From NCBI RefSeq assembly GCF_900111275.1, contig NZ_FOGR01000002.1, positions 496,001-560,000 of the forward strand: a DNA stretch of 64,000 nt, given 5' to 3'. The translations under genes were made by a program, and so were the position numbers. The stretch comes from Rhizobium sp. NFR03 (GTDB lineage: Bacteria > Pseudomonadota > Alphaproteobacteria > Rhizobiales > Rhizobiaceae). Positions 1 through 64,000 of the stretch are shown here, one piece after another. Each line of letters opens with the position of its first letter. Within the stretch, counting starts at the first letter, position 1. The notes under the pieces were generated by a model. It had not been told where the DNA came from. It saw only the letters and a program-made list of their open reading frames with translations, and made no database searches.

Positions 1-1296
1 GAGGGGCGCCAGAGCCTTGCCGACGTGCATTCCACCGTCGCGGTGCCCACTGGCGGCACGTGGTTCCGCCGGTTTCTCGCCTTCGTCGGGCCGGGCTACA
101 TGGTGTCGGTCGGCTACATGGATCCCGGCAACTGGGCAACGGATATCGCCGGTGGCGCCCAGTTCGGCTACACGCTGCTCACCGTCATTCTGCTCTCCAA
201 CCTCATGGCGATCCTGTTGCAGGCGCTCGCCGCGCGGCTTGGCATCGCTACCGGCCGGGATCTCGCGCAGGCCTGTCGCGATGCCTACCCGAAGCCCATC
301 GGCTTCGTTCTCTGGATCGCCTGCGAACTCGCCATCATCGCCTGCGACCTTGCAGAGGTTATCGGCACGGCGATCGCTCTGAAGCTGCTGTTCGGCATTC
401 CCCTGATCGCCGGCGCGCTGATCACCGCGCTCGACGCAATCCTGCTTCTCTATCTGATGCAGAAGGGCTTCCGTTTCCTCGAAGCCTTCGTCATGGCGCT
501 CCTCGGCATCATCGCCCTCTGCTTCATCGTGCAGATTGCGGCAGCGGCCCCGCCGGTTGCCGCGGTGCTTCAGGGCTTTCTGCCCTCGACGGAGGTCGTC
601 ACCAACCCGGCCATGCTTTACATCGCCATCGGCATCATCGGCGCGACCGTCATGCCGCACAACCTCTACCTCCACTCGTCCATCGTCCAGACGCGGCAGT
701 TCGAGCGCACCGAGCCGGGCAAGCGCGAGGCCATCAAGTGGGCAACGCTCGACAGCACGATCGCCCTCATGCTGGCGCTGTTTATCAATGCCGCCATTCT
801 CATCGTCGCAGCCTCCGTCTTTCACGCCAATGGCCGCACCGAAGTTGCGGAAATCGAGCAGGCCTACGAGCTGCTGTCACCTCTGCTCGGCCTCGGTATT
901 GCCTCGACGCTCTTTGCCGTGGCGCTTCTTGCGTCCGGCCTCAACTCCACCGTTACCGCGACGCTGGCCGGACAGATCGTCATGGAAGGCTTTCTGCGGC
1001 TGACGATTCCCAACTGGGCACGCCGCCTCATCACCCGCGGCATCGCGATCGTGCCCGTCGTCGTCATCACCTACATCTATGGCGAACGCGGCACGGCCGA
1101 ACTTCTGGTGCTGAGCCAGGTCGTGCTCTCCATGCAGCTGCCCTTCGCCGTCATCCCGCTCGTCAGCTTCGTTACCAACCGGGAAAAGATGGGCACATTC
1201 GTCGTCTCGCGCTGGGTCGGCGCGCTGGCCTGGATCGTCGCCACGATCATCGTCGTCCTCAACGTCAAGCTGCTCTACGAAACGTTCATCGCGTGA
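1..1296 (+). CDS. mntH: Nramp-family divalent metal (Mn2+) transporter MntH, 5' end outside window
   Basis: Inner-membrane proton-coupled importer of Mn2+ (and Fe2+) of the Nramp family. The two metal-site motifs are present: DPGN in TM1 (residues 33-36 counted from the GTG at 25) and MPHN in TM6 (about residues 210-213). Roughly ten hydrophobic segments follow, ending at a TGA at 1294-1296. The frame is open upstream of the GTG to base 1 and relatives have a somewhat longer N-terminus, so the true start is probably left of the window; position 25 is only the first possible start codon seen. The promoter and any Mur/Fur or MntR site are therefore not visible. Family assignment is secure; preference for Mn2+ is inferred from the family. 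Confidence 0.95.
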
Positions 1297-1337
1297 CCGC
1301 CGCGGTCTGACGGGGTAGCGGTCTGACGTGGATGTGA

Positions 1338-1367
1338 AGGAACGCCGTGCCGATGCGCGGCGTTCCT
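1338..1367 (+). promoter_or_regulatory. Perfect 10-bp inverted repeat overlapping an EcfG-like promoter match
   Basis: AGGAACGCCG at 1338-1347 and CGGCGTTCCT at 1358-1367 form a perfect 10-bp dyad with a 10-nt loop. No T-tract follows, so it is a poor terminator for mntH. The same bases read GGAAC (1339-1343), 17 nt, CGTT (1361-1364), which fits the alphaproteobacterial EcfG/RpoE2 pattern GGAAC-N16/17-CGTT. That would start transcription near 1371-1373, just before the ribosome site of the next gene. Any palindrome with GGAACG arms of this size gives such a match, so the two readings cannot be separated by eye. Confidence 0.4.
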
Positions 1368-1385
1368 GTGCAAAGGAGATCTCCG

Positions 1386-1817
1386 ATGATCCGCAGTCTC
1401 ACGTCAGCAGCGCTTGCCGTTCTCGTTGCCAGCGCCGGTTCAGGTGCCCTGGCTGCCGGTTTTGATGCCTTCGGCTGGAAAAATCGCGTGCTGATCGTCT
1501 TTGCAAACCCTGGAGACCCGCAGGCCGTCGAGCAGCGACGTGTTCTTGGCGACGAGACGAAGGCCTTTGCAGAACGCGATATGCTGGTGCTGGAGGTTCT
1601 CGGCGACACGGTGAAGCCGATCTACGGCAAGACGGATACGCTTACGGCTCGGGAACTCCGCAAGGATGCCGGAGTCGAAGAGGGCGCGCGCTTCACCGCG
1701 GTCCTCATCGGCAAGGATGGGGGCATCAAGTTGCGGGCGAACAAGCCTGTGACACCCGACCAGCTTTTCGGCCTGATCGACAGCATGCCGATGCGTGCAA
1801 ACGAGGCGTCTCGCTAG
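1386..1817 (+). CDS. Secreted DUF4174-domain protein
   Basis: Protein of 143 residues with an N-terminal signal peptide (hydrophobic core to about residue 24, ending ALAA) followed by a single DUF4174 domain that starts around the FGWKNRVLIVF segment and ends near the C-terminus. Function is unknown; the domain has a thioredoxin-like strand/helix pattern but I see no CxxC pair. The ATG at 1386 is chosen over the in-frame ATG at 1347 because AAGGAG (1373-1378) sits 7 nt before it and because it starts exactly at the signal peptide. It follows mntH by 89 bp. The possible EcfG promoter just upstream would make it a general-stress gene. Confidence 0.8.
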   Translation: MIRSLTSAALAVLVASAGSGALAAGFDAFGWKNRVLIVFANPGDPQAVEQRRVLGDETKAFAERDMLVLEVLGDTVKPIYGKTDTLTARELRKDAGVEEGARFTAVLIGKDGGIKLRANKPVTPDQLFGLIDSMPMRANEASR

Positions 1818-1944
1818 CCTTTCGTCAGAATGGAGCGGCGTCCACGTCCGTTACACTTCATGCTCCCGTCATCGCAGCATCACGGCACTGTCATGACCGC
1901 ATTCTATGCCCAGCGGACCTCAAACCGTCCAAAGGGCTTGCACG

Positions 1945-2976
1945 ATGCGCTGGACCGGTCTCCTCATCGCCGCAGTCGCCGGCTGTCTCGCCATCGCTCT
2001 CACCTTGCCCGCAATGGCGGTCGACAACACGCGAACCTCTCGCATCCTCGAGCGGTTGAAGAACGCCAATGCGTGGCGCAGCCATATCATGGTCGTTGCG
2101 CACAGAACGGGCTGGAAGGAAAACGGCCGCATGATCCGCGCGGAGAACTCGCTCGATGCGATCCGCAACGCCATCGCGCTCGGGGCAGAGATGATCGAAC
2201 TGGATGTGCGAAAGTCGTCCGACGGCACGCTGATCCTCATGCACGACGATTTTCTCGACCGCACCACGACCTGCCGCGGTGAAACACGCGCGACCTCGCT
2301 TGCCACACTCAAGACCTGCCGTCTTGTGGTCGAAGCTGACGGACACGCAACCGATGAGACGGTGCCGACGCTCGAACAAGCTCTACTGGAGACGCGCGGC
2401 CGCATTCTCGTCAACATCGACAACAAGTTGACGCCAGACATTCTGCCGGAGGTTGCCACGCTTGCCCGTCGCCTCGGGATGGCGGAGCAGATTCTCGTCA
2501 AGGAAAACCTGTGGAATGACAGGCGCATCGCCGATGCCCAAGCGCTGATGGCCGCTATCGGTCCCGACATCACGTTCCTGCCCATCCTGGCGGACGATGC
2601 CGTTCACGATCCGGATTTCATGGCGAAGGCGACGTCGAGCTTCCGTGCGCCAGCCGCAGAACTCGTCCACTGGCACGCCGACGATGCACCGCAGACGACC
2701 GATGGCGGCGCGCTGTTTTCGGCAAAGGCCCGCGCCGCTGCAATCCAGGGCAACTGGCACCAGTGGGTCAACACCTACACCATCGTCAACCGCGCGCCGG
2801 GCATGCAGTCGGGCGGTCGCGGCGACGAGCGCGCCGTGATCGACGGCAAGCCGCTTGAGAGCTGGGGTTTCTGGATCGACCGCGGCGCGACGATCATCCA
2901 GACCGACGAGCCCAAAGCCCTGATTGCGTGGCTGGAAAAGAGCGGCTACCGGGTTCCCTACGACCTGACCAACTGA
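1945..2976 (+). CDS. Glycerophosphodiester phosphodiesterase family protein, exported
   Basis: 343 residues. Probable signal peptide (about residues 1-25, ending PAMA), then a GDPD TIM-barrel domain. Catalytic landmarks are visible: His53-Arg54 (AHRTGWKENG), the acidic ENS and ELDV segments, and the second His at about residue 100 in LMHDD. The family hydrolyses glycerophosphodiesters to glycerol 3-phosphate plus alcohol; an exported form would act on deacylated phospholipid head groups in the periplasm. The ATG at 1945 is used rather than 1906 because it begins at the positively charged n-region of the signal peptide. Substrate is not inferable. It stands alone between DUF4174 and the Tim44 gene. 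Confidence 0.85.
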   Translation: MRWTGLLIAAVAGCLAIALTLPAMAVDNTRTSRILERLKNANAWRSHIMVVAHRTGWKENGRMIRAENSLDAIRNAIALGAEMIELDVRKSSDGTLILMHDDFLDRTTTCRGETRATSLATLKTCRLVVEADGHATDETVPTLEQALLETRGRILVNIDNKLTPDILPEVATLARRLGMAEQILVKENLWNDRRIADAQALMAAIGPDITFLPILADDAVHDPDFMAKATSSFRAPAAELVHWHADDAPQTTDGGALFSAKARAAAIQGNWHQWVNTYTIVNRAPGMQSGGRGDERAVIDGKPLESWGFWIDRGATIIQTDEPKALIAWLEKSGYRVPYDLTN

Positions 2977-3151
2977 AGACGCTCCGGGAGCGCTCGGCGC
3001 GATGCGGAGAGCGAAATGACGCCGCATGTTCCGTCACGGCCGATGCCGTTTTCGTGAACGACGCGCAAAACCCTTTTAACGCACGTCATCCATGCCCATA
3101 TAGTTTGCACAAGGGTCTAACGATCCGGTTGAACGACAATGGGGACGAGGC

Positions 3152-4216
3152 ATGTCAGGATTGAAGAAATTTGCAGTATTGTCGGCGGTCGCGATGACGC
3201 TTGTCATCACGGCGACGGATTTCGCGGAGGCTCGCCGTGCAGGCGGTGGCTTCGGTAGCCGCGGCACGCGCACCTTCTCCGCACCGCCCGTCACGCGTAC
3301 GGCTCCGAACACGACGGCGCCGATCGATCGCACCATGACACCGCAGTCGACACGTCCGAACGCTGCACAGAACCAGCCGGGTGCTGCCCAGACCGCGCCG
3401 GCGCGTCGTCCCGGCGGCTTTTTCGGCGGGTTCGGCGGCTCGTTGCTGGGCGGCCTCGCGCTCGGCGGTCTGCTCGGCATGATGATGGGCAACGGTTTTG
3501 GCGGCGCTGCCGGCTTCCTCGGCATGCTGCTTCAACTCGCCTTGATCGCCGGTGCTGCGATGCTGCTGATGCGCTTCCTGCGCAATCGCCAGCAACCCGC
3601 GACCGGTCGCGCCGGCGCTGGCGGGGCTACGGCTGGCAACCCGTATAATGGCTACGCCCGCGAGGCGGCAAACGAACCAGCCCGTGGCCCGGCGGGCAAT
3701 GCGCAGCCGGGAAATGCGCAAGGTTCGCGTGGTCCGGGCTTTACGATCCCGCGCATCGGTGGCGGTGCTGTACAGCAGGCCCAGCCTGTACGCTCGGCAG
3801 CCGTTTCCGACGAACTCGGCATCGGTCAGGCCGATCTGGAGCGCTTCGAGACCATGTTGAAGGACGTGCAGACAGCTTATGGTGCCGAAGACTACGGTGC
3901 CTTGCGCCGCCTGACGACACCGGAAGCCATGTCCTGGCTCGCAGAAGAGTTGAGCGAGAACGCGACCAAGGGCGTCCGCAACGAAGTCCGCGACGTCAAG
4001 CTCCTTCAGGGCGATCTGGCTGAATCCTGGCGCGAGGAAGCCGGCGAATTCGCAACCGTTGCCATGCGCTACGAGAGCATCGACGTGACCCGCGACCGCG
4101 ACACGGGCAAGGTCGTCGAAGGCGATCCTGATCGTCCGACGGAAACGACCGAAGTCTGGACGTTCTTCCGCCGCCCGAGCACGCAGTGGCAGGTCTCCGC
4201 TATCCAGGCAGCCTGA
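3152..4216 (+). CDS. Tim44/TimA-like domain membrane protein
   Basis: 354 residues. Signal-type N-terminus (residues 1-27, ending AEA), then a low-complexity Gly/Arg/Pro/Gln-rich stretch, two hydrophobic segments in a very Gly/Met/Leu-rich region (about residues 88-145), a second disordered linker and a C-terminal Tim44-like domain (about residues 215-354). The family is named for the mitochondrial import-motor subunit; bacterial members are membrane-anchored proteins of poorly known role. Start ATG at 3152 follows GACGAGGC. Transcription ends at the strong hairpin at 4261-4290. Confidence 0.85.
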   Translation: MSGLKKFAVLSAVAMTLVITATDFAEARRAGGGFGSRGTRTFSAPPVTRTAPNTTAPIDRTMTPQSTRPNAAQNQPGAAQTAPARRPGGFFGGFGGSLLGGLALGGLLGMMMGNGFGGAAGFLGMLLQLALIAGAAMLLMRFLRNRQQPATGRAGAGGATAGNPYNGYAREAANEPARGPAGNAQPGNAQGSRGPGFTIPRIGGGAVQQAQPVRSAAVSDELGIGQADLERFETMLKDVQTAYGAEDYGALRRLTTPEAMSWLAEELSENATKGVRNEVRDVKLLQGDLAESWREEAGEFATVAMRYESIDVTRDRDTGKVVEGDPDRPTETTEVWTFFRRPSTQWQVSAIQAA

Positions 4217-4260
4217 TTGCGCTGACGCGGCTGGACTCTTGAAAAAGACGTTGTGAAAGA

Positions 4261-4290
4261 AAAGGCCGGTGCAATCGCACCGGCCTTTTT
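4261..4290 (+). terminator. Rho-independent terminator after the Tim44-domain gene
   Basis: Perfect 11-bp stem AAGGCCGGTGC (4262-4272) / GCACCGGCCTT (4277-4287) with loop AATC, running into a T5 tract (4286-4290). It lies 45 bp after the stop codon at 4216. Confidence 0.93.
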
Positions 4291-4342
4291 CGTGTCGACA
4301 TCCTCCGGGCTGCGTTCATCACAACAAGCCCGCTGGAGACCA

Positions 4343-4370
4343 CCTGCGTCATTCATGACGCAGGTTTTTT
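4343..4370 (+). terminator. Second plus-strand terminator in tandem
   Basis: Stem CCTGCGTCAT (4343-4352) / ATGACGCAGG (4355-4364), closed by a 2-nt gap (in practice a 4-nt loop), followed by T6 (4365-4370). It points toward the 3' end of the convergent fad operon at 4380, so it probably blocks read-through into antisense fadB RNA. There is no T-tract on the minus-strand side. Confidence 0.85.
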
Positions 4371-4379
4371 CTCATCATG

Positions 4380-6593
4380 TCAGGCTGCGGCGGCGACCTT
4401 TGCATAGGGGTCGAAGCGGCCGTAGAAGGTTTCGCCCTTGGCAGCCATGTCCTTCAGCAGCGGTGTCGGCGCGAAGTGATCGCCATAGGTCGCGGCCAGC
4501 TTCTCGCAGAGCGCGACGAACGCCTTGGCGCCCATGCCGTCGATGTAGGACAGCGTACCCCCGGTATAGGGCGCAAAGCCGAAGCCGAGGATGGAGCCGA
4601 CATCGGCTTCGCGCGGATCGGTGACGATGCCTTCCTCCACGGTGCGCGCGGCTTCCAGCGCAATGGTGACGAGGAAGCGATCCTTGATCGTCTGGACGTC
4701 GAGTTCGTCCGCCGGCTTCTGCGGGTAGAGCTCCTTCAAACCTGCCCAGATGTGCTTCTTCGCCGGCTTTTCCGGATAGTCGTAGAAACCCTTGCCATTC
4801 TTCCGTCCGCGCCGGCCAAGATCGTCGACGAGCTTGTTGACGAGCTCTAGATGGGCTGGATCCACGGCCTGCTCGCCGAGATCGGCAACGGTCGCCTTCA
4901 GGATCTTCTGCGACAGGTCGATAGCGACCTCGTCGTTGAGCGAGAGGGGACCGACCGGCATGCCGGCCATCTTTGCCACGTTCTCGATCATCACCGCCGG
5001 CACGCCTTCGATCAGCATGTCGTAGGCTTCGTGGATGTAGCGGAAGACGCAACGATTGACGTAAAAGCCGCGTGTATCGTTGACGACGATCGGGGTCTTC
5101 TTGATCGCCGCGACATAGTCGAGCGCCCGGGCAAGGGCTGCGTCGCCGGTTTCCTTGCCGAGAATAACCTCGGTCAGCATCATCTTCTCGACCGGCGAGA
5201 AGAAGTGGACGCCGATGAACTGGGCGGGACGCTTGGAGTTTTCGGCAAGCCCGGTGATCGGCAGCGTCGATGTGTTCGAAGCAAAGATCGCGTCGGCCGA
5301 CAGCACCGCTTCGACGGCTTCGATCACATCCTTCTTGACCGTGCGGTCCTCGAATACGGCCTCGACCACGAAGTCGGCGGTCTTGAGGTCGGCATAATCG
5401 GCAGAGGGGGTGATCAGTGCGAGAAGCTGTTCGCCCTTCTCCTGCGTCATCCGGCCCTTGGCCACGCTGTCCTTCACGAGACCTTCGGAATGCGTCTTGC
5501 CCTTGGTGGCCGCCTCGATGTCGCGGTCGATGAGGGTGACGGGAATGCCGGCGGCGGCCGTGACATAGGCGATGGAAGCGCCCATGAAGCCTGCGCCGAC
5601 GACGCCGACATGTTTGAAGTCCGACTTGGGAACACCCGCCGGGCGGCGTGCGCCCTTGCCGAGTTCCTGCATGGAGACAAACAGCGAGCGGATCATCGAG
5701 AAGGCCTCGGTGGTCTGCAGGATCTGCGTGAAATAACGCTGCTCGATCTTCAGCGCCGTGTCGAAAGGAACCTGAAGGCCTTCATAGACGCACTTCACGA
5801 TGGCCAGCGCGCCGGGATAGTTGCCATAGGTCTCGCGGCGCAGGATGCCGGAGGCAGCAGGCCAGAGCTGGGCACCGGCCGCGCTCCACATGGAGCCGCC
5901 GGGCGCTTTGAAGCCCTTTTCGTCCCAAGGCTGAACAGGCTTCAGGCCGTTCCTGATCATGGCCTTGGCGGCGTCGATCAGCGCCTCGGGGGCGGCAAGC
6001 TCGTGCACCAGGCCCAGTGCCTTGGCGCGCTGCGGGGTGAGCGTCTGTCCGGTCGTCATCATCTGCAGCGCATCCTGCGCGTTGGTAAGACGCGGTACGC
6101 GCTGCGTTCCACCGGCGCCGGGGAAGATCCCGACCTTGACTTCCGGCAGGGCGATCTTGACGGCCTTGGAGTTGGAAGCCACACGGCCGTGGCAGGCGAG
6201 CGACAGCTCGAAGGCCCCGCCCATGCAGGTGCCGTTGATGGCGGAAACCCACGGCTTGCCGGAGGTTTCGATCTTGCGGAACAGCCCCGTCATCTCGCCG
6301 CAAAGCTCGAACAGCTTCTGCGCCGCTGTCTCGGGGTTCTTCTTTTTCTCTTCCGCCTGGAAGGTGAACATGCCCTTGATCATCGAGAGGTCGGCGCCGC
6401 CCGAGAAGGTTGCCTTGCCAGACGTGAAGACGACGCCTTTCACGGCCTCGTCATTGACGACCGCGTCGTTGACCGCGGCGAGTTCCCGCAGCACCTCGGC
6501 CGTGAACACGTTCATCGACTTGTCCGGCATGTCCCAGGTGACGAGAGCAATGCCGTCGGCATCCGTTTCGATGGTGAAATGGGTGTAAGTCAT
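4380..6593 (-). CDS. fadJ: Bifunctional enoyl-CoA hydratase / 3-hydroxyacyl-CoA dehydrogenase (FadB/FadJ-like)
   Basis: 737 residues, the usual size for the beta-oxidation alpha subunit. The N-terminal crotonase domain (about 1-190) has the oxyanion-hole region around [18 protein letters not shown] and the GAGGTQR segment. The NAD-binding domain starts near residue 326 with [14 protein letters not shown], has HFFSPVEKM with the catalytic His, and is followed by two C-terminal 3HCDH domains. It hydrates enoyl-CoA and oxidises 3-hydroxyacyl-CoA. Ribosome site GGGGAGAG precedes the ATG at 6593. It lies 12 bp after the thiolase stop and is the last gene of the operon. FadB versus FadJ naming cannot be settled by eye. 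Confidence 0.92.
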
Positions 6594-6605
6594 GGTTCTC
6601 TCCCC

Positions 6606-7814
6606 TCAGACGCGTTCGATGATCGTAGCGGTGCCCATGCCCGCGCCGATGCAAAGCGTGACGAGGGCGGTGTTGAGGTCGCGGCGCTCCAACTCGTCGA
6701 GCACCGTGCCGAGGATCATCGCGCCGGTGGCGCCGAGCGGATGGCCGAGCGCGATGGCGCCGCCATTGACGTTCATAATGTCGTGCGAGATGTCGAAAGC
6801 CTGAAGGTAGCGCAAGACCACGGCGGCAAAAGCCTCGTTCAGCTCGAACAGGTCGATATCACCGATCGTCATGCCGGCGCGCTTCAGAAGCTTTTCCGTC
6901 ACGTCCACAGGACCGGTCAGCATCAGTGCCGGGTCGGAGCCGATGTTCGCGAAGGCCTTGATGCGGGCGCGGGGCTTGGCGCCGAGGCTCTCGCCGCCGG
7001 CCTTGGAGCCGAGCAGCACGAGGCCGGCACCATCCACGATGCCGGACGAGTTGCCGGCATGGTGGACGTAGTTGATCTTCTCGATTTCCGGATGCGCCTG
7101 GATGCCGACAGCCTCGAAGCCGCCCATTTCGCCCGGCATCTGGAAGGAGGGGTTGAGCCCGGCCAGGTTCTGCATCGTCGTCGTTGGACGCATATGCTCG
7201 TCCTTGGCGAGGATGACGATGCCGTTCTGGTCCTTCACTGGAACGACCGACCGGTCGAAATAACCCTTTTCCCAGGAGGTGCCGGCGCGGCGCTGGCTTT
7301 CGACGGCATAGCTGTCGACGTCTTCACGCGAGAAGCCATATTTCGTGGCGATCAGATCCGCCGATACGCCCTGCGGCATGAAGTAGCCGGGGAAGCTGAC
7401 GGAGGGGTCCATGTACCAGGCACCGCCCGACATGCCCATGCCGACGCGCGACATGCTCTCGACGCCGCCGGCGATGACGATGTCGTCGGCGCCCTGCGCG
7501 ATCTTGCCGGCCGCCAGATTGATGGCATCGAGCCCGGATGCGCAGAAACGGGAGATCTGGATCCCCGGTGCGCGGGTGGAATAGCCCGCTTCGAAAGCCG
7601 CGGCCTTCGGGATGACGGCGCCGGCTTCGAACACCGGATCGACGCAACCCATGATGATGTCGTCGACGGTATTTGTGTCGATCCCGTTGCGCTCGCGCAG
7701 CGCTTCCAGCATGCGTGCGGCCAGGCGAGGTGTGGGCACCTCATGGAGGGCGCCGTCCTTCTTGCCGCGACCGCGCGGGCTGCGCACATGGTCGTAAATG
7801 AATACGTCAGTCAT
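6606..7814 (-). CDS. fadA: Acetyl-CoA C-acyltransferase (3-ketoacyl-CoA thiolase)
   Basis: 402 residues, full length for a thiolase. The nucleophilic Cys is at about residue 91 in [12 protein letters not shown], and the C-terminal motifs [16 protein letters not shown] and CIGAGMGTA supply the second Cys and the GHP histidine. It cleaves 3-ketoacyl-CoA to acetyl-CoA and a shortened acyl-CoA, working with the FadB/J-like product downstream. The ATG at 7814 follows GGGAGAACGGGATA. It lies 74 bp after the acyl-CoA dehydrogenase stop on the same strand. Confidence 0.93.
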
Positions 7815-7888
7815 TATCCCGTTCTCCCAATCGGCACAAAGCCGTCTGTCTATCCGTGGAGGCGATCGATTTCAGGGGTGGCCGCGTA

Positions 7889-9685
7889 TCAGAACGCGGC
7901 GGCGTCGAGTGCCATCAGCGTATCCGATCCCGCCTCGATGCGCGAGCGGCGCAGGGTCGTCTCAGGCAGGATGCGGTTCATGTAGAAGGTCGCCGTCACC
8001 AGCTTGTTCTTCAGGAAGTCTTCGCGGTCGCCAGCGCCCGAGGCGAGCAGCCCCTGTGCGGTCTTGGCCATCTTGGCCCACATGTAGCCCAGCACGACAA
8101 GGCCGCTGAGGTGCATGTAATCCGTCGAGCCGGCACCGGCATTGTCGGGCTTCGCCATGGCGTTCGACATGAACCACATGGAGGCCGACTGCAGGTCGTT
8201 CAGGCTCTTCTTGAGCGCCTTGGTATAGGCCGTCATCTGCTCGTCGCCACGGTTCTCGTCGCAGAAGTCGCCGATTTCCTTGAACAGAGCCATAACGGCG
8301 CGACCACCATTGAGCCCCAGCTTGCGGCCGACGAGGTCGAGCGCCTGAATACCGTTCGCGCCTTCGTAGATCATGGCAATACGCGCATCGCGCACATACT
8401 GGCTCATGCCATGCTCCTCGATGTAACCGTGCCCACCGAAGACCTGCTGTGCCATGACGGCATGGTCGAAGCCGCGGTCGGTCAGCACACCCTTGAGGAT
8501 CGGCGTCACCAGTCCGAGCAGGTCGTCCGCCGTCTGGCGTTCGGCCTCGTCCTGCGAGCGATGTGCGACATCCGACTTCAGCGCTGTCCACAGCGTGAAG
8601 GCGCGGCTGGCCTCGTTGAAGGCGCGGATGGTCATCAGCACGCGGCGGATGTCGGGGTGGACGATCAGCGGATCGGCCTTCTTGTCCGGTGCCTTGATGC
8701 CTGACAGCGAACGGCCCTGAAGGCGCTCGCGGGCATAGTCGACAGCGTTCTGATAGGCGATTTCCGAGACGGAGAGACCCTGAAGGCCGACGCCGAGACG
8801 GGCCTCGTTCATCATGACGAACATTGCGTTCAGGCCGCGATTGGCCGTGCCGATCAGATAGCCCGTCGCGTCGTCATAGTTCATGACGCAGGTCGAGTTG
8901 CCATGAATACCCATCTTGTGCTCGATGGCGCCGCAGGTCGCGCCGTTGCGCGTGCCGGGCGTACCGTCTGCTCCCACGATGAACTTCGGAACGATGAAGA
9001 GCGAGATGCCCTTCGTCCCCTCCGGCGCGCCTTCGATGCGGGCGAGAACGAGATGGATGATATTGTCGGCCATGTCGTGTTCGCCGGCGGAAATGAAGAT
9101 CTTCTGCCCGGAGATCTTGTAGCTGCCGTCCGGCTGCGGCACGGCCTTGGAACGCAGAAGCCCGAGATCGGTGCCACAGTGCGGCTCCGTCAGGTTCATC
9201 GTTCCCGTCCATTCGCCGGCGATCATCTTCGGCAGGTAGGTCGCGCGCTGCTCGTCCGTGCCATGCTCGATGATGGCGGCGATCGCGCCCTGCGTCAGGC
9301 CTGGATACATGGTCAGCGACATATTGGCGGACGACATGTACTCGCCGATCGCCGTATGCAGGGTGTAGGGCAGGCCCTGGCCGCCAAACTCTTCCGGTGC
9401 GGCAAGACCGAGCCAGCCGCTCTCGCGGTACAGATCATACGCTTCCTTGAACCCCTTGGGCGTCGTGACCGAGCCGTCCGGGTGGCGCACGCAGCCTTCC
9501 TGATCGCCGGAGAGGTTCAGCGGGAAAAGCACTTCTTCGGCAAGCTTCGCGGCTTCCCCGACGATGGCGTCCAGCATGTCGGGTGTGATGTCCGAGAAAC
9601 CGGGAATATTGTTGTATCGCTCGATGCCGAGCACGTCGTTCAGAATGAAAAGCGTATCCTCGACCGGAGCCTTATAGATGGGCAT
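7889..9685 (-). CDS. Acyl-CoA dehydrogenase, long form with C-terminal extension
   Basis: 598 residues: N-terminal extension, acyl-CoA dehydrogenase N-terminal, middle and C-terminal domains, plus the extra C-terminal domain typical of the roughly 600-residue class. Visible landmarks are the FAD/substrate region around [16 protein letters not shown], the [13 protein letters not shown] segment and [16 protein letters not shown]. It catalyses the first, FAD-dependent step of beta-oxidation. It is first in the operon dehydrogenase-thiolase-FadB/J. The ATG at 9685 is preceded by AAGGGAGGAAGACAAACG, a strong ribosome site. The promoter with a palindrome lies at 9733-9770. Chain-length preference is not inferable. 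Confidence 0.93.
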
Positions 9686-9732
9686 CGTTTGTCTTCCTCC
9701 CTTGGCCTAGCTTCGTAAGGCCGTTCATGAGG

Positions 9733-9770
9733 GCACTCTATTAAAAACTGACGTGCGCGTAAACGTCAAA
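9733..9770 (-). promoter_or_regulatory. Promoter of the beta-oxidation operon with an overlapping palindromic operator
   Basis: On the minus strand, TTGACG (9764-9769) and TTTAAT (9740-9745) are separated by 18 bp, a reasonable sigma-70 promoter about 50 bp upstream of the dehydrogenase start. A perfect inverted repeat TGACGT-N8-ACGTCA (9749-9754 and 9763-9768) occupies the spacer and the -35 box, the position expected of a repressor site. It resembles TTGACGT/ACGTCAA-type operators that I recall for MerR-family LiuR-like regulators of acyl-CoA catabolism; that link is from memory. Confidence 0.55.
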
Positions 9771-10030
9771 AGTCGCGACTGCGGCATTTTGCCTGAACAT
9801 TCCGACGCAGAAAATACCCCCCGCTGGCGGGACGAGGCGGGCATTTCCGAAGGTGGAATCCAAAATCCTCGAGCAGGTTAACGGCTTGTTTACCACGTTC
9901 CGGGAAAGTGGCGCGAGAGGTCAATGCTGCTTGTTCCGTTCCGAGTCGTCCGCAGCCTTGTCCACCGGCACAAGGGGCCTGATCCTTGAGCCGTGTTCGG
10001 GGAATGCCAGGCGAAGAGGCGAAAGCAAAC
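9771..10030 (+). other. Divergent intergenic region, podJ upstream side
   Basis: With 9686-9770 this makes a 345-bp gap between the divergent fad operon and podJ. This part must hold the podJ promoter and its 5' leader, but I see no convincing -35/-10 pair. The podJ frame is open from a TTG at 9986, which has no clear ribosome site; the ATG at 10031 is preferred. Confidence 0.4.
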
Positions 10031-13000
10031 ATGAACGGATCGCGATCAAATCCTCCCCGGATGGGCATGCCGGCCGACGAGCGTCCTGACGTTCGCCACG
10101 GCGAGCGCTCCTCGCTGGAAGCTCTCAACCGTACCATCGAGGGACTGGAGGCCCGTATCGAAGGCCTGATCGCCCCCGCCAAGCGCGAAGCCCGTCCGCC
10201 GGAAGCAACCGCTGTACAGCCTCGGGCCGATGCCCGTCCTGTCGCTGCCGAACGTCCCGTTTCCCGTGCCGACGCCATTTCCGAAATCCTGCAGCGCCAG
10301 CGCGCGCTGAGCGCCACCCGTCTGGAAAAGGCGACCGAGCGCCATCAGATCCAGACGCGTGCGCCCTCGACGCCAGCAACGGTCCCGGCCCCTGCCAACC
10401 GCTCGCCCGAGCGCTACGTCATGCCCGCCTATGACGAGCGCCAGCCGCGGCGCTCTCTGGATTACGACCGTGCTTCACGGGTCGCCGCCGAGCCGGTACG
10501 CTCCATTCCGCGTCCCGTTCCGCAGGCAGCACCTGCTGCCATGTCGGATGCAGCTGTCCGCGACATCGCCAATGCGCTGGTCGGCCTCCGCCAAGACCTG
10601 AAGCGCGATATCGAGCAGGGCCTCTCCCGCGAAATGTCGTCGCTGCGCAGCGAGATGCATGGTATCGCCGCTGCCGCCACGCAGGGTGATGCGCTTGCGC
10701 AGGACATCCGTCAGGACCTGCAACGCCTGTCGCTGTCGCTGGCCGATCTAGGCCGCCAGCCGACGACCTCCGAAAGCGATGCCCTGCGGGCCGATCTCGA
10801 AGAGATGCGCGCCATGATCGACGGTCTCGCCCGCGAGGACAGCGTGCGCCGCATCGAGAGCCGCTGGACCGGCGTCGAGGATCGGCTGAACGTGTTCGAT
10901 GCCGCGCGTGATGACGAGCTCGTTGCGCTGGCCTACCGGCTCGACGAGATCAAGTCGCAGCTCGGCACCATGAACAATGGCCCGGCGCTCTACGCGCTGG
11001 AGGACAAGCTCGTGGCCGTCGCCCAGGCCATCGACCTCATCGGTCGGCACATGCAGCCCGACGACCGGCGCTTCCAGGAGCAGTTCGCCGATCTCGACGC
11101 GCGTCTGGACGAAATCAGCCGTGCCATCGTCGCGAGCGGGCGCACCGCATCGACCTCCGACAGCCCGGGCGTCACCCGTGTCGAAAGCCGGCTCGTAGAC
11201 CTCTCGCGCCAGATCGACGATCTCGCCTATCCCGCCGACAATGGCCTTGCTGCCCGTATCGAAGCGCTCTCCGCTCGTGTCGAGGATCTGGTCAATGCGG
11301 AAGCGGCTGCCCGCCTCGAAGAGCGGCTGGACCATCTCTCCGCCATGATGGAGCGCGCTGAACGCGCCTCCGCACAGCCGGACCTGAGCGGTCACCTCGC
11401 CGAAATTTCCGCCAAGATCGACGCGCTCGATACCGGCGATGTCAGCGATACGCTCGCCCGCCGCTTCGACGATCTCGCCCGTCGCATCGATGGCCTCGAT
11501 AGCCCGGTACCGATGGTCGACGATCGCTTCCTGCGGCTGGAAGACCAGCTGTCGGGCATCGCCCAGCGTCTCGACGAGACGCATGCCGCTCCCTATGACG
11601 ATGGCCAGGTGCTGCGCAGCCTGCAGGATCAGATCGCCAATCTTTCCTTTCTCATCAGCGAGCCGCGCGAGGCCGCACCCAGCGTGCCCGCCGACGTGGA
11701 GGGCCGTATGAATGCGCTGGAGGATTACCTTGCCTCCAGCGACGAATACATCATCGAGGCTGCCCGTCAGGCTGCCGAAGCCGTGATGGAAGCCTATACG
11801 CGCAACGGCATGACGCAGTCGGCATCCCCGGCCGTTGCGGATATCGCCGCCATCTCGGCGCTTGCCGACGATCTGAAGACGCTGGAGGACCTGAGCCGGT
11901 CGAGCGACGAGCGAACCGCCCGTACCTTCGAGGCGCTGCACGAGACGCTCGTGCACATTGCCGACAAGCTGGAGCGCATCGAGGAGCGTGCCACCGCGCC
12001 CATGCTGCGCGATGAACCGGCTCCCGCCTTCGGACGTCGTGACACGGCGGCACCGATGCCGCGTGCCGAAACGCCCGCCTTTCTGGAGCGTGAAGACGTC
12101 GGCAACAGCTATGACGACCTGACGCGCAACATGCGCGCCACCGTCGCGATGCCGGCCGATCTGACGGCCCGTTCGCTCATGGAGCGGGATGAGCGGGTGT
12201 CCGAGGATGCCGACCTGGACGCGCACCGTTTCGACGATGCGGACATCCGTGAGCCCGCAGCAGCAGCCCATGTCGATACACCCGCCGCCCGCACCGGCCT
12301 TTTCTCCGGCCTCGCCAGCCGCTTTTCGCCAAAGCGCGGCAAGCCGGCGGCTCCCGTCGAGCGCCAGTTCGTCGAGCCGACGCCTTCCATCGATGCGCTC
12401 GAAACCATCAATCCCGATGCTGCCAATCAGCTGCTGGAGCCGGGCTCCGGTACGCCGGATGTCAAGAAGATCCTGGAGCGCGTGCGCGCCGGGCAGGCGG
12501 CGCGGCCCACTGTTTCCGGAGACGGCGACAAGTCGGATTTCATCGCCGCGGCGCGCCGTGCGGCCCAGCAGGCAGCCCAGGAAGTGGACACCGGCAACCG
12601 TTCGGCCTCGCGTCCCGGTGCAGCCCCGGGCGCGCTTGCCCGTCATCGCCGTCCGATCCTCATGGCCGTCGGCGCGGTGCTGCTTGCCATCCTCTCCTAT
12701 CCGCTCGTCAGCACGCTGATGAAGCACGAGCAGGCAACTGCGCCGGTCACGTCCATCGAGACGCCAGCCACGATGGAAACGGCGCCGGCCGATGTCGCAC
12801 CGGAAACGTCCTCCGGGTCGGCGCCGACGCTCGCAGCGCCCTCGGGGGAACCTGCGCCGCAGGCGGCGGACGATGGTGTCGCGCCGCTGAGTTCGCTCCA
12901 GCCGCAAAGCGACGCAGCCGCCGGCGAAAGCGCTGCGGCATCGCAAGCCGAGACACAGGTGACGACACCGGCCGCCGAAAATGCTCCGGCTGAAGCCCCC

Positions 13001-13900
13001 GTTGCCCAGGCTTCTGCTCCAGAAGCACCTGCGGCTGCAGCTCCCGTGAACGTGCCCGCCGAAATCGTGCCAGCGGCCCTTGCCGATGCAGCCCGTGCCG
13101 GCGATCCCAAGGCCTACTTCGAAATCGGCGCCGTTTACACCGAGGGTCGCGGCGTGAAGGCCGACTTCGCCAAAGCCGCCGAATGGTACCAGCGCGCGGC
13201 GGATGCCGGCGTGGTTCCCGCGCAATACCGCCTCGGCAGCCTCTACGAAAAGGGCACCGGCGTTCCCCGTGATCCCGCCAGAGCCCGCGCGCTCTATCAG
13301 CAGGCTGCCGAAAGCGGCAATGCCAATGCCATGCACAACCTTGCGGTCATGCTGGCAAGCGGCAACGGCGCCAATCCCGACTTTACGCTCGCCAGCATGT
13401 GGTTTGCGAAGGCCGCCGATCTCGGTCTGCGCGACAGCCAGTTCAACCTCGCCATCCTCTATGCCCGCGGCAACGGCGTCGCGAAGGATCTCCTGGAATC
13501 CTACAAGTGGTTCTCGGTTGCGGCAGCCGATGGCGATACGGATGCGGCGCAGAAGCGCGATCAGGTCGAAAAGGAACTGTCTGCCGAGCAGCTGACGGCG
13601 GCAAAGACCAAGGTTGCCGCCTGGAAGCCGGCGACGCTCGACCCGAAGGGCAACGACACGACCATCCCGGACACCTGGGTCGGCAAGGGCACCAAGACGT
13701 CCTCCGTCGATATGAAGAAGGCCGTGCGCAACATCCAGGCCATTCTCAACAATAATGGCTTCGATGCCGGCACGCCGGACGGCGAACTCGGCGCCAAGAC
13801 GGTGAACGCCATCAAGGCCTTCCAGACCTCGATCGGCCAGGAGCCGAACGGTCGCATCACCGACGCGCTCGTCAAGGAACTGCTGAAGCGCAACGGTTGA
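10031..13900 (+). CDS. podJ: Polar localisation / peptidoglycan-binding protein PodJ
   Basis: 1289 residues from the ATG at 10031. Order: a long charged cytoplasmic half (about 1-860) with extended coiled-coil heptads; one transmembrane helix (about 874-897); an Ala/Pro/Glu-rich periplasmic linker; three to four Sel1-like repeats (about 1019-1184, with repeated G.GV..D...A..WY patterns); and a C-terminal peptidoglycan-binding domain (about 1227-1289). This is the architecture of PodJ, the polar scaffold that controls cell-cycle-linked pole maturation in Caulobacter, Agrobacterium and Sinorhizobium. The neighbouring acyl-CoA dehydrogenase matches the gene order I recall around S. meliloti podJ1 (SMc02230). 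Confidence 0.85.
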   Translation: MNGSRSNPPRMGMPADERPDVRHGERSSLEALNRTIEGLEARIEGLIAPAKREARPPEATAVQPRADARPVAAERPVSRADAISEILQRQRALSATRLEKATERHQIQTRAPSTPATVPAPANRSPERYVMPAYDERQPRRSLDYDRASRVAAEPVRSIPRPVPQAAPAAMSDAAVRDIANALVGLRQDLKRDIEQGLSREMSSLRSEMHGIAAAATQGDALAQDIRQDLQRLSLSLADLGRQPTTSESDALRADLEEMRAMIDGLAREDSVRRIESRWTGVEDRLNVFDAARDDELVALAYRLDEIKSQLGTMNNGPALYALEDKLVAVAQAIDLIGRHMQPDDRRFQEQFADLDARLDEISRAIVASGRTASTSDSPGVTRVESRLVDLSRQIDDLAYPADNGLAARIEALSARVEDLVNAEAAARLEERLDHLSAMMERAERASAQPDLSGHLAEISAKIDALDTGDVSDTLARRFDDLARRIDGLDSPVPMVDDRFLRLEDQLSGIAQRLDETHAAPYDDGQVLRSLQDQIANLSFLISEPREAAPSVPADVEGRMNALEDYLASSDEYIIEAARQAAEAVMEAYTRNGMTQSASPAVADIAAISALADDLKTLEDLSRSSDERTARTFEALHETLVHIADKLERIEERATAPMLRDEPAPAFGRRDTAAPMPRAETPAFLEREDVGNSYDDLTRNMRATVAMPADLTARSLMERDERVSEDADLDAHRFDDADIREPAAAAHVDTPAARTGLFSGLASRFSPKRGKPAAPVERQFVEPTPSIDALETINPDAANQLLEPGSGTPDVKKILERVRAGQAARPTVSGDGDKSDFIAAARRAAQQAAQEVDTGNRSASRPGAAPGALARHRRPILMAVGAVLLAILSYPLVSTLMKHEQATAPVTSIETPATMETAPADVAPETSSGSAPTLAAPSGEPAPQAADDGVAPLSSLQPQSDAAAGESAAASQAETQVTTPAAENAPAEAPVAQASAPEAPAAAAPVNVPAEIVPAALADAARAGDPKAYFEIGAVYTEGRGVKADFAKAAEWYQRAADAGVVPAQYRLGSLYEKGTGVPRDPARARALYQQAAESGNANAMHNLAVMLASGNGANPDFTLASMWFAKAADLGLRDSQFNLAILYARGNGVAKDLLESYKWFSVAAADGDTDAAQKRDQVEKELSAEQLTAAKTKVAAWKPATLDPKGNDTTIPDTWVGKGTKTSSVDMKKAVRNIQAILNNNGFDAGTPDGELGAKTVNAIKAFQTSIGQEPNGRITDALVKELLKRNG

Positions 13901-13917
13901 TGACATCGTGACGCAAT

Positions 13918-13941
13918 CGGACGCGCATGTCGCCGCGTCCG
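13918..13941 (+). terminator. Hairpin after podJ, possible weak terminator
   Basis: Perfect 8-bp stem CGGACGCG (13918-13925) / CGCGTCCG (13934-13941) with an 8-nt loop, 17 bp after the podJ stop. No T-tract follows, so termination may be weak, or the hairpin may only protect the 3' end. Confidence 0.4.
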
Positions 13942-14094
13942 GGACGAGGGTCCAGAAAACCGGATGTCGTTTAGACATTATGCAGCAGCCGGGTGCATAC
14001 TGAGGCAAAGGGCGCGCTATCCGAAAGGATCACGCTGCCTCATTTCGGCGCGTCCGTCAGGTGCGCTGTTCTGTTCGACGCTTGAGGTCCGGCC

Positions 14095-15021
14095 GTGACG
14101 ATCTACCTGCCCATTGCGGAACTGTCGGTGAACGTGCTGATCATCCTCGGCATGGGGGCCGCCGTCGGCTTTCTCTCCGGCATGTTCGGTGTCGGTGGCG
14201 GGTTCCTCATCACGCCGCTTCTGATCTTCTACAATATTCCGCCGGTCGTCGCCGTTGCCACCGGCGCAAACCAGGTCGTCGCCTCCTCCATCTCCGGCGC
14301 CATCACCCACTTCCGCCGGGGCACCATCGATATCAAGCTCGGCACGGTGCTGCTGCTCGGGGGTCTTGCAGGGGCGACGCTCGGTATCTGGATCTTTGCC
14401 GCCCTGCGCCGTATCGGTCAGCTCGATCTGGTGATCTCCCTTGCCTATGTGCTGCTGCTTGGCTCCGTCGGCTCGCTGATGCTGGCCGAGAGCATCAATG
14501 CGCTGCGGCGCGCCAAGCGCAACGAGGCCATGCCGCTGCGCCGTCCCGGCCATCACGGCTGGATCCACCGGCTGCCGCTGAAGGTGCGGTTCAAGAAGTC
14601 GAAAATCTATCTCAGCGTCATTCCGGTCGCAGGGCTTGGCTTCTGCATCGGCATTCTCACCTCCGTCATGGGGGTCGGCGGCGGGTTCATCATGGTGCCC
14701 GCCATGATCTATCTCCTGCGCATCCCGACCAATGTCGTCGTAGGCACGTCGCTGTTCCAGATCATCTTCGTCTCTGCCTACACCGTCATCGTCCAGGCGA
14801 CGGCCAACTACACGGTCGATATCGTGCTCGCCTTCGTGCTGATGATCGCCGGCGTCATCGGGGCGCAATATGGCGTGCGCGTCGGGCAGAAGCTGCGCGG
14901 CGAGCAATTGCGGGCGCTGCTGGCCCTTCTGGTGCTCGCGGTCGGCATCCGGCTTGCAGTCGAACTCGTGCTGCCGCCCGCGGACATTTATTCGGTTATC
15001 TCGTCGGGGTCCGGCTTCTGA
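14095..15021 (+). CDS. TSUP (TauE/SafE) family sulfite/anion exporter-like permease
   Basis: 308 residues with about eight transmembrane helices and the internal duplication typical of TauE/SafE proteins: two similar glycine-rich motifs, GMFGVGGGFLITP near residue 40 and MGVGGGFIMVPA near residue 195. The family moves sulfur-containing or carboxylate anions across the inner membrane; the substrate here is unknown. The GTG at 14095 is used, with TTGAGG upstream; it is the first start of the hydrophobic frame. Its stop overlaps the start of the next gene (TGATG), so the two are translationally coupled. Confidence 0.88.
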   Translation: MTIYLPIAELSVNVLIILGMGAAVGFLSGMFGVGGGFLITPLLIFYNIPPVVAVATGANQVVASSISGAITHFRRGTIDIKLGTVLLLGGLAGATLGIWIFAALRRIGQLDLVISLAYVLLLGSVGSLMLAESINALRRAKRNEAMPLRRPGHHGWIHRLPLKVRFKKSKIYLSVIPVAGLGFCIGILTSVMGVGGGFIMVPAMIYLLRIPTNVVVGTSLFQIIFVSAYTVIVQATANYTVDIVLAFVLMIAGVIGAQYGVRVGQKLRGEQLRALLALLVLAVGIRLAVELVLPPADIYSVISSGSGF

Positions 15022-15821
15022 TGCCCCGTCTTGTACCCAGCCTTTTCGCAATCGTCCTCACGGCTCTGGCTCTCTCGTCCCCGGCGATCGCACAGACAGG
15101 CAGCGAGGAGTTCACCGAAAAGCTGGATATCGGCATTTCAACCGACGAGATCGCTATCACCTCGGACTTCCGCGGCGCCGACCTCACGATCTTCGGCGCG
15201 ATCGACGGTTTTGCGCCGGATCTTCTGGCGCAGGGCAAATACAACATCGTGGTCTCGCTGGAAGGCCCGAAGGAAAGTGCGACCGTACGCAAGAAGCGCC
15301 GCGTCTTCGGCATCTGGGTCAACACGCAGTCGATGACCTTCGAACTCGTGCCGGAATCCTACTCGCTCTCGAGCACCCGGGACATCGACGACATCGCGCC
15401 GCCCAACGAGATGAACAATATGGGCATCGGCGTCGCACATATGACGCTAAGCCCGATCGGCTATATCGGAGACGGCAGCAGCGTCACCGAGTTTCGCAGC
15501 GCCTTCCGGCGTCTTCGTGAATCAAGCGGCGTCTATCAGCGCGATCCCGGCGGGGTGCAGTTCATCTCCGCCAGCCTGTTCAAGGCCTCCGTGCGCCTGC
15601 CGGCTGATGTGCCCAACGGCGTCCATGTGGTGCGCGCCTACCTCTTCCGCGACGGCGTGTTCGTCGCTGCCAAGGCCTTGCCGCTCCGGGTGATCAAGAC
15701 GGGCCTCGAAGCCGCCATCACGGAAGCCGCCCACAAGCACCCCTTCTTCTACGGCCTCTTCGCCGTCCTCCTTGCCGTCGTCACCGGCTGGGCCGCCAGC
15801 GTCGCCTTCCGACGCGATTAA
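15021..15821 (+). CDS. TIGR02186-family exported membrane protein, partner of the TSUP permease
   Basis: 266 residues. Signal peptide (about 1-24, ending AIAQ), a periplasmic beta-rich domain (about 30-230) and one C-terminal transmembrane helix (about 240-260) ending in a short Arg-rich tail. This matches the uncharacterised TIGR02186 family, which I recall as habitually adjacent to TauE/SafE-type permeases. The one-base overlap with the permease stop supports a joint function, for example a periplasmic subunit. The 3' end of the gene lies in a 30-bp tandem duplication (see 15801-15861). Confidence 0.82.
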   Translation: MPRLVPSLFAIVLTALALSSPAIAQTGSEEFTEKLDIGISTDEIAITSDFRGADLTIFGAIDGFAPDLLAQGKYNIVVSLEGPKESATVRKKRRVFGIWVNTQSMTFELVPESYSLSSTRDIDDIAPPNEMNNMGIGVAHMTLSPIGYIGDGSSVTEFRSAFRRLRESSGVYQRDPGGVQFISASLFKASVRLPADVPNGVHVVRAYLFRDGVFVAAKALPLRVIKTGLEAAITEAAHKHPFFYGLFAVLLAVVTGWAASVAFRRD

Positions 15822-15879
15822 GAAATAACCGTCGCCTTCCGACGCGATTGAGGAAATAGCCGTCGCGTCCCGACGTGAC
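15801..15879. repeat. Tandem duplication of the 3' end of the TIGR02186 gene
   Basis: Copy 1 (15801-15830) and copy 2 (15831-15861) share their first 19 bases exactly (GTCGCCTTCCGACGCGATT) and differ by a few bases after that; a shorter, degenerate third copy begins at 15862. Copy 1 encodes the last residues VAFRRD and the TAA stop; copy 2 would encode the same tail with a TGA. Confidence 0.85.
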
Positions 15880-15963
15880 GCGTCACGACCTTCGGCACGG
15901 ACCGGTTCCACAGACAGCGATTCTGCCCTATGTCGTCGGGAAACATCTCAAGGACCAACTGTC

Positions 15964-16200
15964 ATGAAGCCGATCTTCGTCCAGCTCCAATGCGCCCCCG
16001 GCAAGACCTACGAGGTCGCCGACGCGATCTATCGCAAGGAAATCGTCTCGGAAATGTACTCCACCTCAGGCGATTACGACCTGATCATCAAGGTCTATAT
16101 CGAAGAAGGCCAGGACATCGGCAAGTTCATCAACGACCACATCGCCACTGTCCCGGGCATCACCCGCTCGCTGACGACGCTGACGTTCAACGCGTTTTAA
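15964..16200 (+). CDS. Stand-alone Lrp/AsnC ligand-binding (RAM) domain protein
   Basis: 78 residues that correspond only to the C-terminal effector-binding domain of Lrp/AsnC regulators: a beta-alpha-beta-beta-alpha-beta pattern with SGDYDLIIKV in the middle and a final TLTFNAF strand. There is no helix-turn-helix. Such small proteins form the same decameric or dimeric ring as Lrp and may bind amino acids or mix with full-length Lrp proteins. The ATG at 15964 follows AAGGACCAACTGTC. It is monocistronic, followed by a palindromic repeat element. Confidence 0.88.
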   Translation: MKPIFVQLQCAPGKTYEVADAIYRKEIVSEMYSTSGDYDLIIKVYIEEGQDIGKFINDHIATVPGITRSLTTLTFNAF

Positions 16201-16211
16201 ACAGGACCCGG

Positions 16212-16374
16212 AGCAGCCCCTCATCTGCCTGCCGGCATCTTCTCCCCGTTTTGACGGGGAGAAGAGACGCGTGGCACCGTTCAATCTGATGTTTGTTGGT
16301 GGCGCAAAAGGTGCAACGTGTCCCTTCTCCCCGCACGCGGGGAGAAGGTGGCGGCAGCCGGATGAGGGGCTGCT
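16212..16374. repeat. RIME-like palindromic intergenic repeat
   Basis: A roughly 163-bp element with near-perfect inverted ends: AGCAGCCCCTCATC at 16212 and GATGAGGGGCTGCT ending at 16374. Inside are two hairpins: CTTCTCCCCG (16239-16248) / CGGGGAGAAG (16255-16264), and a perfect 12-bp stem CCTTCTCCCCGC (16323-16334) / GCGGGGAGAAGG (16337-16348). This is the look of the RIME/palindromic repeats spread through Rhizobiales genomes. It sits between the convergent Lrp-like and pdeM genes and may terminate both. Confidence 0.85.
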
Positions 16375-16398
16375 ACACCCGCTGCGCACAAACCCAAC

Positions 16399-17127
16399 TC
16401 ACCCCCGCAAATTCGCAAACCGTACCGAATAGATCCGGTCCCGGCCGAGCATGTGGGCGGTGAGTCTCGTCTGGTCGAACAGACGGCAGATGTTGGGATG
16501 GGCGAGGTCCATGCCGCCGGTGGTGACGCCGAAGGCGGGCATGACGAGGCGGGCGCCGTCGGTCGCAAAGCAGGCGCGACGGACCGATTTTTCGCGGCGA
16601 CGGACGATGGCGGCGGGGTGAAGATGGCCGGCGATTTCGCCGGGAACGGCTTCGAGGCTCGGTTCATGCCGGAAGATGAGGCCATTCAGCCGCAATTCGT
16701 CGAGAGACGTGCCGGGCAGGGTTGCTGCGCCATCCGGGTCGTGATTCCCGTTGATCCAGATCCATTCACGGCCCCGCGCCATATCGACGATCATCTGGCG
16801 GAACATCTCGGGCATGAGGGCGGATCCCACGCGATCGTGGAAATTGTCGCCGAGGCTGATGACGGTCTTCGGGTTGTGACGGGCGATGATGGCCTGAAGG
16901 ATCTTCAGCGTCGACAGCGTGTCGTAGGGCGGCAGCATCATGCCGCGCCGGGCGAAGGCGGAGCCCTTTTCAAGATGCAGGTCGGAGACGACGAGCACGT
17001 CGTGGTCCGGCAGATGCAGACCGCCCAGCGGATCGCAGACGGCTGCCACGCCGTTGATCGCGATGCGCTCGGAGAGGGCTGGATAGGCATCGGCCGCGGT
17101 GCGGCTGGCATGGTAGAGGCGGTGCAT
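16399..17127 (-). CDS. pdeM: Ligase-associated DNA damage response endonuclease PdeM
   Basis: 242 residues of calcineurin-like metallophosphoesterase fold. All metal-binding motifs are visible: DLHLEKG, GDNFHD, NGNHD and GHLHP. It matches the ligase-associated endonuclease PdeM family, which usually occurs with an ATP-dependent DNA ligase, an exonuclease and a DEXH helicase. Only the helicase is next to it here, upstream on the same strand with a 20-bp gap. The ATG at 17127 has a poor ribosome site, which suggests coupled translation from the helicase. Confidence 0.88.
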   Translation of the reverse strand: MHRLYHASRTAADAYPALSERIAINGVAAVCDPLGGLHLPDHDVLVVSDLHLEKGSAFARRGMMLPPYDTLSTLKILQAIIARHNPKTVISLGDNFHDRVGSALMPEMFRQMIVDMARGREWIWINGNHDPDGAATLPGTSLDELRLNGLIFRHEPSLEAVPGEIAGHLHPAAIVRRREKSVRRACFATDGARLVMPAFGVTTGGMDLAHPNICRLFDQTRLTAHMLGRDRIYSVRFANLRG

Positions 17128-17147
17128 CAGGGCGTCATTCCTGCCGG

Positions 17148-19751
17148 TCAGTGCACCGGCGTGTCAGTGTCTTCCGAAAGCTCCGGCATGTCAGACCTTT
17201 GCGAAAAGCCCGGCACGTCGGCATGTGTCCCCATCGCCTCGAAGATCAGCTCGTCTGCGGCCTCCGCCAGAAGCGCATCCGGTGCCTGACCCGGCACGGA
17301 TTCCCGACCGATTTCCAGCATGATCGGAACGGCGAGCGGCGAAACCTTCTCGAGCGGCCGGTGAACGATGTGGCTCTTGATTCGCACCAGCATATCGCCA
17401 AGCCGCCCGATATCCAAAAGCCCTGTTGCCGCATCGTTGCGGGTCGCCTCCAGCAGGATATGATCCGGCTCGTGGCTGCGCAGCACGTCGTAGATCAGGT
17501 CGCTCGACACCGTGACCTGCCGCCCGGTCTTCTCCTTGCCGGGATGGCGCGGCTCGATGAGCCCGGCAATGATGGCGCAATTGCGGAAGGTGCGCTTGAG
17601 GAGATAGCTCTCGTCCAGCCACGCTTCGAGGTCGTCGCCCAGCATATCCTCGTCGAAAAGGTCCGCGAGCGACGGATGACCGGCCGCGAAGGCCTGCGTC
17701 ATATCCTCCATGCCCCAGATCGCCAGCGAATAGTCGGTCGCGACGAAGCCCATCGGGTTCAGTCCGGCCCGGTCGAGCCGGCGGGTCAGCAGCATGCCGA
17801 GCGTCTGGTGCGCAAGCCGCCCCTCGAAGGCATAGGCCACCATGAAGTAGCGGTTTCCATAAGGAAACGTCTCGATCAGCAGCTCGTCCTCGCGCGGCAG
17901 CATGGACAGGTCGCGCTGGATGGCCAGCCAGTCGCGCACCTGCTCCGGCAGGTCGGCATGGGCCTCGGGATCGGCCAGCATGCGGCGAACCTGTGCCGCG
18001 AGGTAGGTCGAGAGCGGAAACTTGCCGCCGGCATAGGAGGGGATCTTCGGGTCGAGCTTGTAGCCCTGCGTCACCAGACATTCGTTCTCGTGGATGCCCT
18101 CGAAGCGGATGACCTTGCCGCCGAAGAGAAACGTATCGCCGGGCGACAGCATCTCCAGAAAGAATTCCTCCACCTTGCCGAGTGAAAGGCCGCCGCGCCC
18201 CATGCGCGCCTTGCTGGCCATCTTGCCGACGAGCCGCACGTTCAGCGTGGGCGACTCGATGATGGTGCCGATATTCAGCCGATACTGCTGCGCGACCTTG
18301 CCGTTCGACACCCGCCACAGCCCGTCCTCCGTCTTGCGGATGCGGGCATAGCGCTCATAGGTGCGCAGCGCGTAGCCGCCGGTGGCGACGAAATCGACGA
18401 TGCGCTCGAAGGTCTCCCATGTGAGATCGGCATAGGGTGAGGCGCTGGTGATCTCGTCGTAAAGCTGCAGCGGATCGAACGGCGCGGCGCAGGCCATGCC
18501 GAGCACGTGCTGGGCAAGCACATCGAGCGCGCCGCGTCCGACCGGCGGCGTGTCCTGCGCGCCCAGATAATTGGCATCGAGCGCCGCCTGGCATTCCATC
18601 ACCTCGAAGCGGTTCGCCGGCACGAGGATCGCCTGGCTCGGCTCGTCCATGCGGTGATTGGAGCGGCCGATGCGCTGGGCCAGCCGGCTCGCACCTTTCG
18701 GCGCGCCGACGTGAATGACCAGATCGACGTCGCCCCAGTCGATGCCGAGATCGAGCGTCGATGTCGCGACGACCGCGCGCAATCGGTTTTCCGACATGGC
18801 CGCCTCGACCTTGCGCCGCTGGCCGACATCGAGCGAGCCGTGGTGCAGCGCAATCGGCAGGTTGTCGTCGTTGATAGTCCAGAGCGCCTGGAACAGCCGC
18901 TCCGCCTGATTGCGCGTATTGACGAAGAGGAGGGCGGTGCGATGCCGCTTGATCGCCTCGTAGACCTCCGGCATGGCATAGCTTGCCGTATGTCCGGACC
19001 AAGGCACGCGCACCTCGCTGGCGAGAATGGAGATGTCGGGCTTCGCTCCGCCGGAAACCGTGATGAGGCCGGCAGCCTCCTCACGGTCCGGCACTTGCGC
19101 CACCAGCCAGCGCTGAAGGTCCAACGGGTCGGCCACCGTTGCGGAAAGGCCGATCGTTTTCAGCCCCGGCGCAAGTCGCCTCAGCCGCGCAAGCCCGAGC
19201 GCGAGCAGATGGCCGCGTTTGGAGGTGACGAGCGAGTGCAACTCGTCGAAGATCACATATTCCAGGTTCTTGAAGAAGCGCTCCGCCTCGCCATTGGCGA
19301 TCAGCAGTGCCAGCTGCTCCGGCGTCGTCAGGAGGATATCGGGTGGATCGAGTTTCTGGCGCTGGCGCTTGGATTGCGGCGTATCGCCCGTGCGGTTCTC
19401 CACCCGGATCGGCAGTCCCATCTCGCCGACAGGCGTCATCAGGTTGCGCTCGATATCGACCGCGAGCGCCTTCAGCGGCGAGATGTAGAGCGTATGGATG
19501 CCGTGAAACCCGCTACCGGGCGGTATGCGTCCGCGTTCGGTGAGCGATACAAGCGAGGGCAGAAAGCCGGCGAGCGTCTTGCCGGCCCCGGTGGGCGCGA
19601 TCAGCAGCATGCTCTCGCCGCCGCGAATGCGCGCCAGCAGATCGAGCTGATGGGCGCGCGGCTGCCAGCCCTTGCGCGAGAACCAGCGCAGGAACGGTTC
19701 GGGCAAGGCGAAGGCCGGCGATGCGGGCTGGGCGGAGGGGATCTGTTTCAC
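17148..19751 (-). CDS. Ligase-associated DEXH-box helicase (Lhr-like)
   Basis: 867 residues from the GTG at 19751. Superfamily 2 helicase motifs are present: Walker A APTGAGKTL, motif II as FDELHSLV, SATVADP, TSTLDLGIDWGDVDLV and RIGRSNH, followed by the long Lhr-type C-terminal domain. It belongs to the ligase-associated DEXH helicase family implicated in DNA repair, with pdeM downstream. The frame is open to a TTG at 19814, but the extra 21 residues do not look conserved; homologues I recall begin a few residues before the FALPEPFLRWF segment, so the GTG is preferred without a clear ribosome site. The start is uncertain. Confidence 0.88.
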   Translation of the reverse strand: MKQIPSAQPASPAFALPEPFLRWFSRKGWQPRAHQLDLLARIRGGESMLLIAPTGAGKTLAGFLPSLVSLTERGRIPPGSGFHGIHTLYISPLKALAVDIERNLMTPVGEMGLPIRVENRTGDTPQSKRQRQKLDPPDILLTTPEQLALLIANGEAERFFKNLEYVIFDELHSLVTSKRGHLLALGLARLRRLAPGLKTIGLSATVADPLDLQRWLVAQVPDREEAAGLITVSGGAKPDISILASEVRVPWSGHTASYAMPEVYEAIKRHRTALLFVNTRNQAERLFQALWTINDDNLPIALHHGSLDVGQRRKVEAAMSENRLRAVVATSTLDLGIDWGDVDLVIHVGAPKGASRLAQRIGRSNHRMDEPSQAILVPANRFEVMECQAALDANYLGAQDTPPVGRGALDVLAQHVLGMACAAPFDPLQLYDEITSASPYADLTWETFERIVDFVATGGYALRTYERYARIRKTEDGLWRVSNGKVAQQYRLNIGTIIESPTLNVRLVGKMASKARMGRGGLSLGKVEEFFLEMLSPGDTFLFGGKVIRFEGIHENECLVTQGYKLDPKIPSYAGGKFPLSTYLAAQVRRMLADPEAHADLPEQVRDWLAIQRDLSMLPREDELLIETFPYGNRYFMVAYAFEGRLAHQTLGMLLTRRLDRAGLNPMGFVATDYSLAIWGMEDMTQAFAAGHPSLADLFDEDMLGDDLEAWLDESYLLKRTFRNCAIIAGLIEPRHPGKEKTGRQVTVSSDLIYDVLRSHEPDHILLEATRNDAATGLLDIGRLGDMLVRIKSHIVHRPLEKVSPLAVPIMLEIGRESVPGQAPDALLAEAADELIFEAMGTHADVPGFSQRSDMPELSEDTDTPVH

Positions 19752-19835
19752 GGGTACGAATGTAGAACGCGCACCCCGCTCTTTCCAGACGCCCGCAGGG
19801 TTCAAGCCGTGCAAATCGCCAACGGGCTTTCCCGA

Positions 19836-20474
19836 TCAGAAAGCGATGTAGCGATCCTTGCGATGGTTCACCGCTATGGTGAGGTTGAGCACCAGTGCGC
19901 CCAGCACCGAGCAAAGAATGATGAAGGGACTTGCGAGAAATACGGCGAAGGCAAGGATGATGGCATCGAAGCCGAGTTGTACGAGGCCCGCCCGGAAGCC
20001 GAAGCGATCCTGAATGTAGACCGCGAGAATGCCGATACCCCCGAGGCTGGCCCGGTGCCGGAACAGCGCCAGCATGCCCGCCCCAATCGACAGCCCGCCG
20101 AAAAGCCCGCCAACCAGCGGATCGACGCTTGCAAGACCGAGTTGCACCGGCACGACCTCGGAGAGAAGGGCGGTCAGCGCGATGGCTGCGAAGGTCTTGA
20201 TCGTGAAGGCGACCCCCAGCCGGCGATAGGCGAGATAGGCGAACGGCAGGTTGATGACGAAGAAGCAGGCGCCGAAGGACAGCCCTGTCGCGTAATGCAG
20301 GAGAAAGGCTGCGCCCGCCGTTCCGCCTGTGAAGAGACCGGCCCCTTGCAGCAGCGCGACGCCGAGCACGGCCAGCATGCTGCCGGCCATGATGCCCTGC
20401 GCGTCCTCCAGCAGCGAATGCCGCTCCGCCTGCGAGTGGATCAGCGCCGTGAATGCTCCCCTGACCGCCGTCAT
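19836..20474 (-). CDS. YitT-family (DUF161) inner-membrane protein, copy 1
   Basis: 212 residues with five or six hydrophobic segments and the conserved YitT features: EDAQGIMAGSMLA near the start, a GGTAGAAFLLHY segment, HRASLGGIGILAVY and the C-terminal NHRKDRYIAF. The family is uncharacterised. AAGGAGG lies 6 nt before the ATG at 20474; the longer open frame up to 21026 runs through other genes and is ignored. It pairs with a second YitT gene at 21232-21864, similar over the whole length. Confidence 0.85.
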   Translation of the reverse strand: MTAVRGAFTALIHSQAERHSLLEDAQGIMAGSMLAVLGVALLQGAGLFTGGTAGAAFLLHYATGLSFGACFFVINLPFAYLAYRRLGVAFTIKTFAAIALTALLSEVVPVQLGLASVDPLVGGLFGGLSIGAGMLALFRHRASLGGIGILAVYIQDRFGFRAGLVQLGFDAIILAFAVFLASPFIILCSVLGALVLNLTIAVNHRKDRYIAF

Positions 20475-20548
20475 GTCGTGCCTCCTTGCTCGGTAAAAGA
20501 CAGCCATACGGCTTTGCAGCGGATACGGGAAGGTCCCGAACCGTTCAA

Positions 20549-20573
20549 GGAACCATCGATTTGGCAACTCGTT
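20549..20573 (+). promoter_or_regulatory. EcfG (RpoE2)-type general stress promoter
   Basis: GGAAC (20549-20553), 16 nt, CGTT (20570-20573), an exact match to the alphaproteobacterial EcfG consensus. It is 47 bp before the ATG of the small gene at 20621, which leaves a leader of about 35-40 nt with its ribosome site. Confidence 0.72.
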
Positions 20574-20620
20574 TCTTCTCGTTACCAAAAACAATTCTGC
20601 AAGACCGAGAGGACGGCACC

Positions 20621-20848
20621 ATGAACACCAAAGACACGGGCCCAATCGACAACAAGATCCTTCAGGAACCCGCCGAAGGCGACCGTGCGACCATCGACCG
20701 TGAGCTGGAACGCAAGGATGGCGGCAATGCTGCCCATCATGACGAAAACATGGATGGTGAGTCCGACAAGGATAAGGACGTTCATGAGAAGGTTCGCAAG
20801 GCCATGGACGAAGCGGCGCCACAGACCGGCGTCCGACCCGGCCCTTGA
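20621..20848 (+). CDS. Small, highly charged hypothetical protein, probable general-stress gene
   Basis: 75 residues, rich in Asp, Glu, Lys and His and predicted to be disordered or weakly helical; no cysteine, no membrane segment and no domain that I recognise. The ATG at 20621 follows GAGAGGACGGCACC. The EcfG-type promoter at 20549-20573 points to expression in stationary phase and stress. It is followed 62 bp downstream by the RMF-like gene, possibly in one transcript. Function unknown. Confidence 0.72.
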   Translation: MNTKDTGPIDNKILQEPAEGDRATIDRELERKDGGNAAHHDENMDGESDKDKDVHEKVRKAMDEAAPQTGVRPGP

Positions 20849-20910
20849 AGCGAGCTCCGGGTATTTTATGTAGCGCTGATAGACAAGGTGGACAGAAGGA
20901 GGAAAAGCCG

Positions 20911-21210
20911 ATGACGCTCGTTATTCCGGGACAAACAGGAGAGCGTGAAAACAGACGGATCACCGAGGCAACCTCTCCGGTGCTCAACACCTTGCGGAGT
21001 ATCGAGGCAAGGCTCAAGCGAGACATGACGCCGCCCTTTGGCGATCATGGTGATATCGAGCCGGCGCTGTCGCCCGAAGAGGCGGCTCGCTTGCGATGCG
21101 AGGGAAGGAACGCGGCGTTCCAAGGCATGCCGTTGCGGTCTTGTCCCTATGCCACGTCAAGCCGAGAGAAGCGCGACGCCTGGCTCGAAGGCTTCAATAC
21201 CGTGAAATGA
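20911..21210 (+). CDS. Ribosome modulation factor-like small protein
   Basis: 99 residues. The C-terminal half (about 50-97) carries the RMF/CrpP pattern: CEGRNAAFQGMPLRSCPY, a gap of eight residues, then RDAWLEGFN, matching the G-x-x-A-x-x-G-x-x-x-x-CPY...R..WL.G signature of ribosome modulation factors. RMF dimerises 70S ribosomes in stationary phase; some relatives instead bind or modify other targets. The first half is unrelated, charged sequence. AGAAGGAGG precedes the ATG at 20911. It shares strand and neighbourhood with the stress-type gene at 20621. Family match is by motif only. Confidence 0.72.
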   Translation: MTLVIPGQTGERENRRITEATSPVLNTLRSIEARLKRDMTPPFGDHGDIEPALSPEEAARLRCEGRNAAFQGMPLRSCPYATSSREKRDAWLEGFNTVK

Positions 21211-21231
21211 TGACGCCCGAACGCGGCGGGT

Positions 21232-21864
21232 TCAAAGCGCAATATAGCGATCGGACCGATGGTTGATCGTCACGAAGAGGTTGAGCGCTACGGCGCCGAG
21301 AACCGAGTAGAAGACGACCGAGGGAAGGGTGACGAAGAAGGCGGCGGTCAGCACGCAGAGATCGATGACGAGTTGCACGAGACCGGCCCGGATACCGAAA
21401 CGCTCCTGTAGATAGATGCCGAGAATACCGACGCCGCCGAGGCTGGCCCGATGACGGTAGAGCGCCAGCAGCCCGTAGCCCAGCAGCAGCCCGCCTAGCA
21501 GCGCAGCCCAGGCCGGATGAATGCTCGAAATCACGAAGAAGCGCGATTGCATGTCGGCAATGACGGATGTCAGGCCGATGGCGATGAAGGTCTTGATGGT
21601 AAAGGCCCATCCCAGCCGCTTGAGCGAGAGATAGAAGAACGGCAGGTTGAGCAGGAAGAAGGCGAGGCCGAAATTCACGTCGAGCGCATAATGCAGCAGA
21701 AAAGCCACACCGGCCGTGCTGCCGGTGAGGAGCCCGGCACTGGCAAGGATGTAAAGACCGAGCGCCGACACAACACTGCCGGTGAACACGCCCTGCACAT
21801 CCTCGATCGGCGTATGACGCGCTGCATTGGTGTTCCAGAAGCCGAGGGCCGAAATCAAGGACAT
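21232..21864 (-). CDS. YitT-family (DUF161) inner-membrane protein, copy 2
   Basis: 210 residues, clearly paralogous to the product at 19836-20474: IEDVQGVFTGSVVSA, GSTAGVAFLLHY, HRASLGGVGILGIY and a final NHRSDRYIAL correspond one-to-one. Five or six hydrophobic helices. The ATG at 21864 is preceded by CGGAGCGAATGCC; the open frame beyond it is ignored. It converges with the RMF-like gene (21-bp gap). Function unknown. Confidence 0.85.
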   Translation of the reverse strand: MSLISALGFWNTNAARHTPIEDVQGVFTGSVVSALGLYILASAGLLTGSTAGVAFLLHYALDVNFGLAFFLLNLPFFYLSLKRLGWAFTIKTFIAIGLTSVIADMQSRFFVISSIHPAWAALLGGLLLGYGLLALYRHRASLGGVGILGIYLQERFGIRAGLVQLVIDLCVLTAAFFVTLPSVVFYSVLGAVALNLFVTINHRSDRYIAL

Positions 21865-22058
21865 GGCATTCGCTCCGAAAAGGCGTTGGGTCGGTATCGA
21901 CAGGCGTTGTGGCGGAGAGGTTAGAAGACGCACATGAGAACGTCTGCGCGCTGAGCGGCATGTTCTGGAAACACCGATATCATCGGCGTTTTCGAGAGCT
22001 TTGCAAGATAAATACGTAAGGAATACTGACCTATTTCAAATTCGCAATAAAGCGTCGC

Positions 22059-23018
22059 TCAGAGGCTCTTGCGCGAAAGAAACAGGATGCCGGCGACGTC
22101 TTGCGCGCCATCTTTGCGAATGGTCGCGCGCGCCACGTCGAGCACCTCGAGCCCTGCCGTCTCGCACAGGCCGCGGACATAGGCTTCGGAATGTGCATAG
22201 CGCAGCGATGGACGAAGGAGGAAGCCGTCTGCGGAGCTGTTTACGGGAGCGGCTTCCGCGTCTTCGACGGAAAAGGCAAACAGTCCTCCGGCTTTCAACA
22301 GATGCGGCACGATGGCGAAAACCGCAACGAGGTCGCCGAGATACATGAGGACGTCGGCCGCAGCCGCGAGATCCGCCCGACCCTCGGGATAATCGTGTGC
22401 AATGAGACCCGACGCTGCAAGAGGCTTTGAAAGATCGGCCTCCCCGAGGTGATCGTAGAGATGCTTTTCGGCCGCCTTGGCCAGCATGTTGGACGAGAGA
22501 TCATAGCCTTCCAGCATGCCGACATGTGGCCGGATTTCTGCGCCGAAGAGGCCGGTGCCGCAGCCGAGATCGATGGCGCGCTCAAGCGTCGCCCCATTCG
22601 TAAAGCTTTCCACCATCTCCGCCAGCCGCCCCGGCACGGTATAGTCCAGGCGCTCCACCAGAGCCGCGTCGAAACGGTCGGCATAATCGTCGAAGAGCCG
22701 CGCGACATAGGCGCTGGGCGCTTGTCCCGGAACGTCGTCGGCGCCGAGGACGGCGCGCTTCAGGCGGGCGCCGAAAATATCATCAGGGTTGAGGTCGAGC
22801 ACACGGGCAAGCGATGCCGCCGCCGCTTCACGCTCTCCGGACTTTTCCTCGTGCTCCGCAAGGCGAAACCAGCCGGCGGCCCAGTCGGGCGCGAGCTCCA
22901 GCGCCTGACGCATAAGATCGGCCGCTTCGGCATGATCCCCACTCGCCGCCAGCATCTGGGCATATTCGGCACGCCGGTCGGCGATGAGGTCGCCGGAGGA
23001 CAGTTGATGCGGATTCAT
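22059..23018 (-). CDS. TPR-containing SAM-dependent methyltransferase
   Basis: 319 residues. The N-terminal part (about 15-110) has TPR-like helices with Ala/Leu spacing (ADLMRQALELAPDWAAGWFRLAEHE). The C-terminal class I methyltransferase domain has motif I AIDLGCGTGLFG near residue 153. It corresponds to the COG4976-type predicted methyltransferases with TPR repeat; substrate unknown. The ATG at 23018 has AGGAG seven nt upstream; the ATG at 23135 would add a 39-residue non-conserved leader. Confidence 0.82.
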   Translation of the reverse strand: MNPHQLSSGDLIADRRAEYAQMLAASGDHAEAADLMRQALELAPDWAAGWFRLAEHEEKSGEREAAAASLARVLDLNPDDIFGARLKRAVLGADDVPGQAPSAYVARLFDDYADRFDAALVERLDYTVPGRLAEMVESFTNGATLERAIDLGCGTGLFGAEIRPHVGMLEGYDLSSNMLAKAAEKHLYDHLGEADLSKPLAASGLIAHDYPEGRADLAAAADVLMYLGDLVAVFAIVPHLLKAGGLFAFSVEDAEAAPVNSSADGFLLRPSLRYAHSEAYVRGLCETAGLEVLDVARATIRKDGAQDVAGILFLSRKSL

Positions 23019-23240
23019 GACGAAGCTCCTGCGCCGGATGCCGGATGGCGAGCGACTGGCGACGACATAGGCTGTCGCCGGGTGCGAGAAAAGGGAATTC
23101 GCGAGCGATCGGGTGTGCGCCGCGATTCCGCCCACAATCCTTGCGACAGAGAGCGGCGACCGCTACATGCGGAGAGCCGGGACCTTCGAGGCCGGCACCT
23201 GCAAGGGCAGGCGTGACGTAGCGCAAGGAGACGAATAGAC

Positions 23241-23507
23241 ATGGCCGATGGTGTGAACAGGTTCCTTGGCGATACGCCCGGCCGGGTGATCGTGAAGCTG
23301 CTGGTCCTGTCGCTGATCGTCGGCTTCGTCATGACCGTCTTCGGCTGGACGCCCTATGGCATCTTCCGCAGCATCCGCGATTTCTTCGTCGAGCTCTGGT
23401 ATACCGGCTTCGATGCGCTGGGCGATGTCGGCGAATATCTGCTGATCGGTGCCGCAGTGGTCATTCCGATCTTCATCGTCCTCAGGCTCCTGAGTTTCCG
23501 CCGATAA
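23241..23507 (+). CDS. Small membrane protein, DUF6460-like
   Basis: 88 residues with two hydrophobic helices (about 17-38 and 65-84) separated by an aromatic, charged segment (IRDFFVELWYTGF). It resembles short rhizobial membrane proteins annotated as DUF6460. The ATG at 23241 follows AAGGAGACGAATAGAC. Only 1 nt separates its stop from the ATG of the CAP-domain lipoprotein, so the two are co-translated. Function unknown. Confidence 0.75.
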   Translation: MADGVNRFLGDTPGRVIVKLLVLSLIVGFVMTVFGWTPYGIFRSIRDFFVELWYTGFDALGDVGEYLLIGAAVVIPIFIVLRLLSFRR

Positions 23508-23508
23508 T

Positions 23509-24015
23509 ATGCCCGTTCGTTCCACGCAGAACCGCCGCACCCTCCTGAAGACGGCGGCCCTTGTCACGCTTGCCGGTCTCGCCGGTTGCAGCACGACGTC
23601 GGTGCTGGCGCCCCCCGGGGACGGCAGCGACCAGACCGAGGCGACGCTTGGCCTGATCAACGGTCTGCGCAAGGAGCGCGGCCTGAACCCTCTGTCGCGT
23701 GACCCCGCCGCGGCCAGCGCCGCTCTTTCCCAAGCCGGCCGCATGGCCAAAGCCGGCAAGATGGCCCACCTGATCGGCATCACCGACAGCTTCGGCGGCC
23801 GCATGAGGAGCCAGTCGGTCACCCTTCCGGCGGCCGAGAATATCGCGGTTGGACAGGCCGATGCGCAAAAGGCCTACCTTGCCTGGCTGAACTCGCCGAA
23901 ACATCTCGAAAACATGCTCGGACCCGGTTATTCAGGACTGGGCGTTGCTGTCATGCGCAACCCTGCCTCCGGCAACCGGCCCTATTGGGCGATGGTACTC
24001 TCCTCCGGCACCTGA
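23509..24015 (+). CDS. CAP (SCP/PR1)-domain lipoprotein
   Basis: 168 residues. The N-terminus NRRTLLKTAALVTLAGLAGC combines a twin-arginine-like start with a lipobox whose Cys is residue 27, so an exported lipoprotein is likely. The CAP domain follows (about 45-168): INGLRKERGL, a His in AGKMAHLIG, AENIAVGQ and WLNSPKHLENMLGPGY are typical of the family. Bacterial CAP proteins are of mostly unknown function. Co-translated with the small membrane protein upstream. Confidence 0.85.
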   Translation: MPVRSTQNRRTLLKTAALVTLAGLAGCSTTSVLAPPGDGSDQTEATLGLINGLRKERGLNPLSRDPAAASAALSQAGRMAKAGKMAHLIGITDSFGGRMRSQSVTLPAAENIAVGQADAQKAYLAWLNSPKHLENMLGPGYSGLGVAVMRNPASGNRPYWAMVLSSGT

Positions 24016-24073
24016 GGGCACGAGGAACGTAGCTGCGGGGAAACGCAACGGCATGACGTCGGGAGACGACACC

Positions 24074-25444
24074 ATGCAGGCAGGAAGCATCGATCGCGAC
24101 GCGAGCGGCCTTAACGCGGAAGGTGCGGGCGCCTTTCATGTCACCAATCGGCTCATTCTCTCCATCGCCGTGCCGATGACGCTCGGCTTTCTCACGACAC
24201 CGCTTCTCGGCCTTGTCGATACCGCCGTGGTCGGGCGGCTTGGGGATGCCACCCTTCTTGCCGGCCTTGCCGTCGGGGCCGTCGTCTTCGACCTCATCTT
24301 CGTCACCTTCAACTTCCTGCGTTCGGCAACGACCGGGCTCGTGGCGCAGGCCTATGGTCGCGGCAATCGACGCGAGGAGCAGACGGTGTTCTGGCGGTCG
24401 ATGATCATCGCGCTGACGGCCGGCGTCGCGACCATTGTTCTGTCGCCGCTCCTCCTCTGGGCAGGACTGATGCTGCTCGATCCCGGCGAGGCGGTGGCCG
24501 ACGTCACCCGCACCTATTTCCTCTGGCGCATTCTTGCGGCTCCCGCGTCCCTCGCAAACTATGCCATCCTCGGTTACGTGCTCGGGCGCGGGCAGGCGAC
24601 CCTCGGCCTCCTCCTGCAAACGCTGATCAACGGCGTCAACATCGTTCTGTCGATCACGCTGGGGCTTTACGTCGGCTGGGGCGTGGCGGGCGTCGCCATT
24701 GCCACGCTCACCGGCGAGATGGTCGGCGCTATCGTCGGCTTCGCGCTCGTCGTCTCTCGCTTCGACCCGACGGCGCGACCCACATGGCGCGAGATTGCGG
24801 AGCGCGCTGGATTGACACGCCTCTTCGCGCTCAACCGCGATATCATGATCCGGTCCTTCGTGCTGCTTGCGGTTTTCCTGGTGATGACACGGGTCGGCAC
24901 GGCCTTCGGCCCGGTGACGCTCGCGGCGAATGCCGTGCTGATGACCATCTTCCTTGTGGCCGGCTACTACCTCGACGGCCTTGCCAATGCAGCCGAGCAA
25001 CTGATCGGCCGTGCCATCGGCGCGGCGTATCGCCCGGCCTTCGAGCGCGCGCTGAAGATGACGGCACTCTGGTCTTTCGGGCTCGCCGCGCTGACCACGC
25101 TCGGCTTCTTCCTCTTTGGAAATGACCTTGTGGATCTCCTAACCACGGCCCCGGATGTGCGCGCCGTCGCCTATGACTATACGCCCTGGGCGGCGCTGAC
25201 TGCGATCACGGGGGCGCTGGCTTTCCTCATGGACGGTGTCTTCATCGGCGCGACGTGGTCGCGCGATATGCGCAACATGATGCTGGCGGCCTTCGCGATC
25301 TATATCGCGGCGCTCTGTGCCTTCGTGCCGTTCTTCGGCAATCACGGGCTCTGGGCGGCGCTGAACCTGTTCCTGCTCTGCCGGGGCCTCTTGCTGCTAT
25401 CGCGCGTGCCCCGGCGATCGGCTCAGACCTTTGCGGCCCAGTAA
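24074..25444 (+). CDS. MATE-family efflux transporter (DinF-like)
   Basis: 456 residues with about twelve transmembrane helices in two halves and the MATE start ILSIAVPMTLGFLTTPLLGL followed by VDTAVVGRLG. It belongs to the DinF-like branch, which exports cationic drugs or metabolites using H+ or Na+. The ATG at 24074 has GGGAG eight nt upstream and is preferred to the ATG at 24053. The 3' end overlaps the convergent pyrD by 22 bp. Confidence 0.9.
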   Translation: MQAGSIDRDASGLNAEGAGAFHVTNRLILSIAVPMTLGFLTTPLLGLVDTAVVGRLGDATLLAGLAVGAVVFDLIFVTFNFLRSATTGLVAQAYGRGNRREEQTVFWRSMIIALTAGVATIVLSPLLLWAGLMLLDPGEAVADVTRTYFLWRILAAPASLANYAILGYVLGRGQATLGLLLQTLINGVNIVLSITLGLYVGWGVAGVAIATLTGEMVGAIVGFALVVSRFDPTARPTWREIAERAGLTRLFALNRDIMIRSFVLLAVFLVMTRVGTAFGPVTLAANAVLMTIFLVAGYYLDGLANAAEQLIGRAIGAAYRPAFERALKMTALWSFGLAALTTLGFFLFGNDLVDLLTTAPDVRAVAYDYTPWAALTAITGALAFLMDGVFIGATWSRDMRNMMLAAFAIYIAALCAFVPFFGNHGLWAALNLFLLCRGLLLLSRVPRRSAQTFAAQ

Positions 25445-26508
25445 TCCGTTCGCGAATCTCGGAGATCTCGGATAGACGCCAGTCCCTCCCGGTCGCAGAT
25501 GCGCGACAGGCCGCGTACGATGCGGCCGGGCAGGGCGGGCCCTTCGTAGATCATACCGGAATAAAGCTGGATGAGATCGGCGCCCGCGCGGATCTTCTCC
25601 GCGGCCGTCTCTGCCGAGTGGATGCCGCCGACGCCGATGATCGGCAGGTTGGGGCCAACGCGCTGGCGCATTTTCGCAAGCACAACGGTCGACGGGTCGA
25701 AGAGCGGCTTGCCGGACAGACCACCGGCCTCCGCCGCTTGGGCCGCATCGCTCAGGCCGGTACGCGAGAGCGTCGTGTTGGACACGATCAGCCCGTCGAG
25801 CGGATGGGCAAGTGCTTCTGCGGCGATATCGTCCAGACCCTCGTCGCTCAGGTCCGGCGCGATCTTCAGGAACACCGGCAACTTGCGCTTCAGCTTGGCG
25901 GCCTCGATATCTCGCGCCTCCAGCACCGCCGTCAGCAAGGCCGAAAGGCTGCCGCGTGCCTGAAGATCGCGCAGGCCGGGCGTGTTGGGAGAGGAGATAT
26001 TGGCGGTGAAATAGCGGGCGACCGATGCGAAGCAGCGAATGCCGAGCACATAGTCGTTCACCCGGTCGGTACTGTCCTTGTTCGCGCCGATATTGACGCC
26101 GATCAGCGGATCGGCCCGGCAGGCCTTCAGGCGCTCCAGCGCTGCGGCATGACCCTCATTGTTGAAGCCCAGCCGGTTGATGACGGCCTCGTCTCGGACA
26201 AGCCGGAAGATGCGCGGCCGGTCGTTGCCTGCCTGCGGGCGCGGCGTCACGGTGCCGATCTCGGTAAAACCGAAGCCGAGGCGCAGCAGGGCTTCCGGCA
26301 CCTCTGCATTCTTGTCGTAGCCGGCGGCCATGCCGACCGGGTTGGGAAAGCTGATGCCGGCTACCGACTGGCGCAGCCGCGGATCGGCCGGTGCCGCATG
26401 GGAGGGAACGAGGCCGGACCGCAGAGCCTTGATGGAGAGCCCGTGCGCCGTTTCCGGATCTGCGAGAAATAGCGCGCGTCTCGCCAGCGCGTCCAGATTG
26501 ATCCTCAT
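25423..26508 (-). CDS. pyrD: Dihydroorotate dehydrogenase (quinone), class 2
   Basis: 361 residues. Membrane-associated FMN enzyme of pyrimidine synthesis that oxidises dihydroorotate to orotate with quinone. Class 2 is shown by the N-terminal helical extension, the NPVGMAAGYDKNAE segment and the catalytic serine in NISSPNTPGLR (about residues 172-173); GVGGIHSAE and the FMN phosphate site follow. The ATG at 26508 overlaps the stop of the DUF952 gene by 4 bp (ATGA), so the two are coupled. Confidence 0.95.
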   Translation of the reverse strand: MRINLDALARRALFLADPETAHGLSIKALRSGLVPSHAAPADPRLRQSVAGISFPNPVGMAAGYDKNAEVPEALLRLGFGFTEIGTVTPRPQAGNDRPRIFRLVRDEAVINRLGFNNEGHAAALERLKACRADPLIGVNIGANKDSTDRVNDYVLGIRCFASVARYFTANISSPNTPGLRDLQARGSLSALLTAVLEARDIEAAKLKRKLPVFLKIAPDLSDEGLDDIAAEALAHPLDGLIVSNTTLSRTGLSDAAQAAEAGGLSGKPLFDPSTVVLAKMRQRVGPNLPIIGVGGIHSAETAAEKIRAGADLIQLYSGMIYEGPALPGRIVRGLSRICDREGLASIRDLRDSRTDYWAAKV

Positions 26509-26852
26509 GCGGCAAGCTCCGGAAAAACATGCGCCCCATCCGGCGACAGCGGCAGGGGCTGCTCGGAGATTACGGCGGTCAGGGGAAGCGGGCCGTAGAG
26601 GTGGGGGAACAGCGCGCCGCCTCGCGAGGTCTCGTAAACGAGCGCCTCACCCAGCGCTTCGCCATCGATCGCGACCAGCAGCAGGTCGTCCTGCCCGGCA
26701 AAGTGCCGCCGGGCGGTTTCCTCAACCTGATCCGCCGTGGAGAAGTGAATGAAGCCGTCGGCAAGATCGACCGGCGCGCCGTCGAACGTTCCGGCTGCCT
26801 GCGCGTTTCGCCACAGGGACGATGGGACGATTTTGTAGATGATGCCGGACAT
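26505..26852 (-). CDS. DUF952 family protein
   Basis: 115 residues covering a full DUF952 domain: IYKIVP at the start, then DLADGFIHFSTADQVEETA and FPHLYGPLPLTAV. The family is cytosolic, small and uncharacterised. It is the first gene of a two-gene unit with pyrD, a pairing I recall as common in Rhizobiales. The ATG at 26852 lies upstream of the DUF952 core with little N-terminal excess. Confidence 0.87.
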   Translation of the reverse strand: MSGIIYKIVPSSLWRNAQAAGTFDGAPVDLADGFIHFSTADQVEETARRHFAGQDDLLLVAIDGEALGEALVYETSRGGALFPHLYGPLPLTAVISEQPLPLSPDGAHVFPELAA

Positions 26853-27133
26853 GATCCTTGCTCCTCGTCGCTCTGATGCGTTTCTGCGCGCGCGGGGTTC
26901 GATGGATCCGCCATGCGCGACAGGACGCTTCGGGTCTTGCCCTCTGGCCGTCCTGTTCCTTCATAACGCCGTCAGCGAGACTGCGTGGAGAGGAGCGGGA
27001 CTGAGCCGGACAAGCCGGATAGGCCTTGATGCCGTGGACTTGCCGCAAAGCGCCGTAAAAGTCCACCACTCGTGTAACATGCGTGTCACATCACGCGCCC
27101 GACCAGCAGACCGCCCAAGGGAGACTTGCCGCT

Positions 27134-27601
27134 ATGCCGAACCTTCGCCTCTCGTCGCACATCTCTCTCCTTGCCATCGCCGGGCTACTGGCAGGCGCCG
27201 CACCGGCCCTCGCGCAGGAGCCAGCGCCGGGCCGCTACAGTATGCAGAAGACCGATACCGGTATCGCCCGGCTGGATACGCAGACGGGCGAGGTGACGCT
27301 CTGCCAGGAAAAGGCCGGCGATCTCGTCTGCCGCATGGCAGCCGACGAACGCACGGCCTATGACCTGGAACTCGATCTTCTCGAAAAGCGGGTGGAAACA
27401 CTGGAAAAAGCCGTGAGGGACACGCCATCGGGCTTCGCGCCGCGGCTGCCGACGAAGGAAGAGATTGACCAGACCATGGGCATTATGGATAGAATGATGC
27501 GCAGCTTCATGGGGATCGCCAGGGATTTCGGGCGCGAGTGGCAGGGGGAGGAGAAAACCCCGCCGACAACGGAGCCTGAGAGCGATCTCCGCAAGACGTG
27601 A
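27134..27601 (+). CDS. Exported hypothetical protein
   Basis: 155 residues. Signal peptide (about 1-24, ending ALAQ), then a short beta-like region containing two Cys (VTLCQEKAGDLVCRM), then a coiled-coil helix (LELDLLEKRVETLEKAV) and a Met-rich, charged tail. No domain recognised. The ATG at 27134 with GGGAG upstream is preferred to the GTG/ATG at 27083, since it begins at the signal peptide. The 281-bp gap upstream holds no gene that I can support. Confidence 0.72.
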   Translation: MPNLRLSSHISLLAIAGLLAGAAPALAQEPAPGRYSMQKTDTGIARLDTQTGEVTLCQEKAGDLVCRMAADERTAYDLELDLLEKRVETLEKAVRDTPSGFAPRLPTKEEIDQTMGIMDRMMRSFMGIARDFGREWQGEEKTPPTTEPESDLRKT

Positions 27602-27683
27602 TCCGGACGACGTCCGGTGAAAAGGCATGAAGCCGTTGGCGGGTTGGAGGACCCGTTAGCCGGTCGCTCAAGGAGGGAGCATC

Positions 27684-28331
27684 ATGGCAGTGGGAATGAC
27701 CATCATCGTTGCAGACGATCATCCGCTGTTTCGCGGGGCGATGCGTCAGGCGCTTGCGGCCATGCCGGGGGCGCCCGATATCGTGGAGGCCGGCGACTTC
27801 GGTGCGGCGCGGGAAGCAGCCACGCGTCATCCCGATGCCGATATCCTGATGCTCGACCTGACCATGCCCGGCGTCAGCGGCTTTTCCGGACTGATGATCC
27901 TGCGCACAGAGTTTCCCTCGCTGCCGATCCTCATCGTCTCCGCCCATGACGAGCCCGCGACCATCACCCGCGCGATCGATCTCGGCGCCTGCGGCTTCCT
28001 GTCGAAGTCGGCCGGTATCGAGGATATCCGTCGCGCGATCGATACGGTCATTGCCGGCAATCTCTATACGCCGGACGGTTTCCGGCGCGGCATGAGCCAT
28101 GAGCCCGATGTGGCAGACCTCATCCAGCGGCTGAACACGCTGACGCCGCAACAGTCGCGGGTCCTCGCAATGCTGGCGGAAGGACTTCTCAACAAGCAGA
28201 TCGCCTATGAACTCGGCGTATCCGAGGCGACGATCAAGGCGCATGTCTCGGCTATTCTGTTGAAGCTCAACGTCGACAGCCGGACGCAGGCCGTCATCCA
28301 GCTCGGCAAGGTCACCGCCGTCGCCGCGTGA
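27684..28331 (+). CDS. LuxR/FixJ-type response regulator
   Basis: 215 residues. An N-terminal receiver domain has acidic residues in VADDHP, the phospho-acceptor Asp58 in LMLDLTMPG and the conserved Lys in LSKSAG. A C-terminal LuxR helix-turn-helix (about 150-205) contains LTPQQSRVLAMLAEGLLNKQIA and VSEATIKAHVS. Strong ribosome site AAGGAGGGAGCATC. Its stop abuts the stop of the convergent hybrid kinase with no spacer, and that kinase is the likely phosphodonor. Confidence 0.92.
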   Translation: MAVGMTIIVADDHPLFRGAMRQALAAMPGAPDIVEAGDFGAAREAATRHPDADILMLDLTMPGVSGFSGLMILRTEFPSLPILIVSAHDEPATITRAIDLGACGFLSKSAGIEDIRRAIDTVIAGNLYTPDGFRRGMSHEPDVADLIQRLNTLTPQQSRVLAMLAEGLLNKQIAYELGVSEATIKAHVSAILLKLNVDSRTQAVIQLGKVTAVAA

Positions 28332-31300
28332 TCATTCCGCAGCCGCCTTCGACGTCGTCGCGGAGCGTGTCAGCCAGGCCCGCAGCGCGGCCGGCCGCAC
28401 CGGCTTGTTCTGAAGCGCGATCCCGTCGCGCTCGGCCGCAGCGCGAACCTCGACCGACCGGTCCGCCGTGATCAGGAGCGCCGGCATTTCGCGGCCGCAC
28501 GCGGCCCTGATGTCGCGGATCGCGTCGATCCCCGTACCATCGTCGAGGTGATAATCGGCGATGACAGCGTCCGGCATGTCCTGCATATTCTCTGAAAGCC
28601 ACCCGACGCCCGACGCCGTCGTCATGACGCGGCAGCCCCAGCTTTCCAGAAGGCTGCGCATGCCTTCGAGAATACGTGGCTCGTTGTCGATGCAGAGCAC
28701 GGCAAGCCCGTTCATGGGCGCAGCATGGCCCGGCTGTGCGATGTCCGTCACCGCCCCCGCCTGCCGCAACGTGCCAGCCTCGATCGGCAGCGTGACCCGA
28801 AAACGGGTGCCCTTGCCGGGAACCGACTGCAGATCGACACCGTGATGCAGGACACGCGAGATGCGGTCCACGATCGACAGGCCGAGCCCAAGCCCGGATG
28901 CCGTGCGAGCCCCTTCCTCCAGTCGCGCGAACTCCTTGAACACCGTGCGGAATTTGGACGCGGGAATGCCGATGCCGGAATCGATCACCTCGATGATCGC
29001 CTCTGCCCCACGCCGCCGCACACCCACGAGCACACGACCGCTCGGCGTGTATTTCACGGCGTTGGATACGAGGTTCTGTACCAGCCGTCGAAGCAGGTTC
29101 GGGTCGGTGCGAACGCTGAGCGAGGTCGGCATGACGGTGAGCGTCAGCCCGTTCGCCTTGGCCACGGGCGCAAAATCCGTCTCGATGCGCCGCAGGAAAT
29201 CGTCGAGCGGCACGGTCTGGAGCCGCGCCTTCATCGCGCCTGTGTCGAGCCGGGAAATATCGAGCACGGCGCCGAGGATCGCCTCGACCGACTCCAGCGA
29301 CGAGTCGATGTTCTGGACCAGAAGGCGATTTTCGGAGGTGCCGAGGCGCTCTACCAGCGATGAGGAATAAAGCCGGGCGGCATTCAGCGGCTGAAGGATG
29401 TCGTGGCCAGCGGCGGCAAAAAAGCGCGTTTTTCCGTTGTTGGCCTCCTCGGCGGCGGCGCGCGCTTCCGCCACCTCGCGGTTCACCCGCGTCAGCTCCG
29501 CCGTTCGCTCGGCGACGCGAGCCTCCAGCGTCTCGTTGGCCTGCAACAGCGCCATATCGGCCGCGACCCGCTGGGTGATGTCGGTATAGGTCGTCACCAG
29601 CCCCTTGTCCGGCATCGCATTGCTGCGCACCTCGATGATCCGTTCGCCACCCGACAGCACTAGCTGAAACGGCTTGTCGAGTGCCAGGAAGCTCGTCAGC
29701 AAAGCGGGCTCGCCGTCACGAACACCGTCGCCACGCTGCGTCAGGATCGTCACAATGTCCGACAGCGGAAACCCGACCTGGCCGGCGGCTTCCGGCAGGT
29801 CGAGAAGTTGCCGGAAGCGTCGATTCCAGATGATCAGGTGGCTGGAGCTGTCGAAGACGGCGATGCCCTGGTCCATCTGCGAGAGCGCCGTCTGCAACAT
29901 ATCCTGATTGTATTGCAGCGCCTCGCTGGCCTGATCGAGCAGGATGGCTGTATCCGGGGAGGTATCGTCCAGCCGTTGCAGAACCAAGGACAGCACGAGC
30001 CGGGCCGAGGACGAGCCGATGGCGCTGCCGAGGATCTGCTCGGAAAAATGAATGAGCGCCATGTCGGCCGGCTGCCCGTCCTCAAGCCGCCGGCCGCTCT
30101 TCTTCGCATAGGTCTCGAACGACCGCTGCATCCGCTCCTCGCCGAGATAGCGCGCGATCGTGCTTTTCAGGTCGAGCACGGTGATCTTGGTCTTGCGTCC
30201 GCGGAATGCCCGTTCCGCACGGGAAGCCCGGCTGATGAAAAGCCCGGCCTGCAACCGCTCCAGCGGCTTTGGTGCGCGTGACAGCGAGAAGACGACGTAT
30301 GCCACGGCGTTGAAGAGAAGGCTGAGAGCCGTCGCGTTGACCAGCGGATCGGCAGTCTCGGCGGTGAAAAGATCGCCGAAGGGAAACAGGAAGCCGAGAA
30401 TGGTGGCTGCGACCTGCGAATTGTCGGGACCGCCAAGGCTCGGCAGGAAGAGCAGATAGGCCCACACGAAGAAACCGATGGTCATGCCGGCAATGGCGCC
30501 GCGCGCATTGGCCTGCCGCCAGACCAGCCCGCCGAACATGGCCGGCGCCATCTGGGCGATGGCCGCAAAGGACAGAAGGCCCAGCGAGGCGAGGCCGGCG
30601 GTCATATCGGCTGCGCGGTAATAGCCGTAGCCGAGCAACAGCACCGCGAAGATCGCCATCCGGCGAACGTTGAGAAGCGTGGCACCGACATCTTTCGAGC
30701 GCCCGCGCCCGGTCAGGTTGCGCCGCAGAAAGATCGGCATGACGATGTCGTTCGACAGCATGATGGACAGTGCGACGGAGGCGACGATGACCATGGCGGT
30801 GGCCGCCGAAAAGCCACCGATAAAGGCGACGAGCGTGAGAGCCGGCAGATCGTGCGACAGCGGCAGCGTCAGCAGATAGAGGTCGGCGACGCCGTTCCCC
30901 TGAAATGTCAGAATGCCTGCGATGGCGACCGGCAGCACGAAGAGATTGATGCCGACGAGGTAGAGCGGAAAGAGAATGCCTGCCATTCGCAGCTCGCGCG
31001 GCGTCCGGTTCTCCACCACCGTCACATGAAACTGCCGCGGCAGCATGATGATGGCGATGGCCGAGAGAACGGTCAGCACGATCCATCGCGCCATCGGCGT
31101 CCGGTAGGTCAGGGCGTCCATGACGGCACTGTTTTCCCGCGCGCGGGCCAGCAGGTCGGCCGGGCCGTCGAACAGGAAAAAGACGACGTAGAGCCCGACG
31201 GTGACCAGCGCCACGAGCTTGACGACGGATTCCATGGCGATAGCGAGGATCAGCCCGTCCTGATGCTCCGTCGCATCCGTATGGCGCGTGCCGAAGACGA

Positions 31301-31838
31301 TGGCGAAGCAGGCAAGGAACAGCGTGACGAGCAGCGGCAGATCGATGAAGGCCGTTCCGTTGTCGAGCCCGTAGGGCCGCGTATCGACCAGAACCGCCAT
31401 CGAGCTCGAAACGGCCTTCAGTTGCAGGGCGATATAGGGGATGGCGCCGACCAGCGAGATAAGCGCGACAATGCCGGCAACCGTCGGGTTCTTGCCGTAA
31501 CGCGCCGCGATGAAATCAGCGACCGACGTCAGCTTCTGCGACTTGGCCAGCGTGGTGATGCGGCGGATGATGGGCAGCCCTACCGTGAACATCAGGATCG
31601 GGCCGATATAGATGCCGGTAAATTCCAGCCCCCGCTCTGCCGCAAGGCCGATACCGCCGAAATAGGTCCAGCTGGTGCAGTAGATCGCCAGACTGAACGC
31701 GTAGACGAGGGGGCGCCCATGAGGGGCAAGGCCACCGGACGCCGCCTTGCGCGCCTTCCGGTCTCCATAAGTGGCAACGGCAAAAAGCAGCAGGAGATAG
31801 GTGAAAGCGGCCGCGAAGACGACCGTGCCGGATAGCAT
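28332..31838 (-). CDS. Hybrid sensor histidine kinase with an N-terminal sodium:solute symporter (SLC5) domain
   Basis: 1168 residues. Order: SLC5/SSS transporter-like module with about thirteen helices (about 1-500), a STAC-like linker (about 540-620), a PAS domain (about 655-770), a coiled coil, HisKA with His812 in AAAGHDILQPLN, an HATPase domain, and a C-terminal receiver with Asp1095 in VIADYHLDDG. This is the CbrA-like design, in which a transporter module is joined to kinase output. The ligand is unknown. GGAGGGAGG precedes the ATG at 31838. It converges with the LuxR-type regulator gene. Confidence 0.93.
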   Translation of the reverse strand: MLSGTVVFAAAFTYLLLLFAVATYGDRKARKAASGGLAPHGRPLVYAFSLAIYCTSWTYFGGIGLAAERGLEFTGIYIGPILMFTVGLPIIRRITTLAKSQKLTSVADFIAARYGKNPTVAGIVALISLVGAIPYIALQLKAVSSSMAVLVDTRPYGLDNGTAFIDLPLLVTLFLACFAIVFGTRHTDATEHQDGLILAIAMESVVKLVALVTVGLYVVFFLFDGPADLLARARENSAVMDALTYRTPMARWIVLTVLSAIAIIMLPRQFHVTVVENRTPRELRMAGILFPLYLVGINLFVLPVAIAGILTFQGNGVADLYLLTLPLSHDLPALTLVAFIGGFSAATAMVIVASVALSIMLSNDIVMPIFLRRNLTGRGRSKDVGATLLNVRRMAIFAVLLLGYGYYRAADMTAGLASLGLLSFAAIAQMAPAMFGGLVWRQANARGAIAGMTIGFFVWAYLLFLPSLGGPDNSQVAATILGFLFPFGDLFTAETADPLVNATALSLLFNAVAYVVFSLSRAPKPLERLQAGLFISRASRAERAFRGRKTKITVLDLKSTIARYLGEERMQRSFETYAKKSGRRLEDGQPADMALIHFSEQILGSAIGSSSARLVLSLVLQRLDDTSPDTAILLDQASEALQYNQDMLQTALSQMDQGIAVFDSSSHLIIWNRRFRQLLDLPEAAGQVGFPLSDIVTILTQRGDGVRDGEPALLTSFLALDKPFQLVLSGGERIIEVRSNAMPDKGLVTTYTDITQRVAADMALLQANETLEARVAERTAELTRVNREVAEARAAAEEANNGKTRFFAAAGHDILQPLNAARLYSSSLVERLGTSENRLLVQNIDSSLESVEAILGAVLDISRLDTGAMKARLQTVPLDDFLRRIETDFAPVAKANGLTLTVMPTSLSVRTDPNLLRRLVQNLVSNAVKYTPSGRVLVGVRRRGAEAIIEVIDSGIGIPASKFRTVFKEFARLEEGARTASGLGLGLSIVDRISRVLHHGVDLQSVPGKGTRFRVTLPIEAGTLRQAGAVTDIAQPGHAAPMNGLAVLCIDNEPRILEGMRSLLESWGCRVMTTASGVGWLSENMQDMPDAVIADYHLDDGTGIDAIRDIRAACGREMPALLITADRSVEVRAAAERDGIALQNKPVRPAALRAWLTRSATTSKAAAE

Positions 31839-32071
31839 GGGTTCCTCCCTCCGCTGCGTTCCTCATGGCGAGCATAGGCCAAAGGTGCGCTCAAGAGAAT
31901 TGCCTTGGCTTTCGTCTTAAGTCGAAGATTCGCGCGGGACGGAAAGGCTTCGAGCTGGATGGAAAGCTGGAGATAAGGAAAGCGTGCCATTGCGGCTTTC
32001 CTTTCTCCCGCAAGACGATAGGTTGAACATCGGGGTCCGGTGCATCCGGTGCACGTCAAAGGAGAGTTGGG

Positions 32072-32509
32072 ATGTTGAACGAGTTCAAGCAATTTATCGC
32101 CCGCGGCAACGTGATGGATCTGGCCGTCGGTGTCATCATCGGCGCAGCCTTCAGCAAAATCGTCGACAGCGTCGTCAACGACCTCGTGATGCCGATCGTC
32201 GGCGCACTGACGGGCGGCGGCTTCGATTTCTCCAACTACTTCCTCGTTCTCAGCGGCAATGTGACGGCGACGACGCTGGCGCAGGCGCGCGAGCAGGGCG
32301 CCATCTTCGCCTATGGCAATTTCATCACCGTCTTCATCAATTTCCTCATCCTGGCCTGGATCATCTTCATGATGATCAAGGGCGTGAACAAGCTGCGGGC
32401 GTCCGTCGAACGCGACAAGCGCGAGGGCAAGGAAGAACAGGCTCCGCCGCCGGCAGACGTTCAGCTGCTGACGGAAATCCGCGATCTGCTGCGCACACCG
32501 CGCGTCTGA
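32072..32509 (+). CDS. mscL: Large-conductance mechanosensitive channel MscL
   Basis: 145 residues, the normal MscL length. The N-terminal amphipathic helix and TM1 are recognisable ([20 protein letters not shown], then [20 protein letters not shown]), followed by a periplasmic loop, TM2 ([19 protein letters not shown]) and a charged C-terminal helix. It opens at high membrane tension to release solutes during osmotic downshock. The ATG at 32072 follows AAAGGAGAGTTGGG. It appears monocistronic. Confidence 0.97.
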
Positions 32510-32615
32510 CGCGAATCATCACGAAAATCGATCGGACGCCAGCGAATATCGCGTGATCGTCCGGTCGAAAGGGTCTAGGACGTCTGGGTCGTCGTCAACC
32601 GGACCGCAGCCAGCC

Positions 32616-33821
32616 ATGTCGTCATCTTCGTCCTCGTCGCTTCCCCAGTCTTCCGATCCTGCCGTACCCGGCCTCAGCGCCCGGGCGCTCGCTGCGCCGC
32701 AAAGCGGCATCGTGGAGGTCGTGAACTACGCGCGCGGTCGCGAAGGGCTCATTCCGCTCTGGGTGGGCGAAGGCGATCTGCCGACCCCTGACTTCATCTC
32801 TCAGGCAGCGCGGGAATCGCTGACGGCGGGGGAGACTTTCTACACCTGGCAACGCGGCATTCCGCAGCTTCGTCAGGCGATCGTGCGCTATTATGACCGG
32901 CATTTCAACAAGACGCTCGGCATGGACAATGTCTTCGTCACCGGTTCGGGCATGCAGTCGATCAAGCTTTCGGTCGAGGCCGTGGCATCGCCGGGAGACG
33001 AGCTTCTCTATCTCACCCCGGCCTGGCCGAACTTTGCCGCGTCCGCCGAACTGTCGGGGGCCCGCGCCGTCGGCGTGCCGCTGTCGTTTACGGATGGCAA
33101 ATGGCAGCTGGACCTTGGACGGATCGAGGCGGCTGTCACTCCGCGCACCAAGGCGATCTTCGTCAATACGCCATCGAACCCGACCGGCTGGACGGCGACG
33201 CAGTCGGATCTGGTCGCCCTTCTCGATCTGGCCCGACGTCACGGGCTGTGGATCATCGCCGATGAAATCTACGCGCTCTACTTCTACGCCGATGCCCGCT
33301 CGCCGTCCTTCCTGGACGTGATGGACGACGAGGACCGGATCATCTTCGTCAATTCCTTCTCCAAGAACTGGTCGATGACCGGCTGGCGGACAGGGTGGAT
33401 CGTCGCACCGGCAGAGATCGGCCAGGCGCTCGAAAACCTCATCCAGTATTCCACCTCGGGCGTTGCGCCTTTCATACAGGCCGGCGCCTGCGCGGCCCTC
33501 GATCACGGCGACGCGTTCGCCCGTCAGAACGTCGTCAAGGCGACGATGTCGCGCGATATTCTTTGCGACGCGCTGATCGCGACGAACCGCGTGGAGACGC
33601 TGCGCCCGGATGGCGCCATCTACGCCTTCCTGAAGATCGACGGCATCACCGATGTGCGTGCGGCAGCGCTCGACATCGTCGATCGGACGCTCGTCGGTCT
33701 TGCGCCCGGTACGGCCTTCGGTGCCGGCGGTGCGGGCTTTATGCGCGCCTGCTTCCTGCGCGATCCTCTCCACATCCGCACAGCAGCCGACAGGCTCGCG
33801 AGCTATATCGCCGCGCTCTGA
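32616..33821 (+). CDS. PLP-dependent class I/II aminotransferase
   Basis: 401 residues of fold-type I. Visible are the N-terminal EGDLPTPDFI region, the SNPTGW motif, ADEIYALYFY (PLP-binding Asp/Tyr) and the Schiff-base lysine in NSFSKNWSMTGWRTGW. It resembles aspartate/alanine-type transaminases; the substrate is not inferable. The ATG at 32616 is chosen because the frame upstream (to 32553) is Ser/Gly-rich and not conserved; even so the first 10 residues are a Ser run. It is 126 bp upstream of the nucleotidyltransferase-like gene on the same strand. Confidence 0.87.
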   Translation: MSSSSSSSLPQSSDPAVPGLSARALAAPQSGIVEVVNYARGREGLIPLWVGEGDLPTPDFISQAARESLTAGETFYTWQRGIPQLRQAIVRYYDRHFNKTLGMDNVFVTGSGMQSIKLSVEAVASPGDELLYLTPAWPNFAASAELSGARAVGVPLSFTDGKWQLDLGRIEAAVTPRTKAIFVNTPSNPTGWTATQSDLVALLDLARRHGLWIIADEIYALYFYADARSPSFLDVMDDEDRIIFVNSFSKNWSMTGWRTGWIVAPAEIGQALENLIQYSTSGVAPFIQAGACAALDHGDAFARQNVVKATMSRDILCDALIATNRVETLRPDGAIYAFLKIDGITDVRAAALDIVDRTLVGLAPGTAFGAGGAGFMRACFLRDPLHIRTAADRLASYIAAL

Positions 33822-33947
33822 TATTTGACGATAACGCGGCCTGCTCTACCTTCCGACGATCCAAAGGGAAGATCGGGAGGAGTTGCGTTTGACGAGAGAT
33901 GTCGTACCGCGTCCGGTATCTACCGCTTGTGACGCCGGAGGCCCGCG

Positions 33948-34709
33948 ATGAAGGCGGTGATCCTGGCGGACGGGGCGAACCTTCGCTTTCCCGGTGCCGG
34001 GAACACCGGCAGGGCCATGGTGACGATCGGCGGGCGACCGCTGGTCTGGCACATCATGAAGATCTATGCGGCGCACGGCATCAGCGACTTCGTGCTCTGT
34101 TGCGGCGCGAATGCGCCTGAAATCAAGGACTTCTTCGCCAATTACGCTCTGCGTATTGCCGATGTCACCTTCGATCTATCGCAGAAGAGCACCGACATCC
34201 ATGACTCAGATCCGGAGGACTGGCGGGTCACGGTGGTGGATACGAGTGTCGCCGCTTCGGACAATGAAAAACTGAAGCGTCTGGCCGTCCATCTGGAGGG
34301 AGAAGACGCTTTCTGCCTTTCCTACGGGGACAGCCTTGCCAGCATCGATATCGGAGCGAGCATCGCGTTCCACCGTTCGCACGGTCAGCCCGCTACGGTC
34401 TCCGCCGTCTATCCCCCGGCGCGATACGGTGCGCTGTATCTCGAAGGCGCCGAGGTTACCGGGCTCTCGCACCGCCCGGAAGGAGGGTTCATCAATGGCG
34501 GGTTTCTCGTTCTGTCGCCGGAATGTCTGGAGACGTTCTCCGATGCTGGATTCCCCGAGCATGCGCCGGACCTGCAGGCTCTAGCGGAGGCCGGCCACCT
34601 CAGAGCCTACCGGCATGAGGGCTTCTGGCAACCGGTCGATACGTTGCAGGATATCGTTCGGCTCGAGCATCTCTGGAAGGACGGCCTGCCGCCCTGGAAG
34701 GTCTGGTAA
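33948..34709 (+). CDS. Glucose-1-phosphate cytidylyltransferase-like protein with degenerate active-site motifs
   Basis: 253 residues aligned end to end in character with RfbF-type CTP:glucose-1-phosphate cytidylyltransferases (WHIMKIYAAHGISDFVLCCG, FFANYALR, VDT, LSYGDSLASIDI, FINGGFLVLSPE, EGFWQPVDTLQDI). The signature regions are altered: the usual AGGxGTRL is ADGANLRF (7-14), the KPKPM segment with the catalytic Lys is TGRAM (20-24), and the TGGR before LKR is missing. The metal-binding Asp128 of YGD is kept. It may have a changed substrate or be inactive. It converges with chorismate mutase (13-bp gap). Confidence 0.8.
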   Translation: MKAVILADGANLRFPGAGNTGRAMVTIGGRPLVWHIMKIYAAHGISDFVLCCGANAPEIKDFFANYALRIADVTFDLSQKSTDIHDSDPEDWRVTVVDTSVAASDNEKLKRLAVHLEGEDAFCLSYGDSLASIDIGASIAFHRSHGQPATVSAVYPPARYGALYLEGAEVTGLSHRPEGGFINGGFLVLSPECLETFSDAGFPEHAPDLQALAEAGHLRAYRHEGFWQPVDTLQDIVRLEHLWKDGLPPWKVW

Positions 34710-34722
34710 CAGAGCGGCCGGG

Positions 34723-35037
34723 TCAGGCGTTCGACGCACTGTCCTTCGGCGTAAGGATCTCCTCTTCCCGGACGATACTGTGGCGGATCAACTGCGACCA
34801 GATCGCATCGTAGAATGCCGGATCGAGGCCGAGATCGGCCGCATGCCGGCGCACATTCGCACGAACTTCATCGACGCGGCTCGGAATATCGGCGGGAAGG
34901 CCGGCCTTCGTCTTGATCTCGGCCGCCCTGCCGATATAGCTCCAGCGCTCCGCCAGAAGCCGCATGAGGGCTTCGTCGAGCCGGTCGATCTCCGTCCGGA
35001 TATCCGCCATCGATTGGCATTCCGCCGCCGTCTTCAT
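34723..35037 (-). CDS. Chorismate mutase, type II (AroQ fold)
   Basis: 104 residues: a single three-helix AroQ domain with IRTEIDRLDEALMRLLAERW (helix 1, with the conserved Arg), the conserved Lys in IKTKAGLP, and R..E....R in the later helices. It converts chorismate to prephenate, or in the PchB subclass cleaves isochorismate; the small stand-alone form resembles PchB/SMc-type mutases. The ATG at 35037 is used with GAGAAGG nine nt upstream; the longer frame to 35274 has no support and would overlap the structured region on the other strand. Confidence 0.85.
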   Translation of the reverse strand: MKTAAECQSMADIRTEIDRLDEALMRLLAERWSYIGRAAEIKTKAGLPADIPSRVDEVRANVRRHAADLGLDPAFYDAIWSQLIRHSIVREEEILTPKDSASNA

Positions 35038-35154
35038 CGCTGCCATCCTTCTCGCCATCCGCCGGAACGCCGTCGCGCCGGATGCCGTCGTCTCAATGTG
35101 ATCCCGAATGCAGTAGCGCATGTCGCCCGGTACTTGAACCGGGGCAAGGAGAAA

Positions 35155-35196
35155 ATGATCCCGCCGCTGACCACGCGTGCGAGCCTTCGAAGATAA
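35155..35196 (+). CDS. Mini-ORF 1 (13 residues), possible leader peptide
   Basis: ATG at 35155 preceded by CAAGGAGAAA; the peptide MIPPLTTRASLRR has three Arg in 13 residues, including an AGA codon just before the TAA. The stop overlaps the ribosome site of mini-ORF 2 (TAAGGAGGG), so the two would be coupled. It is supported only by start context; no conservation could be tested. Confidence 0.3.
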   Translation: MIPPLTTRASLRR

Positions 35197-35207
35197 GGAG
35201 GGTGGGA

Positions 35208-35288
35208 ATGCCGGCGGGCGGATCGGGGATCCGCATGGGTGCGGACATGCTGGATGCCGTATGCCCGCCGGCATGTGTCAAAAGATAA
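35208..35288 (+). CDS. Mini-ORF 2 (26 residues), possible small protein
   Basis: ATG at 35208 with AAGGAGGG (35195-35202) five nt upstream, one of the best ribosome sites in the window. The peptide begins MPAGGSGIRMGADML and ends CPPACVKR, with two Cys near the end. It lies at the start of the region that ends in the terminator at 35460-35492. No family recognised. Confidence 0.35.
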   Translation: MPAGGSGIRMGADMLDAVCPPACVKR

Positions 35289-35328
35289 AGCCCCAGTCTT
35301 GAGCGAAGCTGCTGCCGGAAAGCGAAAA

Positions 35329-35492
35329 GTCATGGGTAGAAATGCCATGACCGGTAAAATTGTCCTCAACCGCTTAAGCCGATGCTCACGGGCATCCTCT
35401 ATGGTCGATCCATCGGCATCGTGCTTGCGGTGTCGTCTGATAGACTGTCCCGATTTTGAGCCGCAGGATCGTCCCGTCCTGCGGCCTTTTTC
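35329..35492 (+). ncRNA. Candidate structured small RNA or attenuator leader
   Basis: Three plus-strand structures in series: hairpin GTCATGG (35329-35335) / CCATGAC (35345-35351); GCCGATG (35378-35384) / CATCGGC (35411-35417), with an alternative GATGC/GCATC pairing inside; and the intrinsic terminator at 35460-35492. No plus-strand gene precedes the terminator, which is unusual. It is either a free small RNA or a leader controlling the DDAH-like gene 101 bp downstream. Confidence 0.45.
35460..35492 (+). terminator. Orphan rho-independent terminator
   Basis: Perfect 9-bp stem GCCGCAGGA (35460-35468) / TCCTGCGGC (35477-35485) with an 8-nt loop, followed by CTTTTTC. No annotated plus-strand gene lies between it and 34709. 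Confidence 0.88.
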
Positions 35493-35593
35493 GTGGGCCT
35501 TGCTGCCGTCCATATCCTGCCTATGATGCCCCGGATGTTGCACTCGAATTCGCATGGCGCGCCGTCGGGTGCCTTGTTCGGACTGGAGAAACG

Positions 35594-36532
35594 ATGGCGG
35601 AATTCGGCGTTCGGGATATGTCGGCCCCCCTCAGGCGCGTCCTCATGCGGCGCCCGACAAAGAGCCTGATCGACGCCGATGCCGCGACCTGGCACTACGG
35701 CGCAGGGTTCAACGCTGAAAATGCCATCCGGCAGTATAATGACTTTGCAGACCTCGTGGAGCAGTCCGGCGCCGAAATCCTCTGGATCGAGGACAAGGGC
35801 GATGGTCTCGCGGATGCGATGTTCACGCAGGATCCGTTCTTGATGACGCCGCATGGCGCGGTGCTCTTGCGGCCGGGCAAGACCGAGCGACGCAAGGAGG
35901 TTGCTCTGCACGAAGCCGCCTGCAAGAAGGCGAATATTCCGATTCTCGGTCGCATTGACGGTTTCGGCACGGTCGAGGGTGGCGATGTCGTGTGGCTGGA
36001 CGCGGAAACGCTGCTCATCGGCCGCGGCTTGCGCACGAACGACGAAGGCATTGCCCAACTCGCGACGATCCTCGCCGCGCAAGGTGTCGATGTCCTGAGC
36101 TACGACCTGCCGCTCTGGAACGGTGACGATGCCTGTTTCCACCTGTCCTCGATCGTCAGTCCGTTGAGGCGCGATCTGGCGCTCGTCTTTGCGCCGCTTC
36201 TGCCCGTGGCGCTCTACCAGATCCTTCAGGAATGGGGCATCAGCCTCATCGAAGCCCCTGCCGATGAATTCCATGCGAGCAATGGAATTAGTCTTCAGGT
36301 TCTTGCCCTGAAACCGGGCGAGCTGGTGATGGTATCAGGCTATCCGAAGACGCAGGCCGCGCTGGAGGCGGCGGGCTGCAAGGTTCAGACGTTTGAGGGA
36401 AATGCGCTCTGCGTGCCATGCGAAGGCGGCCCGACCGGGCTCGTTTGTTTGTCCTGTCTTTCGCAGTGCCGGCTGAGATCGCTGATGTCGTCCACCGGGC
36501 CCTGTGACGCCTATGGACCGAGCGTGATTTGA
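35594..36532 (+). CDS. Dimethylarginine dimethylaminohydrolase-like (amidinotransferase fold) protein with aberrant C-terminus
   Basis: 312 residues of the DDAH/arginine-deiminase superfamily (pentein fold). Visible are FTQDPFLMTPHG, GTVEGGDVVWLD and the catalytic His183 in ACFHLSSIV. At the place where the nucleophilic Cys is expected, the sequence reads EGGPTG (277-282) with Gly at 282, then LVCLSCLS and about 25 unrelated residues, making it longer than the roughly 285-290 usual. The C-terminus looks replaced by a rearrangement; Cys285 or Cys288 could only compensate if the loop shifted. TGGAGAAACG precedes the ATG. Confidence 0.78.
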   Translation: MAEFGVRDMSAPLRRVLMRRPTKSLIDADAATWHYGAGFNAENAIRQYNDFADLVEQSGAEILWIEDKGDGLADAMFTQDPFLMTPHGAVLLRPGKTERRKEVALHEAACKKANIPILGRIDGFGTVEGGDVVWLDAETLLIGRGLRTNDEGIAQLATILAAQGVDVLSYDLPLWNGDDACFHLSSIVSPLRRDLALVFAPLLPVALYQILQEWGISLIEAPADEFHASNGISLQVLALKPGELVMVSGYPKTQAALEAAGCKVQTFEGNALCVPCEGGPTGLVCLSCLSQCRLRSLMSSTGPCDAYGPSVI

Positions 36533-36633
36533 CTTTGCTTGCCGGGAATGGTTGTAAGGCCCGGATCGACGGAGCGCGAGGACGCGACCTTGGCCGAATG
36601 GCAGGGACGCGAACCGCAGGGAAGGACAGGCCC

Positions 36634-37098
36634 GTGAACGACGGGATCGGCAGAACAGGCCGCCGCCAGGAATGGCACCGGGCAGTGTGGGGAGCCTCGA
36701 CCAGGCTTCTGGCGCTGCTGTGGCTGTTTGCCGCCGTGCTTGCGATGCCGCTTGTCGCATCTGCCCAGATTGTCGCCTCGGGAACAGGTGCCTTTCTCAG
36801 GCCCGGCAATGTTTCCGACCGCGAGAACCGGGACGGTCGCGCGGCCGATACCGCCCTTTCCCGTCAGGCCCTGCGTGCGGCACAGCCGGCCGATATCCGC
36901 TTTACGGCGGAGCGCGTCGATGCAAAGCCCGTTCCCGGCGGTCCCGACCCGTTCTTCCTGCCGGTCTTGCGCCCGCCGACCTTTCTTCATCCGGTCACGT
37001 TTACTGCGGGTTCCGGCCGCAGCCATCGTCTCGATGGCGGCGTAACGGAGGCCGCCGAAGCCCGCGCGCCACCGGCTCGGGCGCTGATCGGCCGCTGA
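36634..37098 (+). CDS. Exported hypothetical protein
   Basis: 154 residues from the GTG at 36634, which has GGGAAGGACAGGCCC just upstream. A hydrophobic segment around residues 22-43 (LLALLWLFAAVLAMPLVASA) looks like a signal peptide with a long, Arg-rich n-region. The remainder is low-complexity Ala/Arg/Pro sequence with no recognised domain. It lies 91 bp before secDF on the same strand. Whether it is expressed is uncertain, but the signal peptide and start context support it. Confidence 0.55.
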   Translation: MNDGIGRTGRRQEWHRAVWGASTRLLALLWLFAAVLAMPLVASAQIVASGTGAFLRPGNVSDRENRDGRAADTALSRQALRAAQPADIRFTAERVDAKPVPGGPDPFFLPVLRPPTFLHPVTFTAGSGRSHRLDGGVTEAAEARAPPARALIGR

Positions 37099-37189
37099 CG
37101 CGCCGGCGCCTCGCGCGTCACACCCCTTTGCCTTCACGACCCGCCGAACCCATCAGGGGTTCAGGGCGGACGATATTGGAAAACCCTTC

Positions 37190-39724
37190 ATGCGCACATC
37201 GAAATGGGCCATTCTGGCCTATGTCGCGATCACCCTCTTCGGGATCATCGCGGCGCTTCCCAACGTTCTCTCGGTGGAAACGCAGCAGCGTTATGCCGCC
37301 TACCTCCCGGTCAAGCCGGTAACCCTCGGTCTCGACCTCAAGGGCGGCTCCCACCTCGTGCTCGAAGTCGATGCGGCCGGTCTGCGGCAGGCCCGGCTGA
37401 ACACGCTTCTCGATGACATTCGCGGCGTGCTTCGCACCGAGCGCGTGCCCGTCTCCTCCGCCCGCATCGCAGGCGACGCCATCGTCGTGACGATTGCGGA
37501 TGCGGCCGCACGGGAACGCGTGCTGCCGAAAATCAACGCGCTCGCCGCTCCGGCAAGCCCGCTCGGTTTCGGTACGGCGGCATCCGACATCGACATCACC
37601 AGCGCAGATGCCGCCATCACGGTTCGCCTGACGCAGGCCGGCCTCGACGAGCGCATGACGGCTGCCGTCGACCAGAGCCTTGAGATCATTCGCCGCCGCG
37701 TCGACCAGGTCGGTGTTGCCGAACCTCTTATCCAGCGCGTCGGATCGGACCGCATTCTCGTCCAGCTGCCGGGTCTTCAGGACCCCACGCGCCTGCGCCA
37801 GCTTCTCGGCTCCACCGCCCAGATGAGCTTCCACATGGTCGATCAGACGGTCGATCCGAACGGCGTTGCCCCGCGCGGCGTCGATATCCTCGTCGGTGCC
37901 AACGACCCGGCGAAATATGCCGTCGAGACCCGCGTCGCCATTTCGGGCGAGCGGTTGGCCGACGCCAAGGCCGGCTTCAACCAGCAGACCAACGAGCCGA
38001 TCGTCTCCTTTTCCTTCGACGCCCAGGGCGCACGCCAGTTCGCCGAAATCACGCGCGACAATGTCGGCAAGCCCTTCGCTATCGTGCTCGACGGCAAGGT
38101 GCTGACGGCACCTGTCATCCGCGAGCCGATCCTCGGCGGTCAGGGCCAGATCTCGGGCAACTTCACCGCACAGGAAGCCACCGTCCTTTCGGCGCTCCTG
38201 CGCTCCGGCGCACTTCCCGCTCCGCTCACCATTATCGAGGAACGCTCCGTCGGCCCGAACCTCGGCTCCGATTCCATCCGCATGGGCATCTATACGGGTG
38301 TCGCCGGCTTCATCCTCGTCGTTGCGCTGATGGTCGTGCTCTACGGGTCCTGGGGCATGATTGCCAATATCGGCCTGCTGCTGCACACGATCCTCACGAT
38401 CGGCGTTCTCGGCATGCTCGGCTCCACGCTGACGCTGCCCGGCATTGCCGGTATCATCCTTGGCATCGGCATGGCGGTGGATGCGAACATCCTCATCAAC
38501 GCCCGTATACGGGAAGAAACTGCAGCCGGTGCTGGCGCCATGAAGGCGCTCGATATCGGTTTCAACAAGGCTTACGCCACCATCATCGACAGCAACGTCA
38601 CGACGCTCTCGGGCACCGTGCTGCTGTTTGCCTTCGGCTCCGGCCCGGTGCGTGGCTTCGCCGTGACCATGATGCTCGGCATCGTCATCTCCATGTTCAC
38701 TTCCATCACCGTCGTCCGCCTGATGATGCGGGAAGTGGTGGTGCGCCGGAAGATGAAGAAGCTCGACATTCCGTCATTGTTCGGCAAGGTCCGGCATCTG
38801 CCGTCCTTCTCCTTCATGCGCGGCCGCTACATCGCCATCGCGACGTCGGCCTTCCTCTCCATCAGCTCCATCATCCTGTTCTTCACGCCGGGGCTGAATT
38901 ACGGCATCGATTTCGTCGGCGGCATCCAGGTGGAAACCACGTCGAAGACGACGCTCGATCTGCCGAAGCTGCGTGAAAACCTCGAAGGCCTGAACCTCGG
39001 CGAAGTCGCGCTGCAGGAATTCGGGCAGGGCACATCGGTTCTCATCCGTGTCCAGCGTCAGCCGGGCGGCGAACAGGAGCAGACGGTCGCGCTGAACGCC
39101 ATCAAGGGCGCCGTTGCCAGCACCATCCCGGATGCTTCGTTCGAGCGCACCGAAGTGGTGGGCCCGACGATCAGCGCCGAGCTCGCCCGCTCCGGCTTCC
39201 TGGCTGTGTCGCTCGCCATGCTCGCCATCCTGATCTACATCTGGTGGCGGTTCGAATGGCACTTTGCCGTGGGGGCCATTGCGGTTCTGCTGCTCGACAT
39301 CACCAAGACCATCGGCTTCTTCGCGCTGACGGGCATCGATTTCAACCTCACGGCCATCGCCGCCGTGCTGACGATGATCGGTTACTCCGTCAACGACAAG
39401 GTCGTGGTCTACGACCGCATGCGAGAGAACCTGCGCAAGTACAAGTCGATGCCGTTCGCCGAGTTGATCGACATGTCGATCAATCAGGTTCTTGCGCGAT
39501 GCATCTTCACATCCATGGCAACGGCTTTCTCGCTGGTCCCCATGGCCATCTGGGGTGGCGATGCGGTGAAGAGCTTCGCTTGGCCGATGATCTTCGGCGT
39601 CATCGTCGCAACCACGTCCTCGATCTATATCGGCGGCCCGATCCTGCTCTTCCTGAGCCGCTGGTGGAAGGACCGGGAAACGGCCCGCGCGGCCGGCGTC
39701 CCGGGAGAGCCGGTCAAGGGCTGA
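37190..39724 (+). CDS. secDF: Protein translocase SecDF, fused SecD and SecF
   Basis: 844 residues. SecD half: TM1 at residues 5-24, the DLKGGSHLVLEVD motif, the large periplasmic P1 domain and five more helices (about 360-510). SecF half from about residue 540: TM, NYGIDFVGG, periplasmic domain, then five helices including TMIGYSVNDKVVVYDRMREN. It uses the proton gradient to pull Sec substrates through SecYEG. Separate secD and secF are usual in E. coli; the fusion is the rhizobial form. The ribosome site TTGGAAAACCC is weak. Ends at the terminator at 39768-39794. Confidence 0.97.
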   Translation: MRTSKWAILAYVAITLFGIIAALPNVLSVETQQRYAAYLPVKPVTLGLDLKGGSHLVLEVDAAGLRQARLNTLLDDIRGVLRTERVPVSSARIAGDAIVVTIADAAARERVLPKINALAAPASPLGFGTAASDIDITSADAAITVRLTQAGLDERMTAAVDQSLEIIRRRVDQVGVAEPLIQRVGSDRILVQLPGLQDPTRLRQLLGSTAQMSFHMVDQTVDPNGVAPRGVDILVGANDPAKYAVETRVAISGERLADAKAGFNQQTNEPIVSFSFDAQGARQFAEITRDNVGKPFAIVLDGKVLTAPVIREPILGGQGQISGNFTAQEATVLSALLRSGALPAPLTIIEERSVGPNLGSDSIRMGIYTGVAGFILVVALMVVLYGSWGMIANIGLLLHTILTIGVLGMLGSTLTLPGIAGIILGIGMAVDANILINARIREETAAGAGAMKALDIGFNKAYATIIDSNVTTLSGTVLLFAFGSGPVRGFAVTMMLGIVISMFTSITVVRLMMREVVVRRKMKKLDIPSLFGKVRHLPSFSFMRGRYIAIATSAFLSISSIILFFTPGLNYGIDFVGGIQVETTSKTTLDLPKLRENLEGLNLGEVALQEFGQGTSVLIRVQRQPGGEQEQTVALNAIKGAVASTIPDASFERTEVVGPTISAELARSGFLAVSLAMLAILIYIWWRFEWHFAVGAIAVLLLDITKTIGFFALTGIDFNLTAIAAVLTMIGYSVNDKVVVYDRMRENLRKYKSMPFAELIDMSINQVLARCIFTSMATAFSLVPMAIWGGDAVKSFAWPMIFGVIVATTSSIYIGGPILLFLSRWWKDRETARAAGVPGEPVKG

Positions 39725-39767
39725 GCACATCGGTTTTCCGGCACGAAGATGTCATGAAAATTTCACG

Positions 39768-39794
39768 GGGCGGCCCATCGGGCCGCCCTTTTTT
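39768..39794 (+). terminator. Rho-independent terminator of secDF
   Basis: Stem GGGCGGCCC (39768-39776) / GGGCCGCCC (39780-39788), loop ATC, then T6 (39789-39794). It lies 43 bp after the secDF stop. Confidence 0.93.
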
Positions 39795-39958
39795 CGTGAG
39801 AGAAAGATCTTAGATTCGGATCACTTGAAACAGGCAGTGGGCGCTCTTCCGAATCAGCATAAATTTTCGAATAATGTCGAAATATGGAATGGGACTATCG
39901 GAAATTGCGCTGATAAGAGTATTTTTGGAATGAGATTGCGTCTCGATAGATTTTGTAA

Positions 39959-39987
39959 TTGACTTCCGATGTAGACTGCACTAGTTT
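39959..39987 (+). promoter_or_regulatory. Possible sigma-70 promoter
   Basis: TTGACT (39959-39964), 17 nt, TAGTTT (39982-39987), in an AT-rich setting. It would transcribe the mini-ORF and the small gene at 40237. The -35 box is good and the -10 box is weak. Confidence 0.45.
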
Positions 39988-40065
39988 CTGATCATCCGCG
40001 ATGACCAAGGTCGGCGGACTGTTCCAGAAAGCCCGCATTGTGCGGGTCGAGCCAGAGGAGAAGGC

Positions 40066-40164
40066 ATGTTCGTTATGTACCGTACCGCTTTCATCCGCGG
40101 CTCGCGTTCCCTGTGTCGTGAAGCAGTGGGAGACCGGTGGATGTGTTCGCTTTCGCGAATGTGA
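40066..40164 (+). CDS. Mini-ORF (32 residues) with strong ribosome site
   Basis: ATG at 40066 with GAGGAGAAGG immediately upstream (40055-40064). The peptide begins MFVMYRTAFIRGSRSL and is rich in Arg, Met and Cys; it has no similarity that I know. The hairpin at 40032-40046 lies just before the ribosome site. Support is start context only. Confidence 0.3.
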   Translation: MFVMYRTAFIRGSRSLCREAVGDRWMCSLSRM

Positions 40165-40236
40165 TCCCGGCATAAACCATCAGAACTTGCGAAACTGACA
40201 GACACTCCCGCCTTTGGCGCGGAAGGAGCGTTTACT

Positions 40237-40470
40237 ATGGAAAAGAACAGCAACAACGCAAATGCGGCTGCCAACCGGCAGGTTATCGAGATCAACGGCG
40301 AAGCCGTCGGCGTGGTCGTTCCCGATGCGGGGACGCTCAAGTTCGTCGCCGTGAAGTACCATGTCTGGGAACTTGATGCGCAGCGCTTCGCAAGCGCGGA
40401 TGCCGCCCGCCATGCTGTGGTCGCACACCTCGCAGGTGCCAGGGCTCGGCCCGGCCAACTGGCAGCCTGA
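40237..40470 (+). CDS. Small conserved-looking hypothetical protein
   Basis: 77 residues. After a short polar Asn/Ala-rich start, the segment RQVIEINGEAVGVVVPDAG followed by LKFVAVKYHVWELDAQRF reads as a compact beta sheet, then a helix (SADAARHAVVAHLAGA). I recall similar short proteins in Rhizobiales, but know no function. Ribosome site GGAAGGAG eight nt before the ATG. Monocistronic or transcribed from the promoter at 39959. Confidence 0.7.
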   Translation: MEKNSNNANAAANRQVIEINGEAVGVVVPDAGTLKFVAVKYHVWELDAQRFASADAARHAVVAHLAGARARPGQLAA

Positions 40471-40630
40471 TCGAAGCAGCCTCTGGCAACGGTCATATTG
40501 TCCTGCTTTCCCGGTAAAAACCTCGCTATGAGACATGCCGCCTATGTCTGAAATGCGCCAAACGTGATAGTGTGGCGTAGCAGCACGCCTGAATTGTCGG
40601 GCGTAGGGCCTCTCAGAACGAGCAAGCGGA

Positions 40631-41098
40631 ATGTTGACGAAAAAGGGTAAGTACGGATTGAAGGCGCTGGTTGATCTGGCGCATCTGGACCCGGGTGAAA
40701 CAGCGTTCATCACCGAAATCGCGACCCGCAACAACATTCCGAAGAAGTTTCTTGACGCCATCCTTCTTGAGTTGCGCAACGCCGGCTTCCTGAAGTCCAA
40801 GAAAGGACCGGGTGGCGGCTACTCGCTCTCGCGCCCCGCTGCCCAGATCCGCATAGGACAGGTGGTTCGCACGCTGGATGGTCCGTTGGCGCCTATTCGC
40901 TGTGCCAGCCGCACGGCTTACGAGGTCTGCGACGATTGCAACGATCCCGAAACCTGCGAAGTCCGCCGCTCGATGACCACAGTCCGTGATGCCATGGCTG
41001 ATATTCTCGACTCGATGACGCTCGAGGATTTCATCGCCAATCCGGAAAAGAACCGTCCCGCATTACCGGATGATGCCGTGGTCAAGCGCGTCAGCTGA
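40631..41098 (+). CDS. Rrf2-family transcriptional regulator, possible Fe-S protein
   Basis: 155 residues. N-terminal winged helix-turn-helix typical of Rrf2 (KKGKYGLKALVDLA, then FITEIATRNNIPKKFLDAILLELRNAGFLKSKKGPGGGYSLSR). The wing is followed by four cysteines at 91, 100, 103 and 109, in the region where IscR, NsrR and RirA bind an Fe-S cluster with three Cys; a cluster here is likely but not proven. Possible roles are sensing of iron, sulfur or redox state. Targets unknown; kpsF follows 134 bp downstream on the same strand. Confidence 0.88.
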   Translation: MLTKKGKYGLKALVDLAHLDPGETAFITEIATRNNIPKKFLDAILLELRNAGFLKSKKGPGGGYSLSRPAAQIRIGQVVRTLDGPLAPIRCASRTAYEVCDDCNDPETCEVRRSMTTVRDAMADILDSMTLEDFIANPEKNRPALPDDAVVKRVS

Positions 41099-41127
41099 GC
41101 GCCTTTCGGACGCACACGCATGAGACT

Positions 41128-41162
41128 GTACCCAAGGTGCAGCGATGCGGCGCATTGGGTAC
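41128..41162. other. Inverted repeat between the Rrf2 gene and kpsF
   Basis: GTACCCAA (41128-41135) and TTGGGTAC (41155-41162) are perfect 8-bp arms 19 nt apart. With no T-tract it is not a standard terminator; it may be an operator or a leader hairpin upstream of kpsF. Confidence 0.4.
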
Positions 41163-41232
41163 GTTCAGGTTTACGCGTTGATCTTTCCCCGCGCAGGGAG
41201 TAACCCGCGTTGAGATTGCCGGGAGAGACACA

Positions 41233-42258
41233 ATGAGCCTTAGATCGATCGATGCCAGCTTGACGAAGGACAGCCTGACCGGAGACAGCGCCATTCTCGA
41301 CTCCATCGGACGGTCGCTGGCCACCACGGTCGATGGCGTGAACGCGCTGGCCACGAGCTTTGCCAATGATGCCGTCTTCGCGCGCAATCTCGCCGATGCG
41401 GTGAAGCTGATTGCCGATCGCAACGGTCGCGTTGTTGTCTCGGGTGTCGGCAAGAGCGGTCATATCGGCCGCAAGATCGCGGCGACCATGGCTTCTACGG
41501 GCACATCTGCCTATTTCGTGCATCCAACGGAGGCGAGCCACGGCGATCTCGGCATGATCACCTCCGATGATTTGGTCATCCTGCTTTCCTGGTCGGGGGA
41601 AACCGTGGAGCTCGGCAACATGCTGGCCTATGCCCAGCGCTTCAAGGTGCCGGTGATCTCGTTGACGTCGAACCAGGACAGCCTCCTCGCCCGCCATTCC
41701 ACCGTGCCGATCGTCATTCCCAAGGTCGTCGAGGCCTGCCCGCACGGGCTGGCGCCGACCACCTCCGCCCTGCTGCAACTGGCTGTCGGTGACGCGCTGG
41801 CGATCGCGCTTCTCGAACGTCGCGGCTTCTCGCCCGAGGATTTCAAGACCTTCCATCCCGGCGGCAAGCTCGGCGCGCAACTCCTCCTCGTTGGCGAACT
41901 CGCCCATCGTGGTGACGCCATGCCTATCCTGCCGCTCGGCGCGCAGATGGGGCAGGCGCTGATCGAGATGTCCTCCAAGGGCTTTGGCGTGGTCGGTGTG
42001 GTCGATACGGACGGCAAGCTGGCTGGCGTTATCACCGATGGCGACTTGCGCAGGCATATGTCGGACGGTCTTCTGCAACAGACGGTCGAGGCGATCATGT
42101 CGGTCAAGCCGCGTGTGATCTCGCCGCAGCTTCTCGCCAGTGCCGCCATGCAGGTCATGCAGTCGAGCAAGGTGACGGTGCTTTTTCTGGTCGATGAAAC
42201 CGAAATGCCGGTCGGCATCCTGCACATTCACGATCTGCTGCGCGCTGGCGTCGCTTAA
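41233..42258 (+). CDS. kpsF: Arabinose-5-phosphate isomerase KpsF/KdsD
   Basis: 341 residues: a SIS (sugar isomerase) domain (about 50-190) with GVGKSGHIGRKIAATMAS and the catalytic-site segment HPTEASHGDLGMI, followed by two CBS domains (about 210-340). It interconverts ribulose 5-phosphate and arabinose 5-phosphate, the first step to CMP-Kdo for LPS and Kdo-type K antigens. Its TAA overlaps the stop of the convergent rkpJ-like gene at TTAA. The position beside the rkp cluster suggests a capsule-dedicated paralogue. Confidence 0.93.
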   Translation: MSLRSIDASLTKDSLTGDSAILDSIGRSLATTVDGVNALATSFANDAVFARNLADAVKLIADRNGRVVVSGVGKSGHIGRKIAATMASTGTSAYFVHPTEASHGDLGMITSDDLVILLSWSGETVELGNMLAYAQRFKVPVISLTSNQDSLLARHSTVPIVIPKVVEACPHGLAPTTSALLQLAVGDALAIALLERRGFSPEDFKTFHPGGKLGAQLLLVGELAHRGDAMPILPLGAQMGQALIEMSSKGFGVVGVVDTDGKLAGVITDGDLRRHMSDGLLQQTVEAIMSVKPRVISPQLLASAAMQVMQSSKVTVLFLVDETEMPVGILHIHDLLRAGVA

Positions 42259-43562
42259 GCCTGAGATCGCGGTCGCTTTACAGGGCGCTTGCGCGGGGGC
42301 GGATCGATGAACGCATCGGGTTCGTTGACATCGCGTGCATGAAGACGCGCAGCGATGGCATCGGCGCCGGCGTCCGTCCCCGCTTTGGAGTAGAAGTTTC
42401 CCCGAACCTGAATGGCGGCGGCGACGAGCCGAAAGAAGGCCGTGCAGACATCCGCGTCGGGCAGGCGCGGGGCACGCCAAAAGGCGTCGAGCGGCTGTTG
42501 ATCCGTCAGCCTGTCTATATCGAACATCGCGACACCCAGCACCTTCACCGGCTTGCGCTGTTGAAGGGCATGCAGCCCCACGGTGGAGTTGACGGTGACG
42601 ATGCCCATGCTGAGGCCGATCAGGGCAGCGAGGTCTCCGCCATCCAGAAAGGAGACGCGTGAACCCAGTTCGAGCGCCGCAGCCTTTCGTTCGACCGTTC
42701 CGGCCCAATCGACAAGGCCGTTGTCGAGCGGATGAATCTTTACCACGAGCCGTGCGTCGGGTGTGGCGAAACGCGCAAAGGAGGTCATAACCTCATCGAT
42801 CGCCTGCTGCTGATCGTGGTAGGGCGAATGCGCCCGAAGCTGGAAATCCGTCTGGAGTTGAAGCGGAAAGATGAACAGAGGGCCATGTCCTCGGGCGAGA
42901 GCCGAGATCGTGGCCAGCGCCTCTCGCAGGCGCTTCTTCTCCCGGATGAGCCTCAGGATCCAGCCGCCATACTCTACCAGAGGATGATAGAGCGCGTGGC
43001 GGCGATAATGCGGATAGAGAAACCACAGGAAGGCATTGGGCAGATTATAGAGGAGATCGTAGGCCGCCTCTGCCAGAAACGTCTGGGCGTACCGGCGCGT
43101 CCAGTCGGGCTCGGGCAGGTCCCGCGCGGCCCGCAGGATATGGTCTGGATCATCCGGGAAATGCGAGTTGGTGGACATGCCATCGCGCTCGAGCGTCAGC
43201 CAGTCCGGTCGCAGGTATCCCATCTCTATCACGTAGATATCGATTGATCTTTGCTTCGCTGCCTCCGTGGCAACCCGGTGGTACGGGCGCTCCTCGCCGA
43301 GAAGGACGAGATCGGTCACGCGGTGGCGCGTCAGAAAATCGCCGATCCAGCTCGCCCAAGCCTCAGAGTGCCCACGGAAAGAATATCCGCCGTGCCGGCG
43401 CCAGAAGATCCGGTCTCCGATATTCAGGTTCACGCGGAGGCACGCATGCCCTTTTGCTTCCAGCCGGTCTGCGATCTTCATGAAAAGGTGTGATGACGGC
43501 CCCTCGAGAAACAGAAAGACCCGCTGCACTGTGCCGGAAGCAGACGTGGCGTCCATCGTCAT
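42255..43562 (-). CDS. rkpJ: Capsular polysaccharide synthesis/export protein, RkpJ (KpsS-like)
   Basis: 435 residues. Resembles KpsS/capsule synthesis proteins: an N-terminal FLFLEGPSSHLFMKIADRLEAKGH segment, FWRRHGGYSFRG, then FIFPLQLQTDFQLRAHSP and KIHPLDNGL, ending with a hydrophobic/charged tail. KpsS-family enzymes add Kdo residues to a lipid to build the capsule linker. In S. meliloti rkpJ is required for K-antigen production. Its start is 6 bp after the rkpI-like stop, the last gene of the rkp series; it overlaps the kpsF stop by 4 bp. Confidence 0.85.
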   Translation of the reverse strand: MTMDATSASGTVQRVFLFLEGPSSHLFMKIADRLEAKGHACLRVNLNIGDRIFWRRHGGYSFRGHSEAWASWIGDFLTRHRVTDLVLLGEERPYHRVATEAAKQRSIDIYVIEMGYLRPDWLTLERDGMSTNSHFPDDPDHILRAARDLPEPDWTRRYAQTFLAEAAYDLLYNLPNAFLWFLYPHYRRHALYHPLVEYGGWILRLIREKKRLREALATISALARGHGPLFIFPLQLQTDFQLRAHSPYHDQQQAIDEVMTSFARFATPDARLVVKIHPLDNGLVDWAGTVERKAAALELGSRVSFLDGGDLAALIGLSMGIVTVNSTVGLHALQQRKPVKVLGVAMFDIDRLTDQQPLDAFWRAPRLPDADVCTAFFRLVAAAIQVRGNFYSKAGTDAGADAIAARLHARDVNEPDAFIDPPPRKRPVKRPRSQA

Positions 43563-43568
43563 TGCCGC

Positions 43569-45173
43569 CTAGTCCAGCTCATCCTTGTGAAGGTTCGCAT
43601 GCTTCAGCATCGCCTTCAGCAGGTTCCAGGGCTCTTCGTTGCGGGGAAATACGGGCCCCTGCTGCAGAGTGCGGGCCGATGCCAGCGGCGTGATGAAGTA
43701 GTCGGTGCGCGGGTCCGGAAAGGGATCGGCGAAGGATTTCAAAAGCGGCGCATGGTCGCCGTAGAAGACAAGCCAGACGGGCCGGTCGAGCTTGTTGAGA
43801 TGATCCACCAGCTGCCCGAGCGCTCTGTCCGACTGCTGCAGGATCTCCAGATAGATGCTGACCGGGTCGCTGTAGCCGGGAACACGCCCAGGCTCCCACG
43901 GGCCGTGATTGGCCATGGAGGCGACGAAGATGAAGCTGCCCTTGTCGTCTCTCTGCTTGTCCACCGCCTCGATCACCTTGCGCGTGAGCGCGGCGTCGGA
44001 AACATAGGGCCCGTCGCGGGCCGGATCGTGATCGAACGCATCCAGCATCGTCATCTCCTCGAAGCCGAGCAGAGGCATTGCCTTGTGACGCAGAAAGAAC
44101 GTCCGATCGTAGGGGTGGATGAAGTGCGTCCGCCAACCCGCCTTCTTGAGCTTCGTCGGCCAGACCACATCGGTATAATGCCGCGCCCGGAGATAGGGGT
44201 AGCTGGCATCCACGTGGATGTCGTCGGGCTGCAGCCCGCTCAGAACGGCGAATTCGGTGCGGAGCGTATATCCCCCCTCGAACACCGTCGCGATGCGCCC
44301 CCATTGGGTGGAAAGCTTCTGCAAACGGTCGATGGTTGGAAGGCGGATGGAGTTGACGCCGTAATGGCGCATGTCGAGGAAGGACTCCGACTGCCAGACG
44401 ACGACCAGCGGCGCCTTGTTCTCCGCATCATGGCCGATGAGGTCGTTGACGGCGGCGAAGAAGGCGCCGGAGAGCTCGTTGACGATCTTCTCCCGGCGAA
44501 CGCCGAGCCAGATGATGAAGTGGAACACGACGGAGGAGAACGTGCCGAAACGGACGGTGCTGACCTTGGCATCGGGTTTGCCGACCAGCCGCTGCACGAG
44601 ATCTGCCGTCGGCGTGTTGACCGGCCCCCAGAACAGCGAGATCCACGGCAGAGCGGCGGCGATGACCATCACCACGACATAGAAGGGCTCGGCGTGGTCG
44701 GGGAGCACGTTCGGCTCGAAATACATATAGAGGCCGGACACGCCGAAGACGTAGCCAAAGGCGACGATCCAGAAGACGATATTCAGGGAGTTCGCGTAGA
44801 AGATCGACTTGTACTTGAAGACATCCGCGACCAGCGCAATGTCGGAAAACACCAGCGGCTCGCGGATGAACCGGAACTTGGCGCGCGAGATCGCGGTGAA
44901 GATGATGAAAAAGCTCATGCAACCGGCGGCACCATAGAGCGGGCGCCAGGAGATGGCGAAGAAGAACGCATAGATGATCCCGACGACGGGCATCCGGGCG
45001 ATACCGTCGCGCAACGCGTGCCACAAGGTTCTGTTGGGGGGCATGTTGCGGCGGCGTTCGCGCGCGGGCAAAGCGAACCTGTCGGTGAACCATGCCACGA
45101 AGAACGAGAGCATGAAGCAGACGACGATCAACGAAACGGGATGGTCGTGAAGCTGGAGCGATGTCGACGGCAA
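43569..45173 (-). CDS. rkpI: LtaS-like membrane sulfatase/phosphotransferase, RkpI
   Basis: 534 residues: four or five N-terminal transmembrane helices (about 10-240), then a periplasmic alkaline-phosphatase-fold domain. Visible metal-site motifs are WQSESFLDM (about 260), the catalytic-Thr region GGYTLRTEFAVLSGL (about 302-315) and YGDHAP (about 470). LtaS-type enzymes transfer phosphoglycerol, and relatives transfer phosphoethanolamine, from phospholipids. In the rkp cluster it may decorate or link the capsule. It is co-directional with rkpH (193-bp gap, with a dyad CCTGAATCG / CGATTTCAGG at 45239-45261). Confidence 0.87.
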   Translation of the reverse strand: MPSTSLQLHDHPVSLIVVCFMLSFFVAWFTDRFALPARERRRNMPPNRTLWHALRDGIARMPVVGIIYAFFFAISWRPLYGAAGCMSFFIIFTAISRAKFRFIREPLVFSDIALVADVFKYKSIFYANSLNIVFWIVAFGYVFGVSGLYMYFEPNVLPDHAEPFYVVVMVIAAALPWISLFWGPVNTPTADLVQRLVGKPDAKVSTVRFGTFSSVVFHFIIWLGVRREKIVNELSGAFFAAVNDLIGHDAENKAPLVVVWQSESFLDMRHYGVNSIRLPTIDRLQKLSTQWGRIATVFEGGYTLRTEFAVLSGLQPDDIHVDASYPYLRARHYTDVVWPTKLKKAGWRTHFIHPYDRTFFLRHKAMPLLGFEEMTMLDAFDHDPARDGPYVSDAALTRKVIEAVDKQRDDKGSFIFVASMANHGPWEPGRVPGYSDPVSIYLEILQQSDRALGQLVDHLNKLDRPVWLVFYGDHAPLLKSFADPFPDPRTDYFITPLASARTLQQGPVFPRNEEPWNLLKAMLKHANLHKDELD

Positions 45174-45366
45174 ACGAAACCCTTTGATACCGCGGCGTGA
45201 GCGCCGTCACGTCGTGATCGAGTTCTACTGCATAATTCCCTGAATCGGAATCGATTTCAGGATCAAACAGTACAGCAGCGAGAAAATGCGACGATGAACC
45301 CGGATGCGTTATCTCTAGCGCACCCAGCCTCGCTGTAGAGACAATCGCGCCGGGTGACAAGCATTG

Positions 45367-46170
45367 TCATCGTCCTGCAACCTTGCGTACGCGGCGAATC
45401 CGGCGATCGAAGTGCCAGTCTATGAGCGGACGGACGAGCGGGGCGAACCTGCCGAGCGCCAGGAGCGTCAGCCCGAAATAGACCTCGAAACGTCCTCGGT
45501 CGAGGGCCCGTACCATCTGGTTTGCAACACGCTCCGCGCTCCATGGCCTGACCTGACCCATGATGACCTCGGCTTCCGCCGGGCGTGCGGTTCGCTCCCG
45601 CTCAAGTTGCGGCGTTTGCGTATCGGGAGGGAAGCAGATGGAGACGGTGACGCCTTTTGGCCGGCCTTCCGAGCGCAATGCCTCGGCGAAGCCGCGCAAC
45701 GCGAATTTCGATGCGCAGTAGGCGGCGTATCCGGGTATGCCGATCAGCCCCGCGCCGGAAGAGACCAGCATGATGCGTCCCGTTCCCCGCGCCTGCATCT
45801 GCGCATAGACGGCGCGGACGGCGTATACGGAGCCGGAGAGGTTCACGGCGATCTGGCGATCGAAATCGGCTTCGTTCTGATCTTCGAAGCGGGAGGGTTC
45901 GACGATACCGGCCGAACAGATAAGGATGTCGCATGGCCCGGCCGCAGCCTCGCAAGCCCGGATCGCCTTGCTGACGGCACCCGCATCCGCAACATCCGCC
46001 GGGGCGATATGAACGCGTCCGTCGCCCGCGTTGCCGAGTGCGGTCCGCGCAGCTTCAAGCGCTGCCTCGCCACGTGCGATCAACGAAACGGAATAGCCGC
46101 GATGGACGTAGATCCGTGCGACGGCGAGGCCGATGCCGCTCGATCCGCCGGTGATGATGACGTGAGTCAT
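45367..46170 (-). CDS. rkpH: Short-chain dehydrogenase RkpH, resembling 3-ketosphinganine reductase
   Basis: 267 residues. Rossmann motif TGGSSGIG (7-14), catalytic Ser137/138 and YxxxK as Tyr151-Lys155. The substrate loop reads FPPDTQTPQLERE (180-193): PPDT.TP is the hallmark of 3-ketodihydrosphingosine reductases (KDSR), which reduce the 3-keto group of sphinganine precursors, and the next segment RTARPAEAE also echoes human KDSR. A hydrophobic C-terminal stretch (LTLLALGRFAPLVRPLIDW) could anchor it to the membrane, as in KDSR. It follows rkpG by 52 bp. Confidence 0.9.
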   Translation of the reverse strand: MTHVIITGGSSGIGLAVARIYVHRGYSVSLIARGEAALEAARTALGNAGDGRVHIAPADVADAGAVSKAIRACEAAAGPCDILICSAGIVEPSRFEDQNEADFDRQIAVNLSGSVYAVRAVYAQMQARGTGRIMLVSSGAGLIGIPGYAAYCASKFALRGFAEALRSEGRPKGVTVSICFPPDTQTPQLERERTARPAEAEVIMGQVRPWSAERVANQMVRALDRGRFEVYFGLTLLALGRFAPLVRPLIDWHFDRRIRRVRKVAGR

Positions 46171-46222
46171 GATGCGCCCGGCGTTACGGACGCGTGCGTT
46201 ACCGAAGGCCGTCGTGCCGGTT

Positions 46223-47635
46223 TCACCGGGCCGCCAGCAATTTCATCATCTGCTGGATGTCGATGGAGGCCAGCCCGAAATTACGGTCGGTGAGGTCCTT
46301 CAGCTTCTCCGCGGTCAGCGCGACCGTCTTGCGGATCTGTGCTTCGGTATGTTCGCTGGTGATGAAGAAGCGCAGGCGTGCCAAGCCCTCGGGCACGGCA
46401 GGGTGAATGATCGGCAGCGCGTTGATGCCGGCTGCCAGAAGGTCGTTCGAGAGTTGCACGGCCCGCAGGCTGTCGCCGACGAGAACCGGCACGACGGAGA
46501 AGCCGGCGCTCAGTCCCGTGTCGAGGCCGGCCTCCTGCGCGAGCTTCAGGAACAGCGTTCCGTTGCGCCTGAGGGCGGCAGCTCGCTCCGGCTCACTCTC
46601 CAGTATGTCGAGGCTGCCGAGGGCGGCAGCTGTCAGCGCAGGCGCGAGGCCGACGCTGTAGACGAACCCTCCGGCGGTTGCCTTCAGTACGGATGCAAGT
46701 GCCGCGTTGCCGGCGATGTAGCCGCCGCAGCTCGCCGTCGTCTTCGACAGCGTGCCCATCCAGATATCGACCTCTTTCGAGTCGATTCCATAATGCTCGA
46801 ACGTGCCGCGACCACGACGGCCGAGGATGCCGAGGGAGTGCGCTTCGTCCACCATCAGCCAGAAGCCGTATTCGGCCTTGAGCTTGATGATGGCCGGCAG
46901 ATTGGCCACATCGCCATCCATCGAATAGATGCCTTCGACGATCACGAGGATGCGGCGGTAGTCTCCGGAAACCGTTCGCAGGACCGTGTCGAGGTCATGG
47001 GCGTCGTTGTGCTTGAACAGTCGGCGCGTGGCGCCGGAGAGCTTTATACCGGCGAGGGCACTGTTATGGATGAACTCGTCATGGACGACGAGATCCTTCG
47101 GGCCGAGCAGGCAGCTGATCGCCGCGACATTGGTCAGGTAGCCGCTGACGAAGCATACGGCGGCATCCACGCCGTAGAAACGGGCGATCCGCTCTTCCAG
47201 TTCTCCATGGACCGGACGTTCCCCTGCCACGAGGCGGCTGGCCGACGCTGAAATACCGTAGGTTCCGATGGCCTCGTTGGCCTTTTCCAGCACATGGGGG
47301 TGCCGGTTGAGACCAAGATAATCATAGGAGGCAAAGTTGATCAGCTCACGACCGTTGATGATGGTGGTCGCGCCTGCCGCCGTTGCATGTGCACGGTAGA
47401 AGGGATTGTCGATGCCGAGCTGTGCGCTGGCTGCCTCCTGCGTCTGCACCTGCTTGTACTCCGGCAGGTCCTCGAAACGCATTTGTGTCCGACGCACCGG
47501 CGTCGGCGCCTCGCGTTCGGACCGCGCCATCCGGTTGCGCTCGGATGACTGATGCGTGTTGCGCATCCGGTCGAGCAGGTTTTCCCGCAGGCTGCTGTTC
47601 ATCTTGGATGCAGCAGGTTGCCGATCGTCGCTCAT
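46223..47635 (-). CDS. rkpG: Alpha-oxoamine synthase RkpG (KBL/AONS/serine palmitoyltransferase family)
   Basis: 470 residues, PLP fold type I. The N-terminal ~70 residues are an extra charged region; the catalytic domain has the family motifs DEAHSLG (263-269) and the Schiff-base Lys298 in GTLSKTTASCGGYIAG, plus NFASYDYLGLN. Family members condense an acyl thioester with an amino acid with loss of CO2 (glycine, alanine or serine). Its ATG overlaps the rkpA stop by 4 bp (ATGA), so it is translationally coupled to the synthase. It probably releases the RkpA-bound acyl chain. Confidence 0.92.
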   Translation of the reverse strand: MSDDRQPAASKMNSSLRENLLDRMRNTHQSSERNRMARSEREAPTPVRRTQMRFEDLPEYKQVQTQEAASAQLGIDNPFYRAHATAAGATTIINGRELINFASYDYLGLNRHPHVLEKANEAIGTYGISASASRLVAGERPVHGELEERIARFYGVDAAVCFVSGYLTNVAAISCLLGPKDLVVHDEFIHNSALAGIKLSGATRRLFKHNDAHDLDTVLRTVSGDYRRILVIVEGIYSMDGDVANLPAIIKLKAEYGFWLMVDEAHSLGILGRRGRGTFEHYGIDSKEVDIWMGTLSKTTASCGGYIAGNAALASVLKATAGGFVYSVGLAPALTAAALGSLDILESEPERAAALRRNGTLFLKLAQEAGLDTGLSAGFSVVPVLVGDSLRAVQLSNDLLAAGINALPIIHPAVPEGLARLRFFITSEHTEAQIRKTVALTAEKLKDLTDRNFGLASIDIQQMMKLLAAR

Positions 47636-50600
47636 TGGCTTGCAACTTTCTCCGGAGACGTCGCCTTGTGGCGCTGTGTCAGTTCGCTCAGGATCTTGTC
47701 TTCCGTCGGCGGCTCTTCCTCGTCGCTCCCCTGATCGCGCTTGCTGACCTTGTCGTACAGCTTGTGCGCAACATCCCCGACAGTCGTGTTGTCGGCGACG
47801 CCTGAGAGCGGCATGTCGAAGCCCGTATTTTGCTGGAAGCTGATGCCGAGTTCCACGGCCATCAGGCTGTCCAGGCCGATTTCCTTCAAGACCTTGTTCC
47901 GGGAGATCGTATCCTTGGAAACACGCAGAATTGCGGCGATTTCGTTCGCCACAAGCTCATAAAGCAGGTCTTCGCCCTCCTGTGGCGATTTGCCCTCGAT
48001 CATGGCAACGAGATCCAGCGTGCTGCCGTCGCTGCTACCGGTGTGCTGGTCGGCGGTGCGCATAACGACCTCGAACAGCGGCTGGCGAACGACCGGCAGG
48101 TTGCGAGCTGCCGCCCAGTCGAACTCGGCAATCATCCCGGTTGCCGCATTCACCGTTCCCGGGTCGGCAACGATGTAGGCTTCCACTTGATCAAGCGCTG
48201 CCTGTGCCTTCAGGGCCGTCTTGCCGATGCGTTTCGACAGAATGTCGTTGACGTCGGTATTCTCAGCCAGATAGCCGGTGTCGGCGATCGCGCCAAAGCC
48301 GATGGCAAGACCTTTCAGCCCCGCTGCCCGCCGCGCCCGTGCCAGACCTTCGAGATAACCGTTGGCCGCGACATAATTGCCTTGACCAGGATTGCCGACC
48401 AAGGTCGTCGCCGACGAGAACAGCAGGAAGATGTCGAGATCGTCCTTCCGCGTCAGGTTGTCGAGAACGGCGGCACCCTTTGCCTTGGTGTCGATGACGG
48501 GACGGTTGCGCGCCCGGTCGAGATTGGAAATCAGCGCATCATCGAGCACCATGGCGGCGTGAATGACGCCCTTCAGCGGTCCATCGCGCCGCAGCGTGGC
48601 CAGCATCGCAGCGGTCGCATCGACATCGGTGATATCGCAGGCGTGAACACTGGCAACGACGCCCTTGGTTTCCCAGCGCTGGATGGCGTCCAAGGTGTCG
48701 GTATCGGCCACACCGCGACGGGTTGTCAGCGCGATCCTGCGCGCACCTTTTTCCACGAGCCAGTTGGCTGCGGCAAGGCCGAAACCGCCGATACCGCCGA
48801 CCACGAGATGCACGCCGTCACCCGATACCGTCATCCGCGCGCCGGCCCCGGCCGAAACGGAATCCCGACCTGATACGGGCGGGAGCACAACGATTTTTCC
48901 GATATGCCCGGCATTCTGCATCAGGCGGAAAGCATTGCCGATTTCATCATGCGCAAAGGCGCGATACGGCAGCGGTACGAACTTGCCTTCTTCGAACAGC
49001 TGTCCGACTTCGGCAAAGATCCGCTTCGTCAGGTCCGGCTGGTTGACGAGCAGCTGGTCGGCGTCGATGCCGAAATAGCTGATGTTCCGACGGAACGGTC
49101 GTAGCCCGATCTTGCTGTCGGCAAAATAGTCGCGCTTGCCGAGTTCCAGGAAGCGGCCGAAGGGTTTGACCAGCGACAGGCTCTGCTCCATCGCCTCGGC
49201 AAAGAGCGAATTCAGAACGAGATCGACACCTTCGCCATGTGTTACCGCGCGGATGTCCGAGACGAAGGACAGCGAACGCGAATCGAAGACGTGATCCGCA
49301 CCCAGCATCGTTAGGAAGTGACGTTTCTCCCGAGTGCCCGCGGTGGCAATCACCTTGGCACCGGCATGCTTTGCCACCTGCAGCGCTGCCAGACCGACAC
49401 CGCCGGCCGCGCCATGGATGAGGATCGTTTCCCCGGCGCGGATGCGGCCAAGTTCGATCATCGCGTAATAGGCCGTCAGGAAGGCGACGGGAACTGTGGC
49501 AGCGGCAACCGGGCTGACCGTTTCCGGCAGCCGGGCAATACCCGCGCGCGAGACGACGGCATGCGTCGAGAACGCGGCCGAAGCCATGGCCATGACGGGA
49601 TCTCCGATCGACAGATCCGTGATCTCGCTGCCGAGCGCGACCACATGGCCGGAAAGCTCCATGCCGATCGTCGCACCGGCAAAACCGTCTTCCAGTGCCT
49701 CTTCCGGCAGAAGACCCATAGCCCACATCACGTCGCGGAAGTTGAGGCCGGTGGCGGCGACTTCGACGACGACATCCGTCGGGCCGGGTTTCGGCAGGCT
49801 TGTGGCTTCCCAAGCGATACTGCCGACCTGCGAGGCCACCCGCTGGCGGATGGTCGCCGCCTCAAACGACCGGGTCTGGCGGAGGGTGCCTTCCACCGGG
49901 CCGGGAACGGCACGAATTTCCTGCGCGCGACCGTCGATGACGGCCCATTCGCGGTTCTCGTGTCGGCTCTCGATCAGTGTAGCGGCGAGGGTAAGCGCCG
50001 TTTCGATCTCGGCAAGGTTCGCAGCGGGAGCATCGACCATGTGAAGATCGATCACGTCGTACTCGTTTTGAAGAACGCGGCAGAAGGTCCACACGCCGCT
50101 GTTCAGCGCCGATGTCGCAGCGACCGGCGATCCGCCCGGGGCAACCAGTGCCAAGCGGGGGCGCTCTTCGCCTGCAGGTTCGCGATCTGCATGAAACGCG
50201 CGCACGGCTTCACCAAATGCACCCAGCGACAGGACGATGGTCTGCAAGTGCTCGGAATCACCGAGCGTATCGGTGGATGGTACAGGCGACAGGTAGACCG
50301 CGCGGATGGCGCGCCCCTGAAGACCCTTGAACGCGTCGAGAAGCCGGGCCTTGTCGGCCTCGTTTTCACCCGTGAGCGTCACGGGAACAATTACACAGTC
50401 GGAAATGGAAGACGGCAGAGCGGAGACCGCGGGCGCCATCCCGATTGCGAGTATCGGGTGATGCGACATCGCCGCAACGTCCTGCGAGGCTGCGTCGGGT
50501 GCCGAACGGCCGGCTCTTGCTTCCAGGGCGATCAGCGCGCCATAGGCACCATCGCGATCATCGACGACGATGTCGGCGAGCCTCAGGTCGGCAAGACATT

Positions 50601-53600
50601 TCTCCCACTGCAGCGCGGTGGCAAACCGGCCGATCGGGAACTCGGGCGATTGGCTTCGCGCAAACCATCCGTCCGTGAGGCCATAGGCGAAATCGCTGAA
50701 TACGGTCGGCGCTGTCGTCGCGCCGATGAAGGCGCCGCCCGGGCGCATGGCGTGACCGAGAATGCCGCGAACGGCCGGATCTTCGTCCACCAGAACAAAC
50801 AGCATGTCGGAGGCGCTGACGACGATATCGACCGTCTTGACGGACGTGAACGCGTCCTTCTTCAGGACGGAGACCCGCGCATCGTCCTCGAACGCGATTT
50901 CGAGGTTTCGTTGCGCATTGTCCCGCGGCTCGACCACGGCAAGGCTTGCGCCATGGCGCACGGCAAGAGCCGCAAGGCGCCGCGTAAAGCTGGCAGAGAC
51001 CGTACCAAGCTCGATGATGCGGAGGCCCGTCTCCATGGATGACAAGGCCCGTTCCAGTGCCGCATAGACCATGTCGGTCCGCTGGCGCGTGGCCAGCGAA
51101 TGGACGGCCTGATGATCGAGCGTTGCTTCGCTGATGAAGCCGGTCGTCTGGACGACGGCCTCCTCGCCGCTCTGGCCGGACAGTTCCGCAGCATAGAGCG
51201 CCGACAAGCGATCGAGCGCTTCCGTATAGGTATCGTTGATCAGCACGGCCTCGACGGCGCGCGCGGCATTTTCGGCGTAGAGTTCCTTCAGGATTTCACT
51301 GACCGGAGGCAGCGTGAAATCCGCCGTAATCGTCCAGCGATTGTCCGTGTGTTCGGCAAGACCGGCGTCTTCGAGAACGACGAGGCAGTTGCTGAGGAAG
51401 CAGCGGAAACCGACATCGCCGGGCAGAAGCCGCATGTCCACCTGGTTGCCGCCGCGCGCGAGCTTCAACGCGATCTCGTGGCAGGCCCGGTAGATGGCCG
51501 CGTTGAACAGAAGCGTCGTGTTGTCGATTCCTTCGCCGCTGTCGGCTGGCAGGAGGACGGCTGGCAGCGGCTTCGACTGCGCTGGCTGCATGGCGGCAAG
51601 CGTTTCCGAGGGCACCGCCTCATAATGGTAGGACAGCATGTCCAGCGTCTTGTGCTGGCGCAGATAGGTCCGCCGGAAGCGGCAGTCGTCGAACGCTGCG
51701 ACGAGAGTGCCGTCTTCACCGTAGAAACGGAACCTGGCCTTGATCGAATTTGCGCTGACGCGCTCCACCTCGGCGATTGCGCGCTTGATCACCTGACCGG
51801 AGGCTGCAAGCCGCACCGAGCCGAAGCGAACGGGAATATAGGGTGCGCCGCCAGCTTCGCCGGTAAAGCGGCCAAACAGCGCCACCATGCCGTGAAAGGT
51901 CGCATCGACGGAGATCGGGTTGAGGCTGTAGGACACGAAGGGGTGACCCGCTTCGGACGGCGTCTTCAGCTCGACATCAATGAACTTGTCACCGAACGCG
52001 ACGGCCTTCGACATCAGCTGGAATCTCGGGCCATAGTCCAGACCGAACTGCCGTGCCGTCTCGTAGGCCTTCGCCGCAAGGACGGTCTCGGTCTTTTCCA
52101 GACCTTTGAAATCCGGGCGGACATGGTCGTTACGGGCGATCGGCTTGCGGCAGCGGGCGACCGCATGCACCGCCCAATCGTCTTCCGTCAGGCGTTCGCG
52201 CGAACGGATCTCGATGTCGCCGGTCTCCGGGGACAGAAGCGTGGAGAGTTCCATGATTCTGTTATCGCCGAGTTCCAGAGGCCGCACGATTTCAAGATTG
52301 GTGATCTCGACCTCGCCGGTGCCATAGAACTGCTGCGCCGCGGAGATGGCGATCTCGATGAACCCGCTGCCCGGAAGGATGGCCTTGCCATCGACGACGT
52401 GCTCGGCAAGATCCGGAAAGAGATGCCCGTCGATATGGTTCTTCCAGCTGCCGCCGTTGAGATCGGCACGCCAGCCGGCAAGGGTATAGGGCACGCGGGA
52501 GCCGCGGCCGAAGAGGTCGGCGCTATCGCTGGTGACGGCCGGGCGAAGTTCGGTCGGTTCGAACGGCAGCAGCGGCAGGCGTACGGACGCATTCCTCTTG
52601 CCGAAAAGGCGGGTCGAGTTACCGTCGGCACCGTGCGCCATGGCGCGGGCCATAGCGCGTGAAACCGGATCGATCCCCTTGGCCGCAGCCTCCTTCAGCA
52701 AGGTCGGAACGACGATACCCGGCGCGGTCGCCGCCTTGATCGTTTCCTTCACGTAGGACGACAGAATCGGGCGGGGCGAAATTTCGAGGAACAGCGTGCA
52801 GCCGAGAGCAATGGCCGCTTCCGTCGCCGCCTGGAAACGAACGGGCTCGCGCACGTTCTTCCACCAATAGTCGACATCCAGCTGGGATCCGTCGAGGCGC
52901 TCGCCCGTGACCGTCGAGAGATAGGCGATTTCCGTGGTGCGCGGCGCCAGATCCGGAATATCGCCCATGAAGGCCTTCTTGGCCTGATCGATGATCGGGT
53001 GATGGAACGGGTAGTTGATGTCGAGGATCTGGACCGGAATCTTCGCCTTGCGGGCGGCGTCCCGGAACGCGGTCACCTCGGCCACGGGGCCGGAGATGGT
53101 GACGGAGTTGCGCGCATTGATCGCAGCGACACAGACGTTGGCGATGCCATGCTTTTCTGCAAATGCCTGCGCGGCTTCGTCGCCGAGCATGACCGCGGCC
53201 ATGGTGCCCTTGCCGGCCAGCAGATCCTGATGCAGGGAGCGCTTGGCGACGATTGCCACCGCATCCACCAGCGACAGGGCGCCGGCGGCGTAAGCGGCAG
53301 CGATTTCACCGACGGAATGACCGAAGACGGCTGTCGGCTTGATTCCCATGGCGACGAGCGAATCGGACAGGGCTGCCTGCACAGCAAAGAGCAGCGGCTG
53401 GGCGATCTTGGTGTCTGTCAGCTTCTGGGCGAGATCCGGATCGGTCAGAAGCGTTGCAAGGTCGAGATCCGCGTGGAACTTGAACAATGCGCTGATCGAG
53501 GTGAAGCACTGGCGGAAATGCAGGTTCTCACGGAAGGCATCCGCACCCATGCCGGCCCATTGCGAGCCGTTTCCGGAAAACACGAAGGCGACCTTCGCAT

Positions 53601-55164
53601 CGCGCGTGACGGCTTCGCCGGTCTCGCCAAGATCGGAAGCCGGCGCTTCGAGATGGCTCGAAATGGCGCGGATGATGTCTTCGGGGTTCTCGCTGCGGGC
53701 TGCGAAGCGATGACGCATGGCCGTGCGGTTTGCGCCGGATGCGGCGATGATGGCGCGGGCTTCCTCGCGGGAGGCCTTTGCGAAGGATGACTTGTAGGCG
53801 CGCAGAAGCTCTTCGAGACTGCTCGCCGTGTGGGCGCTCGCCATGAACATATGGCCGGCAGCCGCGTTCCGCTGGCGGTCTTCGGATACGGGCTCGGGAT
53901 CGGAAATCACGACATGCGCATTGGCGCCGCCGAAGCCGAAGGAATTGATGCCGGCTAGACGCGCGCGCTTGCCGCGCAGAAGCTCGATCGGGTTGGCCGT
54001 GACGCGCACGTTCAATCCGTCGAAATCGATGTTCTCGTTTGGCGTATCGAAATGCAGCGATGCCGGGAGATAGTTGTTCTCCAGCGCCATGACCGCCTTC
54101 AGCATGCCGAAGAGGCCGGATGCAGGTTCGGTGTGCCCGATATTCGACTTGATCGAGCCGATCGGCACCGGTGCGCGCCGGTTCGTGCCGATGACCGTGC
54201 CGATCGACCAGACTTCCGCGGGGTCGCCGACCTTCGTGCCGGTGCCATGGCCCTCGACGAAGGCGACCTGATTGGCATCGATATTGTTGCCTTCGTAGAT
54301 CGACCGCAGCAGGGCTGCCTGGGATTCGCGCGACGGCAGCGAAATGCCGTTCGTGCGGCCGGCCGAGTTGGTGCCGGTCGCGACGATGCGTGCGTAACTG
54401 CGGTCCTTTTCCTGCCGGGCCCGGTCCGACCGGCGCAGGACGAACACGACGCCGCCTTCGGCACGCACATAGCCGGCGCCATCATTGTCATAGGCGCGGC
54501 AAAGGCCTTCGGGAGACAGCATGCGTGCCTGCGCAAAGCCGACGAAGGGCAGGGGATGGGCGAGAATGTTGATGCCGCCGACGATGGCGGTATCGATCTC
54601 TCCGGCGTTCAAGGCCCGCATCGCCTGATCGAGCGCGACGATGGAGGACGAACAGGCCGTATCGATCGTCATCGACGGGCCGCTGAGTCCGAAGATGTGG
54701 GAGATACGGTTGGAAATGACGGACAGCGTATTGCCGGTCATGAAGTAGGGGCCGGCGGCAGCCGGGTCCTCGACCGTCAGGTTGGCATGGTCGAGGCTCG
54801 ACGCGCCGACATAGACACCGACATTCTCGCCCTGAAGCGATGTCAGCGAGATGTTGGCATCCTCGATCGCCCGCCATGCCAACTGCAGGAGAACGCGCTG
54901 CTGCGGATCCATGTACATGGCTTCGCGCTGCGACATGCCGAACGCGGCGGGGTCGAAACCGTAGATATCGTCGATCACGCCGGCGGCAAACGAATAGGTC
55001 TTGCCGGGGTTGCCCATTTCGGGATGCCAGAAGCGGGCAAGGTCCCACCGGTCCGATGGAATCCGCGTTACCGCACATTTGCCTTGCCGCAGAAGCCGGA
55101 AAAGCGCTTGAGGCGAATCAGCTCCCGGAGCGACGCAGGCGCGCCCTATGATTTCTGCTGTCAT
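47632..55164 (-). CDS. rkpA: Multidomain polyketide/fatty-acid synthase RkpA
   Basis: 2510 residues, a type I iterative synthase. KS with Cys171, His306, His344 (DTACSSS, EGHGTGT, SNIGHTE); AT with Ser617 in GHSVGE and a malonyl-type YPFHHP; DH with His922 in HVVDGKAILPG; a methyltransferase-like region (about 1330-1500) with a degenerate motif I (IIELGTVSASF); ER with GLNFRDVMW (about 1806) and HGAAGGVG; KR with GGIGG at 2123-2127; ACP with Ser2433 in GLDSLMAVELG. No thioesterase is present. It makes a fully reduced acyl chain, in S. meliloti needed for K-antigen synthesis. Coupled to rkpG. Head gene of the rkp series, with an AT-rich upstream region. Confidence 0.93.
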   Translation of the reverse strand: MTAEIIGRACVAPGADSPQALFRLLRQGKCAVTRIPSDRWDLARFWHPEMGNPGKTYSFAAGVIDDIYGFDPAAFGMSQREAMYMDPQQRVLLQLAWRAIEDANISLTSLQGENVGVYVGASSLDHANLTVEDPAAAGPYFMTGNTLSVISNRISHIFGLSGPSMTIDTACSSSIVALDQAMRALNAGEIDTAIVGGINILAHPLPFVGFAQARMLSPEGLCRAYDNDGAGYVRAEGGVVFVLRRSDRARQEKDRSYARIVATGTNSAGRTNGISLPSRESQAALLRSIYEGNNIDANQVAFVEGHGTGTKVGDPAEVWSIGTVIGTNRRAPVPIGSIKSNIGHTEPASGLFGMLKAVMALENNYLPASLHFDTPNENIDFDGLNVRVTANPIELLRGKRARLAGINSFGFGGANAHVVISDPEPVSEDRQRNAAAGHMFMASAHTASSLEELLRAYKSSFAKASREEARAIIAASGANRTAMRHRFAARSENPEDIIRAISSHLEAPASDLGETGEAVTRDAKVAFVFSGNGSQWAGMGADAFRENLHFRQCFTSISALFKFHADLDLATLLTDPDLAQKLTDTKIAQPLLFAVQAALSDSLVAMGIKPTAVFGHSVGEIAAAYAAGALSLVDAVAIVAKRSLHQDLLAGKGTMAAVMLGDEAAQAFAEKHGIANVCVAAINARNSVTISGPVAEVTAFRDAARKAKIPVQILDINYPFHHPIIDQAKKAFMGDIPDLAPRTTEIAYLSTVTGERLDGSQLDVDYWWKNVREPVRFQAATEAAIALGCTLFLEISPRPILSSYVKETIKAATAPGIVVPTLLKEAAAKGIDPVSRAMARAMAHGADGNSTRLFGKRNASVRLPLLPFEPTELRPAVTSDSADLFGRGSRVPYTLAGWRADLNGGSWKNHIDGHLFPDLAEHVVDGKAILPGSGFIEIAISAAQQFYGTGEVEITNLEIVRPLELGDNRIMELSTLLSPETGDIEIRSRERLTEDDWAVHAVARCRKPIARNDHVRPDFKGLEKTETVLAAKAYETARQFGLDYGPRFQLMSKAVAFGDKFIDVELKTPSEAGHPFVSYSLNPISVDATFHGMVALFGRFTGEAGGAPYIPVRFGSVRLAASGQVIKRAIAEVERVSANSIKARFRFYGEDGTLVAAFDDCRFRRTYLRQHKTLDMLSYHYEAVPSETLAAMQPAQSKPLPAVLLPADSGEGIDNTTLLFNAAIYRACHEIALKLARGGNQVDMRLLPGDVGFRCFLSNCLVVLEDAGLAEHTDNRWTITADFTLPPVSEILKELYAENAARAVEAVLINDTYTEALDRLSALYAAELSGQSGEEAVVQTTGFISEATLDHQAVHSLATRQRTDMVYAALERALSSMETGLRIIELGTVSASFTRRLAALAVRHGASLAVVEPRDNAQRNLEIAFEDDARVSVLKKDAFTSVKTVDIVVSASDMLFVLVDEDPAVRGILGHAMRPGGAFIGATTAPTVFSDFAYGLTDGWFARSQSPEFPIGRFATALQWEKCLADLRLADIVVDDRDGAYGALIALEARAGRSAPDAASQDVAAMSHHPILAIGMAPAVSALPSSISDCVIVPVTLTGENEADKARLLDAFKGLQGRAIRAVYLSPVPSTDTLGDSEHLQTIVLSLGAFGEAVRAFHADREPAGEERPRLALVAPGGSPVAATSALNSGVWTFCRVLQNEYDVIDLHMVDAPAANLAEIETALTLAATLIESRHENREWAVIDGRAQEIRAVPGPVEGTLRQTRSFEAATIRQRVASQVGSIAWEATSLPKPGPTDVVVEVAATGLNFRDVMWAMGLLPEEALEDGFAGATIGMELSGHVVALGSEITDLSIGDPVMAMASAAFSTHAVVSRAGIARLPETVSPVAAATVPVAFLTAYYAMIELGRIRAGETILIHGAAGGVGLAALQVAKHAGAKVIATAGTREKRHFLTMLGADHVFDSRSLSFVSDIRAVTHGEGVDLVLNSLFAEAMEQSLSLVKPFGRFLELGKRDYFADSKIGLRPFRRNISYFGIDADQLLVNQPDLTKRIFAEVGQLFEEGKFVPLPYRAFAHDEIGNAFRLMQNAGHIGKIVVLPPVSGRDSVSAGAGARMTVSGDGVHLVVGGIGGFGLAAANWLVEKGARRIALTTRRGVADTDTLDAIQRWETKGVVASVHACDITDVDATAAMLATLRRDGPLKGVIHAAMVLDDALISNLDRARNRPVIDTKAKGAAVLDNLTRKDDLDIFLLFSSATTLVGNPGQGNYVAANGYLEGLARARRAAGLKGLAIGFGAIADTGYLAENTDVNDILSKRIGKTALKAQAALDQVEAYIVADPGTVNAATGMIAEFDWAAARNLPVVRQPLFEVVMRTADQHTGSSDGSTLDLVAMIEGKSPQEGEDLLYELVANEIAAILRVSKDTISRNKVLKEIGLDSLMAVELGISFQQNTGFDMPLSGVADNTTVGDVAHKLYDKVSKRDQGSDEEEPPTEDKILSELTQRHKATSPEKVASQ

Positions 55165-55717
55165 CTTTTATCGAACGCTCTGAACTGTCTGCAGTGTGAC
55201 TTGCTGATTGCACTTGGGTCCCGAAAAATCAATCAGAACTTCTCCTGGATGGCGGCCCCTACCTAGGAACCTGGATCACTTGGTTCGCTGTACGTTATAT
55301 ATAACTAAATAACAAATCTTCGATATATTGGTTGTGCCTTCAACTTTATGGCGTAATGGCGCCTGCGGAGATGAGTACAGCAACAAGCTAGCCCGTTTGT
55401 CGATAGACTCATTTCATTTTCTCCCGGCCACAGAAGAACAACGCCCTCCTTTGCATGAATGGAGGCTGAATGTTCTTAATATCGGCGCTGGATGACCCGA
55501 AAATGTGCAGGTTTTGAGGCCTGCTGGATGACGGCGACCCGTAAGGGGGCGGTGCCTGTCGCCTCTTCATTCTTACCGATACCGAGGCGCGTCGGTGCGC
55601 TGGTTAGCAGAAGATGGGTCCAAATGCCATAGGAGTAAGGGCTTCGTACGGTGTCTGCCGCAACGCATGATGCGAGATCGATCGTGGAGATCAGCAAAAT
55701 ACGCGTCTCCCTTGCAA
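55165..55717 (-). other. Long AT-rich intergenic region upstream of rkpA
   Basis: A 553-bp gap between the rkpA start and the kup stop. Bases about 55270-55360 are strikingly AT-rich (TACGTTATATATAACTAAATAAC), in contrast to the high-GC genes, and probably hold the rkpA promoter and possible regulator sites. No confident -35/-10 pair could be fixed, and no gene or RNA is recognised. The left part contains short dyads (for example CCTCC/GGAGG near 55446-55465) of unclear meaning. Confidence 0.5.
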
Positions 55718-57619
55718 TCAGATCGTCACCTGTTCGCCCAGTTCCACAACCCGGTTTGCCGGCAGCCGGAAGTAGTCGGAAGGATCGATGCCGATGCCCG
55801 CGAGCGCGATGTAGAGGCGATCCTGCCACTTGGGCAGACCCGAGTTCGGGTCGCTGATCAGGTTGCGTCTTCCGACATAAAACGACGTCTGCATGATCTC
55901 GAACTTGAAACCCGCTTTCTTGCACAGGCCCAGCGCCTTGGACACATTCTGGTCGTCCATGAATCCGAATGTGATCTGGATTCGAAGAAAGCGCTCGGAA
56001 ATCCGGATGAGTTCGATGCGCGATGCAGGCGGCACATAGGGCGTATCCGCGGTGCGAACGGTCAGGATGACGTTCTGCTCGTGCAGGACGTGGTTGTGCT
56101 TGATATTGTGCAGCAGCACGGCCGGCGTCTTGTCGGGCACGCTGGTCAGAAACACGGCCGTGCCGGGAACGGCGACGGGGGCGTGATCGGACTTCTTCTC
56201 GATGGACCGGATGAAGGTTTCAAGCGGGATGTCGTTGCGCGCAGTCTTCTCGCGCAAAATCATCGAGCCCTTTCGCCATGTCCACATGATGACCATGATG
56301 GTGGCCGCCAGCAGCACGGGCACCCAGCCGCCGTCATGGATCTTCAGAAGGTTTGCGGCGAGGAACACGGTTTCCAGAAGCAGCAACGGCAGGAGGATCG
56401 CACCAGCAGCAACGGCGCTCCATTTCCAGACAGAACGCAGAAACTGGAATGCCATGAGGGTGGTAACCACCATGGCGCCGGTGACAGAGATGCCATAGGC
56501 GGTCGCCAGCGACTCCGAGTCCCCGAAGGTGAAGATGAGCACGAGAACGCCGACGAAGAGCAGGGTGTTCACGGCGGGAACGTAGATCTGCCCCGTATTC
56601 GTCTCCGAGGTGAAGGTGATCTGCAGGCGTGGGAGGAACCCGAGATGGACCGCCTGCCGCGCCAGCGAAAAGGCGCCGGTGATAACGGCCTGGCTGGCGA
56701 TGATCGTGGCGGCCGTTGCCAGAAGCACGACCGGCAACAGCGCCCAGTCCGGATACATCAGGTAGAACGGGTTTTCCGCCGCCTCCGGATGCGCCAGGAC
56801 GAAGGCGCCCTGGCCGAGATAGTTGAGCGCCAGCGACGGGAAGACCAGGATGAACCACGCTACCTGGATCGGCTTGCGGCCGAAATGACCGAGATCGGCG
56901 TAGAGCGCTTCGGCCCCGGTGACGGTCAGGAAAACGGCGCCGAGCACGATCAGGCCGACGAAGCCCGCATGCGTGATGAACCACACGGCGTTGACGGGAT
57001 TGAGAGCTTCGAGGATCGTATAGTCGTCACCGATATGCAGGATGCCCCCCCAGGCCATGGCAAGAAACCAGAGAATGGTGATCGGTCCAAAGAAATTGGA
57101 GACGGCGGCGGTACCGCGAGACTGGACAGCGAAAAGGCCCACCATCATGGCAGCCGAAATCGGCAGCACGTAGTCACCGAGCGCGGGCGTCACGAGCTTC
57201 AGCCCTTCGACGGCGGACATGACCGACAGCGCCGGCGTGATCATGGCATCCCCGATGAACAGGGCGGCACCGATAATGCCCGCAAAGAACAGAACCGGCA
57301 TGTAGCGCCCTGTCTTCTTCATCAGCAAAGCGAGAAGCGACAGCGTGCCGCCTTCGCCGTCATTGTCGGCACGGAGAAGAAAGAGGACGTATTTGAAGGT
57401 GACGATGATCGTCAGCGTCCAGACCATCAGCGAGATGAGGCCGATGACCTCGTTATGGCTGATGCCGTCATGCGAAAAGGGGCGAAGCGCTTCGCGAAAG
57501 GCGTAGAGCGGGCTGGTCCCGATGTCGCCGTAGACGACGCCGATGGATCCCATGAGCAGGACGAGGAACTTCTTCGTGCCTGCGGTGTCCTGCTGGGCAG
57601 GGCCGGCGGATGCGGTCAT
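55718..57619 (-). CDS. kup: Low-affinity potassium transporter Kup
   Basis: 633 residues, the usual Kup/HAK/KUP length, with twelve hydrophobic helices in the first 460 and a cytosolic C-terminal domain. The start of the family is seen in [25 protein letters not shown], followed by [13 protein letters not shown] and [10 protein letters not shown]. It is a proton-coupled K+ importer. The ATG at 57619 is divergent from nasT. No paralogue is present in the window. Confidence 0.95.
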
Positions 57620-57889
57620 GGAATGTCAGACTTTCCTTCACGTCTCGCACCGGGCAAGACACGTTGCGTGCGCAAACGGCTCGATCGAGATGCTTCGTCC
57701 GAGACGCGAAACGCCGTCGGTCACGGCGCCTGCGAGCCCAGACGGACATTGTATCCCGGCCGTTTCGAACACACCGTTACAATTATTGTCCGGTCGCGAG
57801 CAAGCACGAAGACGCATCGCTGTCCTGCGCGCCCAAATGTTGCAGCGGGACCGCTTGCGCATTCTGTTGCGCTGCACAAGAATAGGCGC

Positions 57890-58477
57890 ATGCGCCACGC
57901 CGATCTCACGATCCTCGTTATCGATGAAAATGCCATCCGCTCTTCGATCATCGAGGAGGGCCTGCGCGAGGCCGGGCATCTGAAGGTGACGGTCATCCAC
58001 GAGGTCAATGGCGTTGCCCGGATCATCGAGACACTGAAGCCGGACGTCATCATCATCGACCTCGAGAACCCGAACCGGGACATGATGGAGCATCTCTTCC
58101 AACTGACCCGAACTGTCAGTCGCCCGATCGCCATGTTCGTCGATCGCTCGGATACGGCTTCGATCGAGGCCGCCGTCGATGCCGGGGTTTCCGCCTATAT
58201 CGTCGATGGCCTGCGCAAGGAGCGGGTGAAGCCGATCCTCGACATGGCCGTCAGCCGGTTCAATGCCTTTTCGAGGCTGCAGCGTGAACTGGCGGAAGCG
58301 AAATCCGCTCTCGAGGAGCGCAAGGTGGTGGAACGTGCCAAGGGCATCATGATGAAGATGCGCGGGCTCTCGGAGGAAGAAGCGTTCACCCTGTTGCGGC
58401 AGACCGCCATGAACGAGAAGAAGAAGATCGCCGATATCGCCCAAAGTGTCGTGACGGCGGCGGGTCTGCTGACATGA
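57890..58477 (+). CDS. nasT: Nitrate-regulatory antitermination protein NasT (ANTAR response regulator)
   Basis: 195 residues: a pseudo-receiver N-terminal domain (ILVIDENAIRSS, VIIIDLENPNRD) and a C-terminal ANTAR RNA-binding domain (about 140-195; LEERKVVERAKGIMMKMRGLSEEEAF). NasT binds two-hairpin RNA in nitrate-operon leaders and stops termination; without nitrate it is held by NasS. The ATG at 57890 begins the receiver directly; the longer frame runs through antisense kup sequence. It is followed 43 bp later by nasS, and the target leader lies at 59962-60135. Confidence 0.93.
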   Translation: MRHADLTILVIDENAIRSSIIEEGLREAGHLKVTVIHEVNGVARIIETLKPDVIIIDLENPNRDMMEHLFQLTRTVSRPIAMFVDRSDTASIEAAVDAGVSAYIVDGLRKERVKPILDMAVSRFNAFSRLQRELAEAKSALEERKVVERAKGIMMKMRGLSEEEAFTLLRQTAMNEKKKIADIAQSVVTAAGLLT

Positions 58478-58520
58478 CCGCTGCGTTCTGCCGCTACCCA
58501 AACGATCGGAGGATATGCCC

Positions 58521-59792
58521 ATGACGACCACTCTCGTGGCGCCCGGCGCTGCCCTCGCGACACCGGCAAGGGGCACGAAGAGCGAGGGCTCCCGCGTCCT
58601 CAGGGCCGGCTTCATTCCTCTTGTCGATGCCTCGGTTCTGATTGCGGCGGCGGAGTTCGGTTTTGCGGCCCGCGAGGGGCTGGCGCTCGATCTCGTGCGC
58701 GACGTGTCCTGGGCCAATGTGCGGGATCGCCTGGCATTCCGTCAGTTCGATATCGCCCATATGCTCTCGCCAATGCCCGTCGCCTCCATGTTGGGGCTCG
58801 GCTCGAACCCGTCACCGACGATCACACCGTTTTCGCTCGGGCGCGGCGGCAATGCCATCACGCTGTCGACGCGGCTCTTTGCCCGCATGCGCGATGCCGG
58901 CGCGCCTGATGGAGCCGATGCGCTTGCGCAGGCCCGCGTGCTTCGCCGCGTTCTCGACGGAATGCGCGATGCCGGCGAGGTCCCGCCGACCTTCGGCATG
59001 ACCTATCCGTTCTCGTCTCACAATTACGAGTTCCGCTATTGGCTCGCCGCTGGTGGCATCGATCCCGACCGGGACGTGAAGCTGGTCGTCGTTCCCCCTC
59101 CGCTGACGTCCGATGCGCTGGCCGCAGGCGCTATCGATGGTTTCTGCGTCGGCGCGCCGTGGAACATGGTGGCGTCGGAACGTGGCGTCGGCCGTATCGT
59201 CGCGGCCAAGCAGGACATCTGGCCGTCCGCGCCCGAGAAGGTCATCGGCATGCGTCCGGACTGGGCGGAGAGCCACCCGGAAACCGTCTCTCGCCTGCTG
59301 ACCGCGCTGGATGCGGCCGCCCGGTGGTGCGATCAGGGTGAAAATCACGACGAACTGGCAGCGCTTCTCGCGCAGCCGAACTACATCGCGGCGCCGGTGG
59401 ATATCATCCGTCGGGTGCTGGCTGGCGAGTTCAGCCTCGACAGCAGCGGCGAGCGGCGGGTTATCCCGGATTACTTCACCTTTCATGGCGGCTTTGCGAA
59501 CTATCCCAGGCCGGGTCATGCGCTCTGGACCTACAGTCAGATGCTCCGCTGGGGACAGGCCGAGTGGTCGCCGGCGCTGGCGGAAAAAGCCGTGTCAGCC
59601 TATCGCCCCGATCTCTATCGTGCCGCTCTGGGCACGGGGCCTGACGACGCTGATTTCCGGGCGGAAGGCACGTCCTATGGTGATCGTTTCATGGATGGTT
59701 TTACCTTCGATCCCGAACGCATCCCGGATTACGTCGCCGCCTTTCCCGTGCGTTACGAGCAGGCTTTGAGCCCGGTCGGCGAGGAAACCTAA
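58521..59792 (+). CDS. nasS: Nitrate sensor NasS (cytosolic NrtA-like protein)
   Basis: 423 residues of the NrtA/CmpA nitrate-binding fold. It lacks a signal peptide, unlike NrtA at 60136, which marks it as the cytosolic sensor that binds nitrate or nitrite and releases NasT. Shared with NrtA are YWLAAGGIDPD, VVVPPP and FCVGAPWN, and the nitrate-binding segment is similar in place. The ATG at 58521 is used because GGAGG is 8 nt upstream, while the ATG at 58515 is too close. Same strand and short gap after nasT: a two-gene unit. Confidence 0.92.
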   Translation: MTTTLVAPGAALATPARGTKSEGSRVLRAGFIPLVDASVLIAAAEFGFAAREGLALDLVRDVSWANVRDRLAFRQFDIAHMLSPMPVASMLGLGSNPSPTITPFSLGRGGNAITLSTRLFARMRDAGAPDGADALAQARVLRRVLDGMRDAGEVPPTFGMTYPFSSHNYEFRYWLAAGGIDPDRDVKLVVVPPPLTSDALAAGAIDGFCVGAPWNMVASERGVGRIVAAKQDIWPSAPEKVIGMRPDWAESHPETVSRLLTALDAAARWCDQGENHDELAALLAQPNYIAAPVDIIRRVLAGEFSLDSSGERRVIPDYFTFHGGFANYPRPGHALWTYSQMLRWGQAEWSPALAEKAVSAYRPDLYRAALGTGPDDADFRAEGTSYGDRFMDGFTFDPERIPDYVAAFPVRYEQALSPVGEET

Positions 59793-59934
59793 TAGTCGCT
59801 GCCGTTTTGCGATGCACGATTTTCGCTGGATTGCGCGCAGTTGGCTAGAAGATAAGCAAGAAGAATATTGGTTATCTTTCATGCACTATAGAAATTACGG
59901 TTTATATTCATACAGTTAATTGATTTAAAGGCAT

Positions 59935-59951
59935 CTGGCACGCCGCTTGCT
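59935..59951 (+). promoter_or_regulatory. Sigma-54 (RpoN) promoter of the nitrate operon
   Basis: CTGGCACGCCGCTTGCT: TGGCAC (59936-59941), N5, TTGC (59947-59950), the exact -24/-12 consensus with correct spacing. The start would be near 59962, giving a 174-nt leader before nrtA. NtrC-type activation is the usual partner for nitrogen genes; no clear NtrC site was fixed in the 140 bp upstream, which is otherwise AT-rich. Confidence 0.88.
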
Positions 59952-59961
59952 TGTTAGAAAC

Positions 59962-60135
59962 TGCTCAGTCAACGGCGATTGAAGCGAAAGAGCGCAAGAT
60001 GCGCTCACCCAATGACACCGACGTCGCAAGGTTTTTGCTCCGGAGCTTCAGGCTCCTTGGGATGCATTTTCCGAGCGGCGTTTTTTTGTGCCGAATTTCA
60101 AAGCTTCCGCCCGTTTCACCAGAGGATATCCTTCG
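59962..60135 (+). promoter_or_regulatory. Structured 5' leader of nrtA with probable NasT-controlled attenuator
   Basis: The leader holds hairpin GAGCGC (59990-59995) / GCGCTC (60001-60006), a second hairpin GGAGC (60042-60046) / GCTCC (60052-60056) that competes with CAAGG (60027-60031) / CCTTG (60055-60059), and a T7 tract (60081-60087) after a GC-rich segment. Mutually exclusive pairings upstream of a T-tract, with an ANTAR protein encoded next door, fit transcription antitermination by NasT. I could not draw a clean terminator stem immediately before the T-tract, nor exact ANTAR hexaloops. With 59793-59961 (promoter region) this accounts for the whole 343-bp gap before nrtA. Confidence 0.62.
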
Positions 60136-61428
60136 ATGACCCGTATTCTGACCCAGTCCCTGAGCCGCCGCTCGATCCTCAAGACCGGTGCCACCGCAGC
60201 ACTCCTCACGGCTGCGAAGGCCGCTTTCCCCGGTGGCGCCTTTGCGCAAGGGGCAGGGCCGGAGACCACCAAGGCAACGCTCGGCTTCATCGCGTTGACG
60301 GACAGCTCGCCGCTGATCATCGCCAAGGAGAAGGGCTTCTTCGACAAGCATGGCATGACGGATGTGAATGTCGTCAAGCAGGCATCCTGGGGCACGACGC
60401 GCGACAATCTGGTGCTCGGCTCCGCCGGCAACGGCATCGACGGTGCGCATATCCTCACCCCGATGCCCTACCTCATCTCCGCCGGCAAGGTGACCCAGAA
60501 CAACCAGCCGCTGCCCATGTCGATCCTCGCCCGGCTCAATCTCGATGCCCAGGCGATCTCGGTCGGCTCGGCCTATGCGGACCTGAAGGTCGGCATCGAC
60601 TCCGGCGTTCTAAAGGAGGTCTTCGCGAAGAAGAAAGCCGAAGGCACGGCGGCCAAGGTCGCCATGACCTTCCCCGGCGGCACGCACGATCTCTGGATCC
60701 GCTACTGGCTCGCGGCCGGCGGGATCGATCCGGATACGGATGTCGAAACCATCGTCGTTCCCCCGCCGCAGATGGTCGCCAACATGAAGGTCGGCACCAT
60801 GGACTGTTTCTGCGTCGGCGAACCCTGGAATGCGCAGCTGGTCAATCAGGGCATCGGCTATACCGCGGCAAATACCGCCGAGATCTGGAACAAGCATCCC
60901 GAAAAGTCCTTCGCAATGCGCAGCGACTGGGTCGAAGCCAACCCGAATGCCGCCAAGGCGCTGACCATGGCCATCATGGAAGCCCAGCAATGGTGCGACG
61001 ACATGGCCAACAAGGAAGAACTGGCCGCCATCATCGGCAAGCGCGCCTGGTTCAACGTGCCGGCCAAGGACATCGTCGGCCGCCTGAAGGGCGAATATGA
61101 CTACGGCAACGGCAAGGTGGTCGACCAGAGCCCGCATCTGATGAAGTTCTGGGCCGACCATGCCTCCTACCCCTACCAGAGCCATGATGCATGGTTCCTG
61201 ACCGAGGACATGCGCTGGGGCAAATATGCTGCGGACACCGACATCAAGGCGCTGATCTCCAAGGTCAATCGCGAGGACATCTGGCGCGCCGCCGCCAAGG
61301 ATCTCGGCATCACGGACGTGCCCGCCTCCACGTCGCGCGGCGTCGAGACCTTCTTCGACGGCAAGACCTTCGATCCGGCCAACCCGGAAGCCTACCTGCA
61401 GAGCCTCTCGATCAAGCGCTTCGCCTGA
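60136..61428 (+). CDS. nrtA: Nitrate ABC transporter substrate-binding protein NrtA
   Basis: 430 residues. A twin-arginine signal SRRSILKTG with a hydrophobic core ends at AFAQ (about residue 37), so the protein is exported folded by Tat. The mature part is a nitrate-binding protein with YWLAAGGIDPD, IVVPPPQ, DCFCVGEPWN and QQWCDDMANKEELA. It delivers nitrate/nitrite to NrtB-NrtC/D. The ATG at 60136 follows AGAGGATATCCTTCG and starts the Tat signal. It is first in the operon behind the sigma-54 promoter and leader. Confidence 0.95.
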   Translation: MTRILTQSLSRRSILKTGATAALLTAAKAAFPGGAFAQGAGPETTKATLGFIALTDSSPLIIAKEKGFFDKHGMTDVNVVKQASWGTTRDNLVLGSAGNGIDGAHILTPMPYLISAGKVTQNNQPLPMSILARLNLDAQAISVGSAYADLKVGIDSGVLKEVFAKKKAEGTAAKVAMTFPGGTHDLWIRYWLAAGGIDPDTDVETIVVPPPQMVANMKVGTMDCFCVGEPWNAQLVNQGIGYTAANTAEIWNKHPEKSFAMRSDWVEANPNAAKALTMAIMEAQQWCDDMANKEELAAIIGKRAWFNVPAKDIVGRLKGEYDYGNGKVVDQSPHLMKFWADHASYPYQSHDAWFLTEDMRWGKYAADTDIKALISKVNREDIWRAAAKDLGITDVPASTSRGVETFFDGKTFDPANPEAYLQSLSIKRFA

Positions 61429-61489
61429 CCGGACCCGATCGGCCGGCGCCTGGCGCGTCGGCCGCAACCCTCATTCCCAGGAGACCGGC

Positions 61490-62380
61490 ATGTCCGTCAC
61501 CAATCTCAACACGGCCCCGGCCAAGACGAAGCCTAGCGCTCAGGTTGTCACCTTCACCGCTCCGGTCAATCGTCCGGCCCCCACGCCCTTCATGCGTCGC
61601 CTGTCGGCTATCTCGAGTGATCTCGTACCGCCGCTCGTGACGCTGCTCGTGCTGCTCGCGGCCTGGGAGCTCATCTGTTCCTCCCCGACATCGAGCCTGC
61701 CGTCCCCGACGCGGGTGATGGCCGAGAGCTGGGATCTGATCGTCCATCCCTTCTACATCGGTCAGGGCACCGATCAGGGCATGGCCTGGCACATCATGGC
61801 CAGCCTCCAGCGCGTGGCCGTGGGATATGCCATCGCCGCCGTCGTCGGTATCGCCATGGGCGTTCTCGTCGGGCAGAGCCAGTGGGCCATGAAGGGTCTC
61901 GATCCGATCTTCCAGATCCTGCGCACCGTGCCGCCGCTCGCCTGGCTGCCGCTGTCGCTCGCCGCCTTCCGTGACGGCAATCCCTCGGCGATCTTCGTCA
62001 TCTTCATCACCGCGGTCTGGCCGATCATCATCAACACCGCCGTCGGCATCCGCAACATCCCGCAGGATTATCAGAACGTCGCCAAGGTGCTGCGTCTCAA
62101 CCAGCTCGAATATTTTTCCAAGATCATGCTGCCGGCCGCCGCTCCTTACATCTTCACCGGCTTGCGCATCGGCATCGGCCTTTCCTGGCTCGCCATCGTC
62201 GCGGCCGAAATGCTCATCGGCGGCGTCGGTATCGGCTTCTTCATCTGGGACGCTTGGAATTCCTCGCTGATCAGCGACATCATCGTCGCCCTCATCTACG
62301 TCGGCGTCGTCGGCTTCTTCCTTGATCGCTTCATCGCATTCATCGGCCGCGCGGTCACCCGCGGCACTGCAACGGCCTGA
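61490..62380 (+). CDS. nrtB: Nitrate ABC transporter permease NrtB
   Basis: 296 residues with six transmembrane helices and the binding-protein-dependent transport signature: EAA-like loop AKVLRLNQLEYFSKIMLPAA, followed by FTGLRIGIGLSWLAIVAAEML. The N-terminal 50 residues are a polar cytoplasmic extension. It forms the channel for nitrate with the ATPase at 62395. AGGAGACCGGC precedes the ATG; it lies 61 bp after nrtA. Confidence 0.94.
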   Translation: MSVTNLNTAPAKTKPSAQVVTFTAPVNRPAPTPFMRRLSAISSDLVPPLVTLLVLLAAWELICSSPTSSLPSPTRVMAESWDLIVHPFYIGQGTDQGMAWHIMASLQRVAVGYAIAAVVGIAMGVLVGQSQWAMKGLDPIFQILRTVPPLAWLPLSLAAFRDGNPSAIFVIFITAVWPIIINTAVGIRNIPQDYQNVAKVLRLNQLEYFSKIMLPAAAPYIFTGLRIGIGLSWLAIVAAEMLIGGVGIGFFIWDAWNSSLISDIIVALIYVGVVGFFLDRFIAFIGRAVTRGTATA

Positions 62381-62394
62381 AGGAGGACGTTCCC

Positions 62395-63192
62395 ATGGCA
62401 AAAAGCTATCTCTCCATCGAACTGGTCGACAAGTCGTTCGAGCGCAACGGTCAGGTTTCCGAAGTGCTCAAGCAGGTCTCGCTGGGCGTCGAAAAGGGCG
62501 AGTTCATCTCGATCATCGGCCATTCCGGCTGCGGCAAGTCCACGCTGCTCAACCTTGTCGCCGGCCTGACGAAGGTCACCAGCGGAGCTGTGCTTCTCGA
62601 GGACAAGGAAGTCTCCGAGCCCGGCCCGGAGCGCGCGGTGGTTTTCCAGAACCACTCGCTCCTTCCCTGGCTCTCCGTCTACGAAAACGTGTCGCTTGCC
62701 GTCGACAAGGTCTTTTCCCGCAAGAAGTCGAAGGCGGAACGCCATGACTGGGTCATGCGCAATCTCGATCTCGTGCAGATGACGCACGCCAAGGACAAGA
62801 AGCCCTCCGAGGTATCCGGCGGCATGAAGCAACGTGTCGGCATCGCCCGCGCGCTCGCCATGGAGCCGAAGGTGCTGTTGCTCGACGAGCCTTTCGGCGC
62901 GCTCGATGCGCTCACCCGCGCCCACCTGCAGGATCAGGTGATGCAGATCCATGCAAAGCTCGGCAACACCGTGCTGATGATCACCCACGATGTGGATGAG
63001 GCGGTGCTGCTGTCCGACCGTATCGTCATGATGACCAACGGCCCGGCGGCCCGCATCGGCGAGATCCTCGACGTGCCGATCGCCCGTCCGCGCAACCGCA
63101 TCGAGCTGGCCACAGACCGCACTTACCTCAAATGTCGGGAAGCCGTCCTGAAGTTCCTCTACGAGCGTCACCGCCTCGTTGAAGCCGCTTGA
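62395..63192 (+). CDS. nrtD: Nitrate ABC transporter ATP-binding protein NrtD-like
   Basis: 265 residues: Walker A GHSGCGKST, Q-loop FQNHSLLPW, signature SGGMKQRVGIARALA, Walker B VLLLDEPFGAL and H-loop ITHDVDEAVLL. It energises nitrate import with NrtB. Only one ATPase gene is present, without the NrtA-like C-terminal regulatory domain of cyanobacterial NrtC, so it corresponds to NrtD. AAGGAGGACGTTCCC precedes the ATG, 14 bp after nrtB. Confidence 0.93.
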   Translation: MAKSYLSIELVDKSFERNGQVSEVLKQVSLGVEKGEFISIIGHSGCGKSTLLNLVAGLTKVTSGAVLLEDKEVSEPGPERAVVFQNHSLLPWLSVYENVSLAVDKVFSRKKSKAERHDWVMRNLDLVQMTHAKDKKPSEVSGGMKQRVGIARALAMEPKVLLLDEPFGALDALTRAHLQDQVMQIHAKLGNTVLMITHDVDEAVLLSDRIVMMTNGPAARIGEILDVPIARPRNRIELATDRTYLKCREAVLKFLYERHRLVEAA

Positions 63193-63205
63193 AGGAGAGG
63201 ATGAC

Positions 63206-64000
63206 ATGAAACAGAAACTGGTCATCATCGGCAACGGCATGGCGCCCGGCCGCATGCTGGAAGAACTTTTCGAGCAGGCTCCCGGCCTCTACGACGTCGT
63301 GATCTTCAACGCCGAGCCGCGCGTCAACTACGACCGCATCATGCTGTCGCCGGTTCTCTCCGGCGAGAAGCTCTACGAGGATATCGTCATCCATGGCGAC
63401 GACTGGTACGCCCGCAACGGCGTGACCTTGCACAAGGGTGCGAAGGTCACAGGCATCGACCGCGTCGCAAAGACCGTGACATCTGCGGCCGGCATATCGG
63501 CGGCTTACGACAAGCTGGTCATCGCCACGGGCTCGCTGCCCTTTATCATCCCGGTTCCCGGCCACGATCTGCCGGGCGTTCTTGCCTACCGCGATCTCGA
63601 CGATGTGGAGAAGATGCTCGACGCCACGAAGCGCGGCGGCCGTGCCATCGTCATCGGCGCCGGCCTGCTCGGACTGGAGGCCGCCTATGGCCTCAAGCGC
63701 CAGGGCATGGACGTCACCGTGATTCACATCAACCCGACGATCATGGACCGCCAGCTCGATCCGCCGGCGGCCTATCTGCTCGAAAAGGCGCTGACCGACC
63801 GCGGCATCGAGATCATCACCAAGGCCAATACCAAATGCGTGCTCGGCACCGAAAAGGTGGAAGGCATCGAACTGGACGACGGGCGCATTATCGAAGGCAC
63901 GACCGTCATCATGGCGGTCGGCATCCGTCCGGCAGCGCAGATCGCGAAGGATGCCGGCATTGCCGTCAATCGCGGCATCGTGGTGGACGACGGCATGATG
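63206..64000 (+). CDS. nirB: Assimilatory nitrite reductase large subunit NirB, 3' end outside window
   Basis: The first 265 residues only. N-terminal FAD/NAD(P)H-binding domain: LVIIGNGMAPGRMLEEL (residues 5-21; FAD site), NYDRIMLSPVLSGE, VIATGSLPF, and VIGAGLLGLEAAYGLK (NADH site). NirB reduces nitrite to ammonium with siroheme and Fe-S centres that lie beyond the window. The ATG at 63206 follows GAAGGAGAGG; the ATG at 63201 meets a TGA two codons later. 13 bp after nrtD, so the nitrate uptake and reduction genes form one operon. Confidence 0.93.
   Translation, partial: MKQKLVIIGNGMAPGRMLEELFEQAPGLYDVVIFNAEPRVNYDRIMLSPVLSGEKLYEDIVIHGDDWYARNGVTLHKGAKVTGIDRVAKTVTSAAGISAAYDKLVIATGSLPFIIPVPGHDLPGVLAYRDLDDVEKMLDATKRGGRAIVIGAGLLGLEAAYGLKRQGMDVTVIHINPTIMDRQLDPPAAYLLEKALTDRGIEIITKANTKCVLGTEKVEGIELDDGRIIEGTTVIMAVGIRPAAQIAKDAGIAVNRGIVVDDGMM

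Follow-up and report, generated by a model that had tools for sequence, protein, structure and literature searches.

A candidate five-gene route to a sphingolipid foot of the K-antigen capsule in Rhizobium sp. NFR03

Our comparison of sequences suggests that rkpA-G-H-I-J of Rhizobium sp. NFR03 encode a five-step line making the sphingolipid foot of the K-antigen capsule, a reading that we place slightly on the probable side. RkpA, an iterative reducing polyketide synthase (PKS), would build a long saturated acyl chain tethered to its ACP (step 1), which the alpha-oxoamine synthase (AOS) RkpG would condense with serine under loss of CO2 to 3-ketosphinganine (step 2), and RkpH would reduce this to sphinganine (step 3). 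RkpI would transfer glycerol phosphate from phosphatidylglycerol (PG) to a sphinganine hydroxyl (step 4), and the resulting phosphoglycerol-sphinganine would be a sphingoid look-alike of lyso-PG, to the glycerol of which RkpJ/KpsS would add the first Kdo, the capsule being built on the lipid and exported (step 5). Steps 1 to 3 are very likely, while step 4 has an even chance and step 5 a little less than that. We infer all steps in Rhizobium sp. NFR03, and steps 4 and 5 in any organism; steps 1 and 2 have been demonstrated elsewhere for the homologous SgaAB, as has the action of KpsS on (lyso-)PG. The chemistry of the trio RkpA-G-H is of an already known kind, since SgaAB of P. fluorescens MYb115 has been shown to produce sphinganines of C24-28 and, probably, phosphoglycerol-sphinganines (PMC12134224, 2025), and what is new here is the capsule link via RkpI and RkpJ.

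All five genes lie on the minus strand of the window (the whole stretch of 64,000 nucleotides that was analysed), with a kup potassium transporter gene upstream of rkpA. An earlier note on this DNA had proposed that the lipid made by the trio perhaps anchors or primes the K antigen, an idea that depends on RkpI and RkpJ, both encoded outside 45367..55164. The rkpI gene (43569..45173) encodes a membrane protein of 534 amino acids with an LtaS/GacH-type phosphoglycerol transferase domain. Its best PDB matches are the phosphoglycerol transferase GacH (2.6e-36) and LtaP (2.5e-21), with LtaS also among the hits, and E263, T303, R305, H353, R362, N422, H423, D473 and H474 are invariant in 21 aligned rows, presumably including the nucleophile and metal ligands of LtaS. 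Both the sequence match and the conserved residues place RkpI with the LtaS-type phosphoglycerol transferases. A published qPCR primer for S. fredii rkpI matches 44735-44716 with one mismatch. Downstream, rkpJ (42255..43562, 435 amino acids) encodes a putative KpsS-like beta-Kdo transferase (Pfam Capsule_synth, 1e-94; NCBIfam KpsS model, 202 bits vs a cut-off of 600), and the convergent neighbour on the plus strand (41233..42258) encodes a KpsF-type arabinose-5-phosphate isomerase for Kdo supply (TIGR00393, 290 bits, above cut-off). Hydropathy and the positive-inside rule predict a periplasmic catalytic domain for RkpI, and KpsS is cytoplasmic, so that step 4 before step 5 would need an inward flip of the lipid.

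Full-length RkpI (E ≤ 1e-25) was found in 14 of the 398 genomes of one set. RkpG was present in 11 of these 14, as compared to 25 of all 398 (Fisher p 1.7e-12, not corrected for kinship), and the remaining three encode a canonical SPT above cut-off, so that all 14 encode RkpG or SPT. Inclusion of G243, whose full-span RkpI match (9e-19) lies outside the 14 by E-value, gives a Fisher p of 6.1e-12. SPT-bearing lineages are common in Alphaproteobacteria, and the three SPT cases are spread over two families; SPT also occurs elsewhere in one of these (f28). KpsS or KpsC is located at most 2 kb from RkpI in 13 of the 14 genomes; in G493 neither was found by RkpI within the DNA examined. Conversely, among the genomes that matched RkpG at E ≤ 1e-120 (n = 16), RkpI was full-length in 11, partial in one (G358) and not found in four (G437, G189, G341, G434), including G437, which belongs to the same family as Rhizobium sp. 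NFR03 and has rkpA-G-H. In a collection of 80 named loci the PKS adjoins the AOS in 77, and RkpI occurs together with an SDR in 32, adjacent and on one strand in every case. Among the 26 Pseudomonas loci that extend 9 kb or more downstream, an RkpI homologue is present in 24 and KpsS/KpsC in 24. No RkpI is seen in 22 of the 60 named loci that span 20 kb or more, many of these 22 being from Achromobacter or Bordetella; KpsS/KpsC was not seen in 10 of the 42 named RkpI loci, where RkpI lies at the edge of the DNA examined, and is present in 11 of the 38 without RkpI.

These neighbourhoods bear on the alternative that survives best, in which the trio would make a sphingoid lipid, either free or in the membrane, that is required for exporting the capsule or for a fit envelope, the capsule would be built on ordinary (lyso-)PG as in E. 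coli, and RkpI would decorate a periplasmic lipid or polysaccharide. The MYb115 sphingolipids are reported to act on a host (PMC12134224), and the string "capsul" is absent from the main text of that paper; our literature search found no paper linking PKS-AOS sphinganine chemistry to capsules. The predicted periplasmic position of the RkpI catalytic domain also fits this alternative, as does the known acceptor of E. coli KpsS, which is (lyso-)PG. Moreover, the capsule of S. meliloti 1021 has been cited as phospholipid-anchored, and an ordinary diacylglycerol anchor in that strain would count against step 5. However, the trio sits with kps and Kdo genes in widely spread loci, the close pairing of RkpI with KpsS or KpsC is nearly constant in the genome set, and E. 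coli-type capsules are not known to require a PKS. We regard this alternative as unlikely, although of the alternatives it deserves the most attention, and retain the sphingolipid foot as the preferred reading.

The first enzyme of this proposed line, RkpA (47632..55164, minus strand, 2510 amino acids), is a single-module, probably iterative, type I PKS. Pfam identified KS, AT, DH, ER and KR domains and one ACP, and neither a thioesterase nor a methyltransferase domain was found (E ≤ 0.001). The KS and AT domains (amino acids 5-828; 52681..55152, minus strand) carry DTACSSS at 168, EGHGTGT at 304, KSNIGH at 339 and GHSVGE at 615; HVVDGKAILP at 922, HGAAGGVG at 1917, GGIGGFG at 2123 and YVAAN at 2264 follow, and GLDSL at 2430 marks the ACP (amino acids 2404-2467; 47764..47955, minus strand; Pfam PP-binding), which is the last domain. 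Because the DH-ER interval contains IIELGTVSASF at 1383, resembling a SAM motif with the usual glycines missing, the label of a degenerate methyltransferase seems fair on motif and spacing, and the order KS-AT-DH-degenerate MT-ER-KR-ACP without thioesterase, as described in the earlier note, is borne out by Pfam and motifs. A single-module reducing PKS with a terminal ACP and no thioesterase is also what characterizes the SgaAB-type pathway. RkpA shares 72% identity with its S. meliloti counterpart and 34-41% with the PKS of Pseudomonas sp. TMW 2.1634. The ACP precedes the AOS in all four PKS-AOS or ACP-AOS fusion proteins from elsewhere, and the ACP of RkpA would hand the acyl chain to RkpG. 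The rkpA and rkpG frames share four nucleotides (47632-47635), which is compatible with the translational coupling proposed before.

RkpG (46223..47635, minus strand, 470 amino acids) is a PLP-dependent AOS of the SgaB type and the proposed serine acyltransferase. The previously noted Lys298, within GTLSK, and the DEAH motif, at 263, are both found in the sequence. In a 64-row tree RkpG falls into a clade of 29 rows (support 98/97) together with AOS encoded in PKS-linked loci of, among others, Pseudomonas and Burkholderia. BioF, ALAS, canonical SPT and KBL lie elsewhere, so that the firm grouping with KBL named in the earlier note as a refuting outcome does not occur. In the same tree SPT as a single group is weakly supported (76/28), and one row taken as BioF (L209, above the bioF cut-off) came out next to ALAS, where it has a long branch. 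RkpG adjoins the PKS and is 51% identical over 441 amino acids to the AOS of P. fluorescens PS691, a close SgaB relative; membership in the SgaB clade and RkpG/SgaB orthology were judged from such close Pseudomonas relatives of the MYb115 proteins. Since RkpG is below all NCBIfam AOS cut-offs, it is annotated as BioF/KBL-like. Its identification as BioF was rejected (best model, 357 vs 426 bits; DEAHS and HPAVP instead of DDAHG and PPTVP; outside the BioF clade), as were those as KBL (below cut-off, outside the KBL clade, motifs GTLGKA and PVVP lacking), as canonical SPT (208-304 bits vs cut-offs of 500-670; separate clade) and, by the tree, as ALAS. No SPT above cut-off was found in the Rhizobium sp. 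NFR03 genome. GT(L/F)SK is common to RkpG-type AOS and BioF; among the 15 rkp-type rows, 8 have DEAHS and 3 have DDAHG, and of the 14 beta/gamma rows 13 have DEAHS. As the active-site motifs are mixed across clades, they were given no weight for RkpG identity.

The earlier note had left the product as 1-deoxysphinganine- or sphinganine-like. By analogy, serine is the likelier RkpG substrate than alanine, because SgaB of MYb115, tested with acyl-CoA surrogates, is reported to be almost exclusive for serine (PMC12134224), and the sphinganine-like product is favoured over the 1-deoxy form. Use of glycine or alanine, with a 1-deoxy or 1-desoxymethyl amino alcohol as the product and therefore no possible head group at C1, appears improbable: scores below every AOS cut-off, with bioF as the best model, and the mixed motifs would leave room for it, whereas the serine preference of SgaB, the identity of RkpG to a close SgaB relative, and the PAVP and DEAHS that RkpG carries as SPT does, speak against it.

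RkpH (45367..46170, minus strand, 267 amino acids) is an SDR and, from motifs, trees and PDB profile searches, the proposed 3-ketosphinganine reductase. It contains Y151 and K155 (YCASK, 151-155) and the PPDT-TP loop (PPDTQTP, 181-187), as had been claimed. PPD is present in none of the 29 paralogues examined from the same genome, where the SDR search gave 51 matching places including RkpH itself. PPDT.TP occurs in other KDSRs, but as a KDSR hallmark it is not safe, being missing from TSC10 of PDB 8jat. In a 60-row tree this fungal KDSR, the sole one included and on a long branch (1.74), lies inside the RkpH clade (100/99), and the 29 own-genome SDRs lie outside. When RkpH was combined with four SDRs encoded in other AOS loci into an 8-row profile, TSC10 was the best PDB match (6.5e-46; next 2e-44). 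With a profile of four RkpH proteins alone TSC10 ranked only 33rd, and in a single-sequence search it was not among the best 60, so that we do not claim TSC10 as the best PDB match of RkpH; the suggested KDSR affiliation holds in the tree but is not singled out by the RkpH-only profile. RkpH as an orthologue of the Pseudomonas SDR (presumed SgaC) was also rejected, since the two fall into different SDR clades; the best PDB match of the Pseudomonas-locus SDRs is YMR226C, unlike RkpH. It is very doubtful that RkpA-G make a 3-keto amine left unreduced by RkpH, with a sugar or other lipid as the RkpH substrate: the promiscuity of SDRs, the RkpH-only profile and the other clade of the Pseudomonas-locus SDR would allow this, yet TSC10 groups within the RkpH clade and related PPDT.TP SDRs have AOS genes close by at three further loci (L040, L054, L062). 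The RkpG and RkpH trees thus support the trio as a line to a sphingoid base (long-chain amino alcohol), and the family placement of RkpG, RkpH and RkpI, with their neighbourhoods, is read from sequence directly.

Rhizobial K antigens are required for infecting some legumes, and reviews treat the rkp-1 lipid as a named unknown, a carrier or anchor whose chemistry they leave unstated. If this lipid is a sphingoid base, rhizobia without a canonical SPT would be sphingolipid makers, the puzzling association of PKS with capsule genes that recurs in alpha-, beta- and gammaproteobacteria would be explained, and the capsule anchor would be of a new kind. The probable phosphoglycerol-sphingolipids of MYb115 would also gain a candidate enzyme and a role; the sgaAB-dependent forms at +154 Da were interpreted by the authors as phosphoglycerol lipids (PMC12134224), and the calculated 154.003 corresponds to C3H7O5P, i.e. 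glycerol phosphate minus water. We tentatively suggest, as plausible rather than probable, a widespread class of Gram-negative capsules on PKS-made phosphoglycerol-sphinganine instead of PG, in which RkpI/LTA-synthase homologues, as sphinganine phosphoglycerol transferases, would make the KpsS acceptor and the MYb115 phosphoglycerol sphingolipids would be the bare capsule foot.

Among known systems, RkpI has its domain and conserved residues in common with LtaS, LtaP and GacH, but its identity does not exceed some 26-27%, even with gammaproteobacterial RkpI homologues. RkpG resembles the canonical SPT of Caulobacter and Sphingomonas in fold and reaction type but belongs to a separate clade. 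The fungal fumonisin and sphingofungin pathways (FUM1, FUM8, FUM13), which we compared by description, use a reducing PKS that lacks a thioesterase, an AOS for chain release and then a KDSR-type reductase, like the trio; in contrast, the RkpA methyltransferase is degenerate and the context of rkp is a capsule, not a mycotoxin. The fumonisin parallel drawn earlier is only an analogy, and the trio has its actual kin in the SgaAB pathway of bacteria, in the report of which the fungal pathway is mentioned (PMC12134224). The wcbR gene of the wcb capsule locus (Burkholderia and relatives) and rkpA are described as orthologous in the literature, and the Burkholderia loci examined hold LTA synthase, PKS and AOS, but with an LpxC-like deacetylase between PKS and AOS and a GNAT after it. 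In rkp-1 of S. meliloti and S. fredii the same five genes, rkpA-G-H-I-J, stand in this order before a convergent kpsF; in S. meliloti RkpG is 82% identical over the matched part and PPDT.TP is kept, whereas rkpU takes the place of kup upstream of rkpA. With PfSgaAB(C) the rkp genes share a single-module PKS, an adjacent AOS and a nearby SDR, and RkpG lies in the clade of the like-arranged Pseudomonas AOS; the rkp SDR differs in coming from another clade, closer to TSC10, and in directly following the AOS. In Pseudomonas sp. TMW 2.1634 the order is PKS, AOS, dioxygenase, KpsC-like, GNAT, LTA synthase, SDR and KpsS-like, and its PKS, AOS and SDR are spaced by the same locus-tag steps as sgaA, sgaB and sgaC of MYb115.

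The three genes rkpA (55164-47632), rkpG (47635-46223) and rkpH (46170-45367), called on the minus strand of the window, encode a PKS, an alpha-oxoamine synthase (AOS) and an SDR, respectively. In the earlier note they had been read as an assembly line for a sphingoid-base lipid within a capsule locus, and every domain and motif claimed there for the three proteins was found again on re-check. On the same strand, rkpI (45173-43569, 534 aa) follows 3' of rkpH and is itself followed by rkpJ (43562-42255, 435 aa), while a kpsF-type gene beyond rkpJ is convergent to the rkp genes. The gene order is that of the rkp-1 region of S. meliloti, whose rkpI frame is missing from the PLSDB gene table and was recovered by sequence comparison. 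Since a published S. fredii rkpI qPCR primer matches the 534-aa gene with one mismatch, where no match is expected by chance, this gene was identified as rkpI. Upstream of rkpA the window carries a kup potassium transporter gene on the same strand (55718-57619), whereas S. meliloti has an rkpU-like export-protein gene at this place. An ordinary uptake operon, consisting of two NMT1-like nitrate/taurine-type binding proteins and an ABC permease, occupies 58515-62380. Many long frames that lie across real genes, or opposite to them (44428-45360, 45364-46293, 55595-58477 and others), are high-GC shadow ORFs and not genes; the frame at 44428-45360 had no match in Pfam.

The best NCBIfam scores of RkpG were obtained with bioF (357 bits), a KBL relative (317 bits) and SPT (208-304 bits), all under the curated cut-offs, which accounts for its generic annotation as aminotransferase or ligase. 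In a 64-row tree built from a selection of the sequences collected for this analysis, RkpG was separate from KBL, BioF, ALAS and SPT, and fell into a clade (support 98/97) of 15 rkp-type rows and 14 beta- and gammaproteobacterial rows, the latter with Trichlorobacter. RkpG shares 51% identity over 441 aa with the P. fluorescens PS691 AOS. At the limits used, RkpG and an ALAS are the only two AOS genes of the NFR03 genome, in which no SPT scored above its cut-off. An ACP-bearing PKS, or a fragment of it, is naturally fused with an AOS at four loci, including a Planktothrix plasmid and a Streptomyces plasmid. The ACP stands first in all four long ACP-AOS fusion proteins; in the tree, the AOS domains of three of them fall immediately beside the RkpG clade but not in it, and that of the fourth is placed elsewhere. 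These fusions support a direct hand-over of the acyl chain from PKS carrier to AOS. A weak RkpG relative in genome G360 (locus L028; region of L189 and L228) has a TAA inside its match.

The evidence on RkpH as a 3-ketosphinganine reductase (KDSR) comes from trees and profile searches. In a 59-row tree, RkpH of four Rhizobiaceae clustered with four SDRs whose loci contain other AOS genes (98/98), and the fungal KDSR TSC10 (PDB 8jat), when added, landed within this clade (100/99, 60 rows), with the Pseudomonas-type SDRs in a separate clade. A profile of the eight rows ranked TSC10 first among all PDB chains, but a profile of the four RkpH proteins alone placed it 33rd, and the evidence is graded lower for this reason. 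Judged from these comparisons, RkpH is best read, provisionally, as a KDSR. An exchange of the reductase between lineages seems to have taken place.

As a single sequence, RkpI matched LtaP and GacH in the PDB at 1e-6. A 21-row profile reached GacH at 2.6e-36, LtaP at 2.5e-21 and LtaS at 9e-13 and 8e-12, but the sulfatases no better than 0.009; its 10 matches at E<=0.01 included no phosphoethanolamine transferase. Nine likely active-site residues of RkpI are invariant. The genome searches with RkpG and RkpI covered equal numbers of genomes under the same handles and were treated as one set of 398, of which 25 carried RkpG (E<=1e-80), 14 a strong full-length RkpI and 11 both (Fisher 1.7e-12, uncorrected for kinship). 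Among the 16 genomes whose RkpG match reached E<=1e-120, 11 contained a strong full-length RkpI, as against none of the remaining nine (p 0.001). All three RkpI genomes without RkpG (G473, G486, G496) have a canonical SPT above cut-off, while SPT-like scores of 456 bits or more occurred in only five of 58 sampled classmates (the four scanned all passed an SPT cut-off); because two of the three genomes share a family and the family of the third has SPT elsewhere, this pattern is no more than suggestive. A KpsS or KpsC gene was located no more than 2 kb from RkpI in 13 of these 14 RkpI genomes, including the three without RkpG, and neither was found in the DNA covered for genome G493. RkpI is thus associated both with KpsS and with a supply of sphingoid base. 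In three capsule loci that lack rkpAG, from genomes with canonical SPT, the distance between KpsS and an RkpI homologue is at most about 1.2 kb, and perhaps these capsules are supplied by ordinary sphingolipids.

Capsule genes also lie beside other PKS-AOS loci. In Pseudomonas sp. TMW 2.1634, the PKS and AOS genes are followed on the opposite strand, in this order, by genes for a dioxygenase, a KpsC-like protein, a GNAT, an LTA synthase, an SDR and a KpsS-like protein; a second KpsC-like gene and a phosphotransferase follow further on, and KpsF, KdsB and KdsA beyond. As the locus-tag steps between PKS, AOS and SDR are those printed for sgaA, sgaB and sgaC of P. fluorescens MYb115, we infer the same layout for that strain. 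Scanning genome contigs with the TMW 2.1634 AOS yielded 140 relatives; the best 80 were retained, which biases the sample to the TMW 2.1634 type. Among these 80 loci, PKS was present in 77, RkpI in 42, SDR in 35 and KpsS/KpsC in 43, and RkpI and SDR were neighbours in all 32 loci containing both. Among the Pseudomonas loci, 26 extended far enough for the comparison; 24 of these had RkpI, and L089 and L096 lacked RkpI, KpsS/KpsC and the SDR alike. When all loci of 20 kb or more were considered, 60 in number, 22 showed no RkpI. Many loci of Achromobacter, Bordetella and relatives (L097-L131) retain PKS and AOS, in some cases with KpsS/KpsC, and show no RkpI within about 10 kb; here the head-group enzyme may be elsewhere or of another kind. 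In Burkholderia-type loci (L066, L067, L143-L150) an LpxC-like deacetylase stands between PKS and AOS, mostly with a GNAT after the AOS, hinting at a differing lipid modification.

Reviews credit rkp-1 with making a lipid carrier or anchor but do not give its structure (PMC4881576, PMC3557214). In the pathway that we consider most likely, RkpA would make a saturated chain, RkpG would condense it with serine and RkpH would reduce the ketone. RkpI would then transfer glycerol phosphate from phosphatidylglycerol, an addition with a computed exact increment of 154.003 Da, and RkpJ/KpsS would add Kdo, as E. coli KpsS does on (lyso-)PG (PMC7694667). The same contig carries KpsC-, KpsT-, KpsD-, KpsE- and KpsM-like capsule export genes at a distance of about 190 kb. 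Mechanically, the chief difficulty is that RkpI and KpsS are predicted to act on opposite sides of the membrane: since the catalytic domain of RkpI is predicted to be periplasmic and KpsS is cytoplasmic, the lipid would have to re-cross the membrane, or RkpI would act later. Empirically, the chief difficulty lies in the rkpAG-bearing genomes in which RkpI was not found. That a PKS-made phosphoglycerol-sphinganine forms the foot of a widespread class of Gram-negative capsules, with RkpI homologues making the KpsS acceptor, is a tentative view that we hold to be quite possible, if short of probable.

The closest known system is SgaAB of P. fluorescens MYb115, which, according to PMC12134224 (Nat Commun 2025), produces C24-28 sphinganines and forms heavier by 154 Da, considered by the authors to be most likely phosphoglycerol sphingolipids. 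The same source describes SgaB as serine-specific, presumes the nearby SDR SgaC to be a KDSR and counts 6,101 homologous clusters. The strings 'capsul', 'lipoteichoic' and 'sulfatase' are absent from its main text, and we found no paper tying the PKS-AOS sphinganine pathway to capsules in the open-licence literature, subscription papers lying mostly outside this search. The PKS-AOS sphinganine pathway is therefore of a kind known since 2025; what we propose as new is the putative identity of the rkp-1 lipid, the TSC10-like candidate reductase within rkp-1 and a coupling to capsule assembly that would run via RkpI and KpsS.
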